A stretch of 64,000 nt of DNA from Leptolyngbya sp. SIO1E4 (GTDB lineage: Bacteria; Cyanobacteriota; Cyanobacteriia; Phormidesmidales; Phormidesmidaceae). A model generated the notes under the pieces. It worked only from the letters and a program-made list of their open reading frames with translations, made no database searches and had not been told where the DNA came from. Position numbers and translations under genes: made by a program. Position 1 is the stretch's first letter. Every line of letters begins with the position of its first letter. This document shows, piece by piece, positions 1 through 64,000 of the stretch. The stretch lies in contig JAAHFU020000002.1 in the NCBI GenBank assembly GCA_010672825.2, positions 1,748,001 to 1,812,000 on the forward strand, read 5' to 3'.

Positions 1-357
1 GGCGATGCCAATGTCAATGGCTAAGTCGTAGGTGTGATATCGATGGGCTAACTCTCCGACAGCCCCCAAAACTCGCAGCTTAGCCAGGGTGCTCTTGCGC
101 AACATTTCGGTACTTTTGTTGGGGCGCCCTTCAGCATCGTCCGCCAAAGCAAACGCCTGTTCTCCAAGCTGTAGGTAAGCTCCGGACTCAATGCCACTGC
201 CTAACTGATCGCCCTGATCTTTAAGAATCGTAAGCTCTGAGGGGGGAAGATCTGCCACTTTAGAGGGGCAGAGGTAGCTAGTGAAACTGATGCCATCGTT
301 GAAGGCGGCCTTGGTTGCACTCATACCAAGGTCTACAAAAGCCTGAAAGCGACTCAT
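1..357 (-). CDS. Actin-like (ParM/StbA-type) ATPase, N-terminal part, cut by window edge
   Basis: The reading frame starts at the ATG complementary to 355-357 and runs off the left edge without a stop, so about 119 N-terminal residues are visible. They open with a hydrophobic strand followed by a DLGMSATKA motif, which resembles the phosphate-1 loop of actin/Hsp70-fold ATPases such as plasmid ParM. A second DIGIA stretch at the edge could begin the next conserved strand. ParM-like proteins form filaments that segregate DNA, and chromosomal cyanobacterial homologues are largely uncharacterised. The family call rests on the N-terminal motif only. The rest of the protein and its partners lie outside the window. 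Confidence 0.55.
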   Translation of the reverse strand, partial: MSRFQAFVDLGMSATKAAFNDGISFTSYLCPSKVADLPPSELTILKDQGDQLGSGIESGAYLQLGEQAFALADDAEGRPNKSTEMLRKSTLAKLRVLGAVGELAHRYHTYDLAIDIGIA

Positions 358-676
358 GGGGAATCCCTATCCTGTTGATAGTTCACATGAACTATAGCAC
401 GAATGTACGACCCTGGAAGGGTGATTTTAAAGGGTGAGTTTCTGGCAGGCTGCATTCAAACCTTAAGCCACCTGGATTAATTCAGCCTGGTTTGAGGCGG
501 AAGCGCTAGGGTACTGCTACTCTGCTCAAATTGAGGTGTTGCTTCGGAAAGACCCCACCTAGAAATTCCTCAGCTCCTTGATGCTGGAAGTTCTCAGCCT
601 AAAGTCCCTAGCATGGGAGGATCTCAGGGAATCTAGATGACGGGCATGGTCTTGCCCTGCGATCGCCTAATTTGAA
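358..676. other. Intergenic region, about 320 bp
   Basis: This space separates the divergent actin-like gene and the VOC gene and must hold both promoters. A HIP1 octamer lies at about 659-666. I see no RNA gene, convincing hairpin or repeat. Confidence 0.5.
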
Positions 677-1144
677 ATGAGCGCTGCCACCGACTCAAGA
701 ACTATGGCAATATCTCCTACTTCTGTGCTCTTCCACCTTGCGTTTCCAGTTGCTGACATTCCCACCACCAAAGCTTTCTACGTTGATGGGCTGGGCTGCG
801 AAGCGGGGCGAGAGTCCCCCCACTCCCTGATTTTGAATCTTTACAACCATCAGATCGTGGCCCACACTACCGATGAGTTAGTCTCTCAAAAGGGGATTTA
901 TCCTCGCCATTTTGGTCTGGTGTTTTTGCAAGAAGCCGATTGGGAAACCCTGCTAGATCGCGCCCTAACCAAGGGGTTGAAATTTTATCAGCAGCCCAAA
1001 CGTCGCTTCCCAGGCTCTCCGCTAGAGCATCGGACATTTTTTTTAGAAGACCCGTTTTTTAATCTGCTGGAGTTTAAGTATTACTGTCATCCCACCGCTA
1101 TTTTTGGTCAGGTAGAGCATGCTCAGGTGGGCGATGCCCAATAG
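677..1144 (+). CDS. VOC (glyoxalase/dioxygenase fold) family protein
   Basis: This 155-residue protein has the beta-alpha-beta-beta-beta layout of the VOC superfamily. A first module reads LFHLAFPVADIPTTKAFYVDGLG and a second ends in FFLEDPFFNLLEFKYY, where the glutamate is the usual metal ligand position. The histidine in the first strand and the glutamate in the last fit a metal-binding VOC protein, but the substrate cannot be read from sequence. An in-frame ATG at 704 would remove nine residues and start just before the conserved fold, so the true start is uncertain. The gene stands alone. Confidence 0.75.
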   Translation: MSAATDSRTMAISPTSVLFHLAFPVADIPTTKAFYVDGLGCEAGRESPHSLILNLYNHQIVAHTTDELVSQKGIYPRHFGLVFLQEADWETLLDRALTKGLKFYQQPKRRFPGSPLEHRTFFLEDPFFNLLEFKYYCHPTAIFGQVEHAQVGDAQ

Positions 1145-1438
1145 CGACGCTTAAAGCAGCATTTCATTACGCGCGATCGCCTCGCAGCGTTCGGCAACGA
1201 GCGTTCGGCAATGACCGTTATCCAACCCTCTGAAAGGCACATATTGCATCTGAAGTGCTCGCTAGGACAATCGGATTTCCTGGAATTCTGATTCAGTAAG
1301 GCTTTGATTTCTACCTTCTGCCCTCTGCTTTCTGCCTTTTGCTCTACCCGGTGCCCCGACAGAGCCAGTTCTCAAATGCACTCATAATGATTAAGGTCAT
1401 GATTCCGGAAGAATCTCGACGCATGTAAAGGAATCGCG
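1145..1438. other. Intergenic region with a dispersed repeat copy
   Basis: It contains a short tandem duplication of GCGTTCGGCAA at about 1188-1211, one copy of the 70-80 bp dispersed repeat (about 1242-1320) and a stretch related to GCAGAAG short tandem repeats in reverse orientation (about 1310-1345). The region just before 1439 supplies the AAGGA ribosome-binding site of the response regulator. Confidence 0.5.
1242..1320 (+). repeat. Dispersed repeat family 2, copy 1
   Basis: The core matches stretches at 49707-49783 (same strand) and 44017-44086 (opposite strand). It reads roughly TGAAGTGCT, then GGA-AATCGGATTTCCTGGAAT, then CAG-AAGG-TTTGATTTCT. All three copies are intergenic. The GGATT and AATCC parts can pair as a small hairpin. 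Confidence 0.6.
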
Positions 1439-2131
1439 ATGCGTGTATTAGTGGTAGAAGACGACGTCGGTATTGCTCAGTTTGTGCAACAGGGGCTGAG
1501 TGAAGCTGGGTACGCTGTCGATGTTGCCCAAGACGGCAAACTGGCAATAGATTATGCGCTGGCTGCTGAGTACGATCTCTTAGTGATTGATATCCAGTTA
1601 CCTCGGCTGGATGGGCTAGACCTGCTGAAAATACTACGGTCTGAAGGAATACAGGCACCCGTTTTGCTGCTGACGGCTCGCAGCACCGTTCAAGATCGTG
1701 TCATGGGGCTCAACGCCGGGGCTGACGACTATCTCATTAAACCTTTCGACTTTGCAGAGCTGCTGGCCAGAATCCGAGCTTTATTGCGTCGTCCACCGCT
1801 CCAAAATGACTTGATTCTGCAGGTGGGGGACTTAAAACTCGATATCGTCCAGCGATCTGTGCGCCGTGGCGATCGCGAAATTGATCTAAGCCCCCGCGAA
1901 TTCGCCCTCTTGGAATATCTCATGGGGCATTCCCGCCAGGTATTGAGCCGCACGCAAATTGCCCAACATGTTTGGAGCTTTGATTTCTATAGCGACTTCA
2001 AAGTGATTGATGTTTACATCGGCTATTTGCGGCGAAAAATTGAGCGCCAGGGTGAGCCGCGACTGATCAAAACGGTGCGCGGGGTTGGCTACTGCATTAG
2101 CGCCGACCCCGAGAGCAATCAGGAGTCTTAG
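1439..2131 (+). CDS. OmpR/PhoB-family response regulator (RppA/ManR-like)
   Basis: This 230-residue protein has an N-terminal receiver domain with the acidic pair at EDD, phospho-acceptor D51 in LLVIDIQLP and the conserved lysine in YLIKPF. A C-terminal winged-helix DNA-binding domain (about 125-222) ends in KTVRGVGYCI. An AAGGA ribosome-binding site sits just upstream. The kinase gene starts 4 bp after the stop, so the two form an operon. OmpR-class proteins bind direct repeats spaced by about one helical turn. A triple repeat of that kind occurs just after the kinase gene, so the downstream Gly-Asp protein gene is a plausible target. The signal sensed is unknown. Confidence 0.9.
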   Translation: MRVLVVEDDVGIAQFVQQGLSEAGYAVDVAQDGKLAIDYALAAEYDLLVIDIQLPRLDGLDLLKILRSEGIQAPVLLLTARSTVQDRVMGLNAGADDYLIKPFDFAELLARIRALLRRPPLQNDLILQVGDLKLDIVQRSVRRGDREIDLSPREFALLEYLMGHSRQVLSRTQIAQHVWSFDFYSDFKVIDVYIGYLRRKIERQGEPRLIKTVRGVGYCISADPESNQES

Positions 2132-2135
2132 CACC

Positions 2136-3542
2136 ATGGGATGGCGCAAATGGGGGGATTTTCGGTGGCGACTCGTGGCTTGGTATACGCTGCTCTCTGG
2201 CTGCACGCTGTTATCGTTCGACCTATACCTGTACTTTCAGTTTCGAGATGGGCTGCTTAAACAGGTTGACCGTGCCCTTGAGGTGGCAGCCATTCAAGCC
2301 ATTAAGAATATCGACGATGAGGTCGAAGTTTTAACGTTTGATCCGCGACGAGATGCGCCAGCCCTAGCCGCCTTATTAGATAACGCTGGAGTATCCGTAT
2401 ATTTGCTAGGCGCAGACGGTACCGTTAAGGGGCAGTTCGGTCATCTCTTAACCTCGCCCATAGAAGTCTCTGTTCTCCCAGGATTTGACACCTTAAAAAG
2501 GGCGGATGGGCGCTGGCGTGTGTACACCCAGGAAATTCTTGCCCATAACAACAGGCCTTCTGGCTGGATTAAGGTGGTGCATTCCCTGGATGAGGTTGAC
2601 GCGTCATCCGACGACCTGCGGCGACAAATGGTGTTGGGGATGCCCTTGGTGCTGGCTTTTGTCGGAGTGGGCGGGTGCTTTCTCGCCAGTCGTGCCCTCG
2701 CCCCTATTGGACAAATGACCCAAACGGCTCAGCAAGTCAGGCTCAGCGGGGATCTAACGCAGCGGATTCACTATCAAGGCTCTCAGGATGAGTTGGGACG
2801 ATTGGCCGTCCTCTTTGATGAGATGTTGGATTCCCTTCAACAAACCTTCGAACGAGAACAGCGCTTTAGTGCAGATGTTTCCCACGAGTTGCGGACGCCT
2901 TTAACGGTTTTAAAGGGACGCATCCATGTTGCCCTCAGCCAGTCTCGCACCGCAGATGACTATCGGGAAACACTGGAGGGCATTGAACCAGAAGTCGAGC
3001 GACTAATTCGCTTGAGTAATGACCTGTTGCTGTTAGCTCAGCTAGAACGGTGCAGTCAGCAGTGGCGCGCTGAAATCGTTGACTTAAGTGACTTGTTAGC
3101 GGCGATCGCAGAGCAGGTTAAGCCCCTTGCCGATCTGAAACAGGTTCACTTTAATACTGCAATTGCGCCCAAGTTAACCCTGCTTGGCCAACCTGATCAC
3201 TTAATTCGCCTATTTCTCAATCTGCTTGACAATGCGATCAAACACACCCCGCCCCAAGCCACCGTCACTCTGGGCGCCTGTCAGAAATCCGACACGATTC
3301 AAGTGACGGTGGGCGATCAGGGCCCCGGTATTGCTGCCCAGCATCTACCCCATCTGTTTGAACGCTTTTATCGAGTAGATGCTGATCGCTCTCGTCAGAC
3401 CGGGGGGGCTGGGTTGGGGCTTGCCATTGCTCAAGAAGTGGCCCACCTACACAGCGGTACCATCACTGTTCAAAGCCAGCTTCATCAGGGTACAGGGGTT
3501 ATCGTGACATTCCCGATACACGGTTCTGCAAACCAACCGTAA
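2136..3542 (+). CDS. Membrane sensor histidine kinase, partner of the adjacent regulator
   Basis: This 468-residue kinase starts at the ATG at 2136, chosen because AGGAG lies at 2121-2125, 10 bp upstream, and because it avoids overlap with the regulator. Order of domains: a transmembrane segment near the N-terminus, a periplasmic sensor region of about 130 residues, a second transmembrane segment (GMPLVLAFVGVGGCFLAS), HAMP, HisKA with the phospho-accepting histidine in SADVSHELRTP, and HATPase_c with N, G1 (DQGPGI) and G2 (GLGLAIA) boxes. It resembles RppB/NrsS-type cyanobacterial kinases. No cofactor-binding sensor domain is apparent, so the ligand is not predictable. Confidence 0.92.
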   Translation: MGWRKWGDFRWRLVAWYTLLSGCTLLSFDLYLYFQFRDGLLKQVDRALEVAAIQAIKNIDDEVEVLTFDPRRDAPALAALLDNAGVSVYLLGADGTVKGQFGHLLTSPIEVSVLPGFDTLKRADGRWRVYTQEILAHNNRPSGWIKVVHSLDEVDASSDDLRRQMVLGMPLVLAFVGVGGCFLASRALAPIGQMTQTAQQVRLSGDLTQRIHYQGSQDELGRLAVLFDEMLDSLQQTFEREQRFSADVSHELRTPLTVLKGRIHVALSQSRTADDYRETLEGIEPEVERLIRLSNDLLLLAQLERCSQQWRAEIVDLSDLLAAIAEQVKPLADLKQVHFNTAIAPKLTLLGQPDHLIRLFLNLLDNAIKHTPPQATVTLGACQKSDTIQVTVGDQGPGIAAQHLPHLFERFYRVDADRSRQTGGAGLGLAIAQEVAHLHSGTITVQSQLHQGTGVIVTFPIHGSANQP

Positions 3543-3545
3543 GAG

Positions 3546-3578
3546 AACTCTTACGAGTTTCCTACAGTTCTCTTACTG
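3546..3578. promoter_or_regulatory. Three tandem 11-bp direct repeats, likely OmpR-class operator
   Basis: Heptamers CTCTTAC, TTCCTAC and CTCTTAC begin at 3549, 3560 and 3571, exactly 11 bp apart, four bases between each. This geometry, repeated half-sites on one face of the helix, is how PhoB/OmpR-class regulators bind. It begins within 4 bp of the kinase stop codon and lies about 330 bp before the Gly-Asp protein gene. The assignment to the adjacent regulator is inference. Confidence 0.5.
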
Positions 3579-3905
3579 TCTGCGGCCTATAGTCAGGCTA
3601 GTTGTGGCGAAAGGTGCAGAGTTATGGCGAAAGGCAGAAGGCAGAAAGGAACCCTCTAAATTAGGGATTTTCAGATGTCTGAGTGGCTCACCCTTTGGCA
3701 ATAGCGATATTAGCAGCGCTGGGCTAGCGCACTGCGATTGCCCTTAGAACCTGCCCTTGCCAAAGTCTGATTATTTCCCGCTTGGGTCTTAAAGATGTTA
3801 ATCGCTCTTAGAACCAGCAAATATGCTGCCTTAACCCTAAGGTGCAGATAAACCAGATTTCAAGATTTCAAACAACATACTTAATTTTTTGATGGAGCGT
3901 GTGTC
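3579..3905. other. Long leader/intergenic region before the Gly-Asp protein gene
   Basis: It contains a GGCAGAAGGCAGAA short tandem repeat at about 3631-3646 and two similar stretches TTAGAACC-GC at about 3744-3753 and 3809-3818. A GGAG ribosome-binding site lies at 3894-3897, 8 bp before the start at 3906. No terminator separates the kinase gene from this region. Confidence 0.4.
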
Positions 3906-4397
3906 ATGCAAAGACTAATGCTGTTGGGGATTGTAGCGTCTCTATTGAGCGTGGCTGCGGCTCGGGCTATAGCTCAGCAATCTCTACAAGGAACCGAAAA
4001 TGCGGCTGAAACTTCACAATCCCTGGCGGTTTCTGATCAACCCTTATTGGAGAACGAGGCCACGACTTCTCCCTTGGCTCAGTTCGATGTTGATTTGGGG
4101 CCTATTGGCGACGGGGATGGTGACGGTGACGGCGATGGTGACGGTGACGGGGATGGCGATGGCGACGGTGACGGGGATGGCGATGGCGACGGGGATGGCG
4201 ATGGTGACGGGGATGGCGACGGTGACGGTGACGGAGATGGCGACGGGGATGGCGATGGTGACGGGGATGGCGATGGTGACGGTGACGGAGATGGCGACGG
4301 TGACGGAGATGGCGATGGTGACGGGGATGGCGATGGTGACGGAGATGGCGATGGTGACGGGGATGGCGATGGTGACGGGGATGGCGATGGCGATTAA
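3906..4397 (+). CDS. Secreted poly-(Gly-Asp) repeat protein
   Basis: This is a 163-residue protein. Residues 1-23 form a Sec-type signal peptide with a hydrophobic core ([15 protein letters not shown]) and a plausible AIA/Q cleavage site. Residues 24-67 are an ordinary spacer rich in Gln, Glu and Thr. Residues 68-163 are 48 uninterrupted Gly-Asp dipeptides, then the stop. All four glycine codons and both aspartate codons are used in the run, yet no other residue occurs, which suggests selection on the peptide. The chain would be flexible and very acidic, so it could bind calcium or other cations. The next gene encodes an aspartyl/asparaginyl hydroxylase-type enzyme, making the Asp residues candidate substrates. 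I know no characterised homologue. Confidence 0.75.
4107..4394 (+). repeat. 288-bp in-frame tandem array encoding 48 Gly-Asp units
   Basis: The basic unit is 6 bp (GGN GAY). Higher-order units of 12 and 18 bp, such as GGGGATGGCGATGGTGAC, recur towards the 3' end, showing expansion by unequal exchange or slippage. Period six keeps several other frames open, giving apparent but spurious reading frames on both strands. Confidence 0.95.
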
Positions 4398-4450
4398 TTC
4401 TGAAATGACCACAGCTGGTTGCTGATAGCGCCCTCGATTTAAGGAGATGG

Positions 4451-4490
4451 CTTCCTAGGGAGGGGGCGAGACTGACAATCCCCTAGGAAG
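4451..4490 (+). promoter_or_regulatory. Hairpin between the Gly-Asp gene and the hydroxylase gene
   Basis: CTTCCTAGGG (4451-4460) and CCCTAGGAAG (4481-4490) form a perfect 10-bp stem around a 20-nt loop. No T-run follows, so it is a poor intrinsic terminator. It might stabilise the peptide message or reduce read-through so that precursor exceeds enzyme. Confidence 0.6.
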
Positions 4491-4558
4491 TCAGCAATGG
4501 GCTGTCATCACCGCACAATCATCACCGCATAGTCATCCAATGCATTGAGAGTAATCCC

Positions 4559-6886
4559 ATGACTATTTTGACCCTTGAAGATGTGGCTATTGCCCAGATG
4601 ATTCAGGCTGCAGTAGTAGGGGATTGCAATCATTTAGAGTCTGTTGCTTGTTTAGGCCCCACCTATGTGGCTCTCCGCAGGGGGGCGCAGCTTCAGCGAG
4701 CCTATTGGGACTACAGTTTGGAACTGAGAGAAACTTGCCAAGCTATTGTCAGCGCTGCGATCGCGCCCGCCTCAACCTCAGACTCAGACACCTTAGAACT
4801 GTGTTTTACCCACCACTATCGCGCGATCACGCCTGACCAGTTTCGCCGGGCATTTGCCAAGGTTCATATTGGCATTCGTGGAATTGAGCTGCAGTACAAG
4901 GACCAGATAGCCCGCTACAGCCCGACTAGCATGATTGCTCGCAACCTGACTTTTCAGAGGGTTTTCGAGCAATTTTTGGAACAAACGTCTCTGTCCGAAA
5001 AAGCATTTTTTAAGCAAGGCACGATTCAGACGTTTGAGGCGCGCCAGGTATTGATCACCTTCAGGTCAGAGGTCACTGCGGTCACGATGCATCGAGGCAG
5101 CCAAGTTGTTCCCATCAAAACCTTGTCTAGCGACTGTTTGCAAGACATGACGACAACAATGGGGCAGTGGCTGCTGCGGCAAGTGCAGGCCGACGGGCGC
5201 CTGCCCTATAAGTACTTTCCTAGTCGGGGACGAGAGGCTACCAGCAATAACCTGATTCGGCAGTTTATGGCTACGCTTTGTCTAATTCGCTATGCCCAGC
5301 GATCCGGAAGACTCGATCATCAAGTGCTGGCAACCCACAATTTGAATTACAACCTGGCTCAGTTTTATCACTGGGAAGGTAAATTGGGGGTCGTTGAGTA
5401 TGACGGCAAGGTTAAATTAGGCGCGATCGCCCTGGCTGCCCTGGCGATTTTAGAACACGCAGATCTCCTGTCTATCGAGGTTTTTGATTCTGTTTACGGG
5501 GCACACCTGGAAGGGCTCTGCCGAACCATCGAGACGCTGTGGCAATCAGATGGGTCATTTCGAACGTTTTTAAAGCCCCGCGATCGTACCGACAACCAAA
5601 ACTTCTATCCCGGCGAGGCGCTGCTCTTTTGGGCAAGCCTCTATCAGCGCACTCAAGATCCGCAACTGTTAGCGCGCTGCTACCAAAGCGCAGCCTACTA
5701 TCGTACCTGGCACCAGCAGCAGCGCAATCCTGCTTTTGTCCCCTGGCATACCCAAGCCTATGCCCTACTCTATCGTGCAACCCAGGATCGCTACTTCCTC
5801 GACCTTATTTTTGCTCTGAATGATTGGTTGCTAGCCCGGCAACAATGGGAGGGTGCCCGCTACGATGACCTGCGGGGGCGCTTCTACGATCCCCATCATC
5901 CTGGCTATGGCCCACCCCATGCCTCTTCTACCGGGGTGTATCTAGAAGGGATAGCCGACGCCTATGCCTTAGCGGTCGAAACGGGAGAGGTTGAACGTGC
6001 CCAGCACTACCAACAGGTGATCTGGCGAGGGCTCCGAAGCATTCGACAGCTGCAATTTCGAGAATCAACTGACCTGTTCTATATTTCCCAGCGATCGCCG
6101 GTGTATGGGGCCGTTCGCACCACGGTCTACGACAACGTGATTCGAATAGACAATGTTCAGCACTGCCTCATGGCTCTCATGAAGCTGATCCAGTGCCCTG
6201 CATTTCTACACAGCACACCCAACCTTAAAGCCGCTGATATAGACCGATCTGAGCCGCCATTACCCGCCCAAGTCTTCACCAGGGCTGAAGCGACAACGCT
6301 GAAAAACTTTCGCCTGGTTGACCCCCAGGTCGATATTCGCCCCCTAATCGCTGAAATTAAAGCGAATGAACACCTCTGGCTGCATAACACTAGCCGCCAA
6401 GACAAGGTCAAGGTGCAGCGGGAAACTCACACCATCTATCTACGGAGTGCCGTGAAGCCATATCCCCCCGGAGTCACCAATGGCAATGATGTTCACGATA
6501 GTTGCCGGACACAATTAGCCCAGTATTTCCCAACGGTTATGCAGTGGCTTGAGACCTATGCCCAAGCGTCGGGCGGCGCGTTAGGGCGAGCCACTATCGT
6601 CCGACTGGCCCCTCAAGGTCGAGTTTATCGCCATATTGATCAGGGAGAATATTATCGACTCCGCGATCGCTATCACCTGGTTTTGCAAAGCTCAGTCGGC
6701 AGTCTTCTTAACGCGGGTGATGAGTGGGTTCGGATGCATCCAGGAGAGTTTTGGTGGTTTGACAACCAATCTCCCCATGAAGCTTACAACGAAGCTGACG
6801 ATTGGCGGATCCATCTCATCTTTGATTGCGATAAAAGATGGCAACAAAAATCGGGGACATCAATAACGCCCCCGATTACCCTTTAA
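4559..6886 (+). CDS. Three-part enzyme: AMMECR1-like, alpha/alpha-toroid, aspartyl/asparaginyl beta-hydroxylase
   Basis: The 775-residue protein has no signal peptide or membrane segment. Residues 1-190 resemble AMMECR1-like domains (YVALRRGAQLQ, then HIGIRGIELQYKDQIARYSP). Residues 195-520 are helical and W/Y-rich, like alpha/alpha-toroid proteins (six-hairpin glycosidases, terpenoid cyclases). Residues 630-770 match the aspartyl/asparaginyl hydroxylase family: first iron histidine H706 in DRYHLVLQ, second H740 in SPHEAYN, and 2-oxoglutarate-binding R750 in DDWRIHLIFD. Members use iron and 2-oxoglutarate with only two histidine ligands. The gene follows the poly-(Gly-Asp) gene, whose aspartates are an obvious candidate substrate. 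The C-terminal call is firm, the middle fold moderate, the N-terminal call tentative. Confidence 0.75.
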   Translation: MTILTLEDVAIAQMIQAAVVGDCNHLESVACLGPTYVALRRGAQLQRAYWDYSLELRETCQAIVSAAIAPASTSDSDTLELCFTHHYRAITPDQFRRAFAKVHIGIRGIELQYKDQIARYSPTSMIARNLTFQRVFEQFLEQTSLSEKAFFKQGTIQTFEARQVLITFRSEVTAVTMHRGSQVVPIKTLSSDCLQDMTTTMGQWLLRQVQADGRLPYKYFPSRGREATSNNLIRQFMATLCLIRYAQRSGRLDHQVLATHNLNYNLAQFYHWEGKLGVVEYDGKVKLGAIALAALAILEHADLLSIEVFDSVYGAHLEGLCRTIETLWQSDGSFRTFLKPRDRTDNQNFYPGEALLFWASLYQRTQDPQLLARCYQSAAYYRTWHQQQRNPAFVPWHTQAYALLYRATQDRYFLDLIFALNDWLLARQQWEGARYDDLRGRFYDPHHPGYGPPHASSTGVYLEGIADAYALAVETGEVERAQHYQQVIWRGLRSIRQLQFRESTDLFYISQRSPVYGAVRTTVYDNVIRIDNVQHCLMALMKLIQCPAFLHSTPNLKAADIDRSEPPLPAQVFTRAEATTLKNFRLVDPQVDIRPLIAEIKANEHLWLHNTSRQDKVKVQRETHTIYLRSAVKPYPPGVTNGNDVHDSCRTQLAQYFPTVMQWLETYAQASGGALGRATIVRLAPQGRVYRHIDQGEYYRLRDRYHLVLQSSVGSLLNAGDEWVRMHPGEFWWFDNQSPHEAYNEADDWRIHLIFDCDKRWQQKSGTSITPPITL

Positions 6887-6916
6887 AAAAATCTAACTCT
6901 AAGGAAAAAACGAGAC

Positions 6917-7933
6917 TTAGCTAGCCCACTTCTGAGCCACTAACTCAGCAAGGTCAACCACGCGCTGGCTGTAGCCCCACTCATTGTCATACCAAGCGAC
7001 GACCTTCACCAGATCCCCACCTAACACAATGGTTAGGCTGGAATCAACGATGGAAGACTCATCTGTCTTACGGTAATCAATAGAAACCAGAGGCAGATCG
7101 CTATATCCTAAAATGCCCTTCATCTTACCTTCTGCAGCAGCCTTGAAGGCATCATTAATCTGCTCAGCAATCGCAGGCTTTTCTACCTGAGAGACAAAAT
7201 CTACCACAGATACATTGGGGGTTGGCACCCGCAGCGCAATGCCGTTCAGCCTACCCTGAACCTCGGGGTAAACCTTAGCCACTGCCTCGGCTGCCCCAGT
7301 CGTTGTTGGTACAATGCTGAGCGCCGCTGCCCGAGCCCGGCGAAGATCCCGATGGCTTGCGTCTAGCAACCGCTGATCGCCCGTGTAGCTGTGGGTCGTC
7401 GTCATGGTGCCTTTGATGATGCCAAAGTTCTCATGCAAAACTTTGACGACAGGGGCAAGACAATTGGTGGTGCAGCTCGCATTGCTGACAACGTCATAAT
7501 CGCCGTGCTGGTAAGCTTCATGGTTAACCCCCATCACGAAGGTGCCAACGCCCCCGCCCTTGCCAGGCGCAGTAATCAAGACCTTTCTTGCACCTGCTTC
7601 TATGTGACGAGAAGCCCCTTCTACACTCCGGAAAACCCCTGTTGCCTCAACTACCAGGTCTACTTCCCACGCCTTCCAAGGCAAATTATTTGGGTTACGG
7701 TCAGAGCAGCACTTAATCGTCTTACCATTAACAATCAGGCTATTTTCCCCTGCTTGGATATCAGCATCAAGCCGCCCCAACATAGAGTCGTACTTCAGTA
7801 GATGCGAATTGGTTTTGGGATCAGACGTGTCATTGATGGCTACGACATCGAGTTGACTATTTTCACGAGTTAACCAGCAACGCAGAAAGTTCCGCCCAAT
7901 GCGTCCAAATCCGTTAATTGCTACTCTAATCAC
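6917..7933 (-). CDS. gap2: Glyceraldehyde-3-phosphate dehydrogenase, Calvin-cycle type
   Basis: This is a full-length 338-residue enzyme. The Rossmann motif [10 protein letters not shown] starts at residue 7 and the catalytic cysteine lies in [12 protein letters not shown]. The nucleotide-binding stretch [22 protein letters not shown] is typical of Gap2/GapA-type enzymes that accept NADPH in photosynthetic carbon fixation, rather than the NAD-specific glycolytic Gap1. The C-terminal [12 protein letters not shown] is intact. It is convergent with the hydroxylase gene, with only about 30 bp between the two stops and no clear terminator there. The long region beyond 7933 holds its promoter. Confidence 0.96.
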
Positions 7934-8532
7934 TGCGCTTAACCCTCTGTTGACTCAAAGACTCAATAGGTAACATTTCCTAAGACTGCATCATCATATC
8001 GCAAAGGCTGTGCCCATTTATAGCCATTCAGTCAGGAAGCTCAGGGGAACCGATCCCCACAATCCCTGCATCTCTGAGGAAACGACTTATGTGCAGGCAG
8101 TAGGCCCTCAAAAATTTTCCTTTACGGCTAAATCCCCGACACAGACAGTGTGACCGGTGCGGGTTAAATGGCTACTCGGATAAGAAGATCGCGGTGCTGT
8201 ACTTAGCAAAGCAGATTATACCCTTTACTGTATTTTCCCGCTGATTTTCCACTACGATTGCCAAGTTCCAACCCCATTCTTGAGGGCTCACGCTGTTGCC
8301 AGTTAGGACTTTAAGCATTACCCTAAACGCTCGCAATTATGGAGTGCAGAGTATGTAGGTTGCCCTGGCGGATGAAGCAGAAATTTAAGATTTGCAGTCT
8401 TTTGAGTGTCAGATTGCTCGTGATCTGCACAATAGCTGAGTAATTGTTGATAAATCTGCCGTAATGGGTATTCGAAAAGCAGGATCCCAGCCCTAGAATC
8501 TACCAGTTGTAAAGCGCCATAAAGATAAAAGG

Positions 8533-8550
8533 TGAGGGAGTCGGCTCCCT
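8533..8550. other. Perfect 7-bp hairpin with tetraloop
   Basis: GAGGGAG, loop TCGG, CTCCCTC. There is no T-run on the plus strand. On the minus strand it is followed by ACCTTTTA, which makes a weak terminator at best. It may be part of a structured leader or small RNA. Confidence 0.45.
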
Positions 8551-8688
8551 CAATGAAAAGTAAAGGCGCTGAGATAGCTTCCGTAAACTAGGTTTTCTGT
8601 TATAACAAGCCCAGTCTGATTGAAAATCATGCCAACGTTAAACCTAGATGCTGCTGAGGCAGGTGTAACTGAGCTAGAAACTCGCTTT

Positions 8689-8709
8689 CCAGCACAATGC
8701 TGGCTTTTT
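8689..8709 (+). terminator. Intrinsic terminator-like hairpin upstream of murC
   Basis: CCAGCA, loop CAA, TGCTGG, followed directly by CTTTTT. This is the classic form of a Rho-independent terminator. No gene ends before it on this strand, so it may end a small RNA or act as an attenuator about 70 bp before murC. Confidence 0.55.
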
Positions 8710-8779
8710 AGGTCATTCAAGGGATACCTGGTATGATATCGCCTGATATCGGTGTGGCGTGGTATGTGAGGAGTGTAAA

Positions 8780-10276
8780 ATGCTGAATTCTGTGGATTTC
8801 AGCGGTAAGCCTTTCCATTTCATTGGAATAGGTGGGATTGGTATGTCTGCTTTGGCTTATGTCCTAACGCAGCGCCAACTACCTGTGTCAGGATCAGACT
8901 TACGGTTGAGTCATATAACCCAGCGTCTCCAGGAAGCGGGCGCTCATATCTTTTGGAGTCAGGAAGCAGATAACCTGAGATTCTTTGAGACGGCAAATGG
9001 CGCTTCCTCTAACCGCCAAAGTAAGCTGTTGAGGTCCCGGACATTCAGCGCTACTTACAAACTGCCTCAGGTCATTTGCTCAACGGCTATCAACGAGAGT
9101 AATTCTGAGTATCGAGCGGCTCAACAAATGGGCTGTCCCATTTTTCATCGCTCCGATCTCCTGGCTGCGTTAATGCGCCAATATCAGAGTATTGCTGTGG
9201 CGGGCACCCATGGAAAAACCACTACCAGCAGCATGATGGGTTACGCCTTGTTAGAAGCTGGTATGGATCCAACGATGGTGGTTGGCGGCGAGGTATCAGC
9301 CTGGAAGGGCAATGCACGCCTGGGTGAGGGGAACTGGTTTGTGGCAGAAGCAGATGAATCCGATGGGTCGCTGGTTAAGCTGGCGGCAACCATTGGTATC
9401 ATCACGAATATTGAGCTGGATCACCCCGATCACTATGGCAAACTAGAGGATGTCATTGATATCTTTCGCCACTTTGCCCAGCAGTCTAAAGCGCTGATTG
9501 CCTCGGTTGATTGCGAAACAATCCGGCGATCGCTGAACCCAACCGTAACTTACAGTATTGAAGCTGGGCGCCATGCCGATATCACCGTCAGCAACGTTGT
9601 CCATGGTCCTACTGGTACCCAAGCAGATGTATGGGAGCAGGGTAAGCACTTAGGGACACTGCGACTATCTGTACCGGGTCGCCATAACCTGAGCAATGCC
9701 TTGGCAGTCATTGCAGCAGGTCGCTATTTGGGTCTCGGATTTGAGCAGCTAGCGATGGGGCTGCTTAAGTTTGAGGGAGCCCGCCGTCGTTTTGAACTGC
9801 GAGGGTTTTACAGCGGGATTCAATTTATTGATGACTATGCCCATCACCCGAGTGAAATTCGAGTAACCTTGTCTGCAGCCAGCTTGCAGAAACAGCCTGA
9901 GACTCATTTAGAAGCTTCTGCAAGGCGTATTTTCGCTGTATTCCAACCCCATCGGTACAGTCGCAGCGCGGCTTTCCTTGAAGAATTTGCCCAGGCTTTT
10001 CAAGATGCCGACGAAGTGATTGTGACCGATATCTACAGTGCGGGAGAAGAAAATACCTATGGAATTTCTGGGGAAGCCATTGCCCAAGCCATTGCGATTC
10101 ATCATCCGCGTGTGCAATATTGCCCGGCTTTAAGCGCTGTTCGGGCTGTCCTCGTAGAGCGTTTACAACAGGGTGATATGGCCCTGTTTTTAGGGGCAGG
10201 TAACCTGAATCGGATTATTCCTGAGGTGATGGAGCCATTTATAGAAGCTGAAGCACGGGCTGTACAGCGGGCATAG
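8780..10276 (+). CDS. murC: UDP-N-acetylmuramate--L-alanine ligase
   Basis: MurC adds L-alanine to UDP-N-acetylmuramic acid with ATP, the first peptide step of peptidoglycan synthesis. The 498-residue protein shows the Rossmann motif FIGIGGIGMSALA, the ATP-binding loop AVAGTHGKTTTSSM, the central DESDGS stretch and the C-terminal FQPHRYSRS motif. I place the start at the ATG at 8780, 6 bp after a strong GAGGAG (8768-8773), rather than at the GTG at 8759. A Ser/Asn-rich insertion near residues 73-95 (NGASSNRQSKLL) is unusual. murB follows after 46 bp, as is usual in cyanobacteria. Confidence 0.96.
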   Translation: MLNSVDFSGKPFHFIGIGGIGMSALAYVLTQRQLPVSGSDLRLSHITQRLQEAGAHIFWSQEADNLRFFETANGASSNRQSKLLRSRTFSATYKLPQVICSTAINESNSEYRAAQQMGCPIFHRSDLLAALMRQYQSIAVAGTHGKTTTSSMMGYALLEAGMDPTMVVGGEVSAWKGNARLGEGNWFVAEADESDGSLVKLAATIGIITNIELDHPDHYGKLEDVIDIFRHFAQQSKALIASVDCETIRRSLNPTVTYSIEAGRHADITVSNVVHGPTGTQADVWEQGKHLGTLRLSVPGRHNLSNALAVIAAGRYLGLGFEQLAMGLLKFEGARRRFELRGFYSGIQFIDDYAHHPSEIRVTLSAASLQKQPETHLEASARRIFAVFQPHRYSRSAAFLEEFAQAFQDADEVIVTDIYSAGEENTYGISGEAIAQAIAIHHPRVQYCPALSAVRAVLVERLQQGDMALFLGAGNLNRIIPEVMEPFIEAEARAVQRA

Positions 10277-10322
10277 CTATCAGGGGCTGCTCAATCCTGA
10301 CAACATTGCTGATGGAGATGAA

Positions 10323-11276
10323 ATGGTGCTTTCCGTGGACGCCGAAGACCTAACTGCTGATGGCCTGTTTCCCCTCAAGCAACGGGTATCGCTAGCAGGC
10401 TATACCTCTTATCGGGTAGGGGGCAATGCAGAGTGGTTTGCGCTGCCGAAAACACCCGAGCAAGTGTCTGCTAGCTTAAAATGGGCTGCCCATCAACGCT
10501 TGTCTGTCACCTTGTTGGGCGCAGGGTCTAATCTCCTGATTAGCGATCGCGGACTGTCAGGATTAGTGATTTGTAGCCGCCATCTTCGTGGCTATCATTT
10601 TGACGATGCTGCTGGCCAGCTCACAGCCGCTGCGGGTGAGCCATTGCCTAACCTAGCTTGGAAAGCGGCACGTAGAGGATGGCGTGGTTTGGAGTGGGCA
10701 GTGGGCATTCCTGGCACGGTTGGGGGAGCGGTCTTTATGAATGCAGGCGCCCATGGAGGATGCACGGCTGATTCTCTTATAAAAGCTGAGGGGATCACCC
10801 TAGCCGGAGACCACATTTGCCTGTCGCCCGAGACCTTACAATTCTCCTATCGCACCTCTAGCTTGCAGTCACAGTTACAGCTCGTTGCTCAGGCCACGTT
10901 TCAATTGAGTCCAGGCCACGATCCTACAGCCGTCGTTGCTGATACACAGGCCGCGCTTGACCAGCGGCGAACCACTCAGCCTTATCATCTGCCCAGCTGT
11001 GGGAGTGTATTCCGCAATCCGACTCCTTACAAGGCGGGTCAATTGATTGAGCAAACGGGGTTAAAAGGCCATCAGATTGGACAGGCCCAAGTGTCGCCCC
11101 TTCACGCGAATTTTATTGTTAATCTAGGCGGCGCGACAGCTCAGGATGTCTTGACGCTGATCCGACACGTTCAGACCCAAGTTGATCAGCAGTGGGCTTT
11201 GCGGTTGCACCCTGAGGTGCGCATGTTAGGGAACTTTGAGGACAATCATCCTGATCCTCACGGAACTCCTCAGTAA
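10323..11276 (+). CDS. murB: UDP-N-acetylenolpyruvoylglucosamine reductase
   Basis: MurB reduces the enolpyruvyl group with NADPH through FAD to make UDP-N-acetylmuramic acid, the substrate of MurC. The 317-residue protein has the FAD-binding pattern LGAGSNLLISDRGL, the stretch GIPGTVGGAVFMNAGAHGG, the catalytic serine region PSCGSVFRNP and the C-terminal HPEVRMLG with the catalytic glutamate. It is type I in layout. It lies 46 bp after murC with a GGAG ribosome-binding site and is very likely cotranscribed. Confidence 0.96.
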   Translation: MVLSVDAEDLTADGLFPLKQRVSLAGYTSYRVGGNAEWFALPKTPEQVSASLKWAAHQRLSVTLLGAGSNLLISDRGLSGLVICSRHLRGYHFDDAAGQLTAAAGEPLPNLAWKAARRGWRGLEWAVGIPGTVGGAVFMNAGAHGGCTADSLIKAEGITLAGDHICLSPETLQFSYRTSSLQSQLQLVAQATFQLSPGHDPTAVVADTQAALDQRRTTQPYHLPSCGSVFRNPTPYKAGQLIEQTGLKGHQIGQAQVSPLHANFIVNLGGATAQDVLTLIRHVQTQVDQQWALRLHPEVRMLGNFEDNHPDPHGTPQ

Positions 11277-11378
11277 GCAATGGCTGAACAAAGATTATCG
11301 CCCTAAGAGAAAAAAGCAAAGCACAGTAAAATCAGATAGCTTTAGACTGAACAACATCGAAGGAGACAGGCATTAGCC

Positions 11379-11726
11379 ATGGCACAAGGTCAAGGATTTG
11401 GATTTGGCCTCGGAAAGATGAAAGAACTCTCCGAAGCGTTCAAGAAAGCCCAGCAGATCCAGGAGGGGGCTAAACAACTCCAGGAAGATCTGGAGCAAAT
11501 GGAAATTGAAGGCCAAGCAGGTGGCGGTTTGGTGAAAGTCATCATGAGTGGTAACCAAGAACCCCGGCGAGTAGTCGTTTCACCGGAAGCCATGAATGAA
11601 GGCGCAGAAATACTGTCCGATTTGGTGACGGCTGCGATGCAAGATGCTTACCAAAAGTCTACGGAAACCATGCGTGAACGGATGGAAGATCTAACCGGTG
11701 GGTTGAATTTGCCCAACCTGGGCTAA
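11379..11726 (+). CDS. YbaB/EbfC-family nucleoid-associated protein
   Basis: The 115-residue protein has the charged N-terminal coiled region ([28 protein letters not shown]), then [23 protein letters not shown], the signature of the YbaB/EbfC family. Family members form dimers that bind DNA and coat the nucleoid. It has a good GGAGA ribosome-binding site and lies about 100 bp after murB, an arrangement seen often in cyanobacteria. Confidence 0.93.
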
Positions 11727-11810
11727 TCCTTAAGCCTGAATAGCCGTTAAAGAATTGGGACTGGCCAGAACCGTTTTGGGTTAACCCTGAGCAAGCGTTG
11801 GCAGAAGGTT

Positions 11811-12299
11811 ATGACTACTCAGCTATTGTTTGTCTGTCTTGGGAATATCTGCCGGTCGCCCTCGGCAGAAAACATCATGAATCACCTGCTGGAAACTCGC
11901 CAGTTGACCCATCGGTTCAGTTGTGACTCGGCGGGGACGTCAAGTTACCACATCGGCAGTCCCCCTGATCGGCGAATGTCAATGGCGGCCCGTCAGGAGG
12001 GTATTATCCTAAAAGGTCGAGCCCGCCAGTTCCAGCCTGAAGATTTTGAGTGTTTCGATTGGATTCTGGCAATGGATGACAGTAACTATCGAGACATTCT
12101 GCGGTTCGATGCAGCAGGGCGCTATCACCACAAGGTTCGCAAAATTTGCGATTTCTGCCGTCGTCATTCAGATACGGAAGTTCCTGATCCCTATTATGGG
12201 GGAGATGAGGGGTTCCGCTATGTGATTGATTTACTGATGGATGCTTGTGAAGGGTTTTTGGACTTTTTACTTCAGGAATCTGTCTCGACTCACTTGTAG
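11811..12299 (+). CDS. Low-molecular-weight protein tyrosine phosphatase
   Basis: The 162-residue protein carries the P-loop CLGNICRSPSAE near its N-terminus (nucleophile cysteine about residue 9, arginine in RS), the family stretch FSCDSAGTSSYHIGSPPD, and the general-acid aspartate in VPDPYYGG. It fits LMW-PTP in length and motifs. Such enzymes remove phosphate from tyrosine residues. In cyanobacteria they act in cell signalling and possibly exopolysaccharide control. It lies 84 bp after the YbaB gene and may be part of the same transcript. Confidence 0.95.
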   Translation: MTTQLLFVCLGNICRSPSAENIMNHLLETRQLTHRFSCDSAGTSSYHIGSPPDRRMSMAARQEGIILKGRARQFQPEDFECFDWILAMDDSNYRDILRFDAAGRYHHKVRKICDFCRRHSDTEVPDPYYGGDEGFRYVIDLLMDACEGFLDFLLQESVSTHL

Positions 12300-12385
12300 A
12301 TTGACGACGACACCCCCGCAAATAAGTTCGTTTTTGTCGGGGATTGTGATTAAAACAAACACTAGATTTCCCTGTAAGGATATTC

Positions 12386-14074
12386 ATGGTTGCTTCGTTC
12401 TGGCTTCAAGTGCTGGCTAGGCACTTAAGGCGTCGTTGTGGTCGCGTGATCGCGCTGGCTGGATTGGGACTCTTGGCAACTACCAGGCCCACCTTGAGTG
12501 CCGAAGAAATTATTATTAACTATGGGTTCTTTGAACGGAGAATTTCAATCGCAGAACTTGCTGCTTTTGCAGACGGTGAAGGACTCAGCCCCCAACTTGC
12601 TCAGTATGCTAAAAGCCTGCGCCTCTCCGAGTCTGACCTTGTGGCCATCCAGGAGGTTCTTCAGCAATCCGTTGATTTAGATTTTGTTGAGCTATCTCGA
12701 TTTCTATATACAACTCAGGGAGAAACCTTACTCACTGCCCTCGGAGAAGTGATTCAGACCCCGGCTCGGCAATCAGGGGTTTCAGCTTTAAGAGGGGCCA
12801 TTATCCTGGCAGCTTCGGATCCAGAAAACGGGTTGACCCTGCTGAATTTTTTGATGGAGTACCCGACAACCGGCATTCGAGTTGATGTCGGCAAAGGGTT
12901 TGAAATTGCGGCAACCATCACAGAAACCCTCAGCCAAACTGAGCAGGCGATCGCCTTAGTGCAAGACATTGCCAACGCTCAGGCTCAAGAGCCGGTTGAG
13001 AATCTGCCTGCAGCTCGTCTGATTGTTAATGCTGGGCCGCCTTACATCGTGACGACTCGACCGCTCACTTTGCCAATTCGAGGCGTCGAAGCAACACTTT
13101 ATCTGCCGCAATCAACATCGCAGCGCCTACTATTACCCGATGACATCCCCGTGATTGTGATTTCTCACGGCTTGGGAGACGAGCGCGCCAGCTATGCTTA
13201 TTTGGCAGAGTATCTGGCGGGTCGTGGGTTTGTCGTCGCCACTTTAGATCACCCGGGTAGTAATAGCGATCAAATTGCCGATCTTTTGGCAGGCCTTTCA
13301 CCGGATGTCGTGGAAAATCAAGAATTCCTCAACCGTCCTGGTGATGTTTCAGCTCTCTTGGATGCGATTCAACAATTTGCCCTCAACGATCGCATTTTCC
13401 GACGCCGCCTCAATATTCAAAATGTCGGCGTCATTGGTCAATCTTTTGGCGGGTACACAGCCCTCGCACTAGCGGGAGCGACGTTCGATCCAGAGGCTCT
13501 CGCAGCGGCTTGTGATCCAGCCATTTATTTCAATCCTTCACTCTTGCTGCAGTGTCAGGCCACAGATATTGCGGTTGAGAGCCCCTCCTTAAAAGACGAT
13601 CGCGTGCAGGCGATTTTAGTGGTTAATCCGATTGGTAGTGCCCTTTTTGGTGAGTCCGGATATGCCCAATTAGAGGTACCAGTCATGATGATGTCGGCAA
13701 CTGCTGACACGGTTGCCCCGGCCTTGCCAGAGCAGATTGAGCCCTTTACCTGGTTGCAAACTCAGTACCGCTACCTCGCACTCGTCAGCGAAACGACTCA
13801 CTTTTCAGTGATTGCCACCAACCCCAATATTGCTCCGTCAATTCCAGTTCCCGTAGAACTGCTCGGCAGCAACCCAGAACTCGCGCAGCAGTATTTACAA
13901 ACGTTTAGCCTGGCATTCTTTCAACGCCACTTGCGACAAGACAGACGGTACGATGCAGCCCTAACCGCTCGCTACATGGCTGAGAATGTGGAGAGAGCCC
14001 CGTTGCGGCCTTTGAGCTTTATTCGAGAACTCACGCCAGAAACCCTGACTGAGGCCATCACAAACGGCAATTAG
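12386..14074 (+). CDS. Secreted alpha/beta hydrolase with N-terminal DUF1400
   Basis: The 562-residue protein begins with a signal peptide (hydrophobic core VIALAGLGLLATT, likely cleavage after LSA). Residues 35-180 are a DUF1400 domain, including FLYTTQGETLL and a GIRVDVGKG stretch. From about 200 there is an alpha/beta hydrolase fold: oxyanion region VISHGLGDERASYAYLAEYLA, nucleophile serine in GVIGQSFGGYTAL, and a late histidine in SETTHFSVI. It resembles PAF-acetylhydrolase- and chlorophyllase-like esterases. This pairing is typical of cyanobacteria, where the substrate is not known. A lipid or ester target at the cell surface is a guess. Confidence 0.88.
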   Translation: MVASFWLQVLARHLRRRCGRVIALAGLGLLATTRPTLSAEEIIINYGFFERRISIAELAAFADGEGLSPQLAQYAKSLRLSESDLVAIQEVLQQSVDLDFVELSRFLYTTQGETLLTALGEVIQTPARQSGVSALRGAIILAASDPENGLTLLNFLMEYPTTGIRVDVGKGFEIAATITETLSQTEQAIALVQDIANAQAQEPVENLPAARLIVNAGPPYIVTTRPLTLPIRGVEATLYLPQSTSQRLLLPDDIPVIVISHGLGDERASYAYLAEYLAGRGFVVATLDHPGSNSDQIADLLAGLSPDVVENQEFLNRPGDVSALLDAIQQFALNDRIFRRRLNIQNVGVIGQSFGGYTALALAGATFDPEALAAACDPAIYFNPSLLLQCQATDIAVESPSLKDDRVQAILVVNPIGSALFGESGYAQLEVPVMMMSATADTVAPALPEQIEPFTWLQTQYRYLALVSETTHFSVIATNPNIAPSIPVPVELLGSNPELAQQYLQTFSLAFFQRHLRQDRRYDAALTARYMAENVERAPLRPLSFIRELTPETLTEAITNGN

Positions 14075-14127
14075 CAGGCAAGAATTAGCAACAAAAATTG
14101 AGTGGCGCGATCGCCCAACCTGTAGCC

Positions 14128-14217
14128 TTGTTCAGTGGAGTCCAGGACATCTGGGTCAAGACAGGGTCTAGGGTTTGGGGTCTAGGGTATGCTTTATCCG
14201 AATACAAACTGCTATAT
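14128..14217 (-). repeat. Dispersed 96-bp G4 repeat, copy A
   Basis: It is related to copies at 37581, 44224, 49577, 52140, 60566 and 62072. The inner part at 14164-14187 reads GGG-N4-GGG-N3-GGGG-N4-GGG on the plus strand, a canonical four-tract G-quadruplex motif. Orientation is given relative to copies B and G. Confidence 0.75.
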
Positions 14218-14229
14218 TTTTGGCAGCGT

Positions 14230-14586
14230 TTAATCTGTTTCGCGATTCAAGACGTTCAGGTCAGTGCGCACGGCAGTCCCATTGATGCCGTTGGCATTGA
14301 CGACGGCATCAGCTGAGCAGAGATGAGTAATCACCTGGTCAGCGGTGATCAGTCGCTTGAGAACAACCTGCCCAATCGGTCGCGTTTGCTGAGCAGAGGG
14401 TCGGACTTCTACCATAAGTACAGCTTCTTCGACTTGGTAAAGCCACAGCTTTTCACCATTTTCGATAGTGAAGAGGTTCATCCGCTGTAGGTGAGGTTTG
14501 CGCTGCCAGCCAACCTCATCCCAGATGCCGCCAAATTCCCATATCCTGCCGGTTGTCCAACCCTCTGAGAGAAAGAAATATTTCAC
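14230..14586 (-). CDS. Conserved hypothetical protein
   Basis: This 118-residue soluble protein begins MKYFFLSEGWTTGRIWEFGG and contains LQRMNLFTIENGEKLWLYQVEEAVLMVEVRP. Its balanced composition and strand-like alternation suggest a real, beta-rich protein rather than a shadow frame, and I recall similar cyanobacterial proteins without function. It is divergent from the VOC gene at 14666 with 79 bp between them. No catalytic motif is visible. Confidence 0.6.
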   Translation of the reverse strand: MKYFFLSEGWTTGRIWEFGGIWDEVGWQRKPHLQRMNLFTIENGEKLWLYQVEEAVLMVEVRPSAQQTRPIGQVVLKRLITADQVITHLCSADAVVNANGINGTAVRTDLNVLNRETD

Positions 14587-14665
14587 AAGCGCACTCCGCT
14601 ATGCAGCGACTGAGGAGATTATCTAACGATTTAGTGAAGTAGCGATCGCCGACTTTGCCAGAACT

Positions 14666-15049
14666 ATGCCCTCTTATCATCTCGATCATCTGGTCTTAAC
14701 TGTTCAGGATATTGAACGTACGTGTCTGTTTTATCAACAAGTTCTAGATATTGCCTCCGTGTCCTTTGGGGCAGGCCGCAAAGCGCTCCAGCTAGGGCAA
14801 CAAAAAATCAATCTTCACACAGCGTCGCAGCCCTTTTCTCCCCATGCCCGGCACCCTGTTCCTGGCTCAGCAGACCTATGTTTGGTCACAGAGACCCCCA
14901 TTCCAGTGCTGATTGAACGGCTACATGAGCACGGGGTCGTCATTTTAGAAGGGCCTGTGCAGCGAACAGGGGCTCAGCACACCTTACTCTCAATTTATAT
15001 CCGAGATCCCGATGACAATTTGATCGAGTTGGCTAATGTTATGACTTAA
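14666..15049 (+). CDS. VOC family protein, glyoxalase/fosfomycin-resistance-like
   Basis: This 127-residue single-domain VOC protein starts with YHLDHLVLTVQDIERTCLFYQQVL and ends with YIRDPDDNLIELANVM. The histidine in the first motif, a central histidine and the C-terminal glutamate fit the three-residue metal site of glyoxalase/FosA-like proteins. The substrate is unknown. Its last 11 bp overlap the 3' end of the convergent kinase gene. Confidence 0.88.
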   Translation: MPSYHLDHLVLTVQDIERTCLFYQQVLDIASVSFGAGRKALQLGQQKINLHTASQPFSPHARHPVPGSADLCLVTETPIPVLIERLHEHGVVILEGPVQRTGAQHTLLSIYIRDPDDNLIELANVMT

Positions 15050-17666
15050 CAGGGCCTGCAAGCTCTATCAATACGTCAAACCGGTAAGTATTGGTCAATT
15101 CTGTCAACGTTGCAATCAAGTCCTGCTGTGCCTGCGGCACCTGTTGAATCAACATGTGTACTAAGCGATCATCACCTCGAATGGCAGCTCGATACATTTG
15201 TTCAATCCAATCAGCTGGCATGATACTCAGGCAATCACTGGTCAATGGCTTCGGCGATCGGGGGGGCGTTGGGGAGCTAATGGGCTCGTCGTAAAGATAG
15301 CAGACCCCCAGATGACGACCAATTAAGGCCAGCAATTGTTCTCGGTCAATCGGTTTACTGGCAAAGTCATCACAGCCAGCATTTAAGATGGCCTGACGTT
15401 GTTCTTCGAAGGCGCTTGCGGTTAGGGCAATGATTTTGGGCTGTGGCAGATGGCTCACCTGGCGAATTTGTGTGATTGCTTCCAACCCATCCATCACCGG
15501 CATTTGGATATCCATCAAAATTAAATTAGGGTGCCACTTTTGCCACAGTTCAACCGCCAAAGAGCCATTGTGGGCCGCTCGGACTTCAAAGCCAACTGTC
15601 TCTAGCAACTTTCGCATCAGCAGGCGATTGCCTTCTCGATCTTCAGCGACCAAAATCCGTTGCCGCTTCTGATCGGGGGCTAGGTGCTGAATGCGCCCAG
15701 AGGGATGTCTCAGGGGGGCTGCTATTTTCCCAGACACATCATCCAGACACTCTGCCTGAAGCATTAAGGTAAAGACCGATCCTTGACCTAAGGTACTGGC
15801 AACGGTGAGGTCTCCCCCCATAAACCGGGCAAACTGACGACTGATGGCAAGCCCTAAACCACTCCCCTCTTGAGATTGCTGCCCTAAGTCTGTTTGCGTA
15901 AAAGATGCAAAGATATGTTCAAATTCTTCAGGGGCAATCCCTGGGCCAGTATCTTCCACAATAAACCGGAGGTTAGCCAAGGAACGATAGGCCAGCGTGC
16001 CCTCCAGATTGGCCCCTGAGGGAGACGTTGAACCTGGGGGAGATGGCGTGTCGTCTACCCCCTGGGGGGCGTGTACTTTAATCACGGTTTCATCTAGCAA
16101 TACCGTAAGGGAAACCGTCCCAGTGTGCGTAAATTTAATCGCATTTCCTAGCAGATTAATGAGAATCTGGCGGAGCTTAGCCTTGTCGGCACGAAGATAG
16201 CGGGGAGCTGTCGGCGATCGCGTGACGGTCAGGGTCAATTGTTTACACTCCGCTTTCTCTTGAAAGAGTTTTTGGAGCATTGCTAAAAGATGATCGAGAT
16301 CAAAACTCGTCAACTTGAGACTGAACTTACCCGACTCGATTTTAGAGATCTCAAGCACATCATTAATGAGTGCCAATAAATGCTCTCCACTATTATTAAT
16401 GATGTTTAAATAGCGCCGACACTCTAAATCTACTAAAGGCGTCTGCTGCATGATTTGAGAAAAACCCAGAATTGCATTGAGTGGCGTTCGCAGTTCATGG
16501 CTCATGTTTGCTAAGAACACAGATTTTGCCTTGTTGGCAACTTCAGCTTTCTTACGCTCTTCTTCAATGGTGTCAATCTGCTCGTGGATTTGTGAGGCCA
16601 TTGACAGAAAAGCCTGGGACAATACCCCAACTTCATCTTTACCCTCTGGCAAATCATGGGGGTTTGGGTAATAGCCTAAAGCAACTTCACCCATATGATT
16701 AGCCAATTGCCTCAATCTTAAAACGAGCTGTTGATTATTGCGGATTTGAACAAAAATAAAGATTAATATAATCAAAAATGCACCGACAAACAAAATAATC
16801 GTTTGGATGGTCGAAATTTGCCGTTGGTGAACTAAGGTGCGCTCCATCAAACTCAGGCGTTGATCAAGCGTCACCTGGCTTTTTTCAAGTTCTGGAATAA
16901 TTCGAGAAAAATGTAGTGTATTGGCGGCGATCGCCAGCTCTAGCTCTAGCGTGCTCTCCATCAACCGTACGACTAAGTTGTCATACTCCTCCAGAGAACT
17001 TAGGAGAGAGGCCTGCACTTCAGGATAAAGCTCGGTAGTTTTAATCTCAGATCGAAACTGGAAGATATCTTCAACCAGCTGCGCTGAAATTTTCATATTC
17101 AGCGTTTCTGAAAACTCCTGCTCACTCAAGCGAAGGTTCGAGAACGCCAACAGCAAGGAATCCTGGTTTAAAGATTGCATGAGACGGATCATTTCATCTC
17201 GAATCACCTCAATGTCATGTAGCAGACCCTGACCATCCTGTAACCCAATTTGCATTTCCAGCTCTGCTGAAGATTGCACAGAGGCTCTGTACTGATTTAG
17301 ATTTTCAGATAGCGTGATTTTAAGGGTGTCAATGGATTCTTGAGGAAGATTAGTGCGATCGTCAATAGTGTCAATTAGCTCAACTGAGAGTGCCTGAGCA
17401 CTCTCTATTTTCCCTTGGAATTTCTCAAATGCTTCAGGATTTCGTGTTTGAGTCATTTCCAGTTCATCATTGCGAGCAGACAGAAGATTGCGCTCGATCT
17501 TGGATAAGGATTGTTTAACCGCTAATAGCCGCTCCTGAGTCTCTAAAATTTTGCTGATATTCGCTCGATCTCTGATATCTAGCCAGCCTAAAGCTGCAAT
17601 CACGCAAAGTGCAGTAAATGCCAGTACCGAAACCTGGTTGATTAAGCTCAGCTTACCTTGAGACAC
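15039..17666 (-). CDS. Membrane hybrid histidine kinase with receiver and C-terminal helical module
   Basis: The 875-residue protein has a transmembrane segment at about 12-29, a helical extracytoplasmic region (30-285) resembling four-helix-bundle sensors, a second transmembrane segment (287-308), HAMP-like linker, HisKA with H390 in ANMSHELRTP, and HATPase_c (440-635) with an unusual Pro/Ser-rich loop before the G1 box EDTGPGIAPEE. A receiver follows (about 672-790) with its phospho-acceptor in LILMDIQMP. Residues 815-875 form a short helical module, PADWIEQMYRAAIRGDD..., shared with three other kinases in this window. It lies 40 bp after the YHS protein gene on the same strand, so the two may be cotranscribed. 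Confidence 0.92.
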   Translation of the reverse strand: MSQGKLSLINQVSVLAFTALCVIAALGWLDIRDRANISKILETQERLLAVKQSLSKIERNLLSARNDELEMTQTRNPEAFEKFQGKIESAQALSVELIDTIDDRTNLPQESIDTLKITLSENLNQYRASVQSSAELEMQIGLQDGQGLLHDIEVIRDEMIRLMQSLNQDSLLLAFSNLRLSEQEFSETLNMKISAQLVEDIFQFRSEIKTTELYPEVQASLLSSLEEYDNLVVRLMESTLELELAIAANTLHFSRIIPELEKSQVTLDQRLSLMERTLVHQRQISTIQTIILFVGAFLIILIFIFVQIRNNQQLVLRLRQLANHMGEVALGYYPNPHDLPEGKDEVGVLSQAFLSMASQIHEQIDTIEEERKKAEVANKAKSVFLANMSHELRTPLNAILGFSQIMQQTPLVDLECRRYLNIINNSGEHLLALINDVLEISKIESGKFSLKLTSFDLDHLLAMLQKLFQEKAECKQLTLTVTRSPTAPRYLRADKAKLRQILINLLGNAIKFTHTGTVSLTVLLDETVIKVHAPQGVDDTPSPPGSTSPSGANLEGTLAYRSLANLRFIVEDTGPGIAPEEFEHIFASFTQTDLGQQSQEGSGLGLAISRQFARFMGGDLTVASTLGQGSVFTLMLQAECLDDVSGKIAAPLRHPSGRIQHLAPDQKRQRILVAEDREGNRLLMRKLLETVGFEVRAAHNGSLAVELWQKWHPNLILMDIQMPVMDGLEAITQIRQVSHLPQPKIIALTASAFEEQRQAILNAGCDDFASKPIDREQLLALIGRHLGVCYLYDEPISSPTPPRSPKPLTSDCLSIMPADWIEQMYRAAIRGDDRLVHMLIQQVPQAQQDLIATLTELTNTYRFDVLIELAGPVKS

Positions 17667-17706
17667 TTTCTCCCTTCAGGCTCTTGGCCACTTTCGTTGA
17701 TCTTCC

Positions 17707-18264
17707 CTACAGTTCTTCCGGCAATTTATTTGCAATCAATGGCCAGTTATTGTGGACTCGTTCAAAGTTACCGGCTTCATCTTGCAAAAATTTCCTTTTA
17801 ACATCTTCATCGAGGAAAAAATAAAGCCTATCGTTGCGAACTAGCCATACAGTCGGATCCCCGTCCAGCTTTTTAGATAAAACGACGCCAAAGGTGCAAT
17901 ATCCTCCATTTCCAGGAACGTATTTCTCGGGATTCTCTGCGAACTTCACTTGATTTTCTGGGCTGCTAAAATGCCACTCTGCACCTTGCCAAGAGACAGA
18001 CCAGGCGGACTCACCTGGGATAGCTTGTTGAGCTTCTAGATAGGCCACGGCATCGTATCCTCGCAAAGCTCTTCCTTGTTCATCCACATTGAGGGTGGTT
18101 GGGGCTGTTGCAGTTGTTAAATGAGTTTCTGGCTCAAGAGTTAATTCTGAAATGGTAAGAGGGGTTTCTGTTCGCGGCAAGGGTGTCTGGATCCTTTGAC
18201 AACTACTGAGAAGGCTGATCAGACTGATGGTTGTTACAGAAGTTAGGAAACGCTGGTTCAACAT
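17707..18264 (-). CDS. YHS-domain lipoprotein
   Basis: I start the gene at the ATG complementary to 18262-18264, because it opens a lipoprotein signal (hydrophobic core followed by LLSSC). An upstream in-frame extension to 18405 has no such logic. The mature part carries a YHS-type domain: LRGYDAVAYLEAQQAIPGESAWSVSWQGAEWHFSSPENQVKFAENPEKYVPGNGGYC is spread over about 60 residues. Similar domains occur in periplasmic proteins of unknown role and in metal-handling proteins. Its place before a hybrid kinase hints at a sensory accessory role, which is inference. Confidence 0.8.
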   Translation of the reverse strand: MLNQRFLTSVTTISLISLLSSCQRIQTPLPRTETPLTISELTLEPETHLTTATAPTTLNVDEQGRALRGYDAVAYLEAQQAIPGESAWSVSWQGAEWHFSSPENQVKFAENPEKYVPGNGGYCTFGVVLSKKLDGDPTVWLVRNDRLYFFLDEDVKRKFLQDEAGNFERVHNNWPLIANKLPEEL

Positions 18265-18737
18265 AGGGATGATTGTAATTAAAGGGTAAGAAAACTCAGT
18301 TTCAAAGGATGATTGGCGATTAATCGACTTGAGACCCTGACGCTTCAGACCGTTTATCGTAGCCCTAAGATGCCCCAAGTTCAGAGCAGTTTTAGGGGGG
18401 GGCAAGCAAATCTAGGCCCAGTTTTGCTCGCCCCTTTAGAATCTCTTGAAATTCGAGATGTCCGCTGAAGGGACACTTAGAACTTGATTTACTATCCAGG
18501 GGCTGAACACGGTGTCAGGATTGGGCCATCCACTGTGACCAAAAAATTTTAGTCTGAAATTACTCTAAGGTAAAAATCTAAAAGGTAGAAATTACGATCC
18601 CTCTGGATCTCTATGTATAAAAATTATTGTCTACGCTCTATATTGTTTCGTGAGAGATATAGTCTAACGCCCTTCAATCCACTGCTGTGCCCTCCTATGC
18701 CCACAGATTTACCGAAATTCTAAACCGATAAAAATTC
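18265..18737. other. Intergenic region between the YHS protein gene and the giant kinase gene
   Basis: It is A/T-rich with no repeat, hairpin with a T-run, or RNA gene that I recognise. It holds the 3' end of the giant kinase transcript and the promoter of the YHS-kinase pair. Confidence 0.4.
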
Positions 18738-21700
18738 TTAGGGATCAATGATTGCCTGACTCAGATCTAGCAACATCTCATAATCGAAGTTTTCGACCTT
18801 TTGAGTCAAAGTTTGAGCTAAATCCGCTTGATTTGGGGGAATTTCTGCAATCAGCGCTAACATGCGGTCTAAATCGAGCCGTGCGATCGCGGTACGAAAT
18901 TGCAGAATCCATTCATGGGGCAGGGTCTGTAGGGCGGCCAGGGTGAGTGAGGAAGCCGCCGCGCCAGAAGCAGATTGTCGAGCTGAATCGTCTGATGCAT
19001 AGCGGTAACGAACGTCTAAATGCTCAGCCAGAATTTGGGTGATTTTTGCTGCTTGGATAGGTTTTTGCATAAAAGCATCACACCCAGCAGCCAGCGCCTG
19101 TGTCTGCCCATCTTCAAACACGCTGGCCGTGAGGGCAATGATTTTAGTGGGGGTGAAAGGCAAGTCTTCACTGTCTCTTCCTTGCTGCTGGGCTGCCCCC
19201 CGCTCTGTGGCCGTCTCCTGCGTTCCCTGGGCTCCCTCGGCTTCTATTGCCCGAATCTGTCGGGTCGTTTCATAGCCGTCCATCCCCGGCATGCGAATAT
19301 CCATAAACACCAGATCGGGATGCCAGTTTTGCCAACTACTCAGCCCTTCGTGGCCGTTAGGGGCCGTTTGCACCTCAAAGCCCAGGTCGATGAGCAATAA
19401 TCGCAGCAAAGCGCGGTTTGCCGAGTTGTCTTCAACAATCAGAATGCGATAAGCGGGCTGATGGGGAGCAATGGCAATAGCCCGTGACCGGGGCTGAGAC
19501 AGCTCTATCGCCGTCGCCTCGACTTCTGCAATGGGGATTTCAAACATGAAGGCAGCCCCCCCTCCGAGCTGACTTTTGACCGTCAGCTCACCCCCCATCA
19601 GACGAACAAATTGACGACTGATGGATAACCCTAGGCCAGTGCCTTCCTGGGAAAGACGACCGCTGGTGGTTTGGACAAAGGGGTCAAAAAGCACGTCAAG
19701 CTCTTCAGGGGCAATGCCACAGCCCGTATCTTCCACTGTGAAACGGAGTGTCCTCCCCGGTCTTGGGGCGTCGTTGCCTGGGTGCTCAGATATCTCGGAG
19801 CTGCCTGGCTCTACACGCAACACGACCTGACCTATCTGGGTAAATTTGATGGCGTTGCTGAGGAGATTAATCAATACTTGCTGCAGCTTGTGACTATCGG
19901 TTTGAACGTATGTCGGCAGCTGAGGTGGATAGGCGATCGCGAACGTTAGCCCTTTAGATTCGGCCTTCAGCTTGAGCATGTCTGAGACAGTGTTGAGCAG
20001 TTGGGGCAGGCTAAAGTTAACCGGATTCAGGGTTATGCGCCCCGCCTCAATCTTCGACATTTCTAAGATGTCATTAATCAAGGTCAGGAGGTGTTCCCCG
20101 CTTGTGTTGATAATCCTCAGTGCTTCCAGATGCTTGCTTGATAGCTGCCCATCTCGCGTCATCAGTTGGCTAAACCCTAAGATGGCGTTGAGGGGCGTTC
20201 GCAGTTCATGGCTCATATTTGCCAGAAAAATACTCTTGGCTCGGTTAGCGGCTTCTGCAGCATCCTTCGCGTCAACCAGCTCAGTCGTCCGCTCTGTTAC
20301 CCGAACTTCTAAATCTGCGTTGGCTCGTCGCAGCGCTTGCTCAGCCTGCTTAATATCGCTGATGTCCCGCATGATGGTGGATAGATATTCCAGCCTGCCA
20401 TCGGCAGACGTGTGCGCCATGATCAGCTGAGAGACTGGAATGGTCTCTCCAGAAGCTTTTCGCAGGGCTGTTTCCCCAATCCAAACGCCCTCACGAATTG
20501 CCGTAGGAATGCCCTCGTTGGCAACAATGTCCCAAGCCCATTGGGGGTGATACATCATCAGAGGAATTTGTGCAAAGTCCGTGTTGGGTGGCGATTCCTG
20601 TAGCTGCCGCAACTGTTGATTGAGCCAGATAGCTGTGCCCTCTGGAGAGGTGATCCCTACGTAATCGGACGAGGCTTCTAAGATGGTGAGCAGGCGGGCT
20701 TGTTCTTGCTCAAGGCGTTTGCGCTCGGTAATGTCTGTGGCGACGCCTGCAATGCGCAGTGCCTGGCCTTGTTCGTCATAGACAGGAACCGCGCGATCGC
20801 GAATCCACCGGATCTCACCGTCTGGCCGCACGATACGGTACTCGACCTCATAGTTACCGCTCAGTTCATCGTCCAGGTTAGCGGCAATCTGGTCGCGATC
20901 GTCGGGATGCAGCGTGGATAAAAAAGTTTCTATATCCAGGTTATCGGGGGAGCTACCCCAAACTTGCTCATAGGCAGGGCTGATGTACAAAAGCTGATGC
21001 TGCGGGGTGGTTAGCCAAAAGACATCGGTAATGTTTTCGGCAATCTGTCGGAAGCGTTCTTCACTGCTACGCAGTGCGTCTTCTGCCTGCTTCCGTTCGT
21101 CAATATCTGTGTGGGTGCCGAGAACCCGCACAGGGCACCCGGCCTGATCCCAAGCCACAATTTTGCCAATGGAGAAGAGCCACTTCCAGCGCCCATCCTG
21201 CGTTCGCATGCGAAACTCTACTTCATAGTGAGGAATCTCACCTGCGAGATAGGCCTGGGAAACCTGGTGAACCCGCTCACGATCATCCGGATGGAGCCGC
21301 CGCAACCATTTCAAATAGGTTTCTTGGAAGTTGGCTGGGTTATGGCCCAGCATCGTGGCATAGGTAGAACTCACAATGACATTGCCAGTACGCAAGTCCA
21401 GATCATAAAGACCCTGTTTAGAGGCAATTAAAGCTAGCCGTAGCCGCTCTTCGCTTTCTGCAAGGGCCTGTTCAGCCCGGTTGCGATCGCTTAAATCAAC
21501 ATCGATACAGTAGGTTTCTTGACCCCCCTTTAAGTTGGTTAACTTGACATGGCTGGAATATACGTCAACAGGGTCGTTATTTTTATTGCGGAGTTTCAGT
21601 TCTTTGTTGGGGCGAGGTTCCCCCTTGTGTGCCGTCTGGGGACGGACAACCGGTAGATGCTCATCCCAAATCTCTTCAGGAATGATCAACTCTGCTATCG

Positions 21701-24218
21701 ATTTGCCCAACGCCTCAGCCCGTGAATAGCCGTAGAGTTCCTCACTGGCTCGGTTCCAAAAGATGACTTGTCGATCTTCGTTATAGCCTTGAATCGGGTT
21801 AGGGGTTGCTTCAAACAGCGTCCGGAAACGCTCTTCACTCTCTTGCAATGCCAGTTCTGCCTGTTTACGTTCAGTGATGTCGACAACCACAGCAATATAA
21901 GACTGAGGGGTCCCTTGGGCACTCCACACTGCCGATACGGTTGTATGCGCCCAAAGCAGGCTGCCATCTTGAGTGACATATCGCTTCTCAAGGGAAAAAT
22001 CTTGGACACTCCCCTGGCGTAGCTGTTGAATCGCCTCCAGACTGGAGGTCACATCTTCGGGATAGGTCAAATCAAAGAACGTGATCTGGGAGAGCGCCTC
22101 AGCGGAATAGCCCAACCAATCACAGAAACGCTGATTGGCTTTCAGAATTCGATGGGTGTTGCCTCCGCTTTGCACAATGCCCACCGCAGCCGAATTGAAG
22201 ATGGTTTGCAATTCCTGTTCGCGAGTCTGCAGGGTTAAGGTGCGCTCGCGGACGTTGGCTTCCAAGTTGCGGTTAAGCTGCTCTAATGCGGATTGAGCCC
22301 GGAGTCGTTCTAGATCAGCACGCTTGCGATCGCTGATGTCGCGCACAATCACTAAGACTTCATTGTCACCAGAGGGGACGATGCGCACCTCCTCGGTAAC
22401 GGGCGCTTCACCGTTCGCAAGGGCCTGCTCATAAATCTGCAGTTCCCCCGTTGTCAGGGCTTGACGAAGATAGACGAGGCGCTGGTTAACCAGGTCAGGG
22501 GGCAACCCTTGCTCATAGATACCGCGCCCCACTAAACCGGCCCCTACGGCGATGTTGCCAGCATCAAAAAGGTCAAGATAGATGCCCTCACCACTCATGC
22601 GAATGATCAAATCGGGTAAAGCACTCACCAAGGCCCGATGTTTATGTTCACTGTGGCGCAGGGCTTCCTCTGCCCGTTTACGATGACTAATATCTCGGGC
22701 AACCCAAATCACCTGATCCGTTGCAATGGGGGAACATTTGGCGCTAAACCAAACCTCAGCTTCACCGATGGGCAAACAATATTCAATTTCCTGGGTTGCC
22801 TGGGTTTCTAACACCTGATGAATGTGACTGAGGAAGGTATCCGCTGTTTCTACCGGAAAAATGTCATGTAGCGTTCTGCCAACCACCTCTTCTGCGGGTC
22901 GGTATAGTTTGCCGGGCTGGGTCGAGACTGCTTTGAGATACTGGCCTTGCCGATCCTGCACCAGCACAACATCATCCATGGCCTCAAACACCCCCCGCAA
23001 TTCTGCCTCAGACTCTCGCAGCTGAGTTTCAATGCGTTTGCGATCGGTGATATCAAAGGTTACGGCGGTGACGACCCAGCAATCCTGAACCTCATCCCGA
23101 CGCGCCGTGTAGCTTTCGTTAATCCAGCGGATAGAGCCATCGCGGTGGCGAAATCGATACTCGATTTCGCCTTGGGTTTGTCCCTGGATAATCGCCCGCA
23201 CATCCGGCAAAATGACGGTTTTAATATCTTCCGGCAAGATCCGTGAGTCCCATAGGTTCGAACGACCCATCAACTCATCTGGAGGATAGCCATAAACCCA
23301 CTCGCTGGCTGGGGAGATGTAATCATATTTCCAAACCGTCTCTGAAAGGAGCCGGAAGCTGGCAATGCAGGCCTTAGAGCTGTTAAGAATATCGCTGAGT
23401 TGGGCTTTAGAGTCTCGTAAATCTTGTTCCAGGCGTTTGCGATCACTAATATCTTCGATGATAGCGAGATCACTTGCGGGGCAGCTGGTCTCATCCTGAA
23501 GTACGGACAGGGTAACCCGCGTCCAAACAACATGACCAGCCTTCGCGACATATCGCTTTTCGAAGGTGATAGCGTCTACTTCACCACTAAACAACTGTCG
23601 TTCTCGTTCTGCTTGACCGACTAAATCATCGGGGTGGGTTACCGCTTGATAGGTCAGCTGCAGCAACTCTGCCTCGCTGTAGCCCAACATGTCGCAAAAT
23701 CGCTGGTTAACCTGAATAAATTGACCCGATTCATCGGCCTGGTTAATCCCAACGGCAACCTGCCTGAAGGCATCTTGTCGTTTACAAGTGGCCAATTCCT
23801 GCTGCAGTTGATGCTGTTGCCAGAGATTGCGGAGGGTGCAGCTTAGCCGGAGCCCGGTCAGCTGAGATTTCACCAAGTAATCCAGCACACCACTCTTGAG
23901 GATGGTTGCCGCCAAGGTTTCATCTGCATCCTCCAGCAGCACCCCAAAAGCTGGGACCGGATCTCCCCAAAGCTTTTGCAGCAGAGATAGCCCCTCCGCA
24001 TGAGACTGCCTGTCTAGCAACACGACATCCGGAGCCCACCGCAATTGGGATGTTAGAGCCTGAGCACGTGCCGTGACCGGTTGCTGGGCGATAGCCGCCC
24101 AATCCACCTCGATAAGTGTGCCTTGCCAACTAGCACTTGCCCCCAACAAATGCCGACACCTTGCCCGCTCTGCCGACGAGTTCAGCAGCAACAAAACAGT
24201 TGGATCAGCATTCGCCAT
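18738..24218 (-). CDS. Giant soluble hybrid histidine kinase with about nine PAS domains
   Basis: The 1826-residue protein has no transmembrane segment. Residues 1-135 are a receiver-like domain (VVLLDRQ at the phospho-acceptor position). From about 140 to 1290 come some nine PAS/PAC units, recognised by repeated openings such as SEERFRTLFEATPNPI and by WTRVT/ITDRKR endings. HisKA follows with its histidine near residue 1337 (ANMSHELRTP), then HATPase_c (EDTGCGIAPEE, GTGLGLSIS), a receiver with its aspartate near 1637 (LVFMDIRMPGMDGYE), and the terminal helical module PHEWILQFRTAIARLD. Such kinases integrate several cytoplasmic cues. It is divergent from the multi-domain regulator at 24686, its likely partner. 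Confidence 0.93.
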   Translation of the reverse strand: MANADPTVLLLLNSSAERARCRHLLGASASWQGTLIEVDWAAIAQQPVTARAQALTSQLRWAPDVVLLDRQSHAEGLSLLQKLWGDPVPAFGVLLEDADETLAATILKSGVLDYLVKSQLTGLRLSCTLRNLWQQHQLQQELATCKRQDAFRQVAVGINQADESGQFIQVNQRFCDMLGYSEAELLQLTYQAVTHPDDLVGQAERERQLFSGEVDAITFEKRYVAKAGHVVWTRVTLSVLQDETSCPASDLAIIEDISDRKRLEQDLRDSKAQLSDILNSSKACIASFRLLSETVWKYDYISPASEWVYGYPPDELMGRSNLWDSRILPEDIKTVILPDVRAIIQGQTQGEIEYRFRHRDGSIRWINESYTARRDEVQDCWVVTAVTFDITDRKRIETQLRESEAELRGVFEAMDDVVLVQDRQGQYLKAVSTQPGKLYRPAEEVVGRTLHDIFPVETADTFLSHIHQVLETQATQEIEYCLPIGEAEVWFSAKCSPIATDQVIWVARDISHRKRAEEALRHSEHKHRALVSALPDLIIRMSGEGIYLDLFDAGNIAVGAGLVGRGIYEQGLPPDLVNQRLVYLRQALTTGELQIYEQALANGEAPVTEEVRIVPSGDNEVLVIVRDISDRKRADLERLRAQSALEQLNRNLEANVRERTLTLQTREQELQTIFNSAAVGIVQSGGNTHRILKANQRFCDWLGYSAEALSQITFFDLTYPEDVTSSLEAIQQLRQGSVQDFSLEKRYVTQDGSLLWAHTTVSAVWSAQGTPQSYIAVVVDITERKQAELALQESEERFRTLFEATPNPIQGYNEDRQVIFWNRASEELYGYSRAEALGKSIAELIIPEEIWDEHLPVVRPQTAHKGEPRPNKELKLRNKNNDPVDVYSSHVKLTNLKGGQETYCIDVDLSDRNRAEQALAESEERLRLALIASKQGLYDLDLRTGNVIVSSTYATMLGHNPANFQETYLKWLRRLHPDDRERVHQVSQAYLAGEIPHYEVEFRMRTQDGRWKWLFSIGKIVAWDQAGCPVRVLGTHTDIDERKQAEDALRSSEERFRQIAENITDVFWLTTPQHQLLYISPAYEQVWGSSPDNLDIETFLSTLHPDDRDQIAANLDDELSGNYEVEYRIVRPDGEIRWIRDRAVPVYDEQGQALRIAGVATDITERKRLEQEQARLLTILEASSDYVGITSPEGTAIWLNQQLRQLQESPPNTDFAQIPLMMYHPQWAWDIVANEGIPTAIREGVWIGETALRKASGETIPVSQLIMAHTSADGRLEYLSTIMRDISDIKQAEQALRRANADLEVRVTERTTELVDAKDAAEAANRAKSIFLANMSHELRTPLNAILGFSQLMTRDGQLSSKHLEALRIINTSGEHLLTLINDILEMSKIEAGRITLNPVNFSLPQLLNTVSDMLKLKAESKGLTFAIAYPPQLPTYVQTDSHKLQQVLINLLSNAIKFTQIGQVVLRVEPGSSEISEHPGNDAPRPGRTLRFTVEDTGCGIAPEELDVLFDPFVQTTSGRLSQEGTGLGLSISRQFVRLMGGELTVKSQLGGGAAFMFEIPIAEVEATAIELSQPRSRAIAIAPHQPAYRILIVEDNSANRALLRLLLIDLGFEVQTAPNGHEGLSSWQNWHPDLVFMDIRMPGMDGYETTRQIRAIEAEGAQGTQETATERGAAQQQGRDSEDLPFTPTKIIALTASVFEDGQTQALAAGCDAFMQKPIQAAKITQILAEHLDVRYRYASDDSARQSASGAAASSLTLAALQTLPHEWILQFRTAIARLDLDRMLALIAEIPPNQADLAQTLTQKVENFDYEMLLDLSQAIIDP

Positions 24219-24685
24219 GGTAGGGTGACTTTAAAATGTGGCAGTAACTAAGCAGAACTCTCTCTATCGTTCAGCAGAACTGTGGCAGCTTTGTGACGTA
24301 TCCCACCCTGATACACAATCTGGTACATCTTCCTTTGGCGTAGGAACTTCGGATTTCCCAACGGTAATCACACCAAACTGAGCCGCTAAGTCAAGGTACC
24401 CAACCATAGCTACACGGTCTCAGAAGCACCCTCATCCTGCTTCCGATATTTGATCAGCAGTCAGGTGGCTTGACCTCACCTCCTCAATGCTGATCAGATT
24501 TGACGTTTATACTAAAAATCTACAGAAGCTGTACAAACCCTACAGACTATCAGGTGCATTTTTGGCCAATCCTGTTTGTCAACGCCCCCATAACAGCGGG
24601 AAATTGCAAATGTACTCTGTCCTGGTTAATGGGAATTATAGTTCCAGTGAATCAGGCACCATGGTTCCACTGATTAAAAAGCATA
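24219..24685. other. Shared promoter region of giant kinase and multi-domain regulator
   Basis: The 467 bp lie between divergent genes. CTACAGA occurs twice, at about 24520 and 24540, with GTACAAA between them, a loose set of direct repeats that might bind the OmpR-type domain of the regulator. Spacing is 11 and 9 bp, so this is weak. Confidence 0.35.
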
Positions 24686-27154
24686 ATGAAAATCCTTTTA
24701 GTCGAAGATGATGAAATACTGGTTGCGAATCTAGCTGCCAACTTGGCCTCCCAAAACTATCTGGTTGAATCGGCTGCAGATGGCAAACGGGGTTGGGAAT
24801 ATGCCCAAGCTACCCAGTACGACCTCATCGTCCTCGATGTGAACCTGCCTGAACTAGATGGCATTTCCCTCTGTCGACGTCTGCGTCACGCTCACTATGA
24901 AGGTGCCATTTTGCTGTTAACGGCAAAAGCAGACAGCCGTTATAAAGTTTTGGGGCTAGATGCAGGTGCCGACGACTATGTGGTGAAACCCTGCCCCATT
25001 GAGGAACTCTCCGCTCGCATCCGGGCGCTCCTGCGCCGCCCTCAAGGGGTCACGTCGACGATTCTGTATTGGGGTGCCCTACAGCTAGATCCCAGCACTT
25101 GTCAGGTGCGTTTTGCAGAGCAGGATATTTCGCTTTCCCCCAAGGAGTACGGCCTCTTAGAGTTGTTCCTCCGTAATCCACAGCGGGTTTTTAGTAGCGC
25201 CATGTTGTTGGAGCGTCTGTGGGGGTTTGATGAGATGCCGGGAGAAGAAACCATCCGGACTCATATCAAACGCCTGCGCCGCAAGCTGAAGCATGCCGGG
25301 GCCGATGAGGCCATTGAGAATATTTACGGCATGGGGTATCGACTGATGCCGCCGCCTGAGACGGAGCCTTTGCAGGCTAACACAGCTCCCGATTCTGGCG
25401 AGGCAACGACTCCGAGCGTCAATCTTGCTCCCCAGACGACAGATGACACCCCACAGATCCAATCAGGAACCGTTCCTGCCGCTATCTCTGACGCAAGAGC
25501 GGTGGCGGATGCGACCCCTGAAGCCGCGGCCAGAGCAGCGGCGGCGGCGGCGCTGGGTCAGTTCAGCGATGTCATTGCTAGCCGTCTAGCCGTGTTAGAT
25601 AAGGCGGCGATCGCACTGGACGCTGCCAGCCTATCGGATGAATTGCAGCAGCAGGCGCAGCAGGCAGCCCATAAACTGGCTGGTTCTCTTGGTATGTTTG
25701 GGTTGGCCGACGGCTCTGCCCTGAGCCGAAACATTGAGGTGAGTTTACAGCAGGAGCTGGCACAGATTGACCCCTCCCAGACCTGTGAGTGGATTCGTCA
25801 ACTGCATCAAACGCTGGAAACCATTTTCAAGGCACCCCCTCAAACCCCAGAGGTTGACCCTGTCAATGATAGTGAACAGATGATCACTCAGGCGGATAGA
25901 GCGCCCCTTGCTGCCCCCTCCCTGCCTTTGTTACTGATTATCTCGACAGATTCCACCCTTCGCATTGGGCTGGTGGCGATCGCTCAAAACACCCTGCAAA
26001 TTATTCACGCCGAAGATTTCCAACAAGCACAGCAGCAGCTTTCTCAGCAGCGCCCCGACACAATTTTGCTGGACATGGCCACGTTCCCCAACGACGAAGC
26101 CAGGCAGCCATTTTTAATTGCCATGGCCACAAACCATCCTAATTTGCCAGTGTTGGCACTGACGAGCCAAGACACTTTTGAGACCCGATTAGAAATCACC
26201 CGTTGCTGCCGCTGCACTTTTCTGCCAGGCTCCACCCCGGCGTTACAAATCTTGGATACCGCGCTCGAACTGTGTCAGGGAAAAGGGCCATCAACGCCCC
26301 ATGTCCTGGCAGTAGATGATGATCCTATCGTACTCAAGTCCCTCGAACAGCAGCTATCCCCCTGGGGTATGCAGGTAACCACTCTTGAGGATCCTCGACA
26401 GCTTTGGGATGTGCTGCCGCAGCTCAACCCTGATCTACTGATGCTAGATGTCGAAATGCCCCATGTTGAAGGCATTGAGCTTTGCCAGGTGATTCGCAGC
26501 GATCATTATTGGAGTCATCTCCCAGTTCTATTTCTGACTGCCTGTCGAGACACTGAAACTGTTCTACGACTGTACCGTGCCGGAGCAGATGACTATGTTG
26601 CCAAACCCTTCACTGACTCAGAACTGATTGCTCGGATCCTGAACCGGCTCGGTCGCAACCGCTTAACACAACAATTGGTCACGGTTGACCCCACAACAGG
26701 ATTGATGACTGAGCAACAAGCTCTCAGAGACATTCATCGCAACTTCACCCTCGCCCAGCGACATCGCCAACCCTATTGCCTGACGATGATTGCTGTGGAA
26801 TCACCTGGGTTACAAGGTAATGCAAGGCAATCGTTGCTCAATAATCAGGTTGTCTGTGAAATTGCCAAACTCCTAAGCCAGAGACTGCGCCAAGAAGACA
26901 TCGTTGCCCAGGCGGCCCCCAATGTTTTCCTATTAGGAATGTATGGAATATACAGGCAACAAGCGGAAAGACGTTTAGAGACCCTGCTTCAGGAATTACA
27001 CAAAAGTACCAGTAAAGTCTTAGGAGAAAGTGCTTTACAATTGTCTTTTAAGGTAGGGCTTGCTGCTGCACCTGAAGAGGGTGAAAATATCTCAATTCTG
27101 CGTCGATCAGCAGAAGCCAACCTCAATGAAATTATTCCTTCTTTATCATCATGA
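24686..27154 (+). CDS. Multi-domain response regulator: REC, OmpR-type DNA-binding, HPt, REC-like, REC, degenerate GGDEF
   Basis: The 822-residue protein opens as an OmpR-family regulator: receiver with D51 in LIVLDVNLPELDG, then winged helix to about residue 225 ending NIYGMGYRL. A Pro/Ala-rich linker leads to an HPt domain with H329 in AAHKLAGSLGMFGLA. Next is a receiver-like domain (about 410-530) with poor conservation, then a full receiver with D588 in LLMLDVEMP and lysine in YVAKPF. The C-terminus (about 660-822) has the DPTTGLMT start and overall plan of GGDEF domains but lacks the GGDEF signature, so it probably makes no cyclic di-GMP. It combines phosphotransfer and transcription output in one chain. 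Confidence 0.9.
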   Translation: MKILLVEDDEILVANLAANLASQNYLVESAADGKRGWEYAQATQYDLIVLDVNLPELDGISLCRRLRHAHYEGAILLLTAKADSRYKVLGLDAGADDYVVKPCPIEELSARIRALLRRPQGVTSTILYWGALQLDPSTCQVRFAEQDISLSPKEYGLLELFLRNPQRVFSSAMLLERLWGFDEMPGEETIRTHIKRLRRKLKHAGADEAIENIYGMGYRLMPPPETEPLQANTAPDSGEATTPSVNLAPQTTDDTPQIQSGTVPAAISDARAVADATPEAAARAAAAAALGQFSDVIASRLAVLDKAAIALDAASLSDELQQQAQQAAHKLAGSLGMFGLADGSALSRNIEVSLQQELAQIDPSQTCEWIRQLHQTLETIFKAPPQTPEVDPVNDSEQMITQADRAPLAAPSLPLLLIISTDSTLRIGLVAIAQNTLQIIHAEDFQQAQQQLSQQRPDTILLDMATFPNDEARQPFLIAMATNHPNLPVLALTSQDTFETRLEITRCCRCTFLPGSTPALQILDTALELCQGKGPSTPHVLAVDDDPIVLKSLEQQLSPWGMQVTTLEDPRQLWDVLPQLNPDLLMLDVEMPHVEGIELCQVIRSDHYWSHLPVLFLTACRDTETVLRLYRAGADDYVAKPFTDSELIARILNRLGRNRLTQQLVTVDPTTGLMTEQQALRDIHRNFTLAQRHRQPYCLTMIAVESPGLQGNARQSLLNNQVVCEIAKLLSQRLRQEDIVAQAAPNVFLLGMYGIYRQQAERRLETLLQELHKSTSKVLGESALQLSFKVGLAAAPEEGENISILRRSAEANLNEIIPSLSS

Positions 27155-27233
27155 TTAACCAAAGCGTTCTAATTAAGATAAATAGTTTGCTAGATAAAGT
27201 TCTTTCAAGGTAGACACCTACAGTTTTTTAATC

Positions 27234-27629
27234 ATGATAGATACCCGGTGTATTTTAATCATTGACGACGAACCTGATATTCGTGAGATCGCTAAATTAA
27301 GCCTAAACATCACTAAGCAATGGGCCGTTCTTACAGCAGCTTCAGGCACCGAAGGCTTTACGATTGCGGCGAATCAGAATCCAGATGCAATTTTACTGGA
27401 TGTTGTGATGCCTATCGTAGATGGTTTAGACACCCTCAAAAATCTAAAATTGCATCCACAAACGCAACATATTCCAGTTATCTTACTCACGGCGACAGCC
27501 AAGCTGGCAATGCAGTCAGATTACGTACAGTGGGGGGCTCAAGGCATTCTGATTAAGCCCTTTGACCCCGGTATTTTGGGAGAACAAATTGAGACCGCCC
27601 TGGGGTGGTCATCCTTGAAAAGTGTCTAG
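27234..27629 (+). CDS. Stand-alone CheY-like receiver protein
   Basis: The 131 residues form one receiver domain: acidic pair in ILIIDDEPD, phospho-acceptor in AILLDVVMP, threonine in VILLTAT and lysine in ILIKPFDP. There is no output domain, so it must act through protein contacts or as a phosphate sink. It lies 79 bp after the multi-domain regulator on the same strand and may be cotranscribed. Confidence 0.93.
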   Translation: MIDTRCILIIDDEPDIREIAKLSLNITKQWAVLTAASGTEGFTIAANQNPDAILLDVVMPIVDGLDTLKNLKLHPQTQHIPVILLTATAKLAMQSDYVQWGAQGILIKPFDPGILGEQIETALGWSSLKSV

Positions 27630-27686
27630 TGGTCTTGCCCTAATCGAACCGACAGCTATTGTTGCTAGCAAGTACTGCATGAGTAG

Positions 27687-27735
27687 CTATAGGCCCTGGC
27701 GACAACGATTTCATGGCTGTCGCCAGGGCCTATAG
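27687..27735. terminator. Perfect 18-bp inverted repeat between convergent genes
   Basis: CTATAGGCCCTGGCGACA (27687-27704) pairs fully with 27718-27735 around a 13-nt loop. It lies between the converging CheY-like and EAL genes. No T-run follows on either strand, so it may be a bidirectional terminator of non-classical type or an mRNA 3'-end stabiliser. Confidence 0.65.
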
Positions 27736-27817
27736 TAATCGATGGTCAAAATTATCGACCCTTTCCTAGTTTGAAAGGTGTGACTCGCAGCTATAAATAT
27801 GCCTACAGGCGTGAAGT

Positions 27818-28900
27818 CTACGGAGATGAACTCGACACATGAACGCGATAGTCTTCTGTTTTTCTTGCCAGCAGCTGGGAAGCACTGCGATTATTAACGG
27901 GCCTTGAGAAGTAGTACCCTTGTACCTTGTCGCAACCGATTTTTCTCAATGATTGAAGCTGTTCTAGCGTCTCGATGCCTTCGGCAACAACATCTAACTG
28001 TAATCGAGATGCCAGCAACAGAATCGCTTCACTCACTATCCAGTTTTGACTCAGAATAAAAGACTTATCGATTTTAAGTGCATCAAAAGGAAAATCTTGA
28101 AGCCGAGCTAAAGAAGAATAGCCAGTCCCAAAATCATCAAGATGAACCTTGACTCCAATTTCTTTTAAGTTGAGGATGTTATCGAGGGCCCTATCTTGAT
28201 TTTCCATCAGGGCACTCTCAGTTATCTCTAGCTTGAGCGTTTCTGGTGTAACCCCAGTTCTTAATAAAATCTCTTGAATTTTTTGACTCAAGTCAGATTG
28301 AGATAACTGAACCGATGACAGGTTAATGCTCATCGAGATGGGTGGATCAGATGGAAATTCTCTTTGCCAGATCCACAATTGTTGACATGCTTGCTCTAAC
28401 AGAGATAGGCCTAAAGGTTGAATAAGCCCACTCTTCTCAGCCAAGGGAATGAAAACTGTGGGTGAAATCACACCCTGGTCAGGATGATTCCATCGGGCTA
28501 GCGCTTCAAATCCAATGACCCTGTCGTCCGTGATCGAAATGATAGGTTGATAATCTAGAAAAAATTCCTGGCGGCTTAAAGCACAGACAAGATCATTCCC
28601 TAACTTCAACCTTTTCATGTCCTCTAAAGACAGCATTGAGGGGATAGCTTCAGACCGATGCTCTATCGCATTTGCTAAACGAGTTAAACGATTGGCGGCA
28701 CTAATAGCAATGCCTAGCAGCCTTTCCCCATCTTCAGAAAAGTTGGCAAACTGCTCGTTGTGGAGAATTTTGAGGACTCCCTGAATGCTTGTCAGAGGTG
28801 TGCGGAGCTCATGACAGACAAGGTTTGATATGTCCTCTATCTGCTCAAGTTGAGCTAGGGTACAATCTGGGATTAATGGACGAGAAGAAGAATGCACCAT
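27818..28900 (-). CDS. HisKA-EAL fusion, probable cyclic di-GMP phosphodiesterase
   Basis: Residues 20-85 resemble a HisKA dimerisation domain, with VCHELRTPLTSIQGVLKIL carrying the histidine, but no ATPase domain follows. Instead residues 100-345 form an EAL domain with all catalytic marks: EALARW, the asparagine of NLSS, EITES, DDFGTGYSSLARL, the lysine of KIDKSF and VAEGIE. This predicts hydrolysis of cyclic di-GMP. The HisKA part could accept phosphate from another kinase in the cluster or simply dimerise the enzyme. It converges with the regulator genes. Confidence 0.9.
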   Translation of the reverse strand: MVHSSSRPLIPDCTLAQLEQIEDISNLVCHELRTPLTSIQGVLKILHNEQFANFSEDGERLLGIAISAANRLTRLANAIEHRSEAIPSMLSLEDMKRLKLGNDLVCALSRQEFFLDYQPIISITDDRVIGFEALARWNHPDQGVISPTVFIPLAEKSGLIQPLGLSLLEQACQQLWIWQREFPSDPPISMSINLSSVQLSQSDLSQKIQEILLRTGVTPETLKLEITESALMENQDRALDNILNLKEIGVKVHLDDFGTGYSSLARLQDFPFDALKIDKSFILSQNWIVSEAILLLASRLQLDVVAEGIETLEQLQSLRKIGCDKVQGYYFSRPVNNRSASQLLARKTEDYRVHVSSSSP

Positions 28901-28997
28901 AGTAATAATCGTTACGACAAATTTTCAGGGATCTTTGCTCAGCTAAGACTTTTGGACAGCCATCGATTACTTGGATGCATCACGAATATGCCTACCC

Positions 28998-29285
28998 TTA
29001 AAGAGGTAAAACGTTCCCCTTCGTAAGGTACCGATCATTAGCCTTTGAAGAGAAGGATCTCAAACTCTTCCACAAAGTATACCCAGACGTCGTCACCGTA
29101 ATGCATACCTGATTGCCTGCTTCCGAGAGCTGGTAACCATATTCGTAAGCATCTAAGCGCTTGTCGGGACCGTAAATCTTGAGCTGTGCGTAAAGTTCAT
29201 TTTGGTAAGCCATGCCGACTTTAATACCTTCCTGCCAGTACTTAAATGAACTGACGAGTTCTTCTGGAATAACGATTGGGAGCAT
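28998..29285 (-). CDS. Conserved hypothetical protein
   Basis: I start it at the ATG complementary to 29283-29285, giving 95 residues beginning MLPIVIPEELVSSFKYWQEG. A further upstream start adds nine residues. The sequence is soluble, with helical openings and an ITVTTSGYTLWKSL end. I recall similar small cyanobacterial proteins without assigned function. It lies 97 bp upstream of the HisKA-EAL gene on the same strand. No motif suggests an activity. Confidence 0.6.
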   Translation of the reverse strand: MLPIVIPEELVSSFKYWQEGIKVGMAYQNELYAQLKIYGPDKRLDAYEYGYQLSEAGNQVCITVTTSGYTLWKSLRSFSSKANDRYLTKGNVLPL

Positions 29286-29739
29286 AAGTACGTAATGCAA
29301 CAAACTGGACAATAGGGGAGCTCTAAGCGTCCATAAGCTTTAGCACATACCGTATAGGAGGAATGTGACAGGCGTGTGACGCTTCAGATGACTCTGACTA
29401 AATCACCAACCTTGCCTTGACTCCACGCTGCCTGTTGGTCAAACCTGTGCTGCTGAGCCTGAAGAACTTCAAGCGGGTTCTGCCCTTGTCGCAATGGTTT
29501 TAGCCCCTGGCTCCCAAAATTCTGTCTGATAACTCTTTGTAGAACCCTATCTGGTGTCCTCAGCTATCAGTTTTCTGTAAGCCTTCGTTATCTTGAGATT
29601 CCGTACCTACATATCGCTTTAACATTAGTTTTATTAACGAAGATGCACTCCATAAATTATTTTTTTTGATTGGATGTTAATGCCCTAATCTTTGTTAACA
29701 CCCTTTTATCATCGCGGTTCCCTAATATTGAGGAATTTC

Positions 29740-29865
29740 ATGGCTACTGCTAGTCGATTAAGATCCAGGGCTGACGCTGCCTTCACTGCTCGCAACCCTT
29801 CACAAACCTTGAAGAAAATGGCAGGTTGTCACATTTACTCAAACAGAGTTGGTGTGAAAATATAG
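29740..29865 (+). CDS. Possible small protein, 41 residues
   Basis: The frame starts with ATG 6 bp after GAGG (29730-29733) and begins MATASRLRSRADAAFTARNP. It is basic and soluble with one cysteine. Support is the good ribosome-binding site and an A/T-rich upstream region with promoter-like character. I do not recognise the family, and chance cannot be excluded. Confidence 0.35.
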   Translation: MATASRLRSRADAAFTARNPSQTLKKMAGCHIYSNRVGVKI

Positions 29866-29931
29866 TTTTGAAACGAGCGTTCAGGCTAAGATACGCAACA
29901 ATAGAAATAAATTTTTCGTAAGGAATTGGTA

Positions 29932-29967
29932 GTTTAATAATCTTTTTCGGCAAAAAGATTATTAAAC
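29932..29967. other. Perfect 16-bp inverted repeat, tetraloop CGGC
   Basis: GTTTAATAATCTTTTT (29932-29947) and its exact complement (29952-29967) form an A/T-rich hairpin with a 4-nt loop. The T5 tract falls within the left arm and no U-tract follows the right arm on either strand, so it is not a standard terminator. Confidence 0.65.
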
Positions 29968-30204
29968 CTGTTTGTCAGGGCAGCACTGCTAGTAAACAGT
30001 TGCTATCCTGACAGATTAATGTCCTTGATCTCTTAGACCTCAGGCCAGCCTCTGAGTATTGCTGCTTTGCTGGGCATCCTAGAGGGAGAATGGGTGATAC
30101 CGGTCAAAATGCCGGATGCTTTCGGAGTTTGGCCCATAACGACAATTTGAGCCATTACATTTCGGGTTCCCTGAGTCCGTGCCGACGTAGTTGTTTTGAC
30201 CCTA

Positions 30205-33200
30205 ATGCCTGACAGCAACCCCATGAGTCCTAATGCTGAGCCTGCTTCCAAGACAATTCTCATTGTCGATGATACGCCGGCCAACTTACGGTTGCTAGCG
30301 AGTCTGTTGTCTACTCATGGCTATGTCGTGCGTCTAGCTCCTAACGGTAACCTGGCGCTGATGGCCATTCAGCATGATTTGCCTGATTTAATCTTGCTGG
30401 ACATTCGGATGCCCAAAATGGATGGTTACGAAGTGTGTCAGCGCCTGAAGGCAGACGATCTCACCCGTGAAATCCCTGTCATTTTCTTAAGCGCCTTACA
30501 GGAAGGGAGCGATAAAGCGAAAGCATTCGAAGTGGGGGGAGCTGACTACATCACCAAACCGTTTCAAACAGAAGAGGTGATTGCTCGGGTGCGGCATCAG
30601 CTGCAATTGCTAGATCTGCAACAACAGCTCCAGCAACAACACCAATCTCTTCTGGCAAAAAATCAGCAGCTCGAACAAGAAATTCGCGATCGCACTCGCG
30701 TTGAGGCTGAGCTGAGTCAAGAAAAGACCCTCCTGCGCAGCGTTATAGATGTTATCCCAGATTTCATTTTTTACAAGAATCAAGAAGGTAGATATCTCGT
30801 TTGGAACCAAGCCTTCGAAGCCTTTACCGGGCTCGCTCCTGCAGAGATTCTCCATCAAACAGATGCCGACTTATTTTCGCCAGAGGCCGCCGAGTGGATT
30901 CAGGCCAAAGATCAACAAGTACTGACAACTCAATCGTCTCTCCGCTATGAGGAATGGGCCACCTTTTCTAACCAGGCTCGGCGATTACTTGATATCTACA
31001 AAATTCCAGTTCAAGGCTCTGAAGGAAATCTCTTGGGGCTGCTCGGTGTCTGTCGCGATATCACTGAGCGCAAGGCCAATGAACAAACCCTGGTTAGAAC
31101 ATCCCAAATCTTGGCAGCGTTTAGTGATAACCTCAAACAGCTGCATCGTCTGAATATCAGACGCTTTGACAATTTTGAGAACCTGGCAGAGGCTTATCTC
31201 ACAACTGGCTGCCAGGTTATGAATTTTTCAGGTGGCGTCATCGGGTTCTTAGAAGACGACAACTATGTGGTTGCTGCAATTCGGTCTCAGCAAGAAGGCC
31301 TATATCCCAACTTCCACTGCAACGTAGACGAGACCTTCTGCAGCGAGGTTATCAAAACTCAACAGACGATCACCTATGCCCATATCGGTCATCTCCCAGC
31401 GCTAAAGGATCATCCCTTTTACCAGGCATTTAAGTGGGAGTCCCTGATCAGCACCCCGATTTTTGTGGATGGAGACGTCTATGGCAGCCTCTGCTTCTTT
31501 TCTCACAATGCCAGAGTCAACGAGTTTGATCGCTACGAAAAAGAAATCGTTGAGTTAATTGCCCAGGGCATCGGCAAATTTATCAGTTCTGATCGTATTG
31601 AACAGCAACGTCAGCAGGCTGAGACGGCCTTAAGAGAAAGCGAGGCACGTTTTCGACAGTTGACAGAGCGAATTGAAAACGTTTTTTGGATTCTGGAACC
31701 TTCGCAACAGCGATTTACCTATGTTTCTCCTGCCTACGAAACTATCTGGGGTCGCCCCTGTGAAGCGGTTTTGCAAAATCCTCATCTTTGGGAAACGGCA
31801 ATTTATCCAGAAGATACGGATCGCATGGCAGCTATCCGAACTGGGGATCAAAGTTATGACGAAGAATATCGTATTGTTCGTCCTGATGGCAGCATTCGCT
31901 GGATACGCGATCGGGCCTTTCCCATTGCGGATACAGCGGGGCAAGTCTACCGGATTGTAGGTATTGCAGAAGATATCACAGAACTCAAGCGCCAGGAGCA
32001 AGCCCTGCGACTCATCTTTGAAGGCACCGCTGCCAAAACCGGGAGTGATTTCTTTCATTCACTCGTGCGTTATCTCGCAGAGGTTCTGCAGGTTCAGCAT
32101 GTCGTTGTGGGTCAACAAATCGAGGATAACCGGATGCGTGCCCTTGCCTTTTGGCGAAAAGGGCGCTTTTTAAATGATCACGAATACCCGCTATCAGGGA
32201 CACCCTGTCAGCGGGTGCTCGAAGATCAAATTGTCTTCCATGATAAAGACGTACAGCTGTATTATCCCCATGATCAAGACTTAGCAGACTGGGGGATTAC
32301 CAGCTATTTAGGGGTTCCCTTGGCCAATGCCAGCAATAAAGTGATTGGGCATTTAGCCATTCTGGATGAACGGCCAATGCCAGTCGGTCAATTCCGGGAA
32401 TTGACCTTGAAGATTTTTGCAGCTCGTGCCGGGGCAGAGTTGGAACGGCAAACCTTTGAACATGAAATTCAACGGGCGCGAAAAGTGGCGGATGCCGCTA
32501 ACCGAGCGAAAAGTGAATTTTTAGCCAACATCAGTCATGAGTTACGCACGCCGTTGAATGCCATTATGGGGTTTACCCAGTTGATTTTGGGAGAAGGGCG
32601 TATTGATGCCAAAACCCATGAATATTTAGACATTGTTAATCGCAGTGGCGATCATCTGCTGACTCTGATTAACGATGTTTTAGAAATGTCGAAGATAGAG
32701 GCGGGTAAAGTGGCGCTCCGCACCCAGCCGTTTGATCTATTTGCTTTGTTTCAGAGCCTCGAAGATATGTTTTCTTTGCGGGCTAAAGCAAAAAATTTAC
32801 GCCTCAGTCTTGATTGCGCTTCAGACATTCCTCGCTATGTTGAAGCCGATGAAAGTAAGCTGCGCCAAGTTTTAATTAATCTCTTGGGGAATGCTGTGAA
32901 GTTTACCCAGAGTGGACACGTTAGGCTAAGCGTGGCCCATGTCCCCAAATACGAGACTTCTCCTGCAGCGCCAGCGGCAACCACACCTCCTGCCCAATTA
33001 TCTTCGATGACTTTGCTGTTTCGGGTAGAAGACACTGGAGTCGGTATTACTTCTGAAGATCTCAAAACGGTCTTTGATCCGTTTATTCAAACTACGGCAG
33101 GCCATCAGTCCCAGGAGGGAACAGGATTAGGGTTACCCATCAGTCAACGTTTTGTGCAACTAATGGGAGGCACGATTCAAGTTCAGACAACACCTGGGGA

Positions 33201-33951
33201 AGGCTCTACGTTTGCGTTTGAAATTGCGGTACTGCCGGTAGTTCCCCCCGGCAGTAGCCCCTCAACGCTATCTCATCAAATAGTTAAGGCGTTAGTGCCT
33301 GGTCAGCCCCAATATCGTTTGCTGGTCGTGGAAGATCATCGGGCTAATCAATTATTACTGGTGCGGATGCTAGAGACTGTGGGGTTTGCTGTCAAGGTCG
33401 CAGAGGATGGCTTGGCAGCGGTAGAACAGGCCAAAGCCTGGCGGCCCCATTTAATCTGGATGGACATTCAAATGCCCAGAATGAATGGTTATGAAGCAAC
33501 TCGTGAGATTAAATCGGCTGGGCTGCAGCCAGTGCCTGTTATTATTGCTCTCACTGCCAGTGCTTTTGAAGAAGAGCGGGCTCGGGTATTAGCTGCAGGG
33601 TGCGACGATTTCGTTCGTAAGCCATTCCAGAGCAAGCAGATTTTCCAGAAGATGGCTCACTATTTGCCGGTACGCTATCTTTACAGAGCCAACTCAGACC
33701 CTACCGCTAATGGTCTGAATGGCACCCCATCTACCACCGCGATCGCAGATAACCTTACCGCAGCCCTCCGAGCCGTCCCTCCAGCGTTGATTCAGGCATT
33801 AAAGCAGGCTGCCATCAAAGGGTCCGATGAGCAGATTCTGCAGTTAATTGCAGCGTTACCCCCTGAGCACTCAGCCTTAGCGCGAATATTAACCACTTAT
33901 GCCCAGAATTTTCAGTTCGACTCCATTCTTGAGATGCTGCAATGTGAATGA
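30205..33951 (+). CDS. Soluble hybrid histidine kinase: REC, PAS, GAF, PAS, GAF, HisKA, HATPase, REC, helical module
   Basis: Start is the ATG at 30205 (1248 residues). An ATG at 30223 is also possible and a TTG at 30196 less so. The order is receiver with aspartate near 66 (LILLDIRMPKMDGYE), coiled coil, PAS (near 170-290), GAF-like (310-460), PAS (475-590, with VFWILEP), GAF-like (600-755), HisKA with H778 (ANISHELRTP), HATPase_c (EDTGVGI), second receiver with aspartate near 1088 (LIWMDIQMP), and terminal helical module PALIQALKQAAIKGSD. The GAF domains lack an obvious bilin-binding cysteine context. It is followed 45 bp later by another kinase gene. Confidence 0.92.
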   Translation: MPDSNPMSPNAEPASKTILIVDDTPANLRLLASLLSTHGYVVRLAPNGNLALMAIQHDLPDLILLDIRMPKMDGYEVCQRLKADDLTREIPVIFLSALQEGSDKAKAFEVGGADYITKPFQTEEVIARVRHQLQLLDLQQQLQQQHQSLLAKNQQLEQEIRDRTRVEAELSQEKTLLRSVIDVIPDFIFYKNQEGRYLVWNQAFEAFTGLAPAEILHQTDADLFSPEAAEWIQAKDQQVLTTQSSLRYEEWATFSNQARRLLDIYKIPVQGSEGNLLGLLGVCRDITERKANEQTLVRTSQILAAFSDNLKQLHRLNIRRFDNFENLAEAYLTTGCQVMNFSGGVIGFLEDDNYVVAAIRSQQEGLYPNFHCNVDETFCSEVIKTQQTITYAHIGHLPALKDHPFYQAFKWESLISTPIFVDGDVYGSLCFFSHNARVNEFDRYEKEIVELIAQGIGKFISSDRIEQQRQQAETALRESEARFRQLTERIENVFWILEPSQQRFTYVSPAYETIWGRPCEAVLQNPHLWETAIYPEDTDRMAAIRTGDQSYDEEYRIVRPDGSIRWIRDRAFPIADTAGQVYRIVGIAEDITELKRQEQALRLIFEGTAAKTGSDFFHSLVRYLAEVLQVQHVVVGQQIEDNRMRALAFWRKGRFLNDHEYPLSGTPCQRVLEDQIVFHDKDVQLYYPHDQDLADWGITSYLGVPLANASNKVIGHLAILDERPMPVGQFRELTLKIFAARAGAELERQTFEHEIQRARKVADAANRAKSEFLANISHELRTPLNAIMGFTQLILGEGRIDAKTHEYLDIVNRSGDHLLTLINDVLEMSKIEAGKVALRTQPFDLFALFQSLEDMFSLRAKAKNLRLSLDCASDIPRYVEADESKLRQVLINLLGNAVKFTQSGHVRLSVAHVPKYETSPAAPAATTPPAQLSSMTLLFRVEDTGVGITSEDLKTVFDPFIQTTAGHQSQEGTGLGLPISQRFVQLMGGTIQVQTTPGEGSTFAFEIAVLPVVPPGSSPSTLSHQIVKALVPGQPQYRLLVVEDHRANQLLLVRMLETVGFAVKVAEDGLAAVEQAKAWRPHLIWMDIQMPRMNGYEATREIKSAGLQPVPVIIALTASAFEEERARVLAAGCDDFVRKPFQSKQIFQKMAHYLPVRYLYRANSDPTANGLNGTPSTTAIADNLTAALRAVPPALIQALKQAAIKGSDEQILQLIAALPPEHSALARILTTYAQNFQFDSILEMLQCE

Positions 33952-33996
33952 TTTTTCAAAGGGCCATAATCGCGCCAACCGACTTTGAGTCGCTGA

Positions 33997-36474
33997 TTGC
34001 GCCCATGCAAACAAACTCAGGCGCCCTTTTACCCCTTTGATGTTGTCAAGACTGTTGTGAAAGCTTCTCCCTCCTCTCCCCAACCATCTCACCTCCGTTC
34101 CAGACGGATACCGCTATCACTTATCTTAAGGATTCCCTACACCCTACAGATTGTGGTGGCGGTAGGGTTAACGGGATGGTTCTCTCTACGGAATGGGCAG
34201 ATTGCGGTTAGCAAATTAGCGCTAGAACTGCGGGAAGAAACGGCTACCCAAGTTACCCAGCATATTGAGACCCAGCTCACGATCGCCCACAAACTGAATC
34301 AGGCAAATTTAGCTGCGATTGAATTAGGGCTGCTACCGCTGGATGATTTTGACACCATGGGCCAGCTATTTTGGCGGCAAATGCAAATTTATGGGGTTGA
34401 CTACATTAATTTTGCCAACGAAACGGGTGAGTTCATTGGGGTAGAACGCACCGATGACAATCAGCTGCTCATCAATGAAACTCGTGCCCCAGCAATTGAT
34501 TACATGACCATTTATGAGCCTGATGACCAGGGCCGCCGCACCCTAGGCCGGGTGGAATGGGCACCAGATCCTATCCAAGCAGAGGGATGGTATGCCGATG
34601 CAGCAGAGGCAGGTCGTCCAGTCTGGAGTGATCTTTACCAATGGGACGATCAGCCCGAGGTTCTTTCAATCTCTGCCAGTTATCCCGTCTATGACGACAG
34701 TCAACAATTGGTTGGGGTGATTGGGGTTGACCTGATTGTGTCCCAAATGGGCGCTTTTTTACGGGATTTAAAGGGCAATCACTCTGGAGCCATTTTTATT
34801 ATGGAGCAGAGTGGTTTACTGGTTGCCAGCTCTAGCACCTCCCCCACTTTTCAACTCAAGGGGGAAACTGCCCAGCGCCTACCTGCTGCCCAGAGTGAAG
34901 ATCCGCTGATTCAGGCAACGACGCTGCGTCTTCAAGCAGAATTCCCGGCGTTGTCTGAGATTCCTGATCAGACCCCACTAACGTTTCACCTGCATGGAAT
35001 TCAGCAGTATGTCAATGTGACGTCTTACCAAGATGAGGTGGGTTTGGATTGGTTGGTGGTTGTGGTCGTGCCAGAAACGGAGTTCATGGCACAAATCAAC
35101 CAAAATACCCGCATTACAGTGTTAATGTGCTTGCTGGCACTAGTGATCGCAATCCTGATGGGCTTGTTGATATCTCGTCAAGTTAACCAGCCCCTCCGGC
35201 GACTTGTGGAAGCCAGTCAGGCGATCGCCCAGGGTAATCTGGATCACACCATTCAAAGGCCCCACATCCAAGAATTTGAAGTACTGGCTCAAGCATTCAA
35301 CCAAATGGCAGCCCAACTCAAAGCCTCCTTCACCGATATGGAAAATCGAGTTGAGCAGCGCACGGCTGAGTTGGCAGGTGCCAAGACCCAGGCCGAAGCT
35401 GCTAATCGGGCTAAAACTCGGTTTCTGACGAACACCAGCCATGAACTGCGTACTCCCCTCAACATCATTCTTGGGTTTGTGCAGGTGATGCAGCATGATC
35501 AAACGCTGCAGCCTCAGCACCAAGAAACCCTCAAACGCATTCGTCGCAGTGGCCGGTACCTACTGTCTCTGATTAACAATATTTTGGCAGCCACCAAGCT
35601 AGAGGCCAATGAGGTTAGCCTTTATCACGTCTATTTTGATCTGTGGATACTGCTGCATGATTTACAGGTGAGTCTGCATCCCGAAGCAGAAAAGAAGCAG
35701 CTTACCCTGGTTTTGCCCACAACCACTGAGCTCCCTCGCCATATCTTTGCCGATGAAAGTAAACTGCGGCAAGTTTTAATGAGCCTGCTGGATAATGGCA
35801 TCAAATTTACTGATGCTGGACACGTTGAACTTCGTGTTTGGGTAACCTATGAGGACTCCCAGGAGGCAAGCTCAGCCCGCCAGGGGAGACTACATTTTGA
35901 AATAGAAGATTCTGGCCCTGGCCTATCGTTGGCTCCTACTGAACAGCTAGGGGCTCCCTTTGTTCACCCAATCGATGCCAGCCGTACCACCGAGCAGGGC
36001 ATGGGCCTAGGGCTGCATATTAGCCGTGAATATGTCCGCCTTATGGGGGGCTGTTTAACCTATAAAAGTACCCTGAAACAGGGGACGTGTTTTCAGTTTG
36101 CGATTCCTATCGTCGTTGCGCCCCCGCTGGATAGGGGGCCTTTGTCAGACGGAGCATCCCCAATTCTTCCCTCCGAGATCGACACGGCGATATCCATGGC
36201 AGATGCCACAGCCTGGGACAGTTTAGTGCATGACCTCGCTAAGATGCCCTCAGACTGGATTGAACAGGTTGAAGAAGCCGCCCTGAGAGGTGCGGATTCT
36301 ATGTTGAATCAACTCATTGCGCAATTACCCGAAGAGGACACTCCCCTTGCAAACTCCTTGAAGAAGGCAACTCTGAATTTCCGATTTGATACCATCCTTA
36401 AGCTTGTTGAAGGAGTGCGCCATGAAGTATTCCCTAAAGAATCAGCCGAAGAAAGAGATTCTAGTTGTAGATGA
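33997..36474 (+). CDS. Membrane histidine kinase with dCache sensor and helical module
   Basis: The protein has a first transmembrane segment (LQIVVAVGLTGWFSL), a dCache-type extracytoplasmic sensor of about 300 residues (YINFANETGEFIGV, PVYDDSQQLVGVIGVDL), a second transmembrane segment (ITVLMCLLALVIAILMGLL), HAMP, HisKA with H482 (TNTSHELRTP), HATPase_c (EDSGPGLSL, GMGLGLHIS) and the terminal module PSDWIEQVEEAALRGAD. There is no receiver. The start is uncertain: no in-frame ATG precedes the first transmembrane segment, only a TTG at 33997 and a GTG at 34057. Its end overlaps the next gene by 53 bp, so the two are probably coupled. Confidence 0.88.
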   Translation: MRPCKQTQAPFYPFDVVKTVVKASPSSPQPSHLRSRRIPLSLILRIPYTLQIVVAVGLTGWFSLRNGQIAVSKLALELREETATQVTQHIETQLTIAHKLNQANLAAIELGLLPLDDFDTMGQLFWRQMQIYGVDYINFANETGEFIGVERTDDNQLLINETRAPAIDYMTIYEPDDQGRRTLGRVEWAPDPIQAEGWYADAAEAGRPVWSDLYQWDDQPEVLSISASYPVYDDSQQLVGVIGVDLIVSQMGAFLRDLKGNHSGAIFIMEQSGLLVASSSTSPTFQLKGETAQRLPAAQSEDPLIQATTLRLQAEFPALSEIPDQTPLTFHLHGIQQYVNVTSYQDEVGLDWLVVVVVPETEFMAQINQNTRITVLMCLLALVIAILMGLLISRQVNQPLRRLVEASQAIAQGNLDHTIQRPHIQEFEVLAQAFNQMAAQLKASFTDMENRVEQRTAELAGAKTQAEAANRAKTRFLTNTSHELRTPLNIILGFVQVMQHDQTLQPQHQETLKRIRRSGRYLLSLINNILAATKLEANEVSLYHVYFDLWILLHDLQVSLHPEAEKKQLTLVLPTTTELPRHIFADESKLRQVLMSLLDNGIKFTDAGHVELRVWVTYEDSQEASSARQGRLHFEIEDSGPGLSLAPTEQLGAPFVHPIDASRTTEQGMGLGLHISREYVRLMGGCLTYKSTLKQGTCFQFAIPIVVAPPLDRGPLSDGASPILPSEIDTAISMADATAWDSLVHDLAKMPSDWIEQVEEAALRGADSMLNQLIAQLPEEDTPLANSLKKATLNFRFDTILKLVEGVRHEVFPKESAEERDSSCR

Positions 36475-37546
36475 TACCCCTGACAATTTGCGGTTATTGT
36501 CGGCCATTCTTACCCAGCAAAACTATGAAGTGCGCAAAGCTTTAAACAGTACACGCGCGATCGCTTCGGTCAAAGCCGATGCCCCCGATCTCATTTTGCT
36601 CGACATCAAAATGCCGGAAATGAACGGCTATGAAGTCTGTACAGCCCTGCAGCGAGATCCGGAGACCCAAGAAATTCCCATCATTTTCATCAGTGCTCTA
36701 GATGATGCTTTAGATAAAGTCAGGGCTTTCTCTGTGGGCGGCGCCGATTACATTACTAAGCCCTTTCAAGAAGCAGAGGTCTTAGCTCGCATTGAGCATC
36801 AGCTCCATATTCGGGAGCTTCAGAGTCAGCTGAAGGCACAAAATGAAGAATTGGCTCGGTCGAATCGAGAGCTTGAGCAATTCGCCCATATCGTTTCCCA
36901 TGATCTACAGCAGCCACTGCAAAGCATCATTGGTTATGCCAGAATTATTGCCCTGCAAAGCTCAGAGCTATTAGACGCCACGGGTAATACCTATTTAGGA
37001 AACATTCTAGAGGCAGGCAATCGGATGCAGCGGCTGATCACAGATTTGCTGAGCTATGCTCAAATCGGAAAAGACAGTGAAGCCTTCTCTCGGGTGGATT
37101 GCAACCAGGTGCTGGCCCAAGCCTTAAGTAATCTTGATTCGGCCCTCAAGGAAAGTCATGCTGATCTGAACTATCCTGATTTGCCGACCCTTTTGGGTAA
37201 TGAAACCCAGCTAATACAGCTATTTCAAAATCTCATCGGCAACGCCATCAAGTTCTCTTGTCCTGAGATTCCTCCCCAAATTACCATCGCCCTCTCGCAA
37301 CCCGACGAGGCGTATTGGCTATTCGAAATCCATGACAATGGCATTGGCATCCCCCCCGACAGCCTCAAACAAATCTTCAAAAGCTTTCAAAGGCTTAACT
37401 CTCCTGAGCAGTATCCGGGTACCGGTATTGGGCTTGCAACCTGCCAAAAAATTGTCAAGAACCATGGTGGAGAGATTTGGGCCGAGTCTCAACAAAATGT
37501 GGGCACTTCCTTCTACTTCAAATTGCCGACTCAAGATCTGTCATGA
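36422..37546 (+). CDS. Receiver-histidine kinase (REC-HisKA-HATPase)
   Basis: The 375-residue protein starts at the ATG at 36422, with GGAG 10-15 bp upstream, inside the end of the previous gene. Residues 8-125 are a receiver with D61 (LILLDIKMPEMNGYE) and YITKPF. A short coiled coil leads to a HisKA of the phytochrome-kinase type, SHDLQQPLQSIIGYA with H160, then HATPase_c (HDNGIGIPPD, GTGIGLATCQKIV). It has no sensor domain, so its kinase is likely switched by phosphorylation of its own receiver, making it a relay node downstream of the neighbouring kinases. Confidence 0.93.
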   Translation: MKYSLKNQPKKEILVVDDTPDNLRLLSAILTQQNYEVRKALNSTRAIASVKADAPDLILLDIKMPEMNGYEVCTALQRDPETQEIPIIFISALDDALDKVRAFSVGGADYITKPFQEAEVLARIEHQLHIRELQSQLKAQNEELARSNRELEQFAHIVSHDLQQPLQSIIGYARIIALQSSELLDATGNTYLGNILEAGNRMQRLITDLLSYAQIGKDSEAFSRVDCNQVLAQALSNLDSALKESHADLNYPDLPTLLGNETQLIQLFQNLIGNAIKFSCPEIPPQITIALSQPDEAYWLFEIHDNGIGIPPDSLKQIFKSFQRLNSPEQYPGTGIGLATCQKIVKNHGGEIWAESQQNVGTSFYFKLPTQDLS

Positions 37547-37580
37547 GCGATATGGCGGTTTATAGCGGTTTGCATGGAGA

Positions 37581-37676
37581 TATAGCGGTATGCAAGCTAA
37601 TCAAGCACACCCTAGCTCCCAAACCCTAGACCCTGTCTTGACCCAGATGTACTGGACTCAACTGAACAAGGCTATA
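37581..37676 (+). repeat. Dispersed 96-bp G4 repeat, copy B
   Basis: Begins TATAGCGGTATGCA and ends GAACAAGGCTATA, giving short imperfect terminal inverted repeats (TATAGC). The minus-strand G-quadruplex motif spans 37610-37633. Part of the left end (ATAGCGGTTTGCA) is duplicated just upstream at 37562-37574. Confidence 0.8.
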
Positions 37677-37725
37677 AAGTGAGATCTTAAGGCAGCAAGC
37701 TTTTCAATAGCTTGAAGCTGAAGCG

Positions 37726-38610
37726 CTATGTATAACAGCCTGAAATCATCCCCCCCAATAGGATGAAGCCCAGCAGCACATTTTGCTTAAAGATTTGACC
37801 ATAGAGAGTCGGGGGCGCATTGTACAAACTCAGCAGATAGCTCTGGCGACTCCATACCCCACCGGCAATGACAAGGGTTATCCAAAATGGCCAACCGAGG
37901 GCCATTACTATCCCTAACATCGCCAACAGCATCGCCGTCCCGAAGAAGAAAACCGCCACCGCTACAGGCGTCCGTCTACCAAAGAAGCGAGCACTGGAGT
38001 TCACGCCCAGGCGAGCATCAAATTCGCGATCAGGAATGGCGTAAACCGTGTCGAAGCCCAGAGTCCACAGTACAACCGCCCCCCATAATAGCCAGGTAGC
38101 GGGTTCCAGCGAGCCCGCGATCGCACTCCAGGGAATCAGCACCGCGAACCCCCAGGCGATCGCTAACACTAGCTGCGGTACCGGAAACGCTCGCTTGGCC
38201 AGCGGATACAGCACAATCACCGGCACTGCTGCGACACACAGCCAGAAACTCAAGCGATTGAGATAGAAGGTAAGGCCATAGGCACATAGAAAAGCGATGA
38301 ACGCAAGGGCGATCGCGATCCGCACCGACAAGACTTTTGACGCCAAGGGCCGCGTGCGCGTGCGCTGCACCTGGGGGTCAATATCGCGATCCCACAAATC
38401 GTTGACAATGCAGCCTGCGGCGCTGGTCACAACACTCCCCACAATCACCACGGCCAGCAATCCTATCGGAGGCGTTCCCTGGGCTGCCAGAAACAGCGAC
38501 CAGAGGGCTGGAATCATCAAAATCAGGCGTCCAGTCGGCTTATCCCAGCGCATTAGCCGCAGCACGGCTTTCAAAGTGGGCTCAGGTCTAATCAGGGGAG
38601 GCGTTTCCAT
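37726..38610 (-). CDS. ubiA: 4-hydroxybenzoate polyprenyltransferase family protein
   Basis: The 294-residue membrane protein has about eight hydrophobic helices and both Asp-rich motifs of the UbiA family: NDLWDRDIDPQVQRTRTRPLAS near residue 72 and DTVYAIPDREFD near 197, which bind the prenyl diphosphate through magnesium. In cyanobacteria this enzyme prenylates 4-hydroxybenzoate in plastoquinone synthesis. Length and motifs are complete. It stands alone here, and the promoter lies in the region beyond 38610. Confidence 0.92.
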   Translation of the reverse strand: METPPLIRPEPTLKAVLRLMRWDKPTGRLILMIPALWSLFLAAQGTPPIGLLAVVIVGSVVTSAAGCIVNDLWDRDIDPQVQRTRTRPLASKVLSVRIAIALAFIAFLCAYGLTFYLNRLSFWLCVAAVPVIVLYPLAKRAFPVPQLVLAIAWGFAVLIPWSAIAGSLEPATWLLWGAVVLWTLGFDTVYAIPDREFDARLGVNSSARFFGRRTPVAVAVFFFGTAMLLAMLGIVMALGWPFWITLVIAGGVWSRQSYLLSLYNAPPTLYGQIFKQNVLLGFILLGGMISGCYT

Positions 38611-39204
38611 AGTCTAGTCAAAGCAGTTCTGGCAACGTAACCCATCGAAAAAAGCACCCATAAGATAGAGGCAGATTGCGCTGATAGCGATGGGCCTAGA
38701 CTAAAAAGCGCTGGGCAAACCCTGCCTGTAGGAAGGATGAATTTTTTGATTGGCATACTCTTAACCAGCATAGCCCTGTTGGGGAAGGTCGCTAATTCCG
38801 GAAAATATTGCAATCCACCAAAAAGAAGCTGAAAGATATCTGTCAGCGGACATATATCCCCTGACGGCAATGCTCGCTGTTCAACAGCTCTGCCAGGCCT
38901 ATCCCCGACGATGCCTAATCGCCAGTGCTTCAAAGTCCCGTACGCTCTAAATAGACTGCTTGCACGGGCTAGAGAAGGCCCCTGGTGTGATCTCCCCAGC
39001 CTGAGAAAAGACATACTTGAAAGCTGACTGAACCCGTGAAACCGCCAAAGAAAGTCCCCAAAAGCAGGTCTAAAGAACTCTCCAGAAGTGATGCAAGGGG
39101 TTTGACGAAGGGAACGATCTTTCGACACAGTTCTTGTCAGGAACCTTTACGGGCGATGAAGATGACATTTTTTCTAGAGAGAATAGAAGACATTTCTCGA
39201 TATT
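38611..39204. other. Intergenic region, about 590 bp
   Basis: Reading frames on both strands here have no recognisable protein character. I see no repeat family or RNA gene. It holds the divergent promoters of ubiA and the NAD operon. Confidence 0.45.
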
Positions 39205-39223
39205 TATGGTTAAAATAACCATA
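39205..39223. promoter_or_regulatory. Palindromic operator before pncB, candidate NrtR site
   Basis: TATGGTTA, spacer AAA, TAACCATA is a perfect 8-bp inverted repeat 20 bp before the pncB start. NrtR-family repressors bind palindromes in front of NAD synthesis genes, and an NrtR-like gene lies in this operon. Binding is inferred. Confidence 0.6.
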
Positions 39224-39242
39224 AGTCACATAAGAATCTTCT

Positions 39243-40604
39243 ATGTCTATCGCGCCTCTACTCGTGACGCCAGATAATTACAGTCTGCTTACAGATCTGT
39301 ACCAACTCACCATGACGGCCTGTTATGTCGGGGAAGGGTTAGATCAACGCCAGGCTAGTTTTGAGCTGTTTGCCCGGCGTTTACCGGAAAATTTTGGCTA
39401 TCTAATTGCGATGGGGCTGACCCAGGCGCTTGAGTATTTGCAACACTTTCACATCAGCGATCGCCACCTCTCAGCGCTCCAAGAAACCGGAATTTTTGAA
39501 CACGCCCCCTCTGCTTTCTGGGACACTTTGCGCGATGCTCGCTTCACGGGGGATGTGTGGGCAGTGCCAGAAGGAACCGCGATCTTTGCCGATGAACCCC
39601 TCCTGCGCATCGAAGCGCCGCTATGGCAAGCCCAAGTTGTTGAGACCTATCTGCTCAACACGTTGAATTATCAGACCTTGATTGCTACCCGAGCCGCGCG
39701 CCTGCGGGATATCGCAGGCCCAAATGCCAAACTCCTGGAATTTGGCACCCGTCGCGCCTTTAGCCCTCAAGGCGCGGTGTGGGCAGCACGGGCGGCGTTA
39801 GCTGGGGGGCTCGATGCCACCTCGAATGTCTGGGCGGCTCTGCAGTTGGGGCAAAAACCTGTGGGCACAATGGCCCATGCTTTAGTGATGGCGATCGCCG
39901 CCACCGCAGGTGATGAAACCGAAGCGTTTGCGGCGTTTCACCGTTATTTTCCCGGGGCACCGTTACTGATCGATACCTATGACACCCTCGCGGCGGCCCA
40001 AAAATTAGCCCAGCAGCAACAGCAGGGGCAAGCGGCCCTGGCTGGTGTGCGGTTAGACTCAGGAGACCTGGTTGCTTTATCAAAACAGGTGCGAGAATTC
40101 TTGCCCCATGTGCCTATTTTGGCCAGTGGGGATTTAGATGAATATGAGATTTGGCGCCTGCAGCAGGCCGGAGCCTGCATCGATGGTTACGGACTGGGCA
40201 CCCGTTTAGTGACAGGATCACCCGTAAATGGGGTTTATAAGCTGGTTGAGATTGAGGGCATGCCAGTCATGAAAGAATCGACCAGCAAGGTCACCTATCC
40301 AGGGCGCAAGCAAATTTTTCGCCAGTATGAAGACACCCTCATTGTCCAAGATTCGTTAGGCTTAGCCTCTGAAACGCACAATGGGGGTATGCGTCCTCTG
40401 CTTAACCCGGTCATGTATCAGGGGAAGCTGAGGGTTCCCCTAGAGTCCCTAAACGAGATTGCCCACCGTACCACTAAATCCGTTGCTGCTTTGCCGAAAG
40501 CTGTGCGGGCTGTCATTGCCCCGAGCCCGTTGCCTGTCGCGTTAACGCCAAGCCTGACTGAGTTAACTCAAGCAACTCGTCATCGTTCCGTTCCTGCTGT
40601 TTAG
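39243..40604 (+). CDS. pncB: Nicotinate phosphoribosyltransferase
   Basis: The enzyme joins nicotinate to phosphoribosyl diphosphate to give nicotinate mononucleotide in NAD salvage. The 453-residue protein starts with the family opening LLTDLYQLTMTACY and contains ASFELFARRLPENFGYLIAMG, the substrate-site stretch LLEFGTRRAFSPQGA, and GVRLDSGDLV with the catalytic region. The last 40 residues are a Pro/Thr-rich tail. It leads the cluster pncB-nadD-nrtR-nadE and follows the palindrome at 39205-39223. The next gene's frame begins directly at its stop codon. Confidence 0.95.
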   Translation: MSIAPLLVTPDNYSLLTDLYQLTMTACYVGEGLDQRQASFELFARRLPENFGYLIAMGLTQALEYLQHFHISDRHLSALQETGIFEHAPSAFWDTLRDARFTGDVWAVPEGTAIFADEPLLRIEAPLWQAQVVETYLLNTLNYQTLIATRAARLRDIAGPNAKLLEFGTRRAFSPQGAVWAARAALAGGLDATSNVWAALQLGQKPVGTMAHALVMAIAATAGDETEAFAAFHRYFPGAPLLIDTYDTLAAAQKLAQQQQQGQAALAGVRLDSGDLVALSKQVREFLPHVPILASGDLDEYEIWRLQQAGACIDGYGLGTRLVTGSPVNGVYKLVEIEGMPVMKESTSKVTYPGRKQIFRQYEDTLIVQDSLGLASETHNGGMRPLLNPVMYQGKLRVPLESLNEIAHRTTKSVAALPKAVRAVIAPSPLPVALTPSLTELTQATRHRSVPAV

Positions 40605-40682
40605 ATGATTTCTGAGAAAAGCCTCTGCTTGTTGGGGCTGGTGGAGTTCGTTAGCTCATTTATGGATATATTTCAGCAACCC

Positions 40683-41282
40683 ATGCGTATTGCTCTATTC
40701 GGAACTAGTGCAGACCCGCCTCATCGGGGCCATTGTGAGATTTTGCGATGGTTGGCAACCCAGTTTAATCAGGTTGCTGTTTGGGCCTCAGATAATCCCT
40801 TTAAGGCGCATCAGAGTCCCCTGGGAGATCGCGCTGCCATGTTACGTCTGATGATCCGCGATATTCCTGCTGTGGAAGGACGCATCGCCCTCCACGAAGA
40901 ATTTAGCCATTCTCGTTCGTTGATCAGCGTGGAGCGAGCACGGGATCGCTGGCCTGAGGCAGAATTGACCTTAGTTGTCGGTTCAGACTTGGTTCGTCAA
41001 TTGCCTCGTTGGTACAAAGCTGGGGAACTTTTTCAACAGGTGCGTATTTTGGTTGTACCCCGTCCCGGCTATGACCTATCAGACCATGATTTGATGGAAG
41101 TACGGCAGCAGGGAGGTGACATTACGGTCGCAAACATTCCCGAAACGTTCGACGTCTCGTCGACGTATTACCGTCAGACCGATGATCCCAAAGCCTTGCC
41201 CACTGCGGTCAAAGCCTATATTGATAAAAAAAATTTATATCCATGCCCGGAAAGCTCCAAAGAAAAACTGCCGATCCATTAG
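40683..41282 (+). CDS. nadD: Nicotinate-nucleotide adenylyltransferase
   Basis: NadD adenylates nicotinate mononucleotide to deamido-NAD. The family start motif MRIALFGTSADPPHRGHC, with the nucleotide-binding HxGH (HRGH), begins at the ATG at 40683, which I choose. In-frame ATGs at 40605 and 40662 add 26 or 7 residues with no conserved content. A C-terminal DVSSTYYRQ motif fits the ISSTxIR-type signature in altered form. The end overlaps the nrtR start by 40 bp, so translation is probably coupled. Confidence 0.88.
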   Translation: MRIALFGTSADPPHRGHCEILRWLATQFNQVAVWASDNPFKAHQSPLGDRAAMLRLMIRDIPAVEGRIALHEEFSHSRSLISVERARDRWPEAELTLVVGSDLVRQLPRWYKAGELFQQVRILVVPRPGYDLSDHDLMEVRQQGGDITVANIPETFDVSSTYYRQTDDPKALPTAVKAYIDKKNLYPCPESSKEKLPIH

Positions 41283-41989
41283 AAGAAGTCTGCTTGGCAG
41301 ACTTTAAGGTCGGGGTCGATAACGTCATCTTCTCAGTGGATACTGACCAAAACCGATTACTGGTACTAGTCGTCATGCGTCATGAAGATCCCTTTTTAGG
41401 CTCCTGGAGCCTGCCGGGGACCCTGGTACGCCAGGGAGAATCTTTAGAAGATGCCGCTGATCGTGTGCTCTCCGAAAAAATTCGAGTCAACAACCTTTAC
41501 CTAGAACAGCTTTATACCTTTGGTGGCCCAAACCGCGATCCCCGTGAATCTAAAGATTCCTTTGGGATGCGCTATTTATCAGTGAGCTACTTTGCCCTCG
41601 TCCGCTTTGTGGAAGCTGAATTAATTGCCGATGGCGTCAGCGGCATTGCCTGGTATCCCTTGAATCGGGTCCCTCAACTTGCCTTCGACCATACTGAAAT
41701 TCTGGCCTATGGTTACCAACGACTCAAAAACAAACTGGAGTACAGCCCGATCGCGTTTGAAGTATTGCCCGAAATGTTCACCCTGGGAGATGTGTATCAG
41801 CTCTATGTGACAGTATTGGGGGAAGGGTTTTCGGACTATTCCAACTTTCGGGCACGGCTGCTAAAACTGGGGTTTCTGCAAGATACTGGCGATAAAACTT
41901 CTCGGGGAGCGGGTCGCCCCGCCAGTCTTTATCGCTTCGATGCCGAGGCGTTTGAACCCCTTAAAGATAGGCCCATGGTTTTTATATAG
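41243..41989 (+). CDS. nrtR: NrtR-type Nudix-related transcriptional regulator of NAD metabolism
   Basis: The 248-residue protein has an N-terminal Nudix fold (25-155) and a C-terminal winged-helix domain (165-245, MFTLGDVYQLYVTVLGEGFSDYSNFRARLLKLGFL). The Nudix box is degenerate: in AADRVLSEKI two of the catalytic glutamates are replaced by Val and Lys, and the GX5E spacing is off by one. This fits NrtR proteins, which sense ADP-ribose-type ligands and repress NAD genes. Position between nadD and nadE supports the call. The palindrome at 39205 is the likely operator. Confidence 0.88.
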   Translation: MPGKLQRKTADPLEEVCLADFKVGVDNVIFSVDTDQNRLLVLVVMRHEDPFLGSWSLPGTLVRQGESLEDAADRVLSEKIRVNNLYLEQLYTFGGPNRDPRESKDSFGMRYLSVSYFALVRFVEAELIADGVSGIAWYPLNRVPQLAFDHTEILAYGYQRLKNKLEYSPIAFEVLPEMFTLGDVYQLYVTVLGEGFSDYSNFRARLLKLGFLQDTGDKTSRGAGRPASLYRFDAEAFEPLKDRPMVFI

Positions 41990-42016
41990 AGGCAGTAGAA
42001 GACAGCAGGCGTAAGG

Positions 42017-42060
42017 CAAAGGCCAGAAGGCAGAAGGCAGAAGGCAGAAGGCAGAAGGCG
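42017..42060 (+). repeat. GCAGAAG short tandem repeat
   Basis: About five copies of a 7-bp unit (GCAGAAG) lie between nrtR and nadE. Related arrays occur near 3631, 43997 (AGTCAGA form) and 54724. Such heptamer arrays are common in intergenic DNA of filamentous cyanobacteria. Confidence 0.85.
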
Positions 42061-42211
42061 TTATTGGTTTGCTAGATCGGTTTGCATTTGAATAAAGCCC
42101 ATCTCTAGACCTGTTGTGATTAAGCTGTACTGGGCTCCATTGGGCAAGGCGATAGTGGTAGATCTCGATTCGCTCAACATTCCTTAACCCATCACAATCT
42201 ATTAACTCAGT

Positions 42212-43987
42212 ATGAACATCGCGATCGCACAGCTCAACCCGACCATTGGTGACATCGTTGGCAATGCTCAACAGATCTTAGCGGCGGCTAAAGCGGCTCA
42301 TGCACAAGGGGCACGGCTGCTACTAACGCCAGAACTCTCGCTGTGCGGCTATCCACCCCGAGATCTGGTGCTGCGGCCTAGCTTTGTAACGCTCATGCAG
42401 CAAACCCTGCAGCGGATTGCTAAAGACTTACCGGCGGGTCTCACCGCTTTGGTGGGCACTGTCGAGCCGAACCCCCATGCTGGGATTGTCGGAGAAAAGC
42501 CCCTCTATAACAGCATGGCGTTGTTAGAAGCAGGGCAGGTTAAGGCAACGTTTCATAAGCGGCTGTTGCCCACCTACGATGTGTTTGACGACGACCGCTA
42601 CTTCGAATCGGGCACTGACCCCAACCACTTTGTCTGGGAGAGTTTTGAGGGAGAGGTAGTTCACATTGGCGTCACGATTTGCGAGGACCTTTGGAACGAT
42701 GAAGGCTTTTGGGGGCAGCGAGCTTATCCGGTGAATCCGACGGCTGAGCTGTTAGCCGCTGGGGTGGACTTGGTCGTCAACTTATCGGGGTCACCCTACA
42801 CCGTTGGCAAACAGCAGCTCCGTGAAAAGATGATTCGCCATGCGGTGCAGCAGCACAATTGCCCGATTGTGTATGTGAATCAGGTCGGGAGCAACGACAA
42901 TCTGATTTTTGATGGATGCAGCGTGTCTTTTAATCGTCAAGGAGACGTGGTCAGTCGGGCCAAGGGGTTTGAAACTGCGCTGCAGATGGTGACCTATGAT
43001 CCTCAACAAAAGGACTTACAAACGTCAGAGATAGCCCCCCTCATAACAGATGCGAATGCTGAGATGTGGTCGGCTCTGGTGCTTGGGGTGCAGGACTACG
43101 CTCGTAAATGTGGCTTCAGCAAGGCAGTTATTGGCCTCAGTGGAGGGGTCGATTCTGCGTTGGTGGCCGCGATCGCCACGGCTGCTCTGGGGGCAGAAAA
43201 TGTTCTAGGCGTTCTGATGCCCTCTCCTTACAGTTCTGACCACTCCATCTGCGATGCCGAAGCCCTGGTGCAAAATCTAGGTATTCACCAAGAGAAACTC
43301 CCCATTGGCGGTCTGATGGCAGCCTATGACCAAACCCTAGAGACGCTCTTTGCAGACACTGAGTTTGGGGTGGCTGAAGAAAATATCCAGTCTCGGATTC
43401 GGGGCAACTTGCTGATGGCGATCGCGAATAAATTTGGCCATCTGCTGCTCTCCACCGGCAATAAATCGGAAATGGCGGTCGGTTATTGCACCCTCTATGG
43501 GGACATGAACGGGGGGCTCGCAGTCATTGCAGACGTACCCAAAACCCGTGTCTATCGTCTCTGTCACTGGCTCAATCAACATCCCCACGCAGTCCTGTCG
43601 CCATCGAGTGCCCACTTGCCAAGGACAGTCATTCCCAGCAACATTCTCACGAAACCCCCTAGTGCTGAGCTTAAGCCAGGGCAGATTGATCAAGATTCTC
43701 TGCCCAGCTATGACGTTTTGGATGATATTTTGGAGCGCTTGGTGCAGCGCCATGAGGCTGTCCACGATATTGTGGCTGCTGGCCACGATCTGCAAGTAGT
43801 CGAGAAGGTAATTCGGCTGATGTCTCGGGCTGAATTTAAGCGTCGCCAAGCCCCCCCCGTTCTCAAGGTGACCGATCGCGCCTTTGGTACAGAGTGGCGT
43901 ATGCCGATCGCGAGTCGCTGGTGTCTTAACTTTGCAACCAGCGAGAACTCAAAGTCTGTCGTTGCTCCAGCAACGTCTAGTAGGTGA
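42212..43987 (+). CDS. nadE: Glutamine-dependent NAD+ synthetase
   Basis: The enzyme amidates deamido-NAD using glutamine-derived ammonia and ATP. Residues 1-270 form a nitrilase-type glutaminase domain with catalytic glutamate in TPELSLCGY, lysine in FHKRLLPTYDVFDD and cysteine in GVTICEDLWND. The synthetase domain (about 285-560) has the ATP loop VIGLSGGVDSALVAAIA and STGNKSEMAVGYCTLYGDMNGG. The family end, KVTDRAFGTEWRMPIA, is followed by about 25 extra residues with little conserved character. It closes the NAD cluster, starting 222 bp after nrtR, and may have its own promoter. Confidence 0.95.
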   Translation: MNIAIAQLNPTIGDIVGNAQQILAAAKAAHAQGARLLLTPELSLCGYPPRDLVLRPSFVTLMQQTLQRIAKDLPAGLTALVGTVEPNPHAGIVGEKPLYNSMALLEAGQVKATFHKRLLPTYDVFDDDRYFESGTDPNHFVWESFEGEVVHIGVTICEDLWNDEGFWGQRAYPVNPTAELLAAGVDLVVNLSGSPYTVGKQQLREKMIRHAVQQHNCPIVYVNQVGSNDNLIFDGCSVSFNRQGDVVSRAKGFETALQMVTYDPQQKDLQTSEIAPLITDANAEMWSALVLGVQDYARKCGFSKAVIGLSGGVDSALVAAIATAALGAENVLGVLMPSPYSSDHSICDAEALVQNLGIHQEKLPIGGLMAAYDQTLETLFADTEFGVAEENIQSRIRGNLLMAIANKFGHLLLSTGNKSEMAVGYCTLYGDMNGGLAVIADVPKTRVYRLCHWLNQHPHAVLSPSSAHLPRTVIPSNILTKPPSAELKPGQIDQDSLPSYDVLDDILERLVQRHEAVHDIVAAGHDLQVVEKVIRLMSRAEFKRRQAPPVLKVTDRAFGTEWRMPIASRWCLNFATSENSKSVVAPATSSR

Positions 43988-44016
43988 CACCGCAAAAGTC
44001 AGAAGTCAGAAGTCAG

Positions 44017-44086
44017 AAGCCAAACCCTTGCTGCATCAGGATTCCAGGAAATCCGATGGTTCTAACTAGCACTTCAGGTGCAATAA
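44017..44086 (-). repeat. Dispersed repeat family 2, copy 3
   Basis: The reverse complement matches the copies at 1242-1320 and 49707-49783 over about 70 bp, including CACCTGAAGTGCT and TCGGATTTCCTGGAATCCTG. Confidence 0.65.
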
Positions 44087-44223
44087 GAGCGGGGTTTTGA
44101 GCATCATTCATGCAAACCCGAACTTCATCTCGCCTGGAGTCCCCTTGCAGAATCGACAGTCTCGTCACAAATGGATAACTATTAATTGAGGTACCGGGCC
44201 TAACCACCTGCGATATGGGGAGC

Positions 44224-44325
44224 GATACAGGAAGCGATCAAACCGGATAAAGTACACCCTAGACCCCAAACCCGAGCCCCGGTCTTAATCAAGATGTCCT
44301 AGACTCAACTGAAAAAGGCGATAGG
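44224..44325 (+). repeat. Dispersed 96-bp G4 repeat, copy C
   Basis: Divergent at its left end (CGATACAGGAAGCG in place of TATAGCGG) but clear over the C-rich centre and the GACTCAACTGAAAAAGGC right end. The minus-strand G-quadruplex motif spans 44257-44280, with tracts GGGG, GGG, GGGG and GGG. Confidence 0.75.
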
Positions 44326-44423
44326 TTACTGTGGTCTACCTTAAGTAGCTAAGGTATTAGGGTCAACTACTCTGAAATGCAGCGCCTCTGAAATACAGCG
44401 CCTTGCTCTTTTATTACCCCAGC

Positions 44424-45944
44424 ATGGATACAGAAATCACGCCCCAGTTTCCTCCGACTCTCCGTCGAATTCTTCTCATCCTCATGACCCTCGTTGTGAG
44501 CGTTGTGATGGGGAGTGCCCTGGTCGCTAGTTGGAATGAGCCGCAGGTTGCTAGCCGACTAGAGCTGTATCAAACCGATCTGCTACTGCAAGCCACAGCC
44601 TGGGATGGGGGCAATTTATCGGCTGAACAAGAGGCGTTGCTTCGCCAAAATCTTCTGGGAAATGAGCCGCTAAAGGATGCTCAGAAGGCGTATGAGTCTG
44701 TCCGTAAGACGGCGATCGCCACCCTGGAAAATAATGACTCAGCGGCTCCAGTCTCCCCTCGGTTGCAGAGTGCCCTGGCGCAACAAGCAGAATTGCTAGA
44801 CCTTTTAGATTTGCGCCTCGGTATTTTGCGGGCTGAGCAGGAAGATTTGGAGGCGGCATTGAGTGATTGGCTAGCGGTGCAGGAGCGGCGCTCAGCAGGA
44901 TCCCTGCTATGGCAAACGGCAGAAGCCCTCAGTTTGCTCTGGCAAGGCGAGCCGGTTGCCCCTAACAGCGCACAGCTGTTCAACGAAACCTTGAATGGGT
45001 GGTTTCAGAACCGGGCGCTAGAGAAATTTTACGATTCTACCCAGGCGGCTGAACCCCTAGCCCAGCTTCAGCAGGCGGAAATCGACAACGCAGAGCGAAC
45101 GCTGCTCATGCTGGCTGCTGTGGGGGGCTTGCCAGCACTCGGGGCGCTGTTAGGGGCGATCATTCTGGTTTTAGTGGGCATACAGCGATTAGTCAAAGGC
45201 TCAGATTCACTGTTATCTCAGAACCGGCAGCGACGCTGGGAAACCCCTTGGACTGCGGAAACCATTGCGTTGGTGTTAGTGGGGGGCTTCTTCTTCATGG
45301 GGCAGCTGGTTGTGCCAGTATTGATCAGCCCCTTTCGCGGGATTTTTGGCGGGTTTGGCATGCGTGGACAAGCCCTCTACGCGCTGACCTACTACCTGAT
45401 GATGTCAGCCGGGGCGATCGCGGTGCTCTTTTTTGCGATCCGGTCTTATCGACCGTTGCCAGACGGATGGTTTCGGTTTAATTTCAAAAACAATTGGCTA
45501 GGCTGGGGGGTTGGAGGATATTTGGCGGCACTGCCGCTGATGTTAACAGTGTCGGTGGTCAATCAACGGCTTTGGCAGGGGCAGGGGGGCAGCAACCCGC
45601 TGCTACAAACTGTCTTAGAAGCCAACGACCCCGTCGCTTTGGGTATTTTCTTCACCACCGCTGCGATCGCTGCCCCCCTGTTTGAAGAGCTCCTGTTTCG
45701 CGGGTTTCTCTTGCCCTCACTGACTCGCTATATGCCCGTATCGGGGGCGATCGTGGTTAGCAGTTTTATCTTTGCAGCAGCGCATCTGAGCCTATCAGAA
45801 GTCTTGCCGTTGATGACGCTGGGCATCATTTTGGGAATTGTTTATACGCGATCGCGCACGCTATTAGCGCCCATGCTGCTCCATAGTGCCTGGAACAGTA
45901 TTACGATGCTGGGGCTATTTTTGTTGGGCAGCAGTGTGAATTGA
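44424..45944 (+). CDS. CPBP-family intramembrane metalloprotease
   Basis: The 506-residue protein starts at the ATG at 44424. After an N-terminal membrane anchor comes a soluble region of about 170 residues, then several transmembrane helices. The C-terminal CPBP (Abi) domain has its zinc-site motifs in order: EELLFRGFLLPSL, AAHLSLSEVLP and LLHSAWN. CPBP proteins are Rce1-like proteases that act on prenylated or membrane-bound substrates. The substrate is not known. Long N-terminal extensions like this are common in cyanobacterial members. Confidence 0.9.
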   Translation: MDTEITPQFPPTLRRILLILMTLVVSVVMGSALVASWNEPQVASRLELYQTDLLLQATAWDGGNLSAEQEALLRQNLLGNEPLKDAQKAYESVRKTAIATLENNDSAAPVSPRLQSALAQQAELLDLLDLRLGILRAEQEDLEAALSDWLAVQERRSAGSLLWQTAEALSLLWQGEPVAPNSAQLFNETLNGWFQNRALEKFYDSTQAAEPLAQLQQAEIDNAERTLLMLAAVGGLPALGALLGAIILVLVGIQRLVKGSDSLLSQNRQRRWETPWTAETIALVLVGGFFFMGQLVVPVLISPFRGIFGGFGMRGQALYALTYYLMMSAGAIAVLFFAIRSYRPLPDGWFRFNFKNNWLGWGVGGYLAALPLMLTVSVVNQRLWQGQGGSNPLLQTVLEANDPVALGIFFTTAAIAAPLFEELLFRGFLLPSLTRYMPVSGAIVVSSFIFAAAHLSLSEVLPLMTLGIILGIVYTRSRTLLAPMLLHSAWNSITMLGLFLLGSSVN

Positions 45945-46031
45945 AAACGCAAGATTTTCCGATTTTCACCGGGGTCCTCTTTGCGCCTCGATACTATAAA
46001 GATTCAGATATTTGCAGGGACTCCTCTTGTC

Positions 46032-48440
46032 ATGGTCAAAGCTCCTCCGCAACCCGCTTCTAACGCGCCCAATCAGGCTGCTGACGGTGCGCCTGCGGCC
46101 CAGTCTTTTGTACTTAATGTGAGTGGGATGAAGTGTGCAGGCTGCGTGCGGGCAGTGGAAAAGCAGCTAACCGCTTGTGAAGGGGTTGTCTCGGCGACAG
46201 TGAATTTGGTGACCGAGGTGGCTGTGGTGGAAACGACCGCCAATCCGGCGGTTAACCCCAGTATCCTGGTGGAGCGCTTGACGCGGTCGGGGTTTCCAAC
46301 CCAACTGCGCGCTGAGGATGATCGCGCCGTTGATGCAGGGTTAACCGATTGGCTAGACCGCAAGCAGCAGGAAAAGCGTGCGCAGCTCAGACGACTCGCG
46401 ATCGCCCTGGTGCTGCTAGCCCTCTCTACCGTGGGGCACCTGAAGCACTTTGGCTGGGTCTCAATTCCGATTTTGAGTGACCTGTGGTTCCACTTTGCTC
46501 TGGCAACGGCAGCGTTGCTGTTACCTGCCCGCGAAATTTTAGCTGACGGCTGGCAGGGAGCACGGCGAGGGGCACCGAACATGAATACCCTGGTGGCCCT
46601 GGGGACGCTCACCGCCTATGGGGCCAGCGTGGTGGCGTTGCTATTTCCGCGCTTGGGCTGGGAGTGCTTCTTTGATGAGCCTGTGATGCTACTCAGCTTT
46701 ATTTTGCTGGGACGTACGCTAGAGCAGCGCGCTCGGTTTCGGGCAACGGATGCCCTGCGATCGCTGATGGCACTGCAACCGGCTAAGGCTCGGCTAATTG
46801 CAACCCCCGAGTTGGAAGGGGGAGGGCAGCCAGGGGTGGAGATTCCGGCCAGTTTGGTTCAGGTTGGAGAATGGCTGCGGGTGCTGCCGGGGGAAACAAT
46901 CCCTGCTGATGGGGTCGTAGAGGCTGGGCAAACCACAGTAGACGAATCCATGCTGACGGGGGAATCGCTGCCGGTGAGCAAGCAGCCAGGGGCAACGCTG
47001 GTAGCCGGGACACTCAATCAAACAGGGGCGATCGCTCTCAAGGTGACGGGCACCGGCAGCGACACGGTCTTGTCCCAGATGATTCGCTTAGTCGAGTCAG
47101 CCCAGACCCGCAAAGCCCCTATCCAACGATTGGCAGATATTATTTCTGGCTACTTTACCTACGGCGTGCTGACCCTGGCTACCCTGGCATTTTTATTCTG
47201 GTATTTTATGGGGCTTTCCCTCTGGCCTGGGGTCATGGAGAGTGCGTTAGGACCTATCCATGCTCACCACGAGATGACCCTGCAGTCATCGGCTCTCTTG
47301 GTCAGCCTGAAATTGGCGATCGCAGTGCTGGTGATTGCCTGCCCCTGTGCCTTGGGCTTAGCCACACCCACGGCCATTTTGGTCGGGTCTGGGATGGGGG
47401 CTGAGCGGGGCTTGCTGATTCGAGGGGGCGATGTCTTAGAGGCGTTGAGTCAGGTAGACACGGTTGTCTTCGATAAAACCGGAACGCTGACCACAGGCAC
47501 TCCAACCGTGACCAGTTGCCAGAGCTGGCATGACAGCTATGCAGAAGCCGACTTCCTGAGCATTGCCGCTGCCGTGGAAAGTGGCACTCAGCATCCCCTC
47601 GCAATTGCCATTCAGCAGGCGGCCCAGCAACAAGGACTTGACGTCCCCCCCGCGACTGATTTCCAGACCCAGGTGGGGCTTGGGGTGGCAGCGACGGTTA
47701 CCTGGCAGGAGCAGCCACAGCGGGTATGGCTCGGCAACGAGACCTGGCTCACGGAGCAAGGCATTGCCATCCCACCAGCAGCGCAACAGGCAATGGGGCA
47801 AGTCTCGCCGGGGCACACAGCGATTTATGGTGCCGTCGCAGATCAGGTGGTGGGGATCCTCGCGGTTGCAGATGAAGTCCGAGCCGATGCGACCAAAACG
47901 ATTCAGGCATTACAACACATCGGCATTTCGGTTCATATGCTGACGGGCGATCGTGCCCCAGTGGCCACCGCTGTAGCGCAAACTGTTGGCATTTCACCCG
48001 CCCAGGTTGCCGCCGAGGTCTTGCCTGCAGACAAGGCTCAGACCATCGCCGACTTACAGGCCCAGGGGCATACGGTAGCCCTGGTTGGAGATGGCATTAA
48101 CGATGCCCCAGCCTTAGCTCAGGCCGATGCGGGTATTAGCTTGAGTTCTGGCACCGATATTGCGGCTGAGGCAGCCGACGTGGTGCTCATGGGCGATCGT
48201 CTGATCGATGTCGTAGAAGCTCTTAGCCTAGGTCGGGCAACCGTTGCTAAAATTCGTCAAAATCTGGTTTGGGCCTTTGCCTATAACCTAATAGGTATTC
48301 CGGCAGCAGCGGGAGTTTTCTTGCCAGCCTATGGACTGAGCCTGAGCCCAGCGGTGGCAGGCGGGTTAATGGCCTTTAGCTCAGTCACCGTTGTATTTAA
48401 CTCTCTGCTGCTGAAGACCCACCGTCCTTATTTCATTTGA
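46032..48440 (+). CDS. Copper-transporting P1B-type ATPase
   Basis: The 802-residue pump starts at the ATG at 46032, preceded by AGGGA. Residues 22-85 form a heavy-metal-associated domain with the metal-binding MKCAGC motif. Eight membrane helices follow. The transport site has [13 protein letters not shown], the phosphorylation site DKTGTLTTG, the phosphatase motif TGES, and the hinge [13 protein letters not shown] plus a CxxC domain marks a Cu(I) ATPase like cyanobacterial CtaA (inner membrane import) or PacS (thylakoid import for plastocyanin). I cannot separate the two from sequence alone. Confidence 0.93.
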
Positions 48441-48458
48441 CGTTTTCGGCAATCAGTC

Positions 48459-49571
48459 ATGATCAAGTTTCGTTCCAAAACCCGCTTGGTCTTTGTCCAA
48501 ATTGGGTTCTTAGCCTGGGGAACGTTGGTTTTAGGGACGATCGCCCTCGGCATTCTGCAAACCCAAAGGCTGTTTAACATCTGGCGTTTGCCCTTGCTCC
48601 CGCTAGGGGTGGGGCTTGCCAGCATCGGCCTGATCGCCTTTCTCTTAGCCGGGCTGACGACGCGAGGCAGTCGTACCTACATCCTCTTCTTTTTAGGGAT
48701 TTTATTGGTGCTCGTGAATGGATTAGCGTACTTTGGCGCGTATACGCTGACCCACTTCAATGATTCTCTGTTACCTGGGTTGGCCTTTGCTCCCAAACCA
48801 GAAAACGCCCGAAAACCTTCAGCATTTGGCCTCGACTATGCCACCGATCGCATCACCATCAATGAGGAAGAATGGCTAGAAGCTTGGCGCATTCCCGTGT
48901 ATGAAGAAGCTCAGGGAACGGTGTTACTGTTTCCCGGCAATGGGGGGAATAAGGCCCACCAACTGATGGTTCCGGCCCAGGTATTTCATGAATTGGGCTA
49001 TTACGCCCTGATGGTTGACTTTCGGGGGCAAGGGGGGTCTAGTGGCAACAGCACCACCCTGGGCATGAGAGAAAGTGAAGATGTTGCCTATGCCGTGCAA
49101 CATGCAGAAGCCATTGGCCTGCCCAAACCTTATGTTCTGTACGGTGTCTCCCTCGGAAGCGCGGCTATTTTGAAAGCCGTTGATGCTGGTCTGCAACCCG
49201 ATGCCATGGTTTTAGAGCTGCCGTTTGCTTATCTCATGAGAGCTGTCAGAACCCGGATGCGAGCACAGGAGATGCCTAGTTTTGGGATGGCAGAACTGCT
49301 GGTTTTTTGGGGGAGTCTGCAGCACGGCCATAACGGCTTTAGGCATAATCCTGTGAGATATGCGAAGTCGGTCACAGCCCCAGCCATTGTGCTTCATGGC
49401 GAAAAAGATCGTTGGACCACCCTCGCAGATATTGAAAAGGTTTACCAGAACTTACAAGGCCCTAAGAAACTTGTGGTGTTTCCAGATGCCGGGCATAATT
49501 TGCTGGTCACCATCGACCGAGAACGCTGGACTGAGAATGTGCAAGACTTTCTCAACGCCAATATGAAATAG
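48459..49571 (+). CDS. Membrane-anchored alpha/beta hydrolase
   Basis: The 370-residue protein has three hydrophobic helices in the first 110 residues, then a hydrolase domain of the BAAT/dipeptidyl-peptidase-like class: GTVLLFPGNGGNKAHQL for the oxyanion region, nucleophile serine in YGVSLGSAAILKA, aspartate in LHGEKDRWTT and histidine in FPDAGHNLL. The triad is complete, and the substrate is unknown. It starts 18 bp after the copper ATPase stop, so the two are likely cotranscribed. A functional link with copper handling is not obvious. Confidence 0.88.
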   Translation: MIKFRSKTRLVFVQIGFLAWGTLVLGTIALGILQTQRLFNIWRLPLLPLGVGLASIGLIAFLLAGLTTRGSRTYILFFLGILLVLVNGLAYFGAYTLTHFNDSLLPGLAFAPKPENARKPSAFGLDYATDRITINEEEWLEAWRIPVYEEAQGTVLLFPGNGGNKAHQLMVPAQVFHELGYYALMVDFRGQGGSSGNSTTLGMRESEDVAYAVQHAEAIGLPKPYVLYGVSLGSAAILKAVDAGLQPDAMVLELPFAYLMRAVRTRMRAQEMPSFGMAELLVFWGSLQHGHNGFRHNPVRYAKSVTAPAIVLHGEKDRWTTLADIEKVYQNLQGPKKLVVFPDAGHNLLVTIDRERWTENVQDFLNANMK

Positions 49572-49576
49572 AGCCC

Positions 49577-49672
49577 TGTGGCTTTGTTCAGTTGAGTCCA
49601 GTAAATCTTGGTCAAGACAGGGTTTAGGGTTTGGGGTTTAGGGTGCGCCTGATCAGCTTGCATCCCGCTATA
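49577..49672 (-). repeat. Dispersed 96-bp G4 repeat, copy D
   Basis: Inverted relative to copies B and G: GGCTTTGTTCAGTTGAGTCC at the left and CCCGCTATA at the right. The plus-strand G-quadruplex motif spans 49620-49643 with TTTA, TTT and TTTA loops. Confidence 0.8.
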
Positions 49673-49706
49673 GCTGTACCTCTAATCAAGACATCCAGCC
49701 CAGGTA

Positions 49707-49783
49707 TTACACCTGAAGTGCTGGTTAGGACAGTCGGATTTCCTGAAATCCTGATGCAGCAAGGTTTTGATTTCTGCCTTTTG
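49707..49783 (+). repeat. Dispersed repeat family 2, copy 2
   Basis: Matches 1242-1320 in the same orientation over about 70 bp. It lies 35 bp from G4 repeat copy D, just as copy 3 lies near copy C. Confidence 0.65.
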
Positions 49784-49828
49784 CTACATCTAGCTCCCCA
49801 CGCACCCTAAACCTCTACTCCCCATGCC

Positions 49829-51193
49829 CTATTCCCCTCTCCGCCCCAATCGCACCATAAAGAAACCATCCATGTGATGGTGGTGAGGCCAGATTTTCAT
49901 CCATCCTTGAGGGGTGGCGTAAGCAGCAATGGGGTCTTCTGGTTCTGGGGGCAGGATTTTCCACGTCGGGTGGGTGGCTAAAAACTGCGTGATCTGGGTT
50001 TCATTTTCAGCGGGATGCAGGGTGCAGGTGGCGTACACCAGAATACCGTCAGGCTTGACCCAGGTTGCGGCCTGTGCCAGCAGTTTTGCCTGCAAGACAG
50101 CCAGCTCTGCAACGGTTTGGGGAGTTTGTCGCCAGCGAGCATCGGCGTGGCGATGTAGGGTGCCCAAGCCGGAACAGGGGGCATCCACTAACACCCGATC
50201 GCCCTGCCCTGCAAAGCGGGCAATCGTCGTACTATCACCGGTAAAGGGCTTGATACTGGTTAGCCCCAGCCGGTTAAAGTTTTGCTTCACCTTGTTCAAT
50301 CGAGAAGTTGTGCGATCGCACGCCCATATCATCCCCTGGTCACTCATCAGCTCCGCTAAATGGGTCGTCTTCCCTCCAGGTGCCGCACAGGCATCGATGA
50401 TCACTTCCCCTGGCTGCGGATTCATCAGAGCACTCACCAGCTGAGCGCTGGCATCCTGAACCATCCACCATCCTTCCTCATACCCTGGCAGTTGGCGAAT
50501 CGACCCTGCATGTTGAACCAGGCGCAAAAGCTGAGGCAGTCCTGGCAATCGCTGCGTTTCAAGACCTGAGGCGGCAAACTTCTCAGCTAAGTTGTCTACC
50601 GATATTTTGAGCCGATTGACCCGTAGGTCGATGACAGGGGGCCGATTAAACCATTCACACAGAGCGTCTGTGGCCTCCCAGCCTAACTGACGCTGCCATA
50701 GGGCCACAATCCAGTCGGGGTAGCTATGGCGGCAGGCAAGCGCCTGGATGCGATCGCTGGGCAATACCAGAGGATCCGGTGTTGCCTGCTGGAGGCGAAC
50801 ATACTGGCGCAAAATACCGTTCACAACGCCAGACAGCTTCCCCTTGCCCACCGCCTTGACCAAATCAACGCTGGTATTGACGGCTGCTGACTCTGGCACC
50901 TGCGTCAAATACCGCAGCTGATATAGCCCCAGATGCAAAATAATGCGTAAGTCTAGCGGTTGCTGGTGCGCTTTCTTCTTCCCCAACTGGTCAATCAGGG
51001 AATCTAGAGTGCGCTGACGACGAACGGTGCCATAGACGAGCTCTGTCGCAAATTGCCGATCAAGCGCACTTAAGGAGCGCTGCTGTAAACACCGATTCAG
51101 CACAACATCGGCATATCCGCCACGATAAATCTCCTTTAAAGCGTCGAAGGCTAGGTGTCGGGCGGTTAATAGAGCAGGCAACAAATCAGACAC
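49829..51193 (-). CDS. rsmB: 16S rRNA (cytosine-5)-methyltransferase RsmB
   Basis: RsmB methylates C967 of 16S rRNA using S-adenosylmethionine. The protein has an N-terminal NusB-like domain (1-140, LSALDRQFATELVYGTVRRQRTLD) and a methyltransferase domain with the SAM loop DACAAPGGKTTHLAELM, the motif DAPCSGLGTLHRHADARW carrying one catalytic cysteine, and YATCTLHPAENE carrying the other. The start is uncertain because no suitable ATG exists. I use the GTG at 51193, and a TTG at 51211 would add six residues. It lies downstream of the small membrane protein gene and petN on the same strand. Confidence 0.92.
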   Translation of the reverse strand: MSDLLPALLTARHLAFDALKEIYRGGYADVVLNRCLQQRSLSALDRQFATELVYGTVRRQRTLDSLIDQLGKKKAHQQPLDLRIILHLGLYQLRYLTQVPESAAVNTSVDLVKAVGKGKLSGVVNGILRQYVRLQQATPDPLVLPSDRIQALACRHSYPDWIVALWQRQLGWEATDALCEWFNRPPVIDLRVNRLKISVDNLAEKFAASGLETQRLPGLPQLLRLVQHAGSIRQLPGYEEGWWMVQDASAQLVSALMNPQPGEVIIDACAAPGGKTTHLAELMSDQGMIWACDRTTSRLNKVKQNFNRLGLTSIKPFTGDSTTIARFAGQGDRVLVDAPCSGLGTLHRHADARWRQTPQTVAELAVLQAKLLAQAATWVKPDGILVYATCTLHPAENETQITQFLATHPTWKILPPEPEDPIAAYATPQGWMKIWPHHHHMDGFFMVRLGRRGE

Positions 51194-51227
51194 AAAACAC
51201 AAACAGGCCAACTACGTTTTAGGCCAA

Positions 51228-51395
51228 CTACTTTTTGCGGCGGGGGGCAGAAAGCTCTTGCTCTCGCTTCAGGCGACGGCGATCGCGCCATTCTGCTGCC
51301 GTTAGATAGATAACGCCCCCCGTCACAATCACTAAAAGCAGAATTGCTAATACAGCTAGTACGGTAAAGGCTTTTGCCTCAAACGCTGCATCCAT
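51228..51395 (-). CDS. Small single-pass membrane protein, 55 residues
   Basis: The frame begins MDAAFEAKAFTVLAVLAILL and has one transmembrane helix (about 10-32) followed by a basic cytoplasmic tail (EWRDRRRLKRE). It resembles small conserved proteins of cyanobacteria without assigned function. It lies between petN and rsmB on the same strand, 31 bp from petN. A structural role in the thylakoid is possible but unproven. Confidence 0.65.
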   Translation of the reverse strand: MDAAFEAKAFTVLAVLAILLLVIVTGGVIYLTAAEWRDRRRLKREQELSAPRRKK

Positions 51396-51426
51396 AATTC
51401 ACACAAACCGGTAAACGATTTCTAGC

Positions 51427-51516
51427 CTAGAAGCCGTTGCGACCCCAAACTACCATGGAGATCGAAAAGGTAAATACGACTAGCAAAGAAACCCAACCCA
51501 GCGTCAAAATATCCAT
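51427..51516 (-). CDS. petN: Cytochrome b6f complex subunit PetN
   Basis: The 29-residue protein begins [20 protein letters not shown] and ends WGRNGF, a near-perfect match to known PetN sequences. It is a single membrane helix needed for assembly and stability of the cytochrome b6f complex, which moves electrons from plastoquinol to plastocyanin. Being this short, it is easily missed by gene callers. Confidence 0.95.
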
Positions 51517-51566
51517 AAACGTGTCTTAATTTCAGCGTTGACTGTAGACTTCATGATACGGCAAAG

Positions 51567-52064
51567 ATGCCCTTGAAACACGATGACTTCTCGATGAACC
51601 CGCCCTCTCAGTTCACAGCAGCAGAACGGCTAGAATCCTTAAAGGCGGGTGCTCTTGGTGGCATTTGCGCTGGCGTCGTCAGCGGTAGCCTTTTGCTGGG
51701 TAACCGCTTTTTGGCCCAGGGTACACCGCCCCCGTTCGGGGAACTCACCACCGGTTTGGCTGGGCTGACCTTGGGGGTTAACTTTGCGATCGCTCTTTTG
51801 TCGGGTAGCGTGTTTGCTTTAACCTACCGTTATGCTGTGCGTCAGGATGAGAACCCCCAACTGAAAGCAGGCGTGGTGTTGGCTTTTACCCTGGTAAGGG
51901 GGTTGGCACAGGTAGATGCAGGATCTGCGATCGCTCAAAAATTCTGGCCTTTCCTCACCGCCTGTGGTGAGAGCTTTTTGATATTTGGGCTGACGGCCTT
52001 CGCCCTCACCCTGGCGACTCAACGGCGCTGGCTAACCGCTTTTGGCGAGAAGTCTTCAAGTTAA
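51567..52064 (+). CDS. Conserved cyanobacterial membrane protein
   Basis: The 165-residue protein has four likely transmembrane segments: GALGGICAGVVSGSLLL, LAGLTLGVNFAIALLSGSVFAL, the region around AGVVLAFTLVRGLAQ, and FLIFGLTAFALTLA. No catalytic motif is seen. Similar proteins are known in cyanobacteria without function. The start may be the first ATG (51567) or the one at 51594. It is divergent from petN with 50 bp between the two starts, so their promoters overlap. Confidence 0.75.
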   Translation: MPLKHDDFSMNPPSQFTAAERLESLKAGALGGICAGVVSGSLLLGNRFLAQGTPPPFGELTTGLAGLTLGVNFAIALLSGSVFALTYRYAVRQDENPQLKAGVVLAFTLVRGLAQVDAGSAIAQKFWPFLTACGESFLIFGLTAFALTLATQRRWLTAFGEKSSS

Positions 52065-52139
52065 GCCATCTCAGTGGATCGCTACAGCAACATGCGGATC
52101 GGTTAAGCATGCCCTGTTCCCTCCCAGCGCATTTTGGCC

Positions 52140-52268
52140 AGGACAGGGTCTAGGGTCTAGGGTTTGGGGGCTAGGGTGTCCTTCATTGGAATGCACACCT
52201 ATTGGGATGCACACCTCAACCTTGGCTCCTGTCTTGACCAGATATGCTGGCCTCAGTTGAACCAGGTT
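52140..52268 (-). repeat. Dispersed G4 repeat, copy E, longer and rearranged
   Basis: The G-rich centre (52146-52176) has five G-tracts instead of four because a TCTAGGG unit is duplicated. A second piece of the repeat, GTCTTGACCAGATATGCTGG-type, follows in inverted orientation at about 52231-52268. It lies between the membrane protein gene and aspC. Confidence 0.7.
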
Positions 52269-52276
52269 ACAAGACC

Positions 52277-53443
52277 CTACAGACGAGCCCGCACAAAGGC
52301 TTCTAGGCGGTCCATACCCTCATGAATGGTGGTCATATCAGTGGCATAGGAGATACGAATAGTGCCTTCAGCCCCAAACGCAACCCCTGGAATCGTGGCC
52401 ACGTACTTTTCTTCCAGGAGGGTGTGGCAAAAGTCTAAGGAAGGAAGGCCCAAATCCACAATGTTGACGCAGATATAGAACGCTCCATCTGGTTGCGGGG
52501 CCGTCAGTCCAGGAATTCCACGCACACGTTCCAGGATACTGGCACGTCTTTTTTCAAACGCTCGCCGCATGGTTTCGACGCAATCCTGGGATCCTTCAAT
52601 GGCTGCGATCGCACCAAATTGAGCGAACGTACACACATTAGAGGTGCTTTGGCTCTGCAGGGTGTTCATCGCCACAATTAACGGTTTCGGGCCAGCCAGA
52701 TAGCCCACTCGCCAACCAGTCATGGCGTAGGCCTTGGCAAAGCCATTGCTGATAATGGTGCGCGCAAAGGCTTCAGGACTCACTGCCCCAATGCTGAGGT
52801 GCTGGGCATCGCCATAGAGAATCTTTTCGTAAATTTCGTCGGAGACGACATGAATATCTGCAGCGACAATAACCGTGGCTAAAGCCCGAATCTCATCCGG
52901 CGTGTAGACCATCCCCGTTGGGTTCGACGGGGAATTCAGGACAAACAGCTTCGTGCGAGGCGTAATGGCCTTGCTCAGCTGCGAGGGAGTAATTTTGTAG
53001 CCGCTCTCCACGGTGGTTGGCACAATCACCGGCACCCCCCCCGCCAACTTCACCATTTCGGGATAGCTGACCCAATAGGGAGAGGGAATAATCACCTCAT
53101 CCCCTGGATCGATGGCAACCATCATCAGCTCGTATAGGGAGTGTTTGCCACCATTGGTGACAATGACATTTTCAGCTTGATAATTTAAGCCGTTATCTTT
53201 TTGCAGCTTTTGGGCGATCGCCGCTCTCAGGGCAGGCTCACCCGCCGCGGGGCCATAGCGGGTTTTGCCATCGTCAAGTGCTTTCTTAGCGGCTGCTTTG
53301 ATGTGGTCAGGCGTATCAAAGTCAGGTTCGCCAGCACTGAAACTACAGACATCAAGACCCTCTGCTTTCATCGCTTTAGCTTTTGCAGAAATTGCCAATG
53401 TCATCGATGGCGTAACGGTGATCGCTCGATTTGCCAGTTCCAT
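52277..53443 (-). CDS. aspC: Aspartate aminotransferase, class I
   Basis: The 388-residue pyridoxal-phosphate enzyme moves the amino group between aspartate and 2-oxoglutarate. Motifs: [13 protein letters not shown] near the N-terminus, [12 protein letters not shown] for cofactor phosphate contacts, [11 protein letters not shown], and the Schiff-base lysine in [21 protein letters not shown]. It belongs to subgroup I-gamma like cyanobacterial and Thermus enzymes, which can also accept prephenate. Length is normal. No partner gene is adjacent. Confidence 0.94.
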
Positions 53444-53759
53444 ATCAACTCTGTAAAGGCCTTAGCCGCTAACTGTGACAATCCTTAAGCCTAGCTTGAT
53501 CTCGAAGACCTGAAAATAGCGAGTTCTTGAGAATTCATAACAAACAATACTCACCGGTCGGGGAGAGTATTCCGTAGGGAGAGCCCTGACGGTGAAGCCC
53601 TGGGGTACCAGGCAGAAACCAGCGCCCACAAGCCTTATAGATGGCATCACACCCTGCAACAGACATCTCAAAATGTCCTTAAAGCTTCAGAGATTCATGT
53701 TAGTGAGTTAAGAACAGTTGGGTACACTCCATACGTTCCTAATCCCGTGTTTTAGAGCG
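53444..53759. other. Intergenic region, about 315 bp
   Basis: Divergent promoter space between aspC and the sulfotransferase gene. A small hairpin CCTGG-GGTA-CCAGG lies at about 53598-53612. Nothing else stands out. Confidence 0.4.
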
Positions 53760-54632
53760 ATGGCTAAGCTCCCTAACTTTATTATTATTGGTGCTGGTAA
53801 GGCTGGTACAAGTTCCCTACGTGGCTATCTGCGGCAACACCCAGAGATTTATCTATGCCCCACCAAAGAAACTTTCTATTTTTTGAATCAACAGGTCCGG
53901 ATTAACCATAGATCGTGGGGAGCAGTACAAACATTTGAGGCTTATTCGGCTCTATTTGAAGCGGCCCCCCTAAACAGTATCGTGGGGGAAATATCGACTA
54001 TCTATTATGCTCATGCTGACTCAGCCGCACTGATTCATGAAGCGTTGCCAGACGTGAAGATTTTGGCAATTTTGCGAAATCCGATTGATCGGGCCTTTTC
54101 TTCTTACCAGATGCACGTCAATAATGGACGTGAAAAGCGAGCCTTTAAAGATGTTATTAACCTCGACATTAAATATGTGAAACGTGGCTTTTATTCGGCT
54201 CAACTAAAACCTTATTTCAATATCTTTGATTCTTCTCAAATTAAGGTTTTTCTCTACGATGATTATTGTCAAGATTCAGCCTCATTTATAGAATCTATCT
54301 TTGAGTTTATTGGGGTAGATAGCCAGTTTGTTCCAGACACCTCTAAGCGTGCTCGGGTAGGGGGCGTCCCCAAGCGACGATGGGTCAGAAACTTGCTTGC
54401 TGAGAAGAATTGGTTTCGTACAACAGCAGCCACCGCTCTTAAAACAGTCATGCCCTTAGAGGCGCGTCAAAGTCTTCGCAGCCAACTATTGCAAAAGAAT
54501 ACCGCTCGTATCCGCCTGGATGCTGACAGCCGTCAACAGTTAGCAGAGATCTATAGAGAAGATATTGCTGAATTACAAACGTTGTTAGGACGAGACTTGA
54601 GTCATTGGCTAAAGCCATCAAAGACAGGTTAA
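53760..54632 (+). CDS. Sulfotransferase family protein
   Basis: The 290-residue protein starts at the ATG at 53760 because the fold begins there (MAKLPNFIIIGAGKAGTSSLRG). The 5'-phosphosulfate loop is KAGTSSL and the 3'-phosphate site is RNPIDRAFSSYQMH, both intact. It resembles heparan-sulfate N-deacetylase/sulfotransferase-type bacterial enzymes that transfer sulfate from PAPS, often to extracellular polysaccharide or lipids. The acceptor is unknown. Its codons and A/T content differ a little from neighbours, and no polysaccharide cluster surrounds it, so it may be acquired. Confidence 0.85.
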   Translation: MAKLPNFIIIGAGKAGTSSLRGYLRQHPEIYLCPTKETFYFLNQQVRINHRSWGAVQTFEAYSALFEAAPLNSIVGEISTIYYAHADSAALIHEALPDVKILAILRNPIDRAFSSYQMHVNNGREKRAFKDVINLDIKYVKRGFYSAQLKPYFNIFDSSQIKVFLYDDYCQDSASFIESIFEFIGVDSQFVPDTSKRARVGGVPKRRWVRNLLAEKNWFRTTAATALKTVMPLEARQSLRSQLLQKNTARIRLDADSRQQLAEIYREDIAELQTLLGRDLSHWLKPSKTG

Positions 54633-54681
54633 GTCGGATATCAGATTCCATTTTCTATCAGTAAATGGGTTGAAGAATCTC

Positions 54682-54720
54682 CGAGTTGTGCCAGGCTGCA
54701 GGGCAGCCTGGCACAACTCG
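54682..54720 (+). terminator. Perfect 18-bp hairpin after the sulfotransferase gene
   Basis: CGAGTTGTGCCAGGCTGC (54682-54699), loop AGG, exact complement (54703-54720). Very stable, but without a following T-run. It lies 50 bp after the stop, so a terminator or 3'-end stabiliser is likely. Confidence 0.6.
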
Positions 54721-54829
54721 CGGCCAGAAGGCAGAAGGCAAAATAGAACGCTCTTTGTGGAGGGCTTGCAGAGATCTAAATGCTGCGACGATACTAGCGT
54801 TCGGAGATCCCTGGTTCCTAGAGCACCGA

Positions 54830-54874
54830 GTCATAACCCTGGTTGCTTTGCTCAACAGGAACCGGGGTTATGAC
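54830..54874. repeat. 15-bp inverted repeat with one mismatch
   Basis: GTCATAACCCTGGTT (54830-54844) pairs with AACCGGGGTTATGAC (54860-54874), 14 of 15 positions, 15-nt loop. Possible small RNA or remnant of a mobile miniature element. Confidence 0.55.
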
Positions 54875-55009
54875 TGTCTCATACGCCTTTGACGTGCCAA
54901 CAGTGACCGCATAGAGGTCGATCTGAAAGCAGCTATTGAGTCATCCTTCAACTCTGATCAGTCAGGATGATTTATCGACGACAAGAAATTGTGGCAAGGT
55001 GTGTTTTGA

Positions 55010-55978
55010 CTAACAGCAGCCCCCTCCGTCATAGTGCCATGTCGAGGGTGTGGTCACAATTTTTTGCGGAAATTGCTTTGCGAGTTGTCGAGCTGTTTTG
55101 TCGCAGATGGCGAGGGGAATTCCTCGCTGCATGATGTGCCCAGCGCCATCATCTAAATAGGCTTCAGACCCGCAATAAATTGCTGTTTTACCTGTAAAGA
55201 TGCAGACGCCATCCTGTGGAATTGGCACCTTAAACGAGACTGAATCTAAACTTTCAAGCAATAGGGGAGTATCCAGGCCATAGGTTGCTGCATCCAGTAG
55301 CCGATACGGGCGCCGTGCTCGAATTTCGATCTGACCAAAGCCTGTATCAATGAGGGATTGGGTATACCCCTCATAGGTCAGTGCCCCGGATAAACACATG
55401 GCACGCAGTCGCTCGTCAGCCTGCAAGTGGGCCGGAATTGAACGAGTCGCAATCGGATCGCTCATAATCAAGCGCCCGCCAGGTTTAAGGACTCGATAGG
55501 CCTCTCTCATGGCCTGGGCCAGGTCATCGGCCTCAAAGATATTAAACAGACAGTTCTGAGCCATCACGTCTACCGAGCTGTCAGGAAGCGGCAAATTGAA
55601 CGCATCCCCATCACGAACATCGACAAAACTAGGATCAAACCAGTCATTGTCTTGGGCGGCAGCTTGTAAGTTGCGCTCAGCTGCTGCGCGCATCGATGCG
55701 ACGGGGTCTACCGCAATTATTGCCCCTGGACGTCGTGAGAAATAGGCGAACTGTAGCGCTTCTAGCCCACCCCCCACTCCCACATACAGCACCGTGGGCT
55801 CACCGGACAGTTCAGCGGGATGCACCGTTGTCCCGCAGCCATAGTTCATCTCGTGCATCAGCGCGGGTACGTTGAGACCTGGCAGTTGTAATGGCGTGCT
55901 TTGCACACAGCACAGACCCACCATCGGATCTTCTGCTACTTCACCGTAAAACTGCGCTGTTGTTTCGAGATAGCTCAT
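55010..55978 (-). CDS. arsM: Arsenite methyltransferase, arsenosugar type
   Basis: The 322-residue protein matches ArsM-like methyltransferases of the arsenosugar pathway. SAM-binding motif: VLYVGVGGGLEALQFA with the acidic partner IIAVDP. Cysteines in VGLCCVQS, NYGCGT, MAQNCLFN and the C-terminal GGGCC are available to hold trivalent arsenic. The start follows a strong AGGAG. ArsM makes methylated arsenicals, which a radical-SAM partner ArsS converts further. No ArsS gene is visible in this window. A VOC gene lies divergently upstream. Confidence 0.85.
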   Translation of the reverse strand: MSYLETTAQFYGEVAEDPMVGLCCVQSTPLQLPGLNVPALMHEMNYGCGTTVHPAELSGEPTVLYVGVGGGLEALQFAYFSRRPGAIIAVDPVASMRAAAERNLQAAAQDNDWFDPSFVDVRDGDAFNLPLPDSSVDVMAQNCLFNIFEADDLAQAMREAYRVLKPGGRLIMSDPIATRSIPAHLQADERLRAMCLSGALTYEGYTQSLIDTGFGQIEIRARRPYRLLDAATYGLDTPLLLESLDSVSFKVPIPQDGVCIFTGKTAIYCGSEAYLDDGAGHIMQRGIPLAICDKTARQLAKQFPQKIVTTPSTWHYDGGGCC

Positions 55979-56213
55979 TCAAATCTCCTAAAGTTGACGA
56001 GTGTCGGCCTAATTTAAGCCCTGATCATTTGGCGTTGCTGAATCTCGGCACGGAGTTTGCCCTCCTACCTCCGGACACTGGCTAGGGACCCTATCGATTA
56101 AATAGATGTGTTCCTCAGTTTGGCAACGCCCATCATTTTGTAAGACATTAACCCTAAGAATGCTGAGTTTTATCTGATAGCTTGATTAAATTTGTGATTT
56201 CTTTTCAGGGGTT

Positions 56214-56609
56214 ATGAACTCTTTTGGTTGCTCAGAAGCATTCTTGACATTAGCAACGCAACAGTTGGGGGAAATCGTAGCCTTTTATACGGCTTTGCTG
56301 GAAAGTGGGCCCCAGACTTACATCCCCAACGTTTATGCTGAATTCTTATTGCCTGGGCTTAAGTTGGGCATCTTTCAGCCTCGGTTAGACAATGACATCG
56401 AATTTGCAGCCGCTAACAGTGGGGCTATGAGCCTCTGTTTTGAAGTTGACAACCTGGACGGGGCGATCGCCCATCTGACGGCCCTGGGTTATGCACCCCC
56501 AGACCCGCCGATGACGGCTTCCCACGGACGAGAGGTTTATGCCTATGACCCAGACGGCAATCGGCTGATTTTGCATCAAGGGGGAGAGCCAGGGGCAGAG
56601 CGCCCTTGA
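56214..56609 (+). CDS. VOC family protein
   Basis: The 131-residue single-domain VOC protein reads FLTLATQQLGEIVAFYTALLES at the start and YAYDPDGNRLILHQGGE at the end. The usual first histidine is replaced (LATQQ), so metal binding is doubtful. Some VOC proteins near arsenic genes bind or cleave organoarsenicals, but neighbourhood alone does not prove this. Confidence 0.82.
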   Translation: MNSFGCSEAFLTLATQQLGEIVAFYTALLESGPQTYIPNVYAEFLLPGLKLGIFQPRLDNDIEFAAANSGAMSLCFEVDNLDGAIAHLTALGYAPPDPPMTASHGREVYAYDPDGNRLILHQGGEPGAERP

Positions 56610-56645
56610 ATCAAGAACAGAGATTTTTATCCCCCGGCATTGGCC

Positions 56646-56933
56646 TTACTGTCGTAAGCGTAAAACGGCCTGACGAAAGCCTAAGACCACCAGAATGTTG
56701 GACACAGTTAAGAACAACTCAGCCGTCCCGTGGAGCCAATCGACATCAGCTAATTCGGCATCATAGGCCGTCTGGGCATAAATCCCAGCCGGAATTGTAA
56801 CGGCGACAAACACTAGCAAGACATAAAACCCAATGAGCGCCAGGCGAGGCGTTTGACGCGATCGCGTCAAGAAATAAAGGAAGCCAAGGTAAGGAAATAG
56901 CGAGACGGCAAACAGCGTTTCTTTGCTTAGCAT
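56646..56933 (-). CDS. DUF3593 membrane protein
   Basis: The 95-residue protein, started at the ATG complementary to 56931-56933, has three hydrophobic segments (ETLFAVSLFPYLGFLYFL, ALIGFYVLLVFVAVTIPAGI, AELFLTVSNILVVLGF). The sequence is typical of DUF3593, found in cyanobacteria and plastids and regularly next to DUF2499, as here. Function unknown, and a thylakoid location is likely. Confidence 0.85.
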   Translation of the reverse strand: MLSKETLFAVSLFPYLGFLYFLTRSRQTPRLALIGFYVLLVFVAVTIPAGIYAQTAYDAELADVDWLHGTAELFLTVSNILVVLGFRQAVLRLRQ

Positions 56934-56990
56934 AATCAAGCCTGCAGGGTGCGAGTAGACGGGAGGTCGTAAGGCTAGGGGAGAAAGCCA

Positions 56991-57296
56991 TCAGGTTTCA
57001 GAGAGGGTGGATTGCCGCCAAATCCACCAGGCGGCAAGACAAACTGTGCAGTTGCCGACCACAGTCATGGCTGCCTGCAGCGTCACCAGCCATGACAGCG
57101 AATCGGCATTGTCAAAAAAGTGCCAAGTGCAGGCACACATCGCACTTACCAGGGCAGGCAACATGGCGAATGAAAGGGTGCGCCAGGCTTTTAGTGCGCT
57201 GGCCTCTGCATATTGCCAGATAAACCAGATGGCGGCGACCCACTCTACAACACTGGTAATGTGAACCACCCAGGTCGGAATTGATAGTACGTGCAT
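56991..57296 (-). CDS. DUF2499 membrane protein
   Basis: The 101-residue protein begins MHVLSIPTWVVHITSVVEWV and has three hydrophobic helices. It carries the conserved family features WVVHITSVVEW and CTWHFFDN. It precedes the DUF3593 gene by 57 bp on the same strand and is probably cotranscribed. The pair is conserved in oxygenic phototrophs with no known function. Confidence 0.87.
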   Translation of the reverse strand: MHVLSIPTWVVHITSVVEWVAAIWFIWQYAEASALKAWRTLSFAMLPALVSAMCACTWHFFDNADSLSWLVTLQAAMTVVGNCTVCLAAWWIWRQSTLSET

Positions 57297-57373
57297 GGCG
57301 ATTAGCGAGGTTGATATCTCTGAACACTGCCGTTGAGTATTGTAAGAGGTGCGTCCCCCGAGGTGAGTGAAGG

Positions 57374-58468
57374 ATGAGGGTAGTGTTGTGTGGCTATTAC
57401 GGGATGGGGAATGGTGGCGACGAGGCCTTATTGGCCTCTCTATTGCAAATGTTGCCCGACCACGTGATCCCCGTCGTCCTGTCTGGTAACCCGACAGAAA
57501 CCTCCATGCGCTATGGTGTCAAAGCTTATCCTCGCAAGTCTCTACAGGGGATTTGGGCTGCCTTGCGAGGAGCCCAGGGGTTCATTTGGGGAGGTGGCAG
57601 TTTGATGCAAGATGCCACCAGCCCGCTCAATCCTCTCTATTACGGCGGACTGATGCTATTAGCCCAAGCCATGGGACTCAAGACCCTGGCCTGGGCCCAG
57701 GGCATTGGCCCTTTGCAACGGCCCTGGACACGTTGGCTAACGCGTGCGGTTTTGAAAAGATGTACTGGTGTGAGCGTGAGGGACCAAGCCTCAGCGGCCT
57801 TAGCGGCAGCCTGGCAGATAGAAGCCTGGTTAGCACCTGATCCAGTTTGGGCGCTGGCTTCGCAACCTGTAGAGGGGCTGGCGGACTCTCCAGCCCCCCG
57901 AATCGCCGTTGCGCTGCGATCGCATCCCTGGTTGACTGAAGCGCGTTTAACTCAATTTGCTCAAGCCTTAGCCAATTTCCAAATCGCTACCCAAACCAGT
58001 CTTTTACTGGTGCCGTTTCAAGCCAGCAAAGATTTGCCCATTGCACAAAAAATTGAGCCCTACTTGCAAGGGCCTCACCAAACTTTAATGGTTAGCGAGC
58101 CGAATCAGCTCAAAGGGGTTTTTCGAGGGGTTGAAATGGCGATCGCCATGCGGCTGCACGCCTTAATCATGGCAGCTGCTGAAGGCTGTCGATGCTTTGC
58201 CCTCAGTTACGACCCTAAGGTGGCCCAGGTGGCAGAAGACCTACAGGTACCGGGGTGGGCAATGTCTCCCCATGCAACCTCTCCTCATGCAACCGAACCA
58301 GCAGCGAAGTCCTCTAGCCTCGAAAGTTGGCCTGATACCGTATCTGCCATGACTCGACAGCTATTAAATCAATACGCTAACGGCCTTGCCGCATCCCCCG
58401 CGCAGATTCAATCGCGCCGCGATCGCGCACTCATTCACCGAGAAATGCTCAGACGCTACTTAACTTAA
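57374..58468 (+). CDS. csaB: Polysaccharide pyruvyl transferase CsaB
   Basis: The 364-residue protein begins VLCGYYGMGNGGDEALLASLL and has FIWGGGSLMQDATSPLNPLYYGG and, late, AIAMRLHALIMAAAEG, all hallmarks of CsaB. The enzyme adds ketal-linked pyruvate to cell-wall polysaccharide. In other bacteria this modification anchors S-layer proteins with SLH domains, a role that also fits cyanobacterial outer-layer proteins. The start overlaps a GAAGG ribosome-binding context. It is divergent from DUF2499. Confidence 0.92.
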   Translation: MRVVLCGYYGMGNGGDEALLASLLQMLPDHVIPVVLSGNPTETSMRYGVKAYPRKSLQGIWAALRGAQGFIWGGGSLMQDATSPLNPLYYGGLMLLAQAMGLKTLAWAQGIGPLQRPWTRWLTRAVLKRCTGVSVRDQASAALAAAWQIEAWLAPDPVWALASQPVEGLADSPAPRIAVALRSHPWLTEARLTQFAQALANFQIATQTSLLLVPFQASKDLPIAQKIEPYLQGPHQTLMVSEPNQLKGVFRGVEMAIAMRLHALIMAAAEGCRCFALSYDPKVAQVAEDLQVPGWAMSPHATSPHATEPAAKSSSLESWPDTVSAMTRQLLNQYANGLAASPAQIQSRRDRALIHREMLRRYLT

Positions 58469-58893
58469 TGTAAGACTGCTACTTAATACCGCTTAACTCG
58501 CACCCACAGGCCGTCAATCATCCTACAAATTGCGGCTGTGGCATCAGCTCCTTGGGTATCAGAGACAACATCCAATTGAGAGAAGGAAAACCTGAGACAT
58601 TAGGCAAGTAGATGCTTATGCTAAACGAGCGACATCACCCAACTCGTTCACCCGATCTCAGGTTTCCTCAACACACTGATGGTAGAGAGCATCACCCACG
58701 AAGGGTAGCTGATGTCTGTAATCTAACGTGGGAAGGGATAGATCGGAAGAGGGTTCTTCCCCCTCAGATAGGATATTTGTCAAGAAATTCGTTTAGGATT
58801 TGACTTTCTGTGTTACACCTTAGGGATTAAGCAGGTTAGTACGCTACATATACTGCGCCTATCTGTAAAATCCTGTTGAAATTTAGTGCAGCC
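58469..58893. other. Intergenic region with a nested hairpin
   Basis: About 425 bp with a nested stem structure at 58585-58667. A short reading frame crossing the hairpin has no convincing character. Promoter for the coiled-coil gene is expected near 58850. Confidence 0.45.
58585..58667. other. Nested inverted repeats, possible structured RNA
   Basis: Outer arms AAACCTGAGA (58588-58597) and TCTCAGGTTT (58656-58665), extendable to AGG/CCT with a one-base bulge. Inner arms AACGAG (58624-58629) and CTCGTT (58643-58648). Confidence 0.45.
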
Positions 58894-60324
58894 ATGAGTG
58901 AAGCAAACGTGCCGCCCCGTCCCCCTTCTTCGAATGAGCTGGATGCTCTGGCACGTACTGGCCAGGTGCCCGCTGAGCAGCCCTCACCTGCTGCATTAAA
59001 TAATCGTGATTGGGAGACCGTTCCACTCCCTGGGATGCTACCGGTAGACTCAATCCCCGCTCCTTCACCAGGGAACCCCTCTTCGGAGGGCGCTACCAGC
59101 CCCCGGCACTCCGATTTGTTAGTGCTGATCAAAGATCTCAATCGCTGCAATGAGGTTTTGCTATCACGGGTGAATCAGCTGGAGGAAGCCTTAGAAACCT
59201 CACAGCGAGCCTTGCAGCAAGAGGTAGAGCGCTCTCAACAGCTGACAGAAGAAGATAAGGTGGCGGTGGCTCAACAACAGTCGGTGGCGCAGTTGCTCAG
59301 CGAGTTAGAACAGGCAAATGCTGAGTTGAAGCGCCAGACCATCTTGTCTGAAACGCTGCAGGTGCAGCTCACCACCTTTCAAGAGCGTAGCCAGCGCCTC
59401 GAACATGAATGCGCCCTATTGCAAAAGCGTCATGCCGAAAAAACGCAGAAATTGCAAGCGGCAGAGGAAACCTGCCGAGACTTTAAGTCACGTCTACAGC
59501 GTCAGCAGCATTACACCCTACAGTTTAAGGCGGCCCTAGAAAAGTGTTTGGGAACCTCCGCTTGCCACCAAACCACTGCCGGATCGCATCCTGAGTCTGA
59601 GTCTGAGTCGCCCCCCACCTTTGACGTAGCCGCTGCTCTGAACCCGTTGGCAATGCCTCGCTCCGAGCGCATTCAACCCTGGTCTGCCACAGAAACCGCC
59701 GCCCAGGCAGATCCGCAGCTGCTGTCGCTGGTGCGATCGCTCAACGAACCAGAGCAGCCTGCTCCGACCTCTCCGCCTGCACCGCCGATGTCAGCTGAGC
59801 CCCCCTTGGTCACCCCTGAACCCAAAATAGAGGGAGAAGCTGAAAAGCAACTCTGGCAAGATGTCGAGCGAGTGATTGAGAGTTCAACTGACTTGGCTAG
59901 CCCAGGGGCTCAAGAAACGGTAGCAACGCCACCAGAGAACACGGCTACTGATGAAGTGCAGTTTACAGAGCCCATGCCTTGGGGAGCCCCGATTCAAAAG
60001 GTTCATGAGGTAGCTGCCAATACTCAAGCCAACGATTTACCGACACCACCTTTGTCTGGGGAAGCTACTCCCCCAGCTGGCGCATCTGAACCGGCTACCG
60101 AGTCGCCAACAGCAGCGAAAAGCCTGATTGATATGCCGCCAGGACGTAACCGGTCTTCGTTGACGACTGAAATTCCGGCGTTGGATGCGGCCCAGGCAGC
60201 CCAGGCGTCTCCATCACCGATTGTGCACCCGTTGCGCCCAACTCAGCGGAAACGCAAATCCCTATCGGCGGTAGAGCTACCGAGTTTTCCTCCCCTCCCT
60301 AAACAGCCCGATCAGGCACAGTGA
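58894..60324 (+). CDS. Coiled-coil protein with Pro/Thr-rich disordered tail
   Basis: I start this at the ATG at 58894 (476 residues), since the only upstream start is a TTG. Residues 1-70 are Pro/Ser-rich. Residues 80-215 form a long coiled coil rich in Gln, Glu and Leu (LNRCNEVLLSRVNQLEEALETS). The rest is disordered, Pro/Ala/Thr/Glu-rich, ending in a basic TQRKRKS patch. Similar proteins occur in cyanobacteria without function. A scaffold role is a guess. Confidence 0.72.
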   Translation: MSEANVPPRPPSSNELDALARTGQVPAEQPSPAALNNRDWETVPLPGMLPVDSIPAPSPGNPSSEGATSPRHSDLLVLIKDLNRCNEVLLSRVNQLEEALETSQRALQQEVERSQQLTEEDKVAVAQQQSVAQLLSELEQANAELKRQTILSETLQVQLTTFQERSQRLEHECALLQKRHAEKTQKLQAAEETCRDFKSRLQRQQHYTLQFKAALEKCLGTSACHQTTAGSHPESESESPPTFDVAAALNPLAMPRSERIQPWSATETAAQADPQLLSLVRSLNEPEQPAPTSPPAPPMSAEPPLVTPEPKIEGEAEKQLWQDVERVIESSTDLASPGAQETVATPPENTATDEVQFTEPMPWGAPIQKVHEVAANTQANDLPTPPLSGEATPPAGASEPATESPTAAKSLIDMPPGRNRSSLTTEIPALDAAQAAQASPSPIVHPLRPTQRKRKSLSAVELPSFPPLPKQPDQAQ

Positions 60325-60565
60325 GTGGCTTGCTGCAGCGATTTCTCTGATTGCAACTCTGGGCCTTAGGGGTCTTATCTAGCTGCCTGGAATAAAGGCG
60401 CTGATCAGGACAGTCAGATTTCTATTTGCTGGGTGAAGACCTAGATGTTTCGAGTTGACTGGGCAGAAACGGGTGATCTGGGCGCAGGTTGCAGCATTCG
60501 AAATATCTTGGCAGTCCCCAGAATTTGTGAAGTTTTCAGGGTAGTTTCTTTACAGGGTGATTTGC

Positions 60566-60650
60566 GTTGGAATAAAGCACACCCTAACCCCCAAACCCCA
60601 GCCCCTGGCGTGACCGAGATGTCTTGGACCCTGTTGAAAAAGGCCATAGA
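60566..60650 (+). repeat. Dispersed G4 repeat, copy F, degenerate ends
   Basis: Only the centre and right side are clear. The minus-strand G-quadruplex motif spans 60582-60605 with tracts GGGG, GGGG, GGGGG and GGG. Confidence 0.7.
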
Positions 60651-60760
60651 CCTAGGCTCTCGTCCGATAAGAAAATCTAAATTCATGAAGCTTTGAAAAG
60701 ATGGTGACAACAGCAGAGCTTTCGGTTATAGTTCTAATTGTGTGAGGAGCGAACCAGTGA

Positions 60761-60800
60761 GAGTGCCGAGACGAAACACGGCCAGTCGTCGGCACTCTTT
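60761..60800 (+). terminator. Intrinsic terminator-like hairpin
   Basis: GAGTGCCGA (60761-60769) pairs with TCGGCACTC (60789-60797), followed by TTTCTGTATTT. No gene ends close before it, so it may finish a short transcript or the coiled-coil mRNA. Confidence 0.55.
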
Positions 60801-60995
60801 CTGTATTTAAAAGTTTTTGATAATAGCTGGCTTGAGCTACGGGCGATCGCAACAGCCCCTCCCTTAAGAGTTCACCCAAGCCTTGACGGAACTTTCCCTC
60901 GTAGGCGACGCAGAAGCGAGCAGCCTCCATGCCTGGCAACTCCTCGCCTCTGGGAAGTGTTGAGTGCTTCTACAACTGCCGATGATTCCTTCAAA

Positions 60996-61829
60996 TCAGG
61001 ACAATACAAAGCGATCGATGGCTGCAACCACGCCATCATCCTCAACGCTAGGAGCAACCCAATCCGCGATCGCCTTCACCCCTGAGGGGGCATCTCCCAT
61101 CGCCACTCCGATTTGGGCATAGCGCAGCATTTCCAGATCGTTGAAGTTATCACCAATGGTCATCACCTGAGTTGACGCCAGCCCTAACAGCTCTTCGGCC
61201 AAAAATTTCACCGCAGCCCCCTTATTCGATAAGGGATGGGTTGCCTCAAAAAAGGTGTCAACAGACTGGGTGAGATATAGCTCTTGAGGAGAGTAGGCCT
61301 GCTGGAGGCGCATGAGAATATCGGTCACGATGGCGGGGTCTGGGCTGAGAGCCAACAGTTTGGTCGTTTCTATCGTTAATTGGCGGTGTAAAAACGAGGT
61401 CAGATCGCCCACGGCAATCGGGTCAACCCCTGATCTTTCTGCATAATCCTGAGTTTCTGCCAGAATTGACCGCACATGAAGCTGGTCGTCAATGTAGAGA
61501 TGGATAGATAGTTTTTGCTGGGCTTCTAAGGCTGCCAGGGTTTTGAGTAAGGCTAAGGTATGGTTCCGAGATAATGGAGTGTGGCGATAGACCTTACCAG
61601 ACGCTGGGTCTTTAATTAAAGCCCCCTGATAAGACAGCAGCGGCAGACTTGAGCCGACTGCCGTGTGAAAGCGTACTGCTGCTCGATACATGCGCCCGGT
61701 GGCGATCGCCACTTGAATGCCCTTTGCCTGTGCAGCTGCGACCGCCTGCTTAACCCCTGCCGTCACCTGATTAGAGCGCCCCGCGATCGTGCCGTCGATA
61801 TCTAGCACGAGTAAACGTATGTCGGTCAT
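60996..61829 (-). CDS. Cof-type HAD-IIB phosphatase
   Basis: The 277-residue protein starts with the HAD motif VLDIDGTIAG (nucleophile D and second D), has ATGRMYRAA (motif II region) and ends with the magnesium-binding GDNFNDLEMLRYAQIGVAMGDAP. A type IIB cap lies between residues 85 and 190. Members dephosphorylate sugar phosphates or flavin mononucleotide. Substrate not assignable. Confidence 0.9.
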   Translation of the reverse strand: MTDIRLLVLDIDGTIAGRSNQVTAGVKQAVAAAQAKGIQVAIATGRMYRAAVRFHTAVGSSLPLLSYQGALIKDPASGKVYRHTPLSRNHTLALLKTLAALEAQQKLSIHLYIDDQLHVRSILAETQDYAERSGVDPIAVGDLTSFLHRQLTIETTKLLALSPDPAIVTDILMRLQQAYSPQELYLTQSVDTFFEATHPLSNKGAAVKFLAEELLGLASTQVMTIGDNFNDLEMLRYAQIGVAMGDAPSGVKAIADWVAPSVEDDGVVAAIDRFVLS

Positions 61830-62283
61830 CTTTGCTCCCTATTCTCTCCTCAAGATAAAGGCTGTCAGTACTCTAAACCTTGCGTTGGGACCTTGCGTTG
61901 GGTAGAGCAGGTTAAGCCGGGGCTAATCGCAATTCTGATAGCGTAATGCCTGATTCCCAAACCCATTAAGCAACTGTCGGTTGGGGCAACCCTTAGACTT
62001 CTTGCACGAATAAAATAAGCCCCCTCCTATCCCCTAAGTCTGGGGAAGGTCGTGCTTCAACGGTCGAAAAATATAGCGGTATGCAGACTAATCAAGTACA
62101 CCCTAGACCCCAAACCCTAGACCCGGTCTTGGCCAAGATGTACTGGACTCAACTGAACAAAGCCATATGAGGAAAGTGTCTAGAAGTTCCCCAATTTTGA
62201 GGGATTAGGGGCCATTCAGAATTGAGGCAAGCGGTCTGCTGAGCCGTCCCGACAGAAAGGGAGCATCTGCCTGATAAAGCAGG
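61830..62283. other. Intergenic region with repeat copy G
   Basis: 454 bp between two minus-strand genes. The G4 repeat copy at 62072-62167 is the only clear structure. Confidence 0.5.
62072..62167 (+). repeat. Dispersed 96-bp G4 repeat, copy G
   Basis: Nearly identical to copy B and the same length. Minus-strand G-quadruplex motif at 62101-62124. Confidence 0.82.
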
Positions 62284-63936
62284 CTACACCTGGGCGAGAT
62301 GGCGGTGGACAAACTGTACGCAAATAGAGCCTTCACCCACGCCGGAGGCAACTCGCTTCACTGACCCATGGCGCACGTCGCCCACTGCAAAAATGCCCGG
62401 CACCGTGGTTTCTAACAAAAAGCGATCGCGCTCCAGGGGCCAAGCCGTTTTCAGGGGAATATCCGGACCGGTGTAAATAAAGCCCCGCTCATCCCGCTGC
62501 ACCACCTCATCGAGCCAACGAGTGCTCGGGGTAGCCCCAATAAAAATAAACAAAGAGTTCGTTTCAAAGTGTTTGGTTTCCCCAGTTTGACTGTCTTTAA
62601 CCAGAATCTTCTCGAGGCGGTCACCCCCTTTGGCTTCTACCACGCTGTGGAAGGGCAACACTTCGATATTGTCCGTGCTCTCAATTTGGTCAATCAAATA
62701 CTGGGACATGCTCTTGGTGAGCGACTCACCCCGCACTAGAATGCGTACCCTACGGGCGTATTTGGAAAAATACATGGCTGCCTGACCGGCTGAGTTGGCC
62801 CCGCCCACCACATAAACATCCTCATCCTGACAGGCCGCGGCTTCAGTTTGGGCCGCCCCGTAGTACACGCCAGCTCCGGTAAACTGCTCAATGCCAGGCA
62901 CCGTGAGCCTGCGCCACGCGACCCCCATCGCCAAAATCACAGCGTGACAACTGATTTCGCTGCCGTCTGACAGGGTGATTGTGTGGTAAGTATCTTCGGT
63001 TCGAATTGCTGTGGCCTCTTGAGGGGTAAGAATCTCCACCCCAAAGCGCTTGGCTTGGGTGACTGCGCGGCGGGCCAGGTCGCTGCCGCTAAGCCCCACT
63101 GGGAACCCTAAGTAGTTTTCAATCCGAGAGCTGGTGCCAGCCTGCCCCCCCGGTGCTTCCCGTTCAATCATTACTGTGTGCAAGCCTTCTGATGCGCCAT
63201 ATACGGCTGCGGCTAACCCTGCTGGCCCCCCACCAATAATGACCAAATCGTAAAAGGGGTTAGCCGCCTCGGTTTGCATGCCCACTTGCTGAGCTAAGGT
63301 CGCAGTGTTGGGCTTTACCAGTTTCTCGCCGTTGGGCAGCAGTACGAGGGGTAAACAAGGATTGTCCTTTTCTCCGGCATAGGTAACTAGTTGCTGAGCC
63401 TCAGCGTTACGCTCAATATCGAGCCAGCGGTAGGGCACCTGATTGCGCGCCAAGAAATCCCGCAGGGCATGGGAGTCGGGGGACCAGCGATCGCTAATCA
63501 CCTTGACCCCTTGAAATTCAGGTTTGAAGGTGGCTTGCCAGTCATGGATCAAATCATCCAGTACTGGATAAAGCTTTTCTTCAGGGGGATCCCAGGGCTT
63601 CAGCAGGTAGTAGTCTAGCTGGGCCTTATTGATAGAATCAATGGCTGCATTGGTGTCAGCATAGGCCGTCAACAGCGCCCGCTTCGCCGCTGGAAACAGT
63701 TCGCTGGCCTGCTCCAAAAACTCTACCCCGCTCATTTCGGGCATGCGCTGGTCGGCTAAAAACAATGCCACCGTATTGCCCCGTAGCTTGAGTTGCTGTA
63801 AAGCCTCTAAGGCCGTGGCCCCAGAATCAGCGCGGACAATGCGGAAGCGATCGCCATACTGTTTGCGAAGATCTCGGGCAATGGCCTGAAGCACAGCTGG
63901 ATCGTCATCAATCGTCAGAATGACCGGTTTATCCAT
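62284..63936 (-). CDS. Receiver-domain / thioredoxin-reductase-like flavoprotein fusion
   Basis: The 550-residue protein has a receiver domain (1-125, LTIDDDPA, LFLADQRMPEMSG, YYLLKPWD), a glutaredoxin-like segment (about 140-215) whose CxxC position reads SPDS, and a thioredoxin-reductase-like module (from 230): FAD motif VIIGGGPAGLAAAVYG, NADPH motif VYVVGGANSAGQAAMYF and FAVGDVRHG. The redox CxxC of thioredoxin reductases is missing, replaced by an AAQTEAAAC stretch, so it cannot be a classical thioredoxin reductase. It may reduce another acceptor or signal redox state under control of the receiver. Similar fusions are known in several bacteria. Confidence 0.88.
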   Translation of the reverse strand: MDKPVILTIDDDPAVLQAIARDLRKQYGDRFRIVRADSGATALEALQQLKLRGNTVALFLADQRMPEMSGVEFLEQASELFPAAKRALLTAYADTNAAIDSINKAQLDYYLLKPWDPPEEKLYPVLDDLIHDWQATFKPEFQGVKVISDRWSPDSHALRDFLARNQVPYRWLDIERNAEAQQLVTYAGEKDNPCLPLVLLPNGEKLVKPNTATLAQQVGMQTEAANPFYDLVIIGGGPAGLAAAVYGASEGLHTVMIEREAPGGQAGTSSRIENYLGFPVGLSGSDLARRAVTQAKRFGVEILTPQEATAIRTEDTYHTITLSDGSEISCHAVILAMGVAWRRLTVPGIEQFTGAGVYYGAAQTEAAACQDEDVYVVGGANSAGQAAMYFSKYARRVRILVRGESLTKSMSQYLIDQIESTDNIEVLPFHSVVEAKGGDRLEKILVKDSQTGETKHFETNSLFIFIGATPSTRWLDEVVQRDERGFIYTGPDIPLKTAWPLERDRFLLETTVPGIFAVGDVRHGSVKRVASGVGEGSICVQFVHRHLAQV

Positions 63937-64000
63937 GGGGGTTCTCTAGCGGCAAACACTAAAATTAATTTTGCCATCTTCTCAAGTGCCTGAGCGCATC

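Follow-up and report, generated by a model that had tools for sequence, protein, structure and literature searches.

Two-component control of an EAL phosphodiesterase is known from RocR and PvrR, REC-EAL regulators in which the receiver is fused to the EAL domain, as opposed to the protein described here, in which a DHp domain is fused to EAL and a CheY encoded on its own would serve as receiver. Spo0B and ChpT resemble this protein in being DHp-type bundles without a working kinase that meet receivers, and differ from it in keeping a degenerate ATPase domain, in having no enzymatic output and in requiring their His. The inputs of MorA, BifA and RmcA, whose EAL fold and motifs it shares and which are among its best sequence and structure matches, are not HisKA domains. 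DivL of Caulobacter crescentus is described as carrying a Tyr-bearing DHp domain that senses phosphorylated DivK (DivK~P), and the substitution Y550H is reported in the same source to leave DivK~P binding unchanged (PMC4211667), so docking need not depend on which residue stands in place of His. As presented there, DivL has PAS domains, an ATPase-like domain and a role in a kinase pathway, in contrast with the missing ATPase domain and the EAL output of the present protein (PMC4211667). Finally, EAL proteins of Caulobacterales and Rhizobiales are described that likewise hold HisKA and EAL in one chain, together with HATPase, Hpt and HAMP; that account places their HisKA in a cluster with HATPase, which is absent here, and describes no HisKA lacking the ATPase (PMC9756655). 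In the open-access literature on HisKA/DHp-EAL, HisKA-GGDEF-EAL, cyanobacterial EAL architectures and pseudokinase DHp domains we found no description of such proteins, and one may exist elsewhere.

The protein is encoded at 27818..28900 on the minus strand of a 64,000-nucleotide stretch of the Leptolyngbya sp. SIO1E4 genome (the window). From an ATG start codon it runs over 360 aa, with a HisKA (DHp) domain at aa 28-79 (28664..28819, minus strand; 38.3 bits against a Pfam cut-off of 26.9) separated by a spacer of about 24 residues from an EAL phosphodiesterase domain at aa 104-334 (27899..28591, minus strand; 237.8 bits against 31.3). Beyond these two, Pfam gives no further family at E ≤ 1: HATPase has no match at that threshold, and there is no Response_reg match in the chain, unlike in REC-EAL regulators. 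The CHELRTPL box occupies aa 29-36 and includes the phosphoacceptor His30 (codon 28811-28813, minus strand). The EAL part contains the motifs FEALARW, N193, EITE, DDFGTGYSSL, KID, AEGIE and QG, and with them E132, N193, E225, E228, D255, D256, K276, E307, E310 and Q327, ten residues that we take to be the metal- and substrate-binding sites and that show 0-1 parsimony changes each in the family analysed below. By domain score and motifs, the protein should be a c-di-GMP phosphodiesterase. The initial annotation had read the gene as HisKA fused to EAL without an ATPase domain, with the histidine box intact and all catalytic EAL residues present, and Pfam, the short spacer and a family of 67 members agree with it on each of these points.

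An AlphaFold2 model (28 alignment rows) places helices at aa 12-49 and 56-89, a predicted two-helix hairpin, followed by a helix at aa 92-109 and a confidently modelled EAL barrel, while the DHp part has low to moderate confidence (pLDDT block means of about 46-75). In Foldseek the barrel matches EAL proteins of the PDB best, among them MorA and BifA, each with a TM-score of about 0.9 by target length. Three listed alignments to solved EAL proteins (including MorA and PA0575/RmcA) begin at query residues 91, 85 and 52, so that the spacer aligns with the EAL lead-in of these proteins and there is no space for an ATPase domain; a degenerate ATPase hidden between HisKA and EAL is thereby ruled out. 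Since HATPase is missing and has no room, the protein is not classed as a HisKA histidine kinase. The host genome (8.2 Mb, cyanobacterial by its 11 photosystem reaction-centre matches) holds 87 HisKA matches; for five of these, including this one, the 1.2 kb that follow contain no match to HATPase_c. The other four, considered as possible companions, all have an ATPase-like C-terminal region by eye (unscored) and were rejected, leaving this protein as the sole one of the five with another catalytic domain where the ATPase would sit.

Relatives were collected by searching the first 104 residues of the protein against 386 genomes of the phylum and a ten-row alignment against 388 genomes of the class. 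The second search returned 63 full-length matches at E 2e-29 or better, with the background starting at 1.4e-20; as only the best 11 candidates or fewer were scored per genome, the class sample contains at least 63 HisKA-EAL members in at least 54 of the 388 genomes. With four more from phylum-sample genomes, the set comprises 67 members in 66 loci, and two short frames were left out of it (G583:C290, 149 aa, E 2.1e-29; G534:C435, 82 aa, E 4.7e-26). Frames were read from stop to stop, so N-termini may be overlong. Recurrence in 67 frames of 327-426 aa rules out a chance junction or a truncated kinase gene, and from sequence comparison the architecture is conserved and recurrent in cyanobacteria. 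In one genome two HisKA-EAL frames stand in tandem (L206, 9821-10942 and 10903-12066, plus strand). A scan of other phyla with six short peptide patterns, covering the best 80 of 100 loci, returned EAL relatives, and the seven that matched into the HisKA part are GGDEF-EAL proteins without HisKA; HisKA-EAL proteins may still occur in those phyla.

Across the 67 aligned members the EAL motifs are near-invariant, 11 catalytic or motif columns having 0 or 1 change by parsimony. The position of His30 is occupied by His in 61 members, Tyr in four, Asp in one and Gln in one, and a quick tree of 72 rows, with several long branches, implies at least four switches between His and other residues. His30 itself undergoes five changes and ranks 14th among 60 HisKA columns; elsewhere in the box there is one change each at E31 and L36, two each at R33 and P35, three at L32 and six at T34. 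As a control, His is present in 83 of 83 other HisKA domains from the same loci (HisKA-matching frames no shorter than 250 aa, HATPase being checked in part of them only), compared with its loss in 6 of the 67 members (p = 0.007, on rows that are not independent).

A second architecture, HisKA-GGDEF-EAL, emerged from strong partial matches of the class search. These proteins (558-581 aa) likewise have no ATPase domain and are present in 6 of the 388 class genomes. All six carry Tyr in place of the phosphoacceptor His, as SYELRTPL or SYELRAPL with the remaining box intact or nearly so, although the alignment used to find them was built from five Tyr-bearing proteins and may favour Tyr forms. 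Five of the genes lie at 6006-7697 (L229), 13742-15415 (L230), 5918-7600 (L231), 6248-7990 (L232) and 9653-11377 (L234) of their loci; the sixth (L240, genome G553) is split over two overlapping frames, a frameshift that may be real or come from sequencing. Tyr at this position, in four of the 67 HisKA-EAL members and in the six HisKA-GGDEF-EAL proteins, is also what is described for DivL (PMC4211667). The window protein retains His and in this respect differs from DivL, whose non-phosphorylatable residue has counterparts (Tyr, Asp or Gln) in six of the 67 members and in all six HisKA-GGDEF-EAL proteins.

The proposed partner is a stand-alone CheY-type receiver (Pfam Response_reg; subfamily c0) encoded at 27234..27629 on the plus strand, convergent with the HisKA-EAL gene. 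Counting the window locus, 46 of 67 loci have a c0 CheY no more than 6 kb away (E < 1e-35), or 44 once the two weakest matches (L130 and L221) are excluded, and in 40 of 67 it is upstream, on the same strand and at most four genes away, all of these neighbourhood counts being phylogenetically non-independent. In the remaining 21 loci the search over 6 kb yielded no c0-like CheY; six of these loci have less than 4 kb of upstream sequence. Five loci share the order full kinase (cluster c8, Pfam), CheY, HisKA-EAL, two of them with an extra small frame ahead of HisKA-EAL. In three of the five HisKA-GGDEF-EAL loci with readable surroundings (L229, L231 and L234) the gene directly follows an Asp-bearing c0 CheY, the frame in L234 being short (108 aa). 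The phospho-Asp is retained in 49 of 50 aligned c0 CheYs. The exception is a single case, L130, where the receiver (13085-13630, plus strand) has lost the phospho-Asp and other receiver residues and lies 4.5 kb from a Tyr-bearing HisKA-EAL gene on the opposite strand. Within the host genome there are five c0 CheY members, followed by a score gap, and none of the 11 other EAL genes is less than 260 kb from a c0 CheY on the same contig. A link between two-component signalling and c-di-GMP breakdown, as initially suggested, is thus supported as likely through the CheY-like protein at 27234; the accompanying statement that this link works "without a receiver" probably misses the point, a separate CheY being the likely receiver.

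When the HisKA domains of the host genome are ranked by likeness to that of HisKA-EAL, four stand on top, followed by a gap. Three of the four belong to full kinases that either overlap a c0 CheY paralogue or stop about 100 bp or less from it; with 86 other HisKA domains, the probability that the three kinases linked to CheY would all rank among the first four by chance is about 4e-5. The fourth has no c0 CheY alongside in the stretch examined, and the fourth CheY paralogue is preceded by a CAP/RTX-type protein and no kinase. One of the three kinases has GAF and phytochrome-region domains: at L265, in the same genome, a phytochrome-like kinase (GAF, PHY, PAS, HisKA, HATPase; 2132-4771, minus strand) is followed by a c0 CheY (1604-2029, minus strand), a pairing that recalls the cyanobacterial phytochrome kinase Cph1 and its single-domain receiver Rcp1.

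Residues that govern partner choice can be compared by their distance from the phosphoacceptor, which in EnvZ we take to be His243. The EnvZ counterparts of +7, +8, +12 and +15 are described as coevolving specificity residues, and joint changes at +7, +11 and +12 are reported to redirect EnvZ to the partner of RstB (PMC2991266). At +7, +8, +11, +12 and +15 the HisKA-EAL family has mostly A/T-S-G-A-L. An aromatic residue at +12 occurs in 0 of 67 members, whereas of the 67 readable HisKA domains from other same-locus frames 58 have one, a count that omits 16 of the 83 controls in which the motif is not readable. Of eight kinases encoded next to a c0 CheY, seven have T-S-G/T-A/S-L/I, and the eighth (L266), which falls outside the search pattern, reads N-S-G-A-L by eye (Asn at +7, Ala at +12); this comparison is partly circular, some kinases having been picked for the likeness of their HisKA or CheY to those of the window. 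The fairest cases are kinases that arrived as neighbours, namely those of L229, L230, L231 and L234, which lie beside or near HisKA-GGDEF-EAL genes, and the five c8 kinases directly before CheY; three of the latter are readable and have T-S-G-S-L or A-S-G-S-L. Our reading is that these kinases and HisKA-EAL form one putative interaction class sharing a docking surface for CheY.

Other genes recur in these neighbourhoods. Directly upstream of HisKA-EAL, on the same strand after a gap of 97 bp, lies a frame for a small conserved protein, c4 (28998..29312, minus strand; likely true start ATG at 29285). It has no Pfam match at E ≤ 1 in the window protein and none in three members scanned, no PDB relative better than E 0.35, and a single-sequence model with a pLDDT of 45. 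Members of the c4 family lie within 3 kb of 31 of the 67 HisKA-EAL members; of its best matches in the 388 genomes, 27 of the first 28 have a HisKA-EAL gene at most 3 kb away, a number that rises to no more than 30 when the first 54 are taken, and the wider family extends to 133 of the 388 class genomes. The CheY gene of the window is preceded by one for a REC-wHTH-Hpt-REC-REC-GGDEF-like protein (24686..27154, plus strand; three Response_reg, Trans_reg_C, Hpt and a weak GGDEF), and multi-receiver Hpt proteins of this kind (cluster c3) occur within four genes of 29 of 67 members. The same number, 29 of 67, applies to hybrid kinases of cluster c2, represented in the window by a REC, PAS, GAF, HisKA, HATPase, REC protein (30196..33951, plus strand). 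Further neighbours are a dCache-HAMP-HisKA-HATPase kinase (cluster c1; 33997..36474, plus strand) and a REC-HisKA-HATPase protein (36386..37546, plus strand). Directly downstream, 13 loci encode an FHA-GGDEF protein (c5; three scanned), its longer forms carrying an EAL domain of their own. Elsewhere in the window, the gene at 62284-63936 (minus strand) combines an N-terminal match to the response-regulator model with a thioredoxin-reductase-like flavoprotein.

From the architecture and its conservation, the gene neighbourhood, the likeness at partner-choice positions and the replacement of His in some relatives, we propose, with a probability of roughly 0.5, that HisKA in this protein is a kinase-less DHp input that docks CheY~P in trans, in the manner of DivL, and thereby controls the EAL phosphodiesterase. 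The DHp bundle would dimerise the enzyme, and the stand-alone CheY (27234-27629), phosphorylated by full kinases encoded elsewhere, would dock on it in its phosphorylated form. Binding may then be relayed through the helix that leads into the EAL domain and alter its activity, in a direction that cannot be predicted. Information would flow from response regulator to DHp, the opposite of the ordinary course, much as DivK signals to DivL in Caulobacter; where His is retained, as in the window protein, CheY~P may in addition exchange phosphate with it. Counting against docking are the presence of His in 61 of 67 members and of T34 in 59 of 67, the 21 loci with no c0-like CheY found nearby, the differences from DivL in His and in the ATPase-like domain, and the convergent orientation of the window CheY, and catalysis by the box is possible.

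The retained His would suit a phosphorelay, in which His30 would be phosphorylated by back-transfer from CheY~P, by an Hpt protein or by the ATPase of another kinase, and phospho-His would switch EAL; Spo0B and ChpT are precedents, and we consider this explanation possible but rather unlikely. It is favoured by the persistence of His across large divergence and by the proximity of CheY, which is nearby in 44 of 61 His members against 2 of 6 others (p = 0.07), or in 43 of 61 against 1 of 6 (p = 0.016) under a stricter cut-off chosen afterwards, the rows being non-independent in both cases. This bias leans towards phosphorelay and against a principle free of His altogether. The adjacent Glu (E31), described as needed for HisKA kinase chemistry (PMC3510030), is kept in 66 of 67 members, but these include five of the six without His. 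The EAL motifs, moreover, persist through the four or more His/non-His switches on the tree, and all six HisKA-GGDEF-EAL proteins have Tyr, three of the five readable ones directly after an Asp-bearing CheY. The earlier suggestion that HisKA receives phosphate from another kinase can hence stand for the majority that keep His, and fails as a general principle because Tyr, Asp or Gln takes the place of His in relatives whose EAL motifs and remaining box are largely preserved, some of them near a CheY.

The same box could instead dephosphorylate CheY~P, making the protein a CheY phosphatase or sink, with an EAL domain either coupled to this activity or simply positioned by it. The DHp domain of EnvZ alone reportedly acts as a phosphatase, which favours this quite improbable alternative, and so does T34, since Thr or Asn at its position is described as the phosphatase residue of HisKA kinases (PMC3510030). 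T34 is, however, outside the most constrained columns, with its six changes, and 8 of the 67 members carry H, A, S or I there; DivL, the nearest functional analogue, is described as having no phosphatase activity and as stabilising DivK~P (PMC4211667). That HisKA is a mere dimerisation remnant of a kinase, with no receiver partner, seems less probable still. Such a remnant would fit the members without His and the 21 of 67 loci in which no c0 CheY was found nearby, and EAL domains often function as dimers. A pure dimeriser would, however, need neither a constrained box, and few parts of HisKA are as constrained as the box surrounding His, nor a +12 residue that follows the pattern of CheY-linked kinases, nor a recurrent CheY neighbourhood, and these features count against it.

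Extended from the window protein to the class, the docking model becomes more tentative, with the odds somewhat against it: in cyanobacterial HisKA-EAL and HisKA-GGDEF-EAL proteins alike, a kinase-less DHp would read CheY~P and set c-di-GMP turnover, with c4 as a subunit or modulator and with His dispensable. DivL is the known case in which a kinase core has become a sensor of receivers. If the model is true, a family that lacks the ATPase domain and includes natural His-to-Tyr variants would demonstrate that the DHp domain alone suffices for this role, and would do so with a simple biochemical read-out, c-di-GMP hydrolysis as a function of CheY~P. It would also represent a reversed two-component output in which His is dispensable, and suggest a route from the stand-alone CheY proteins of cyanobacteria to c-di-GMP metabolism.
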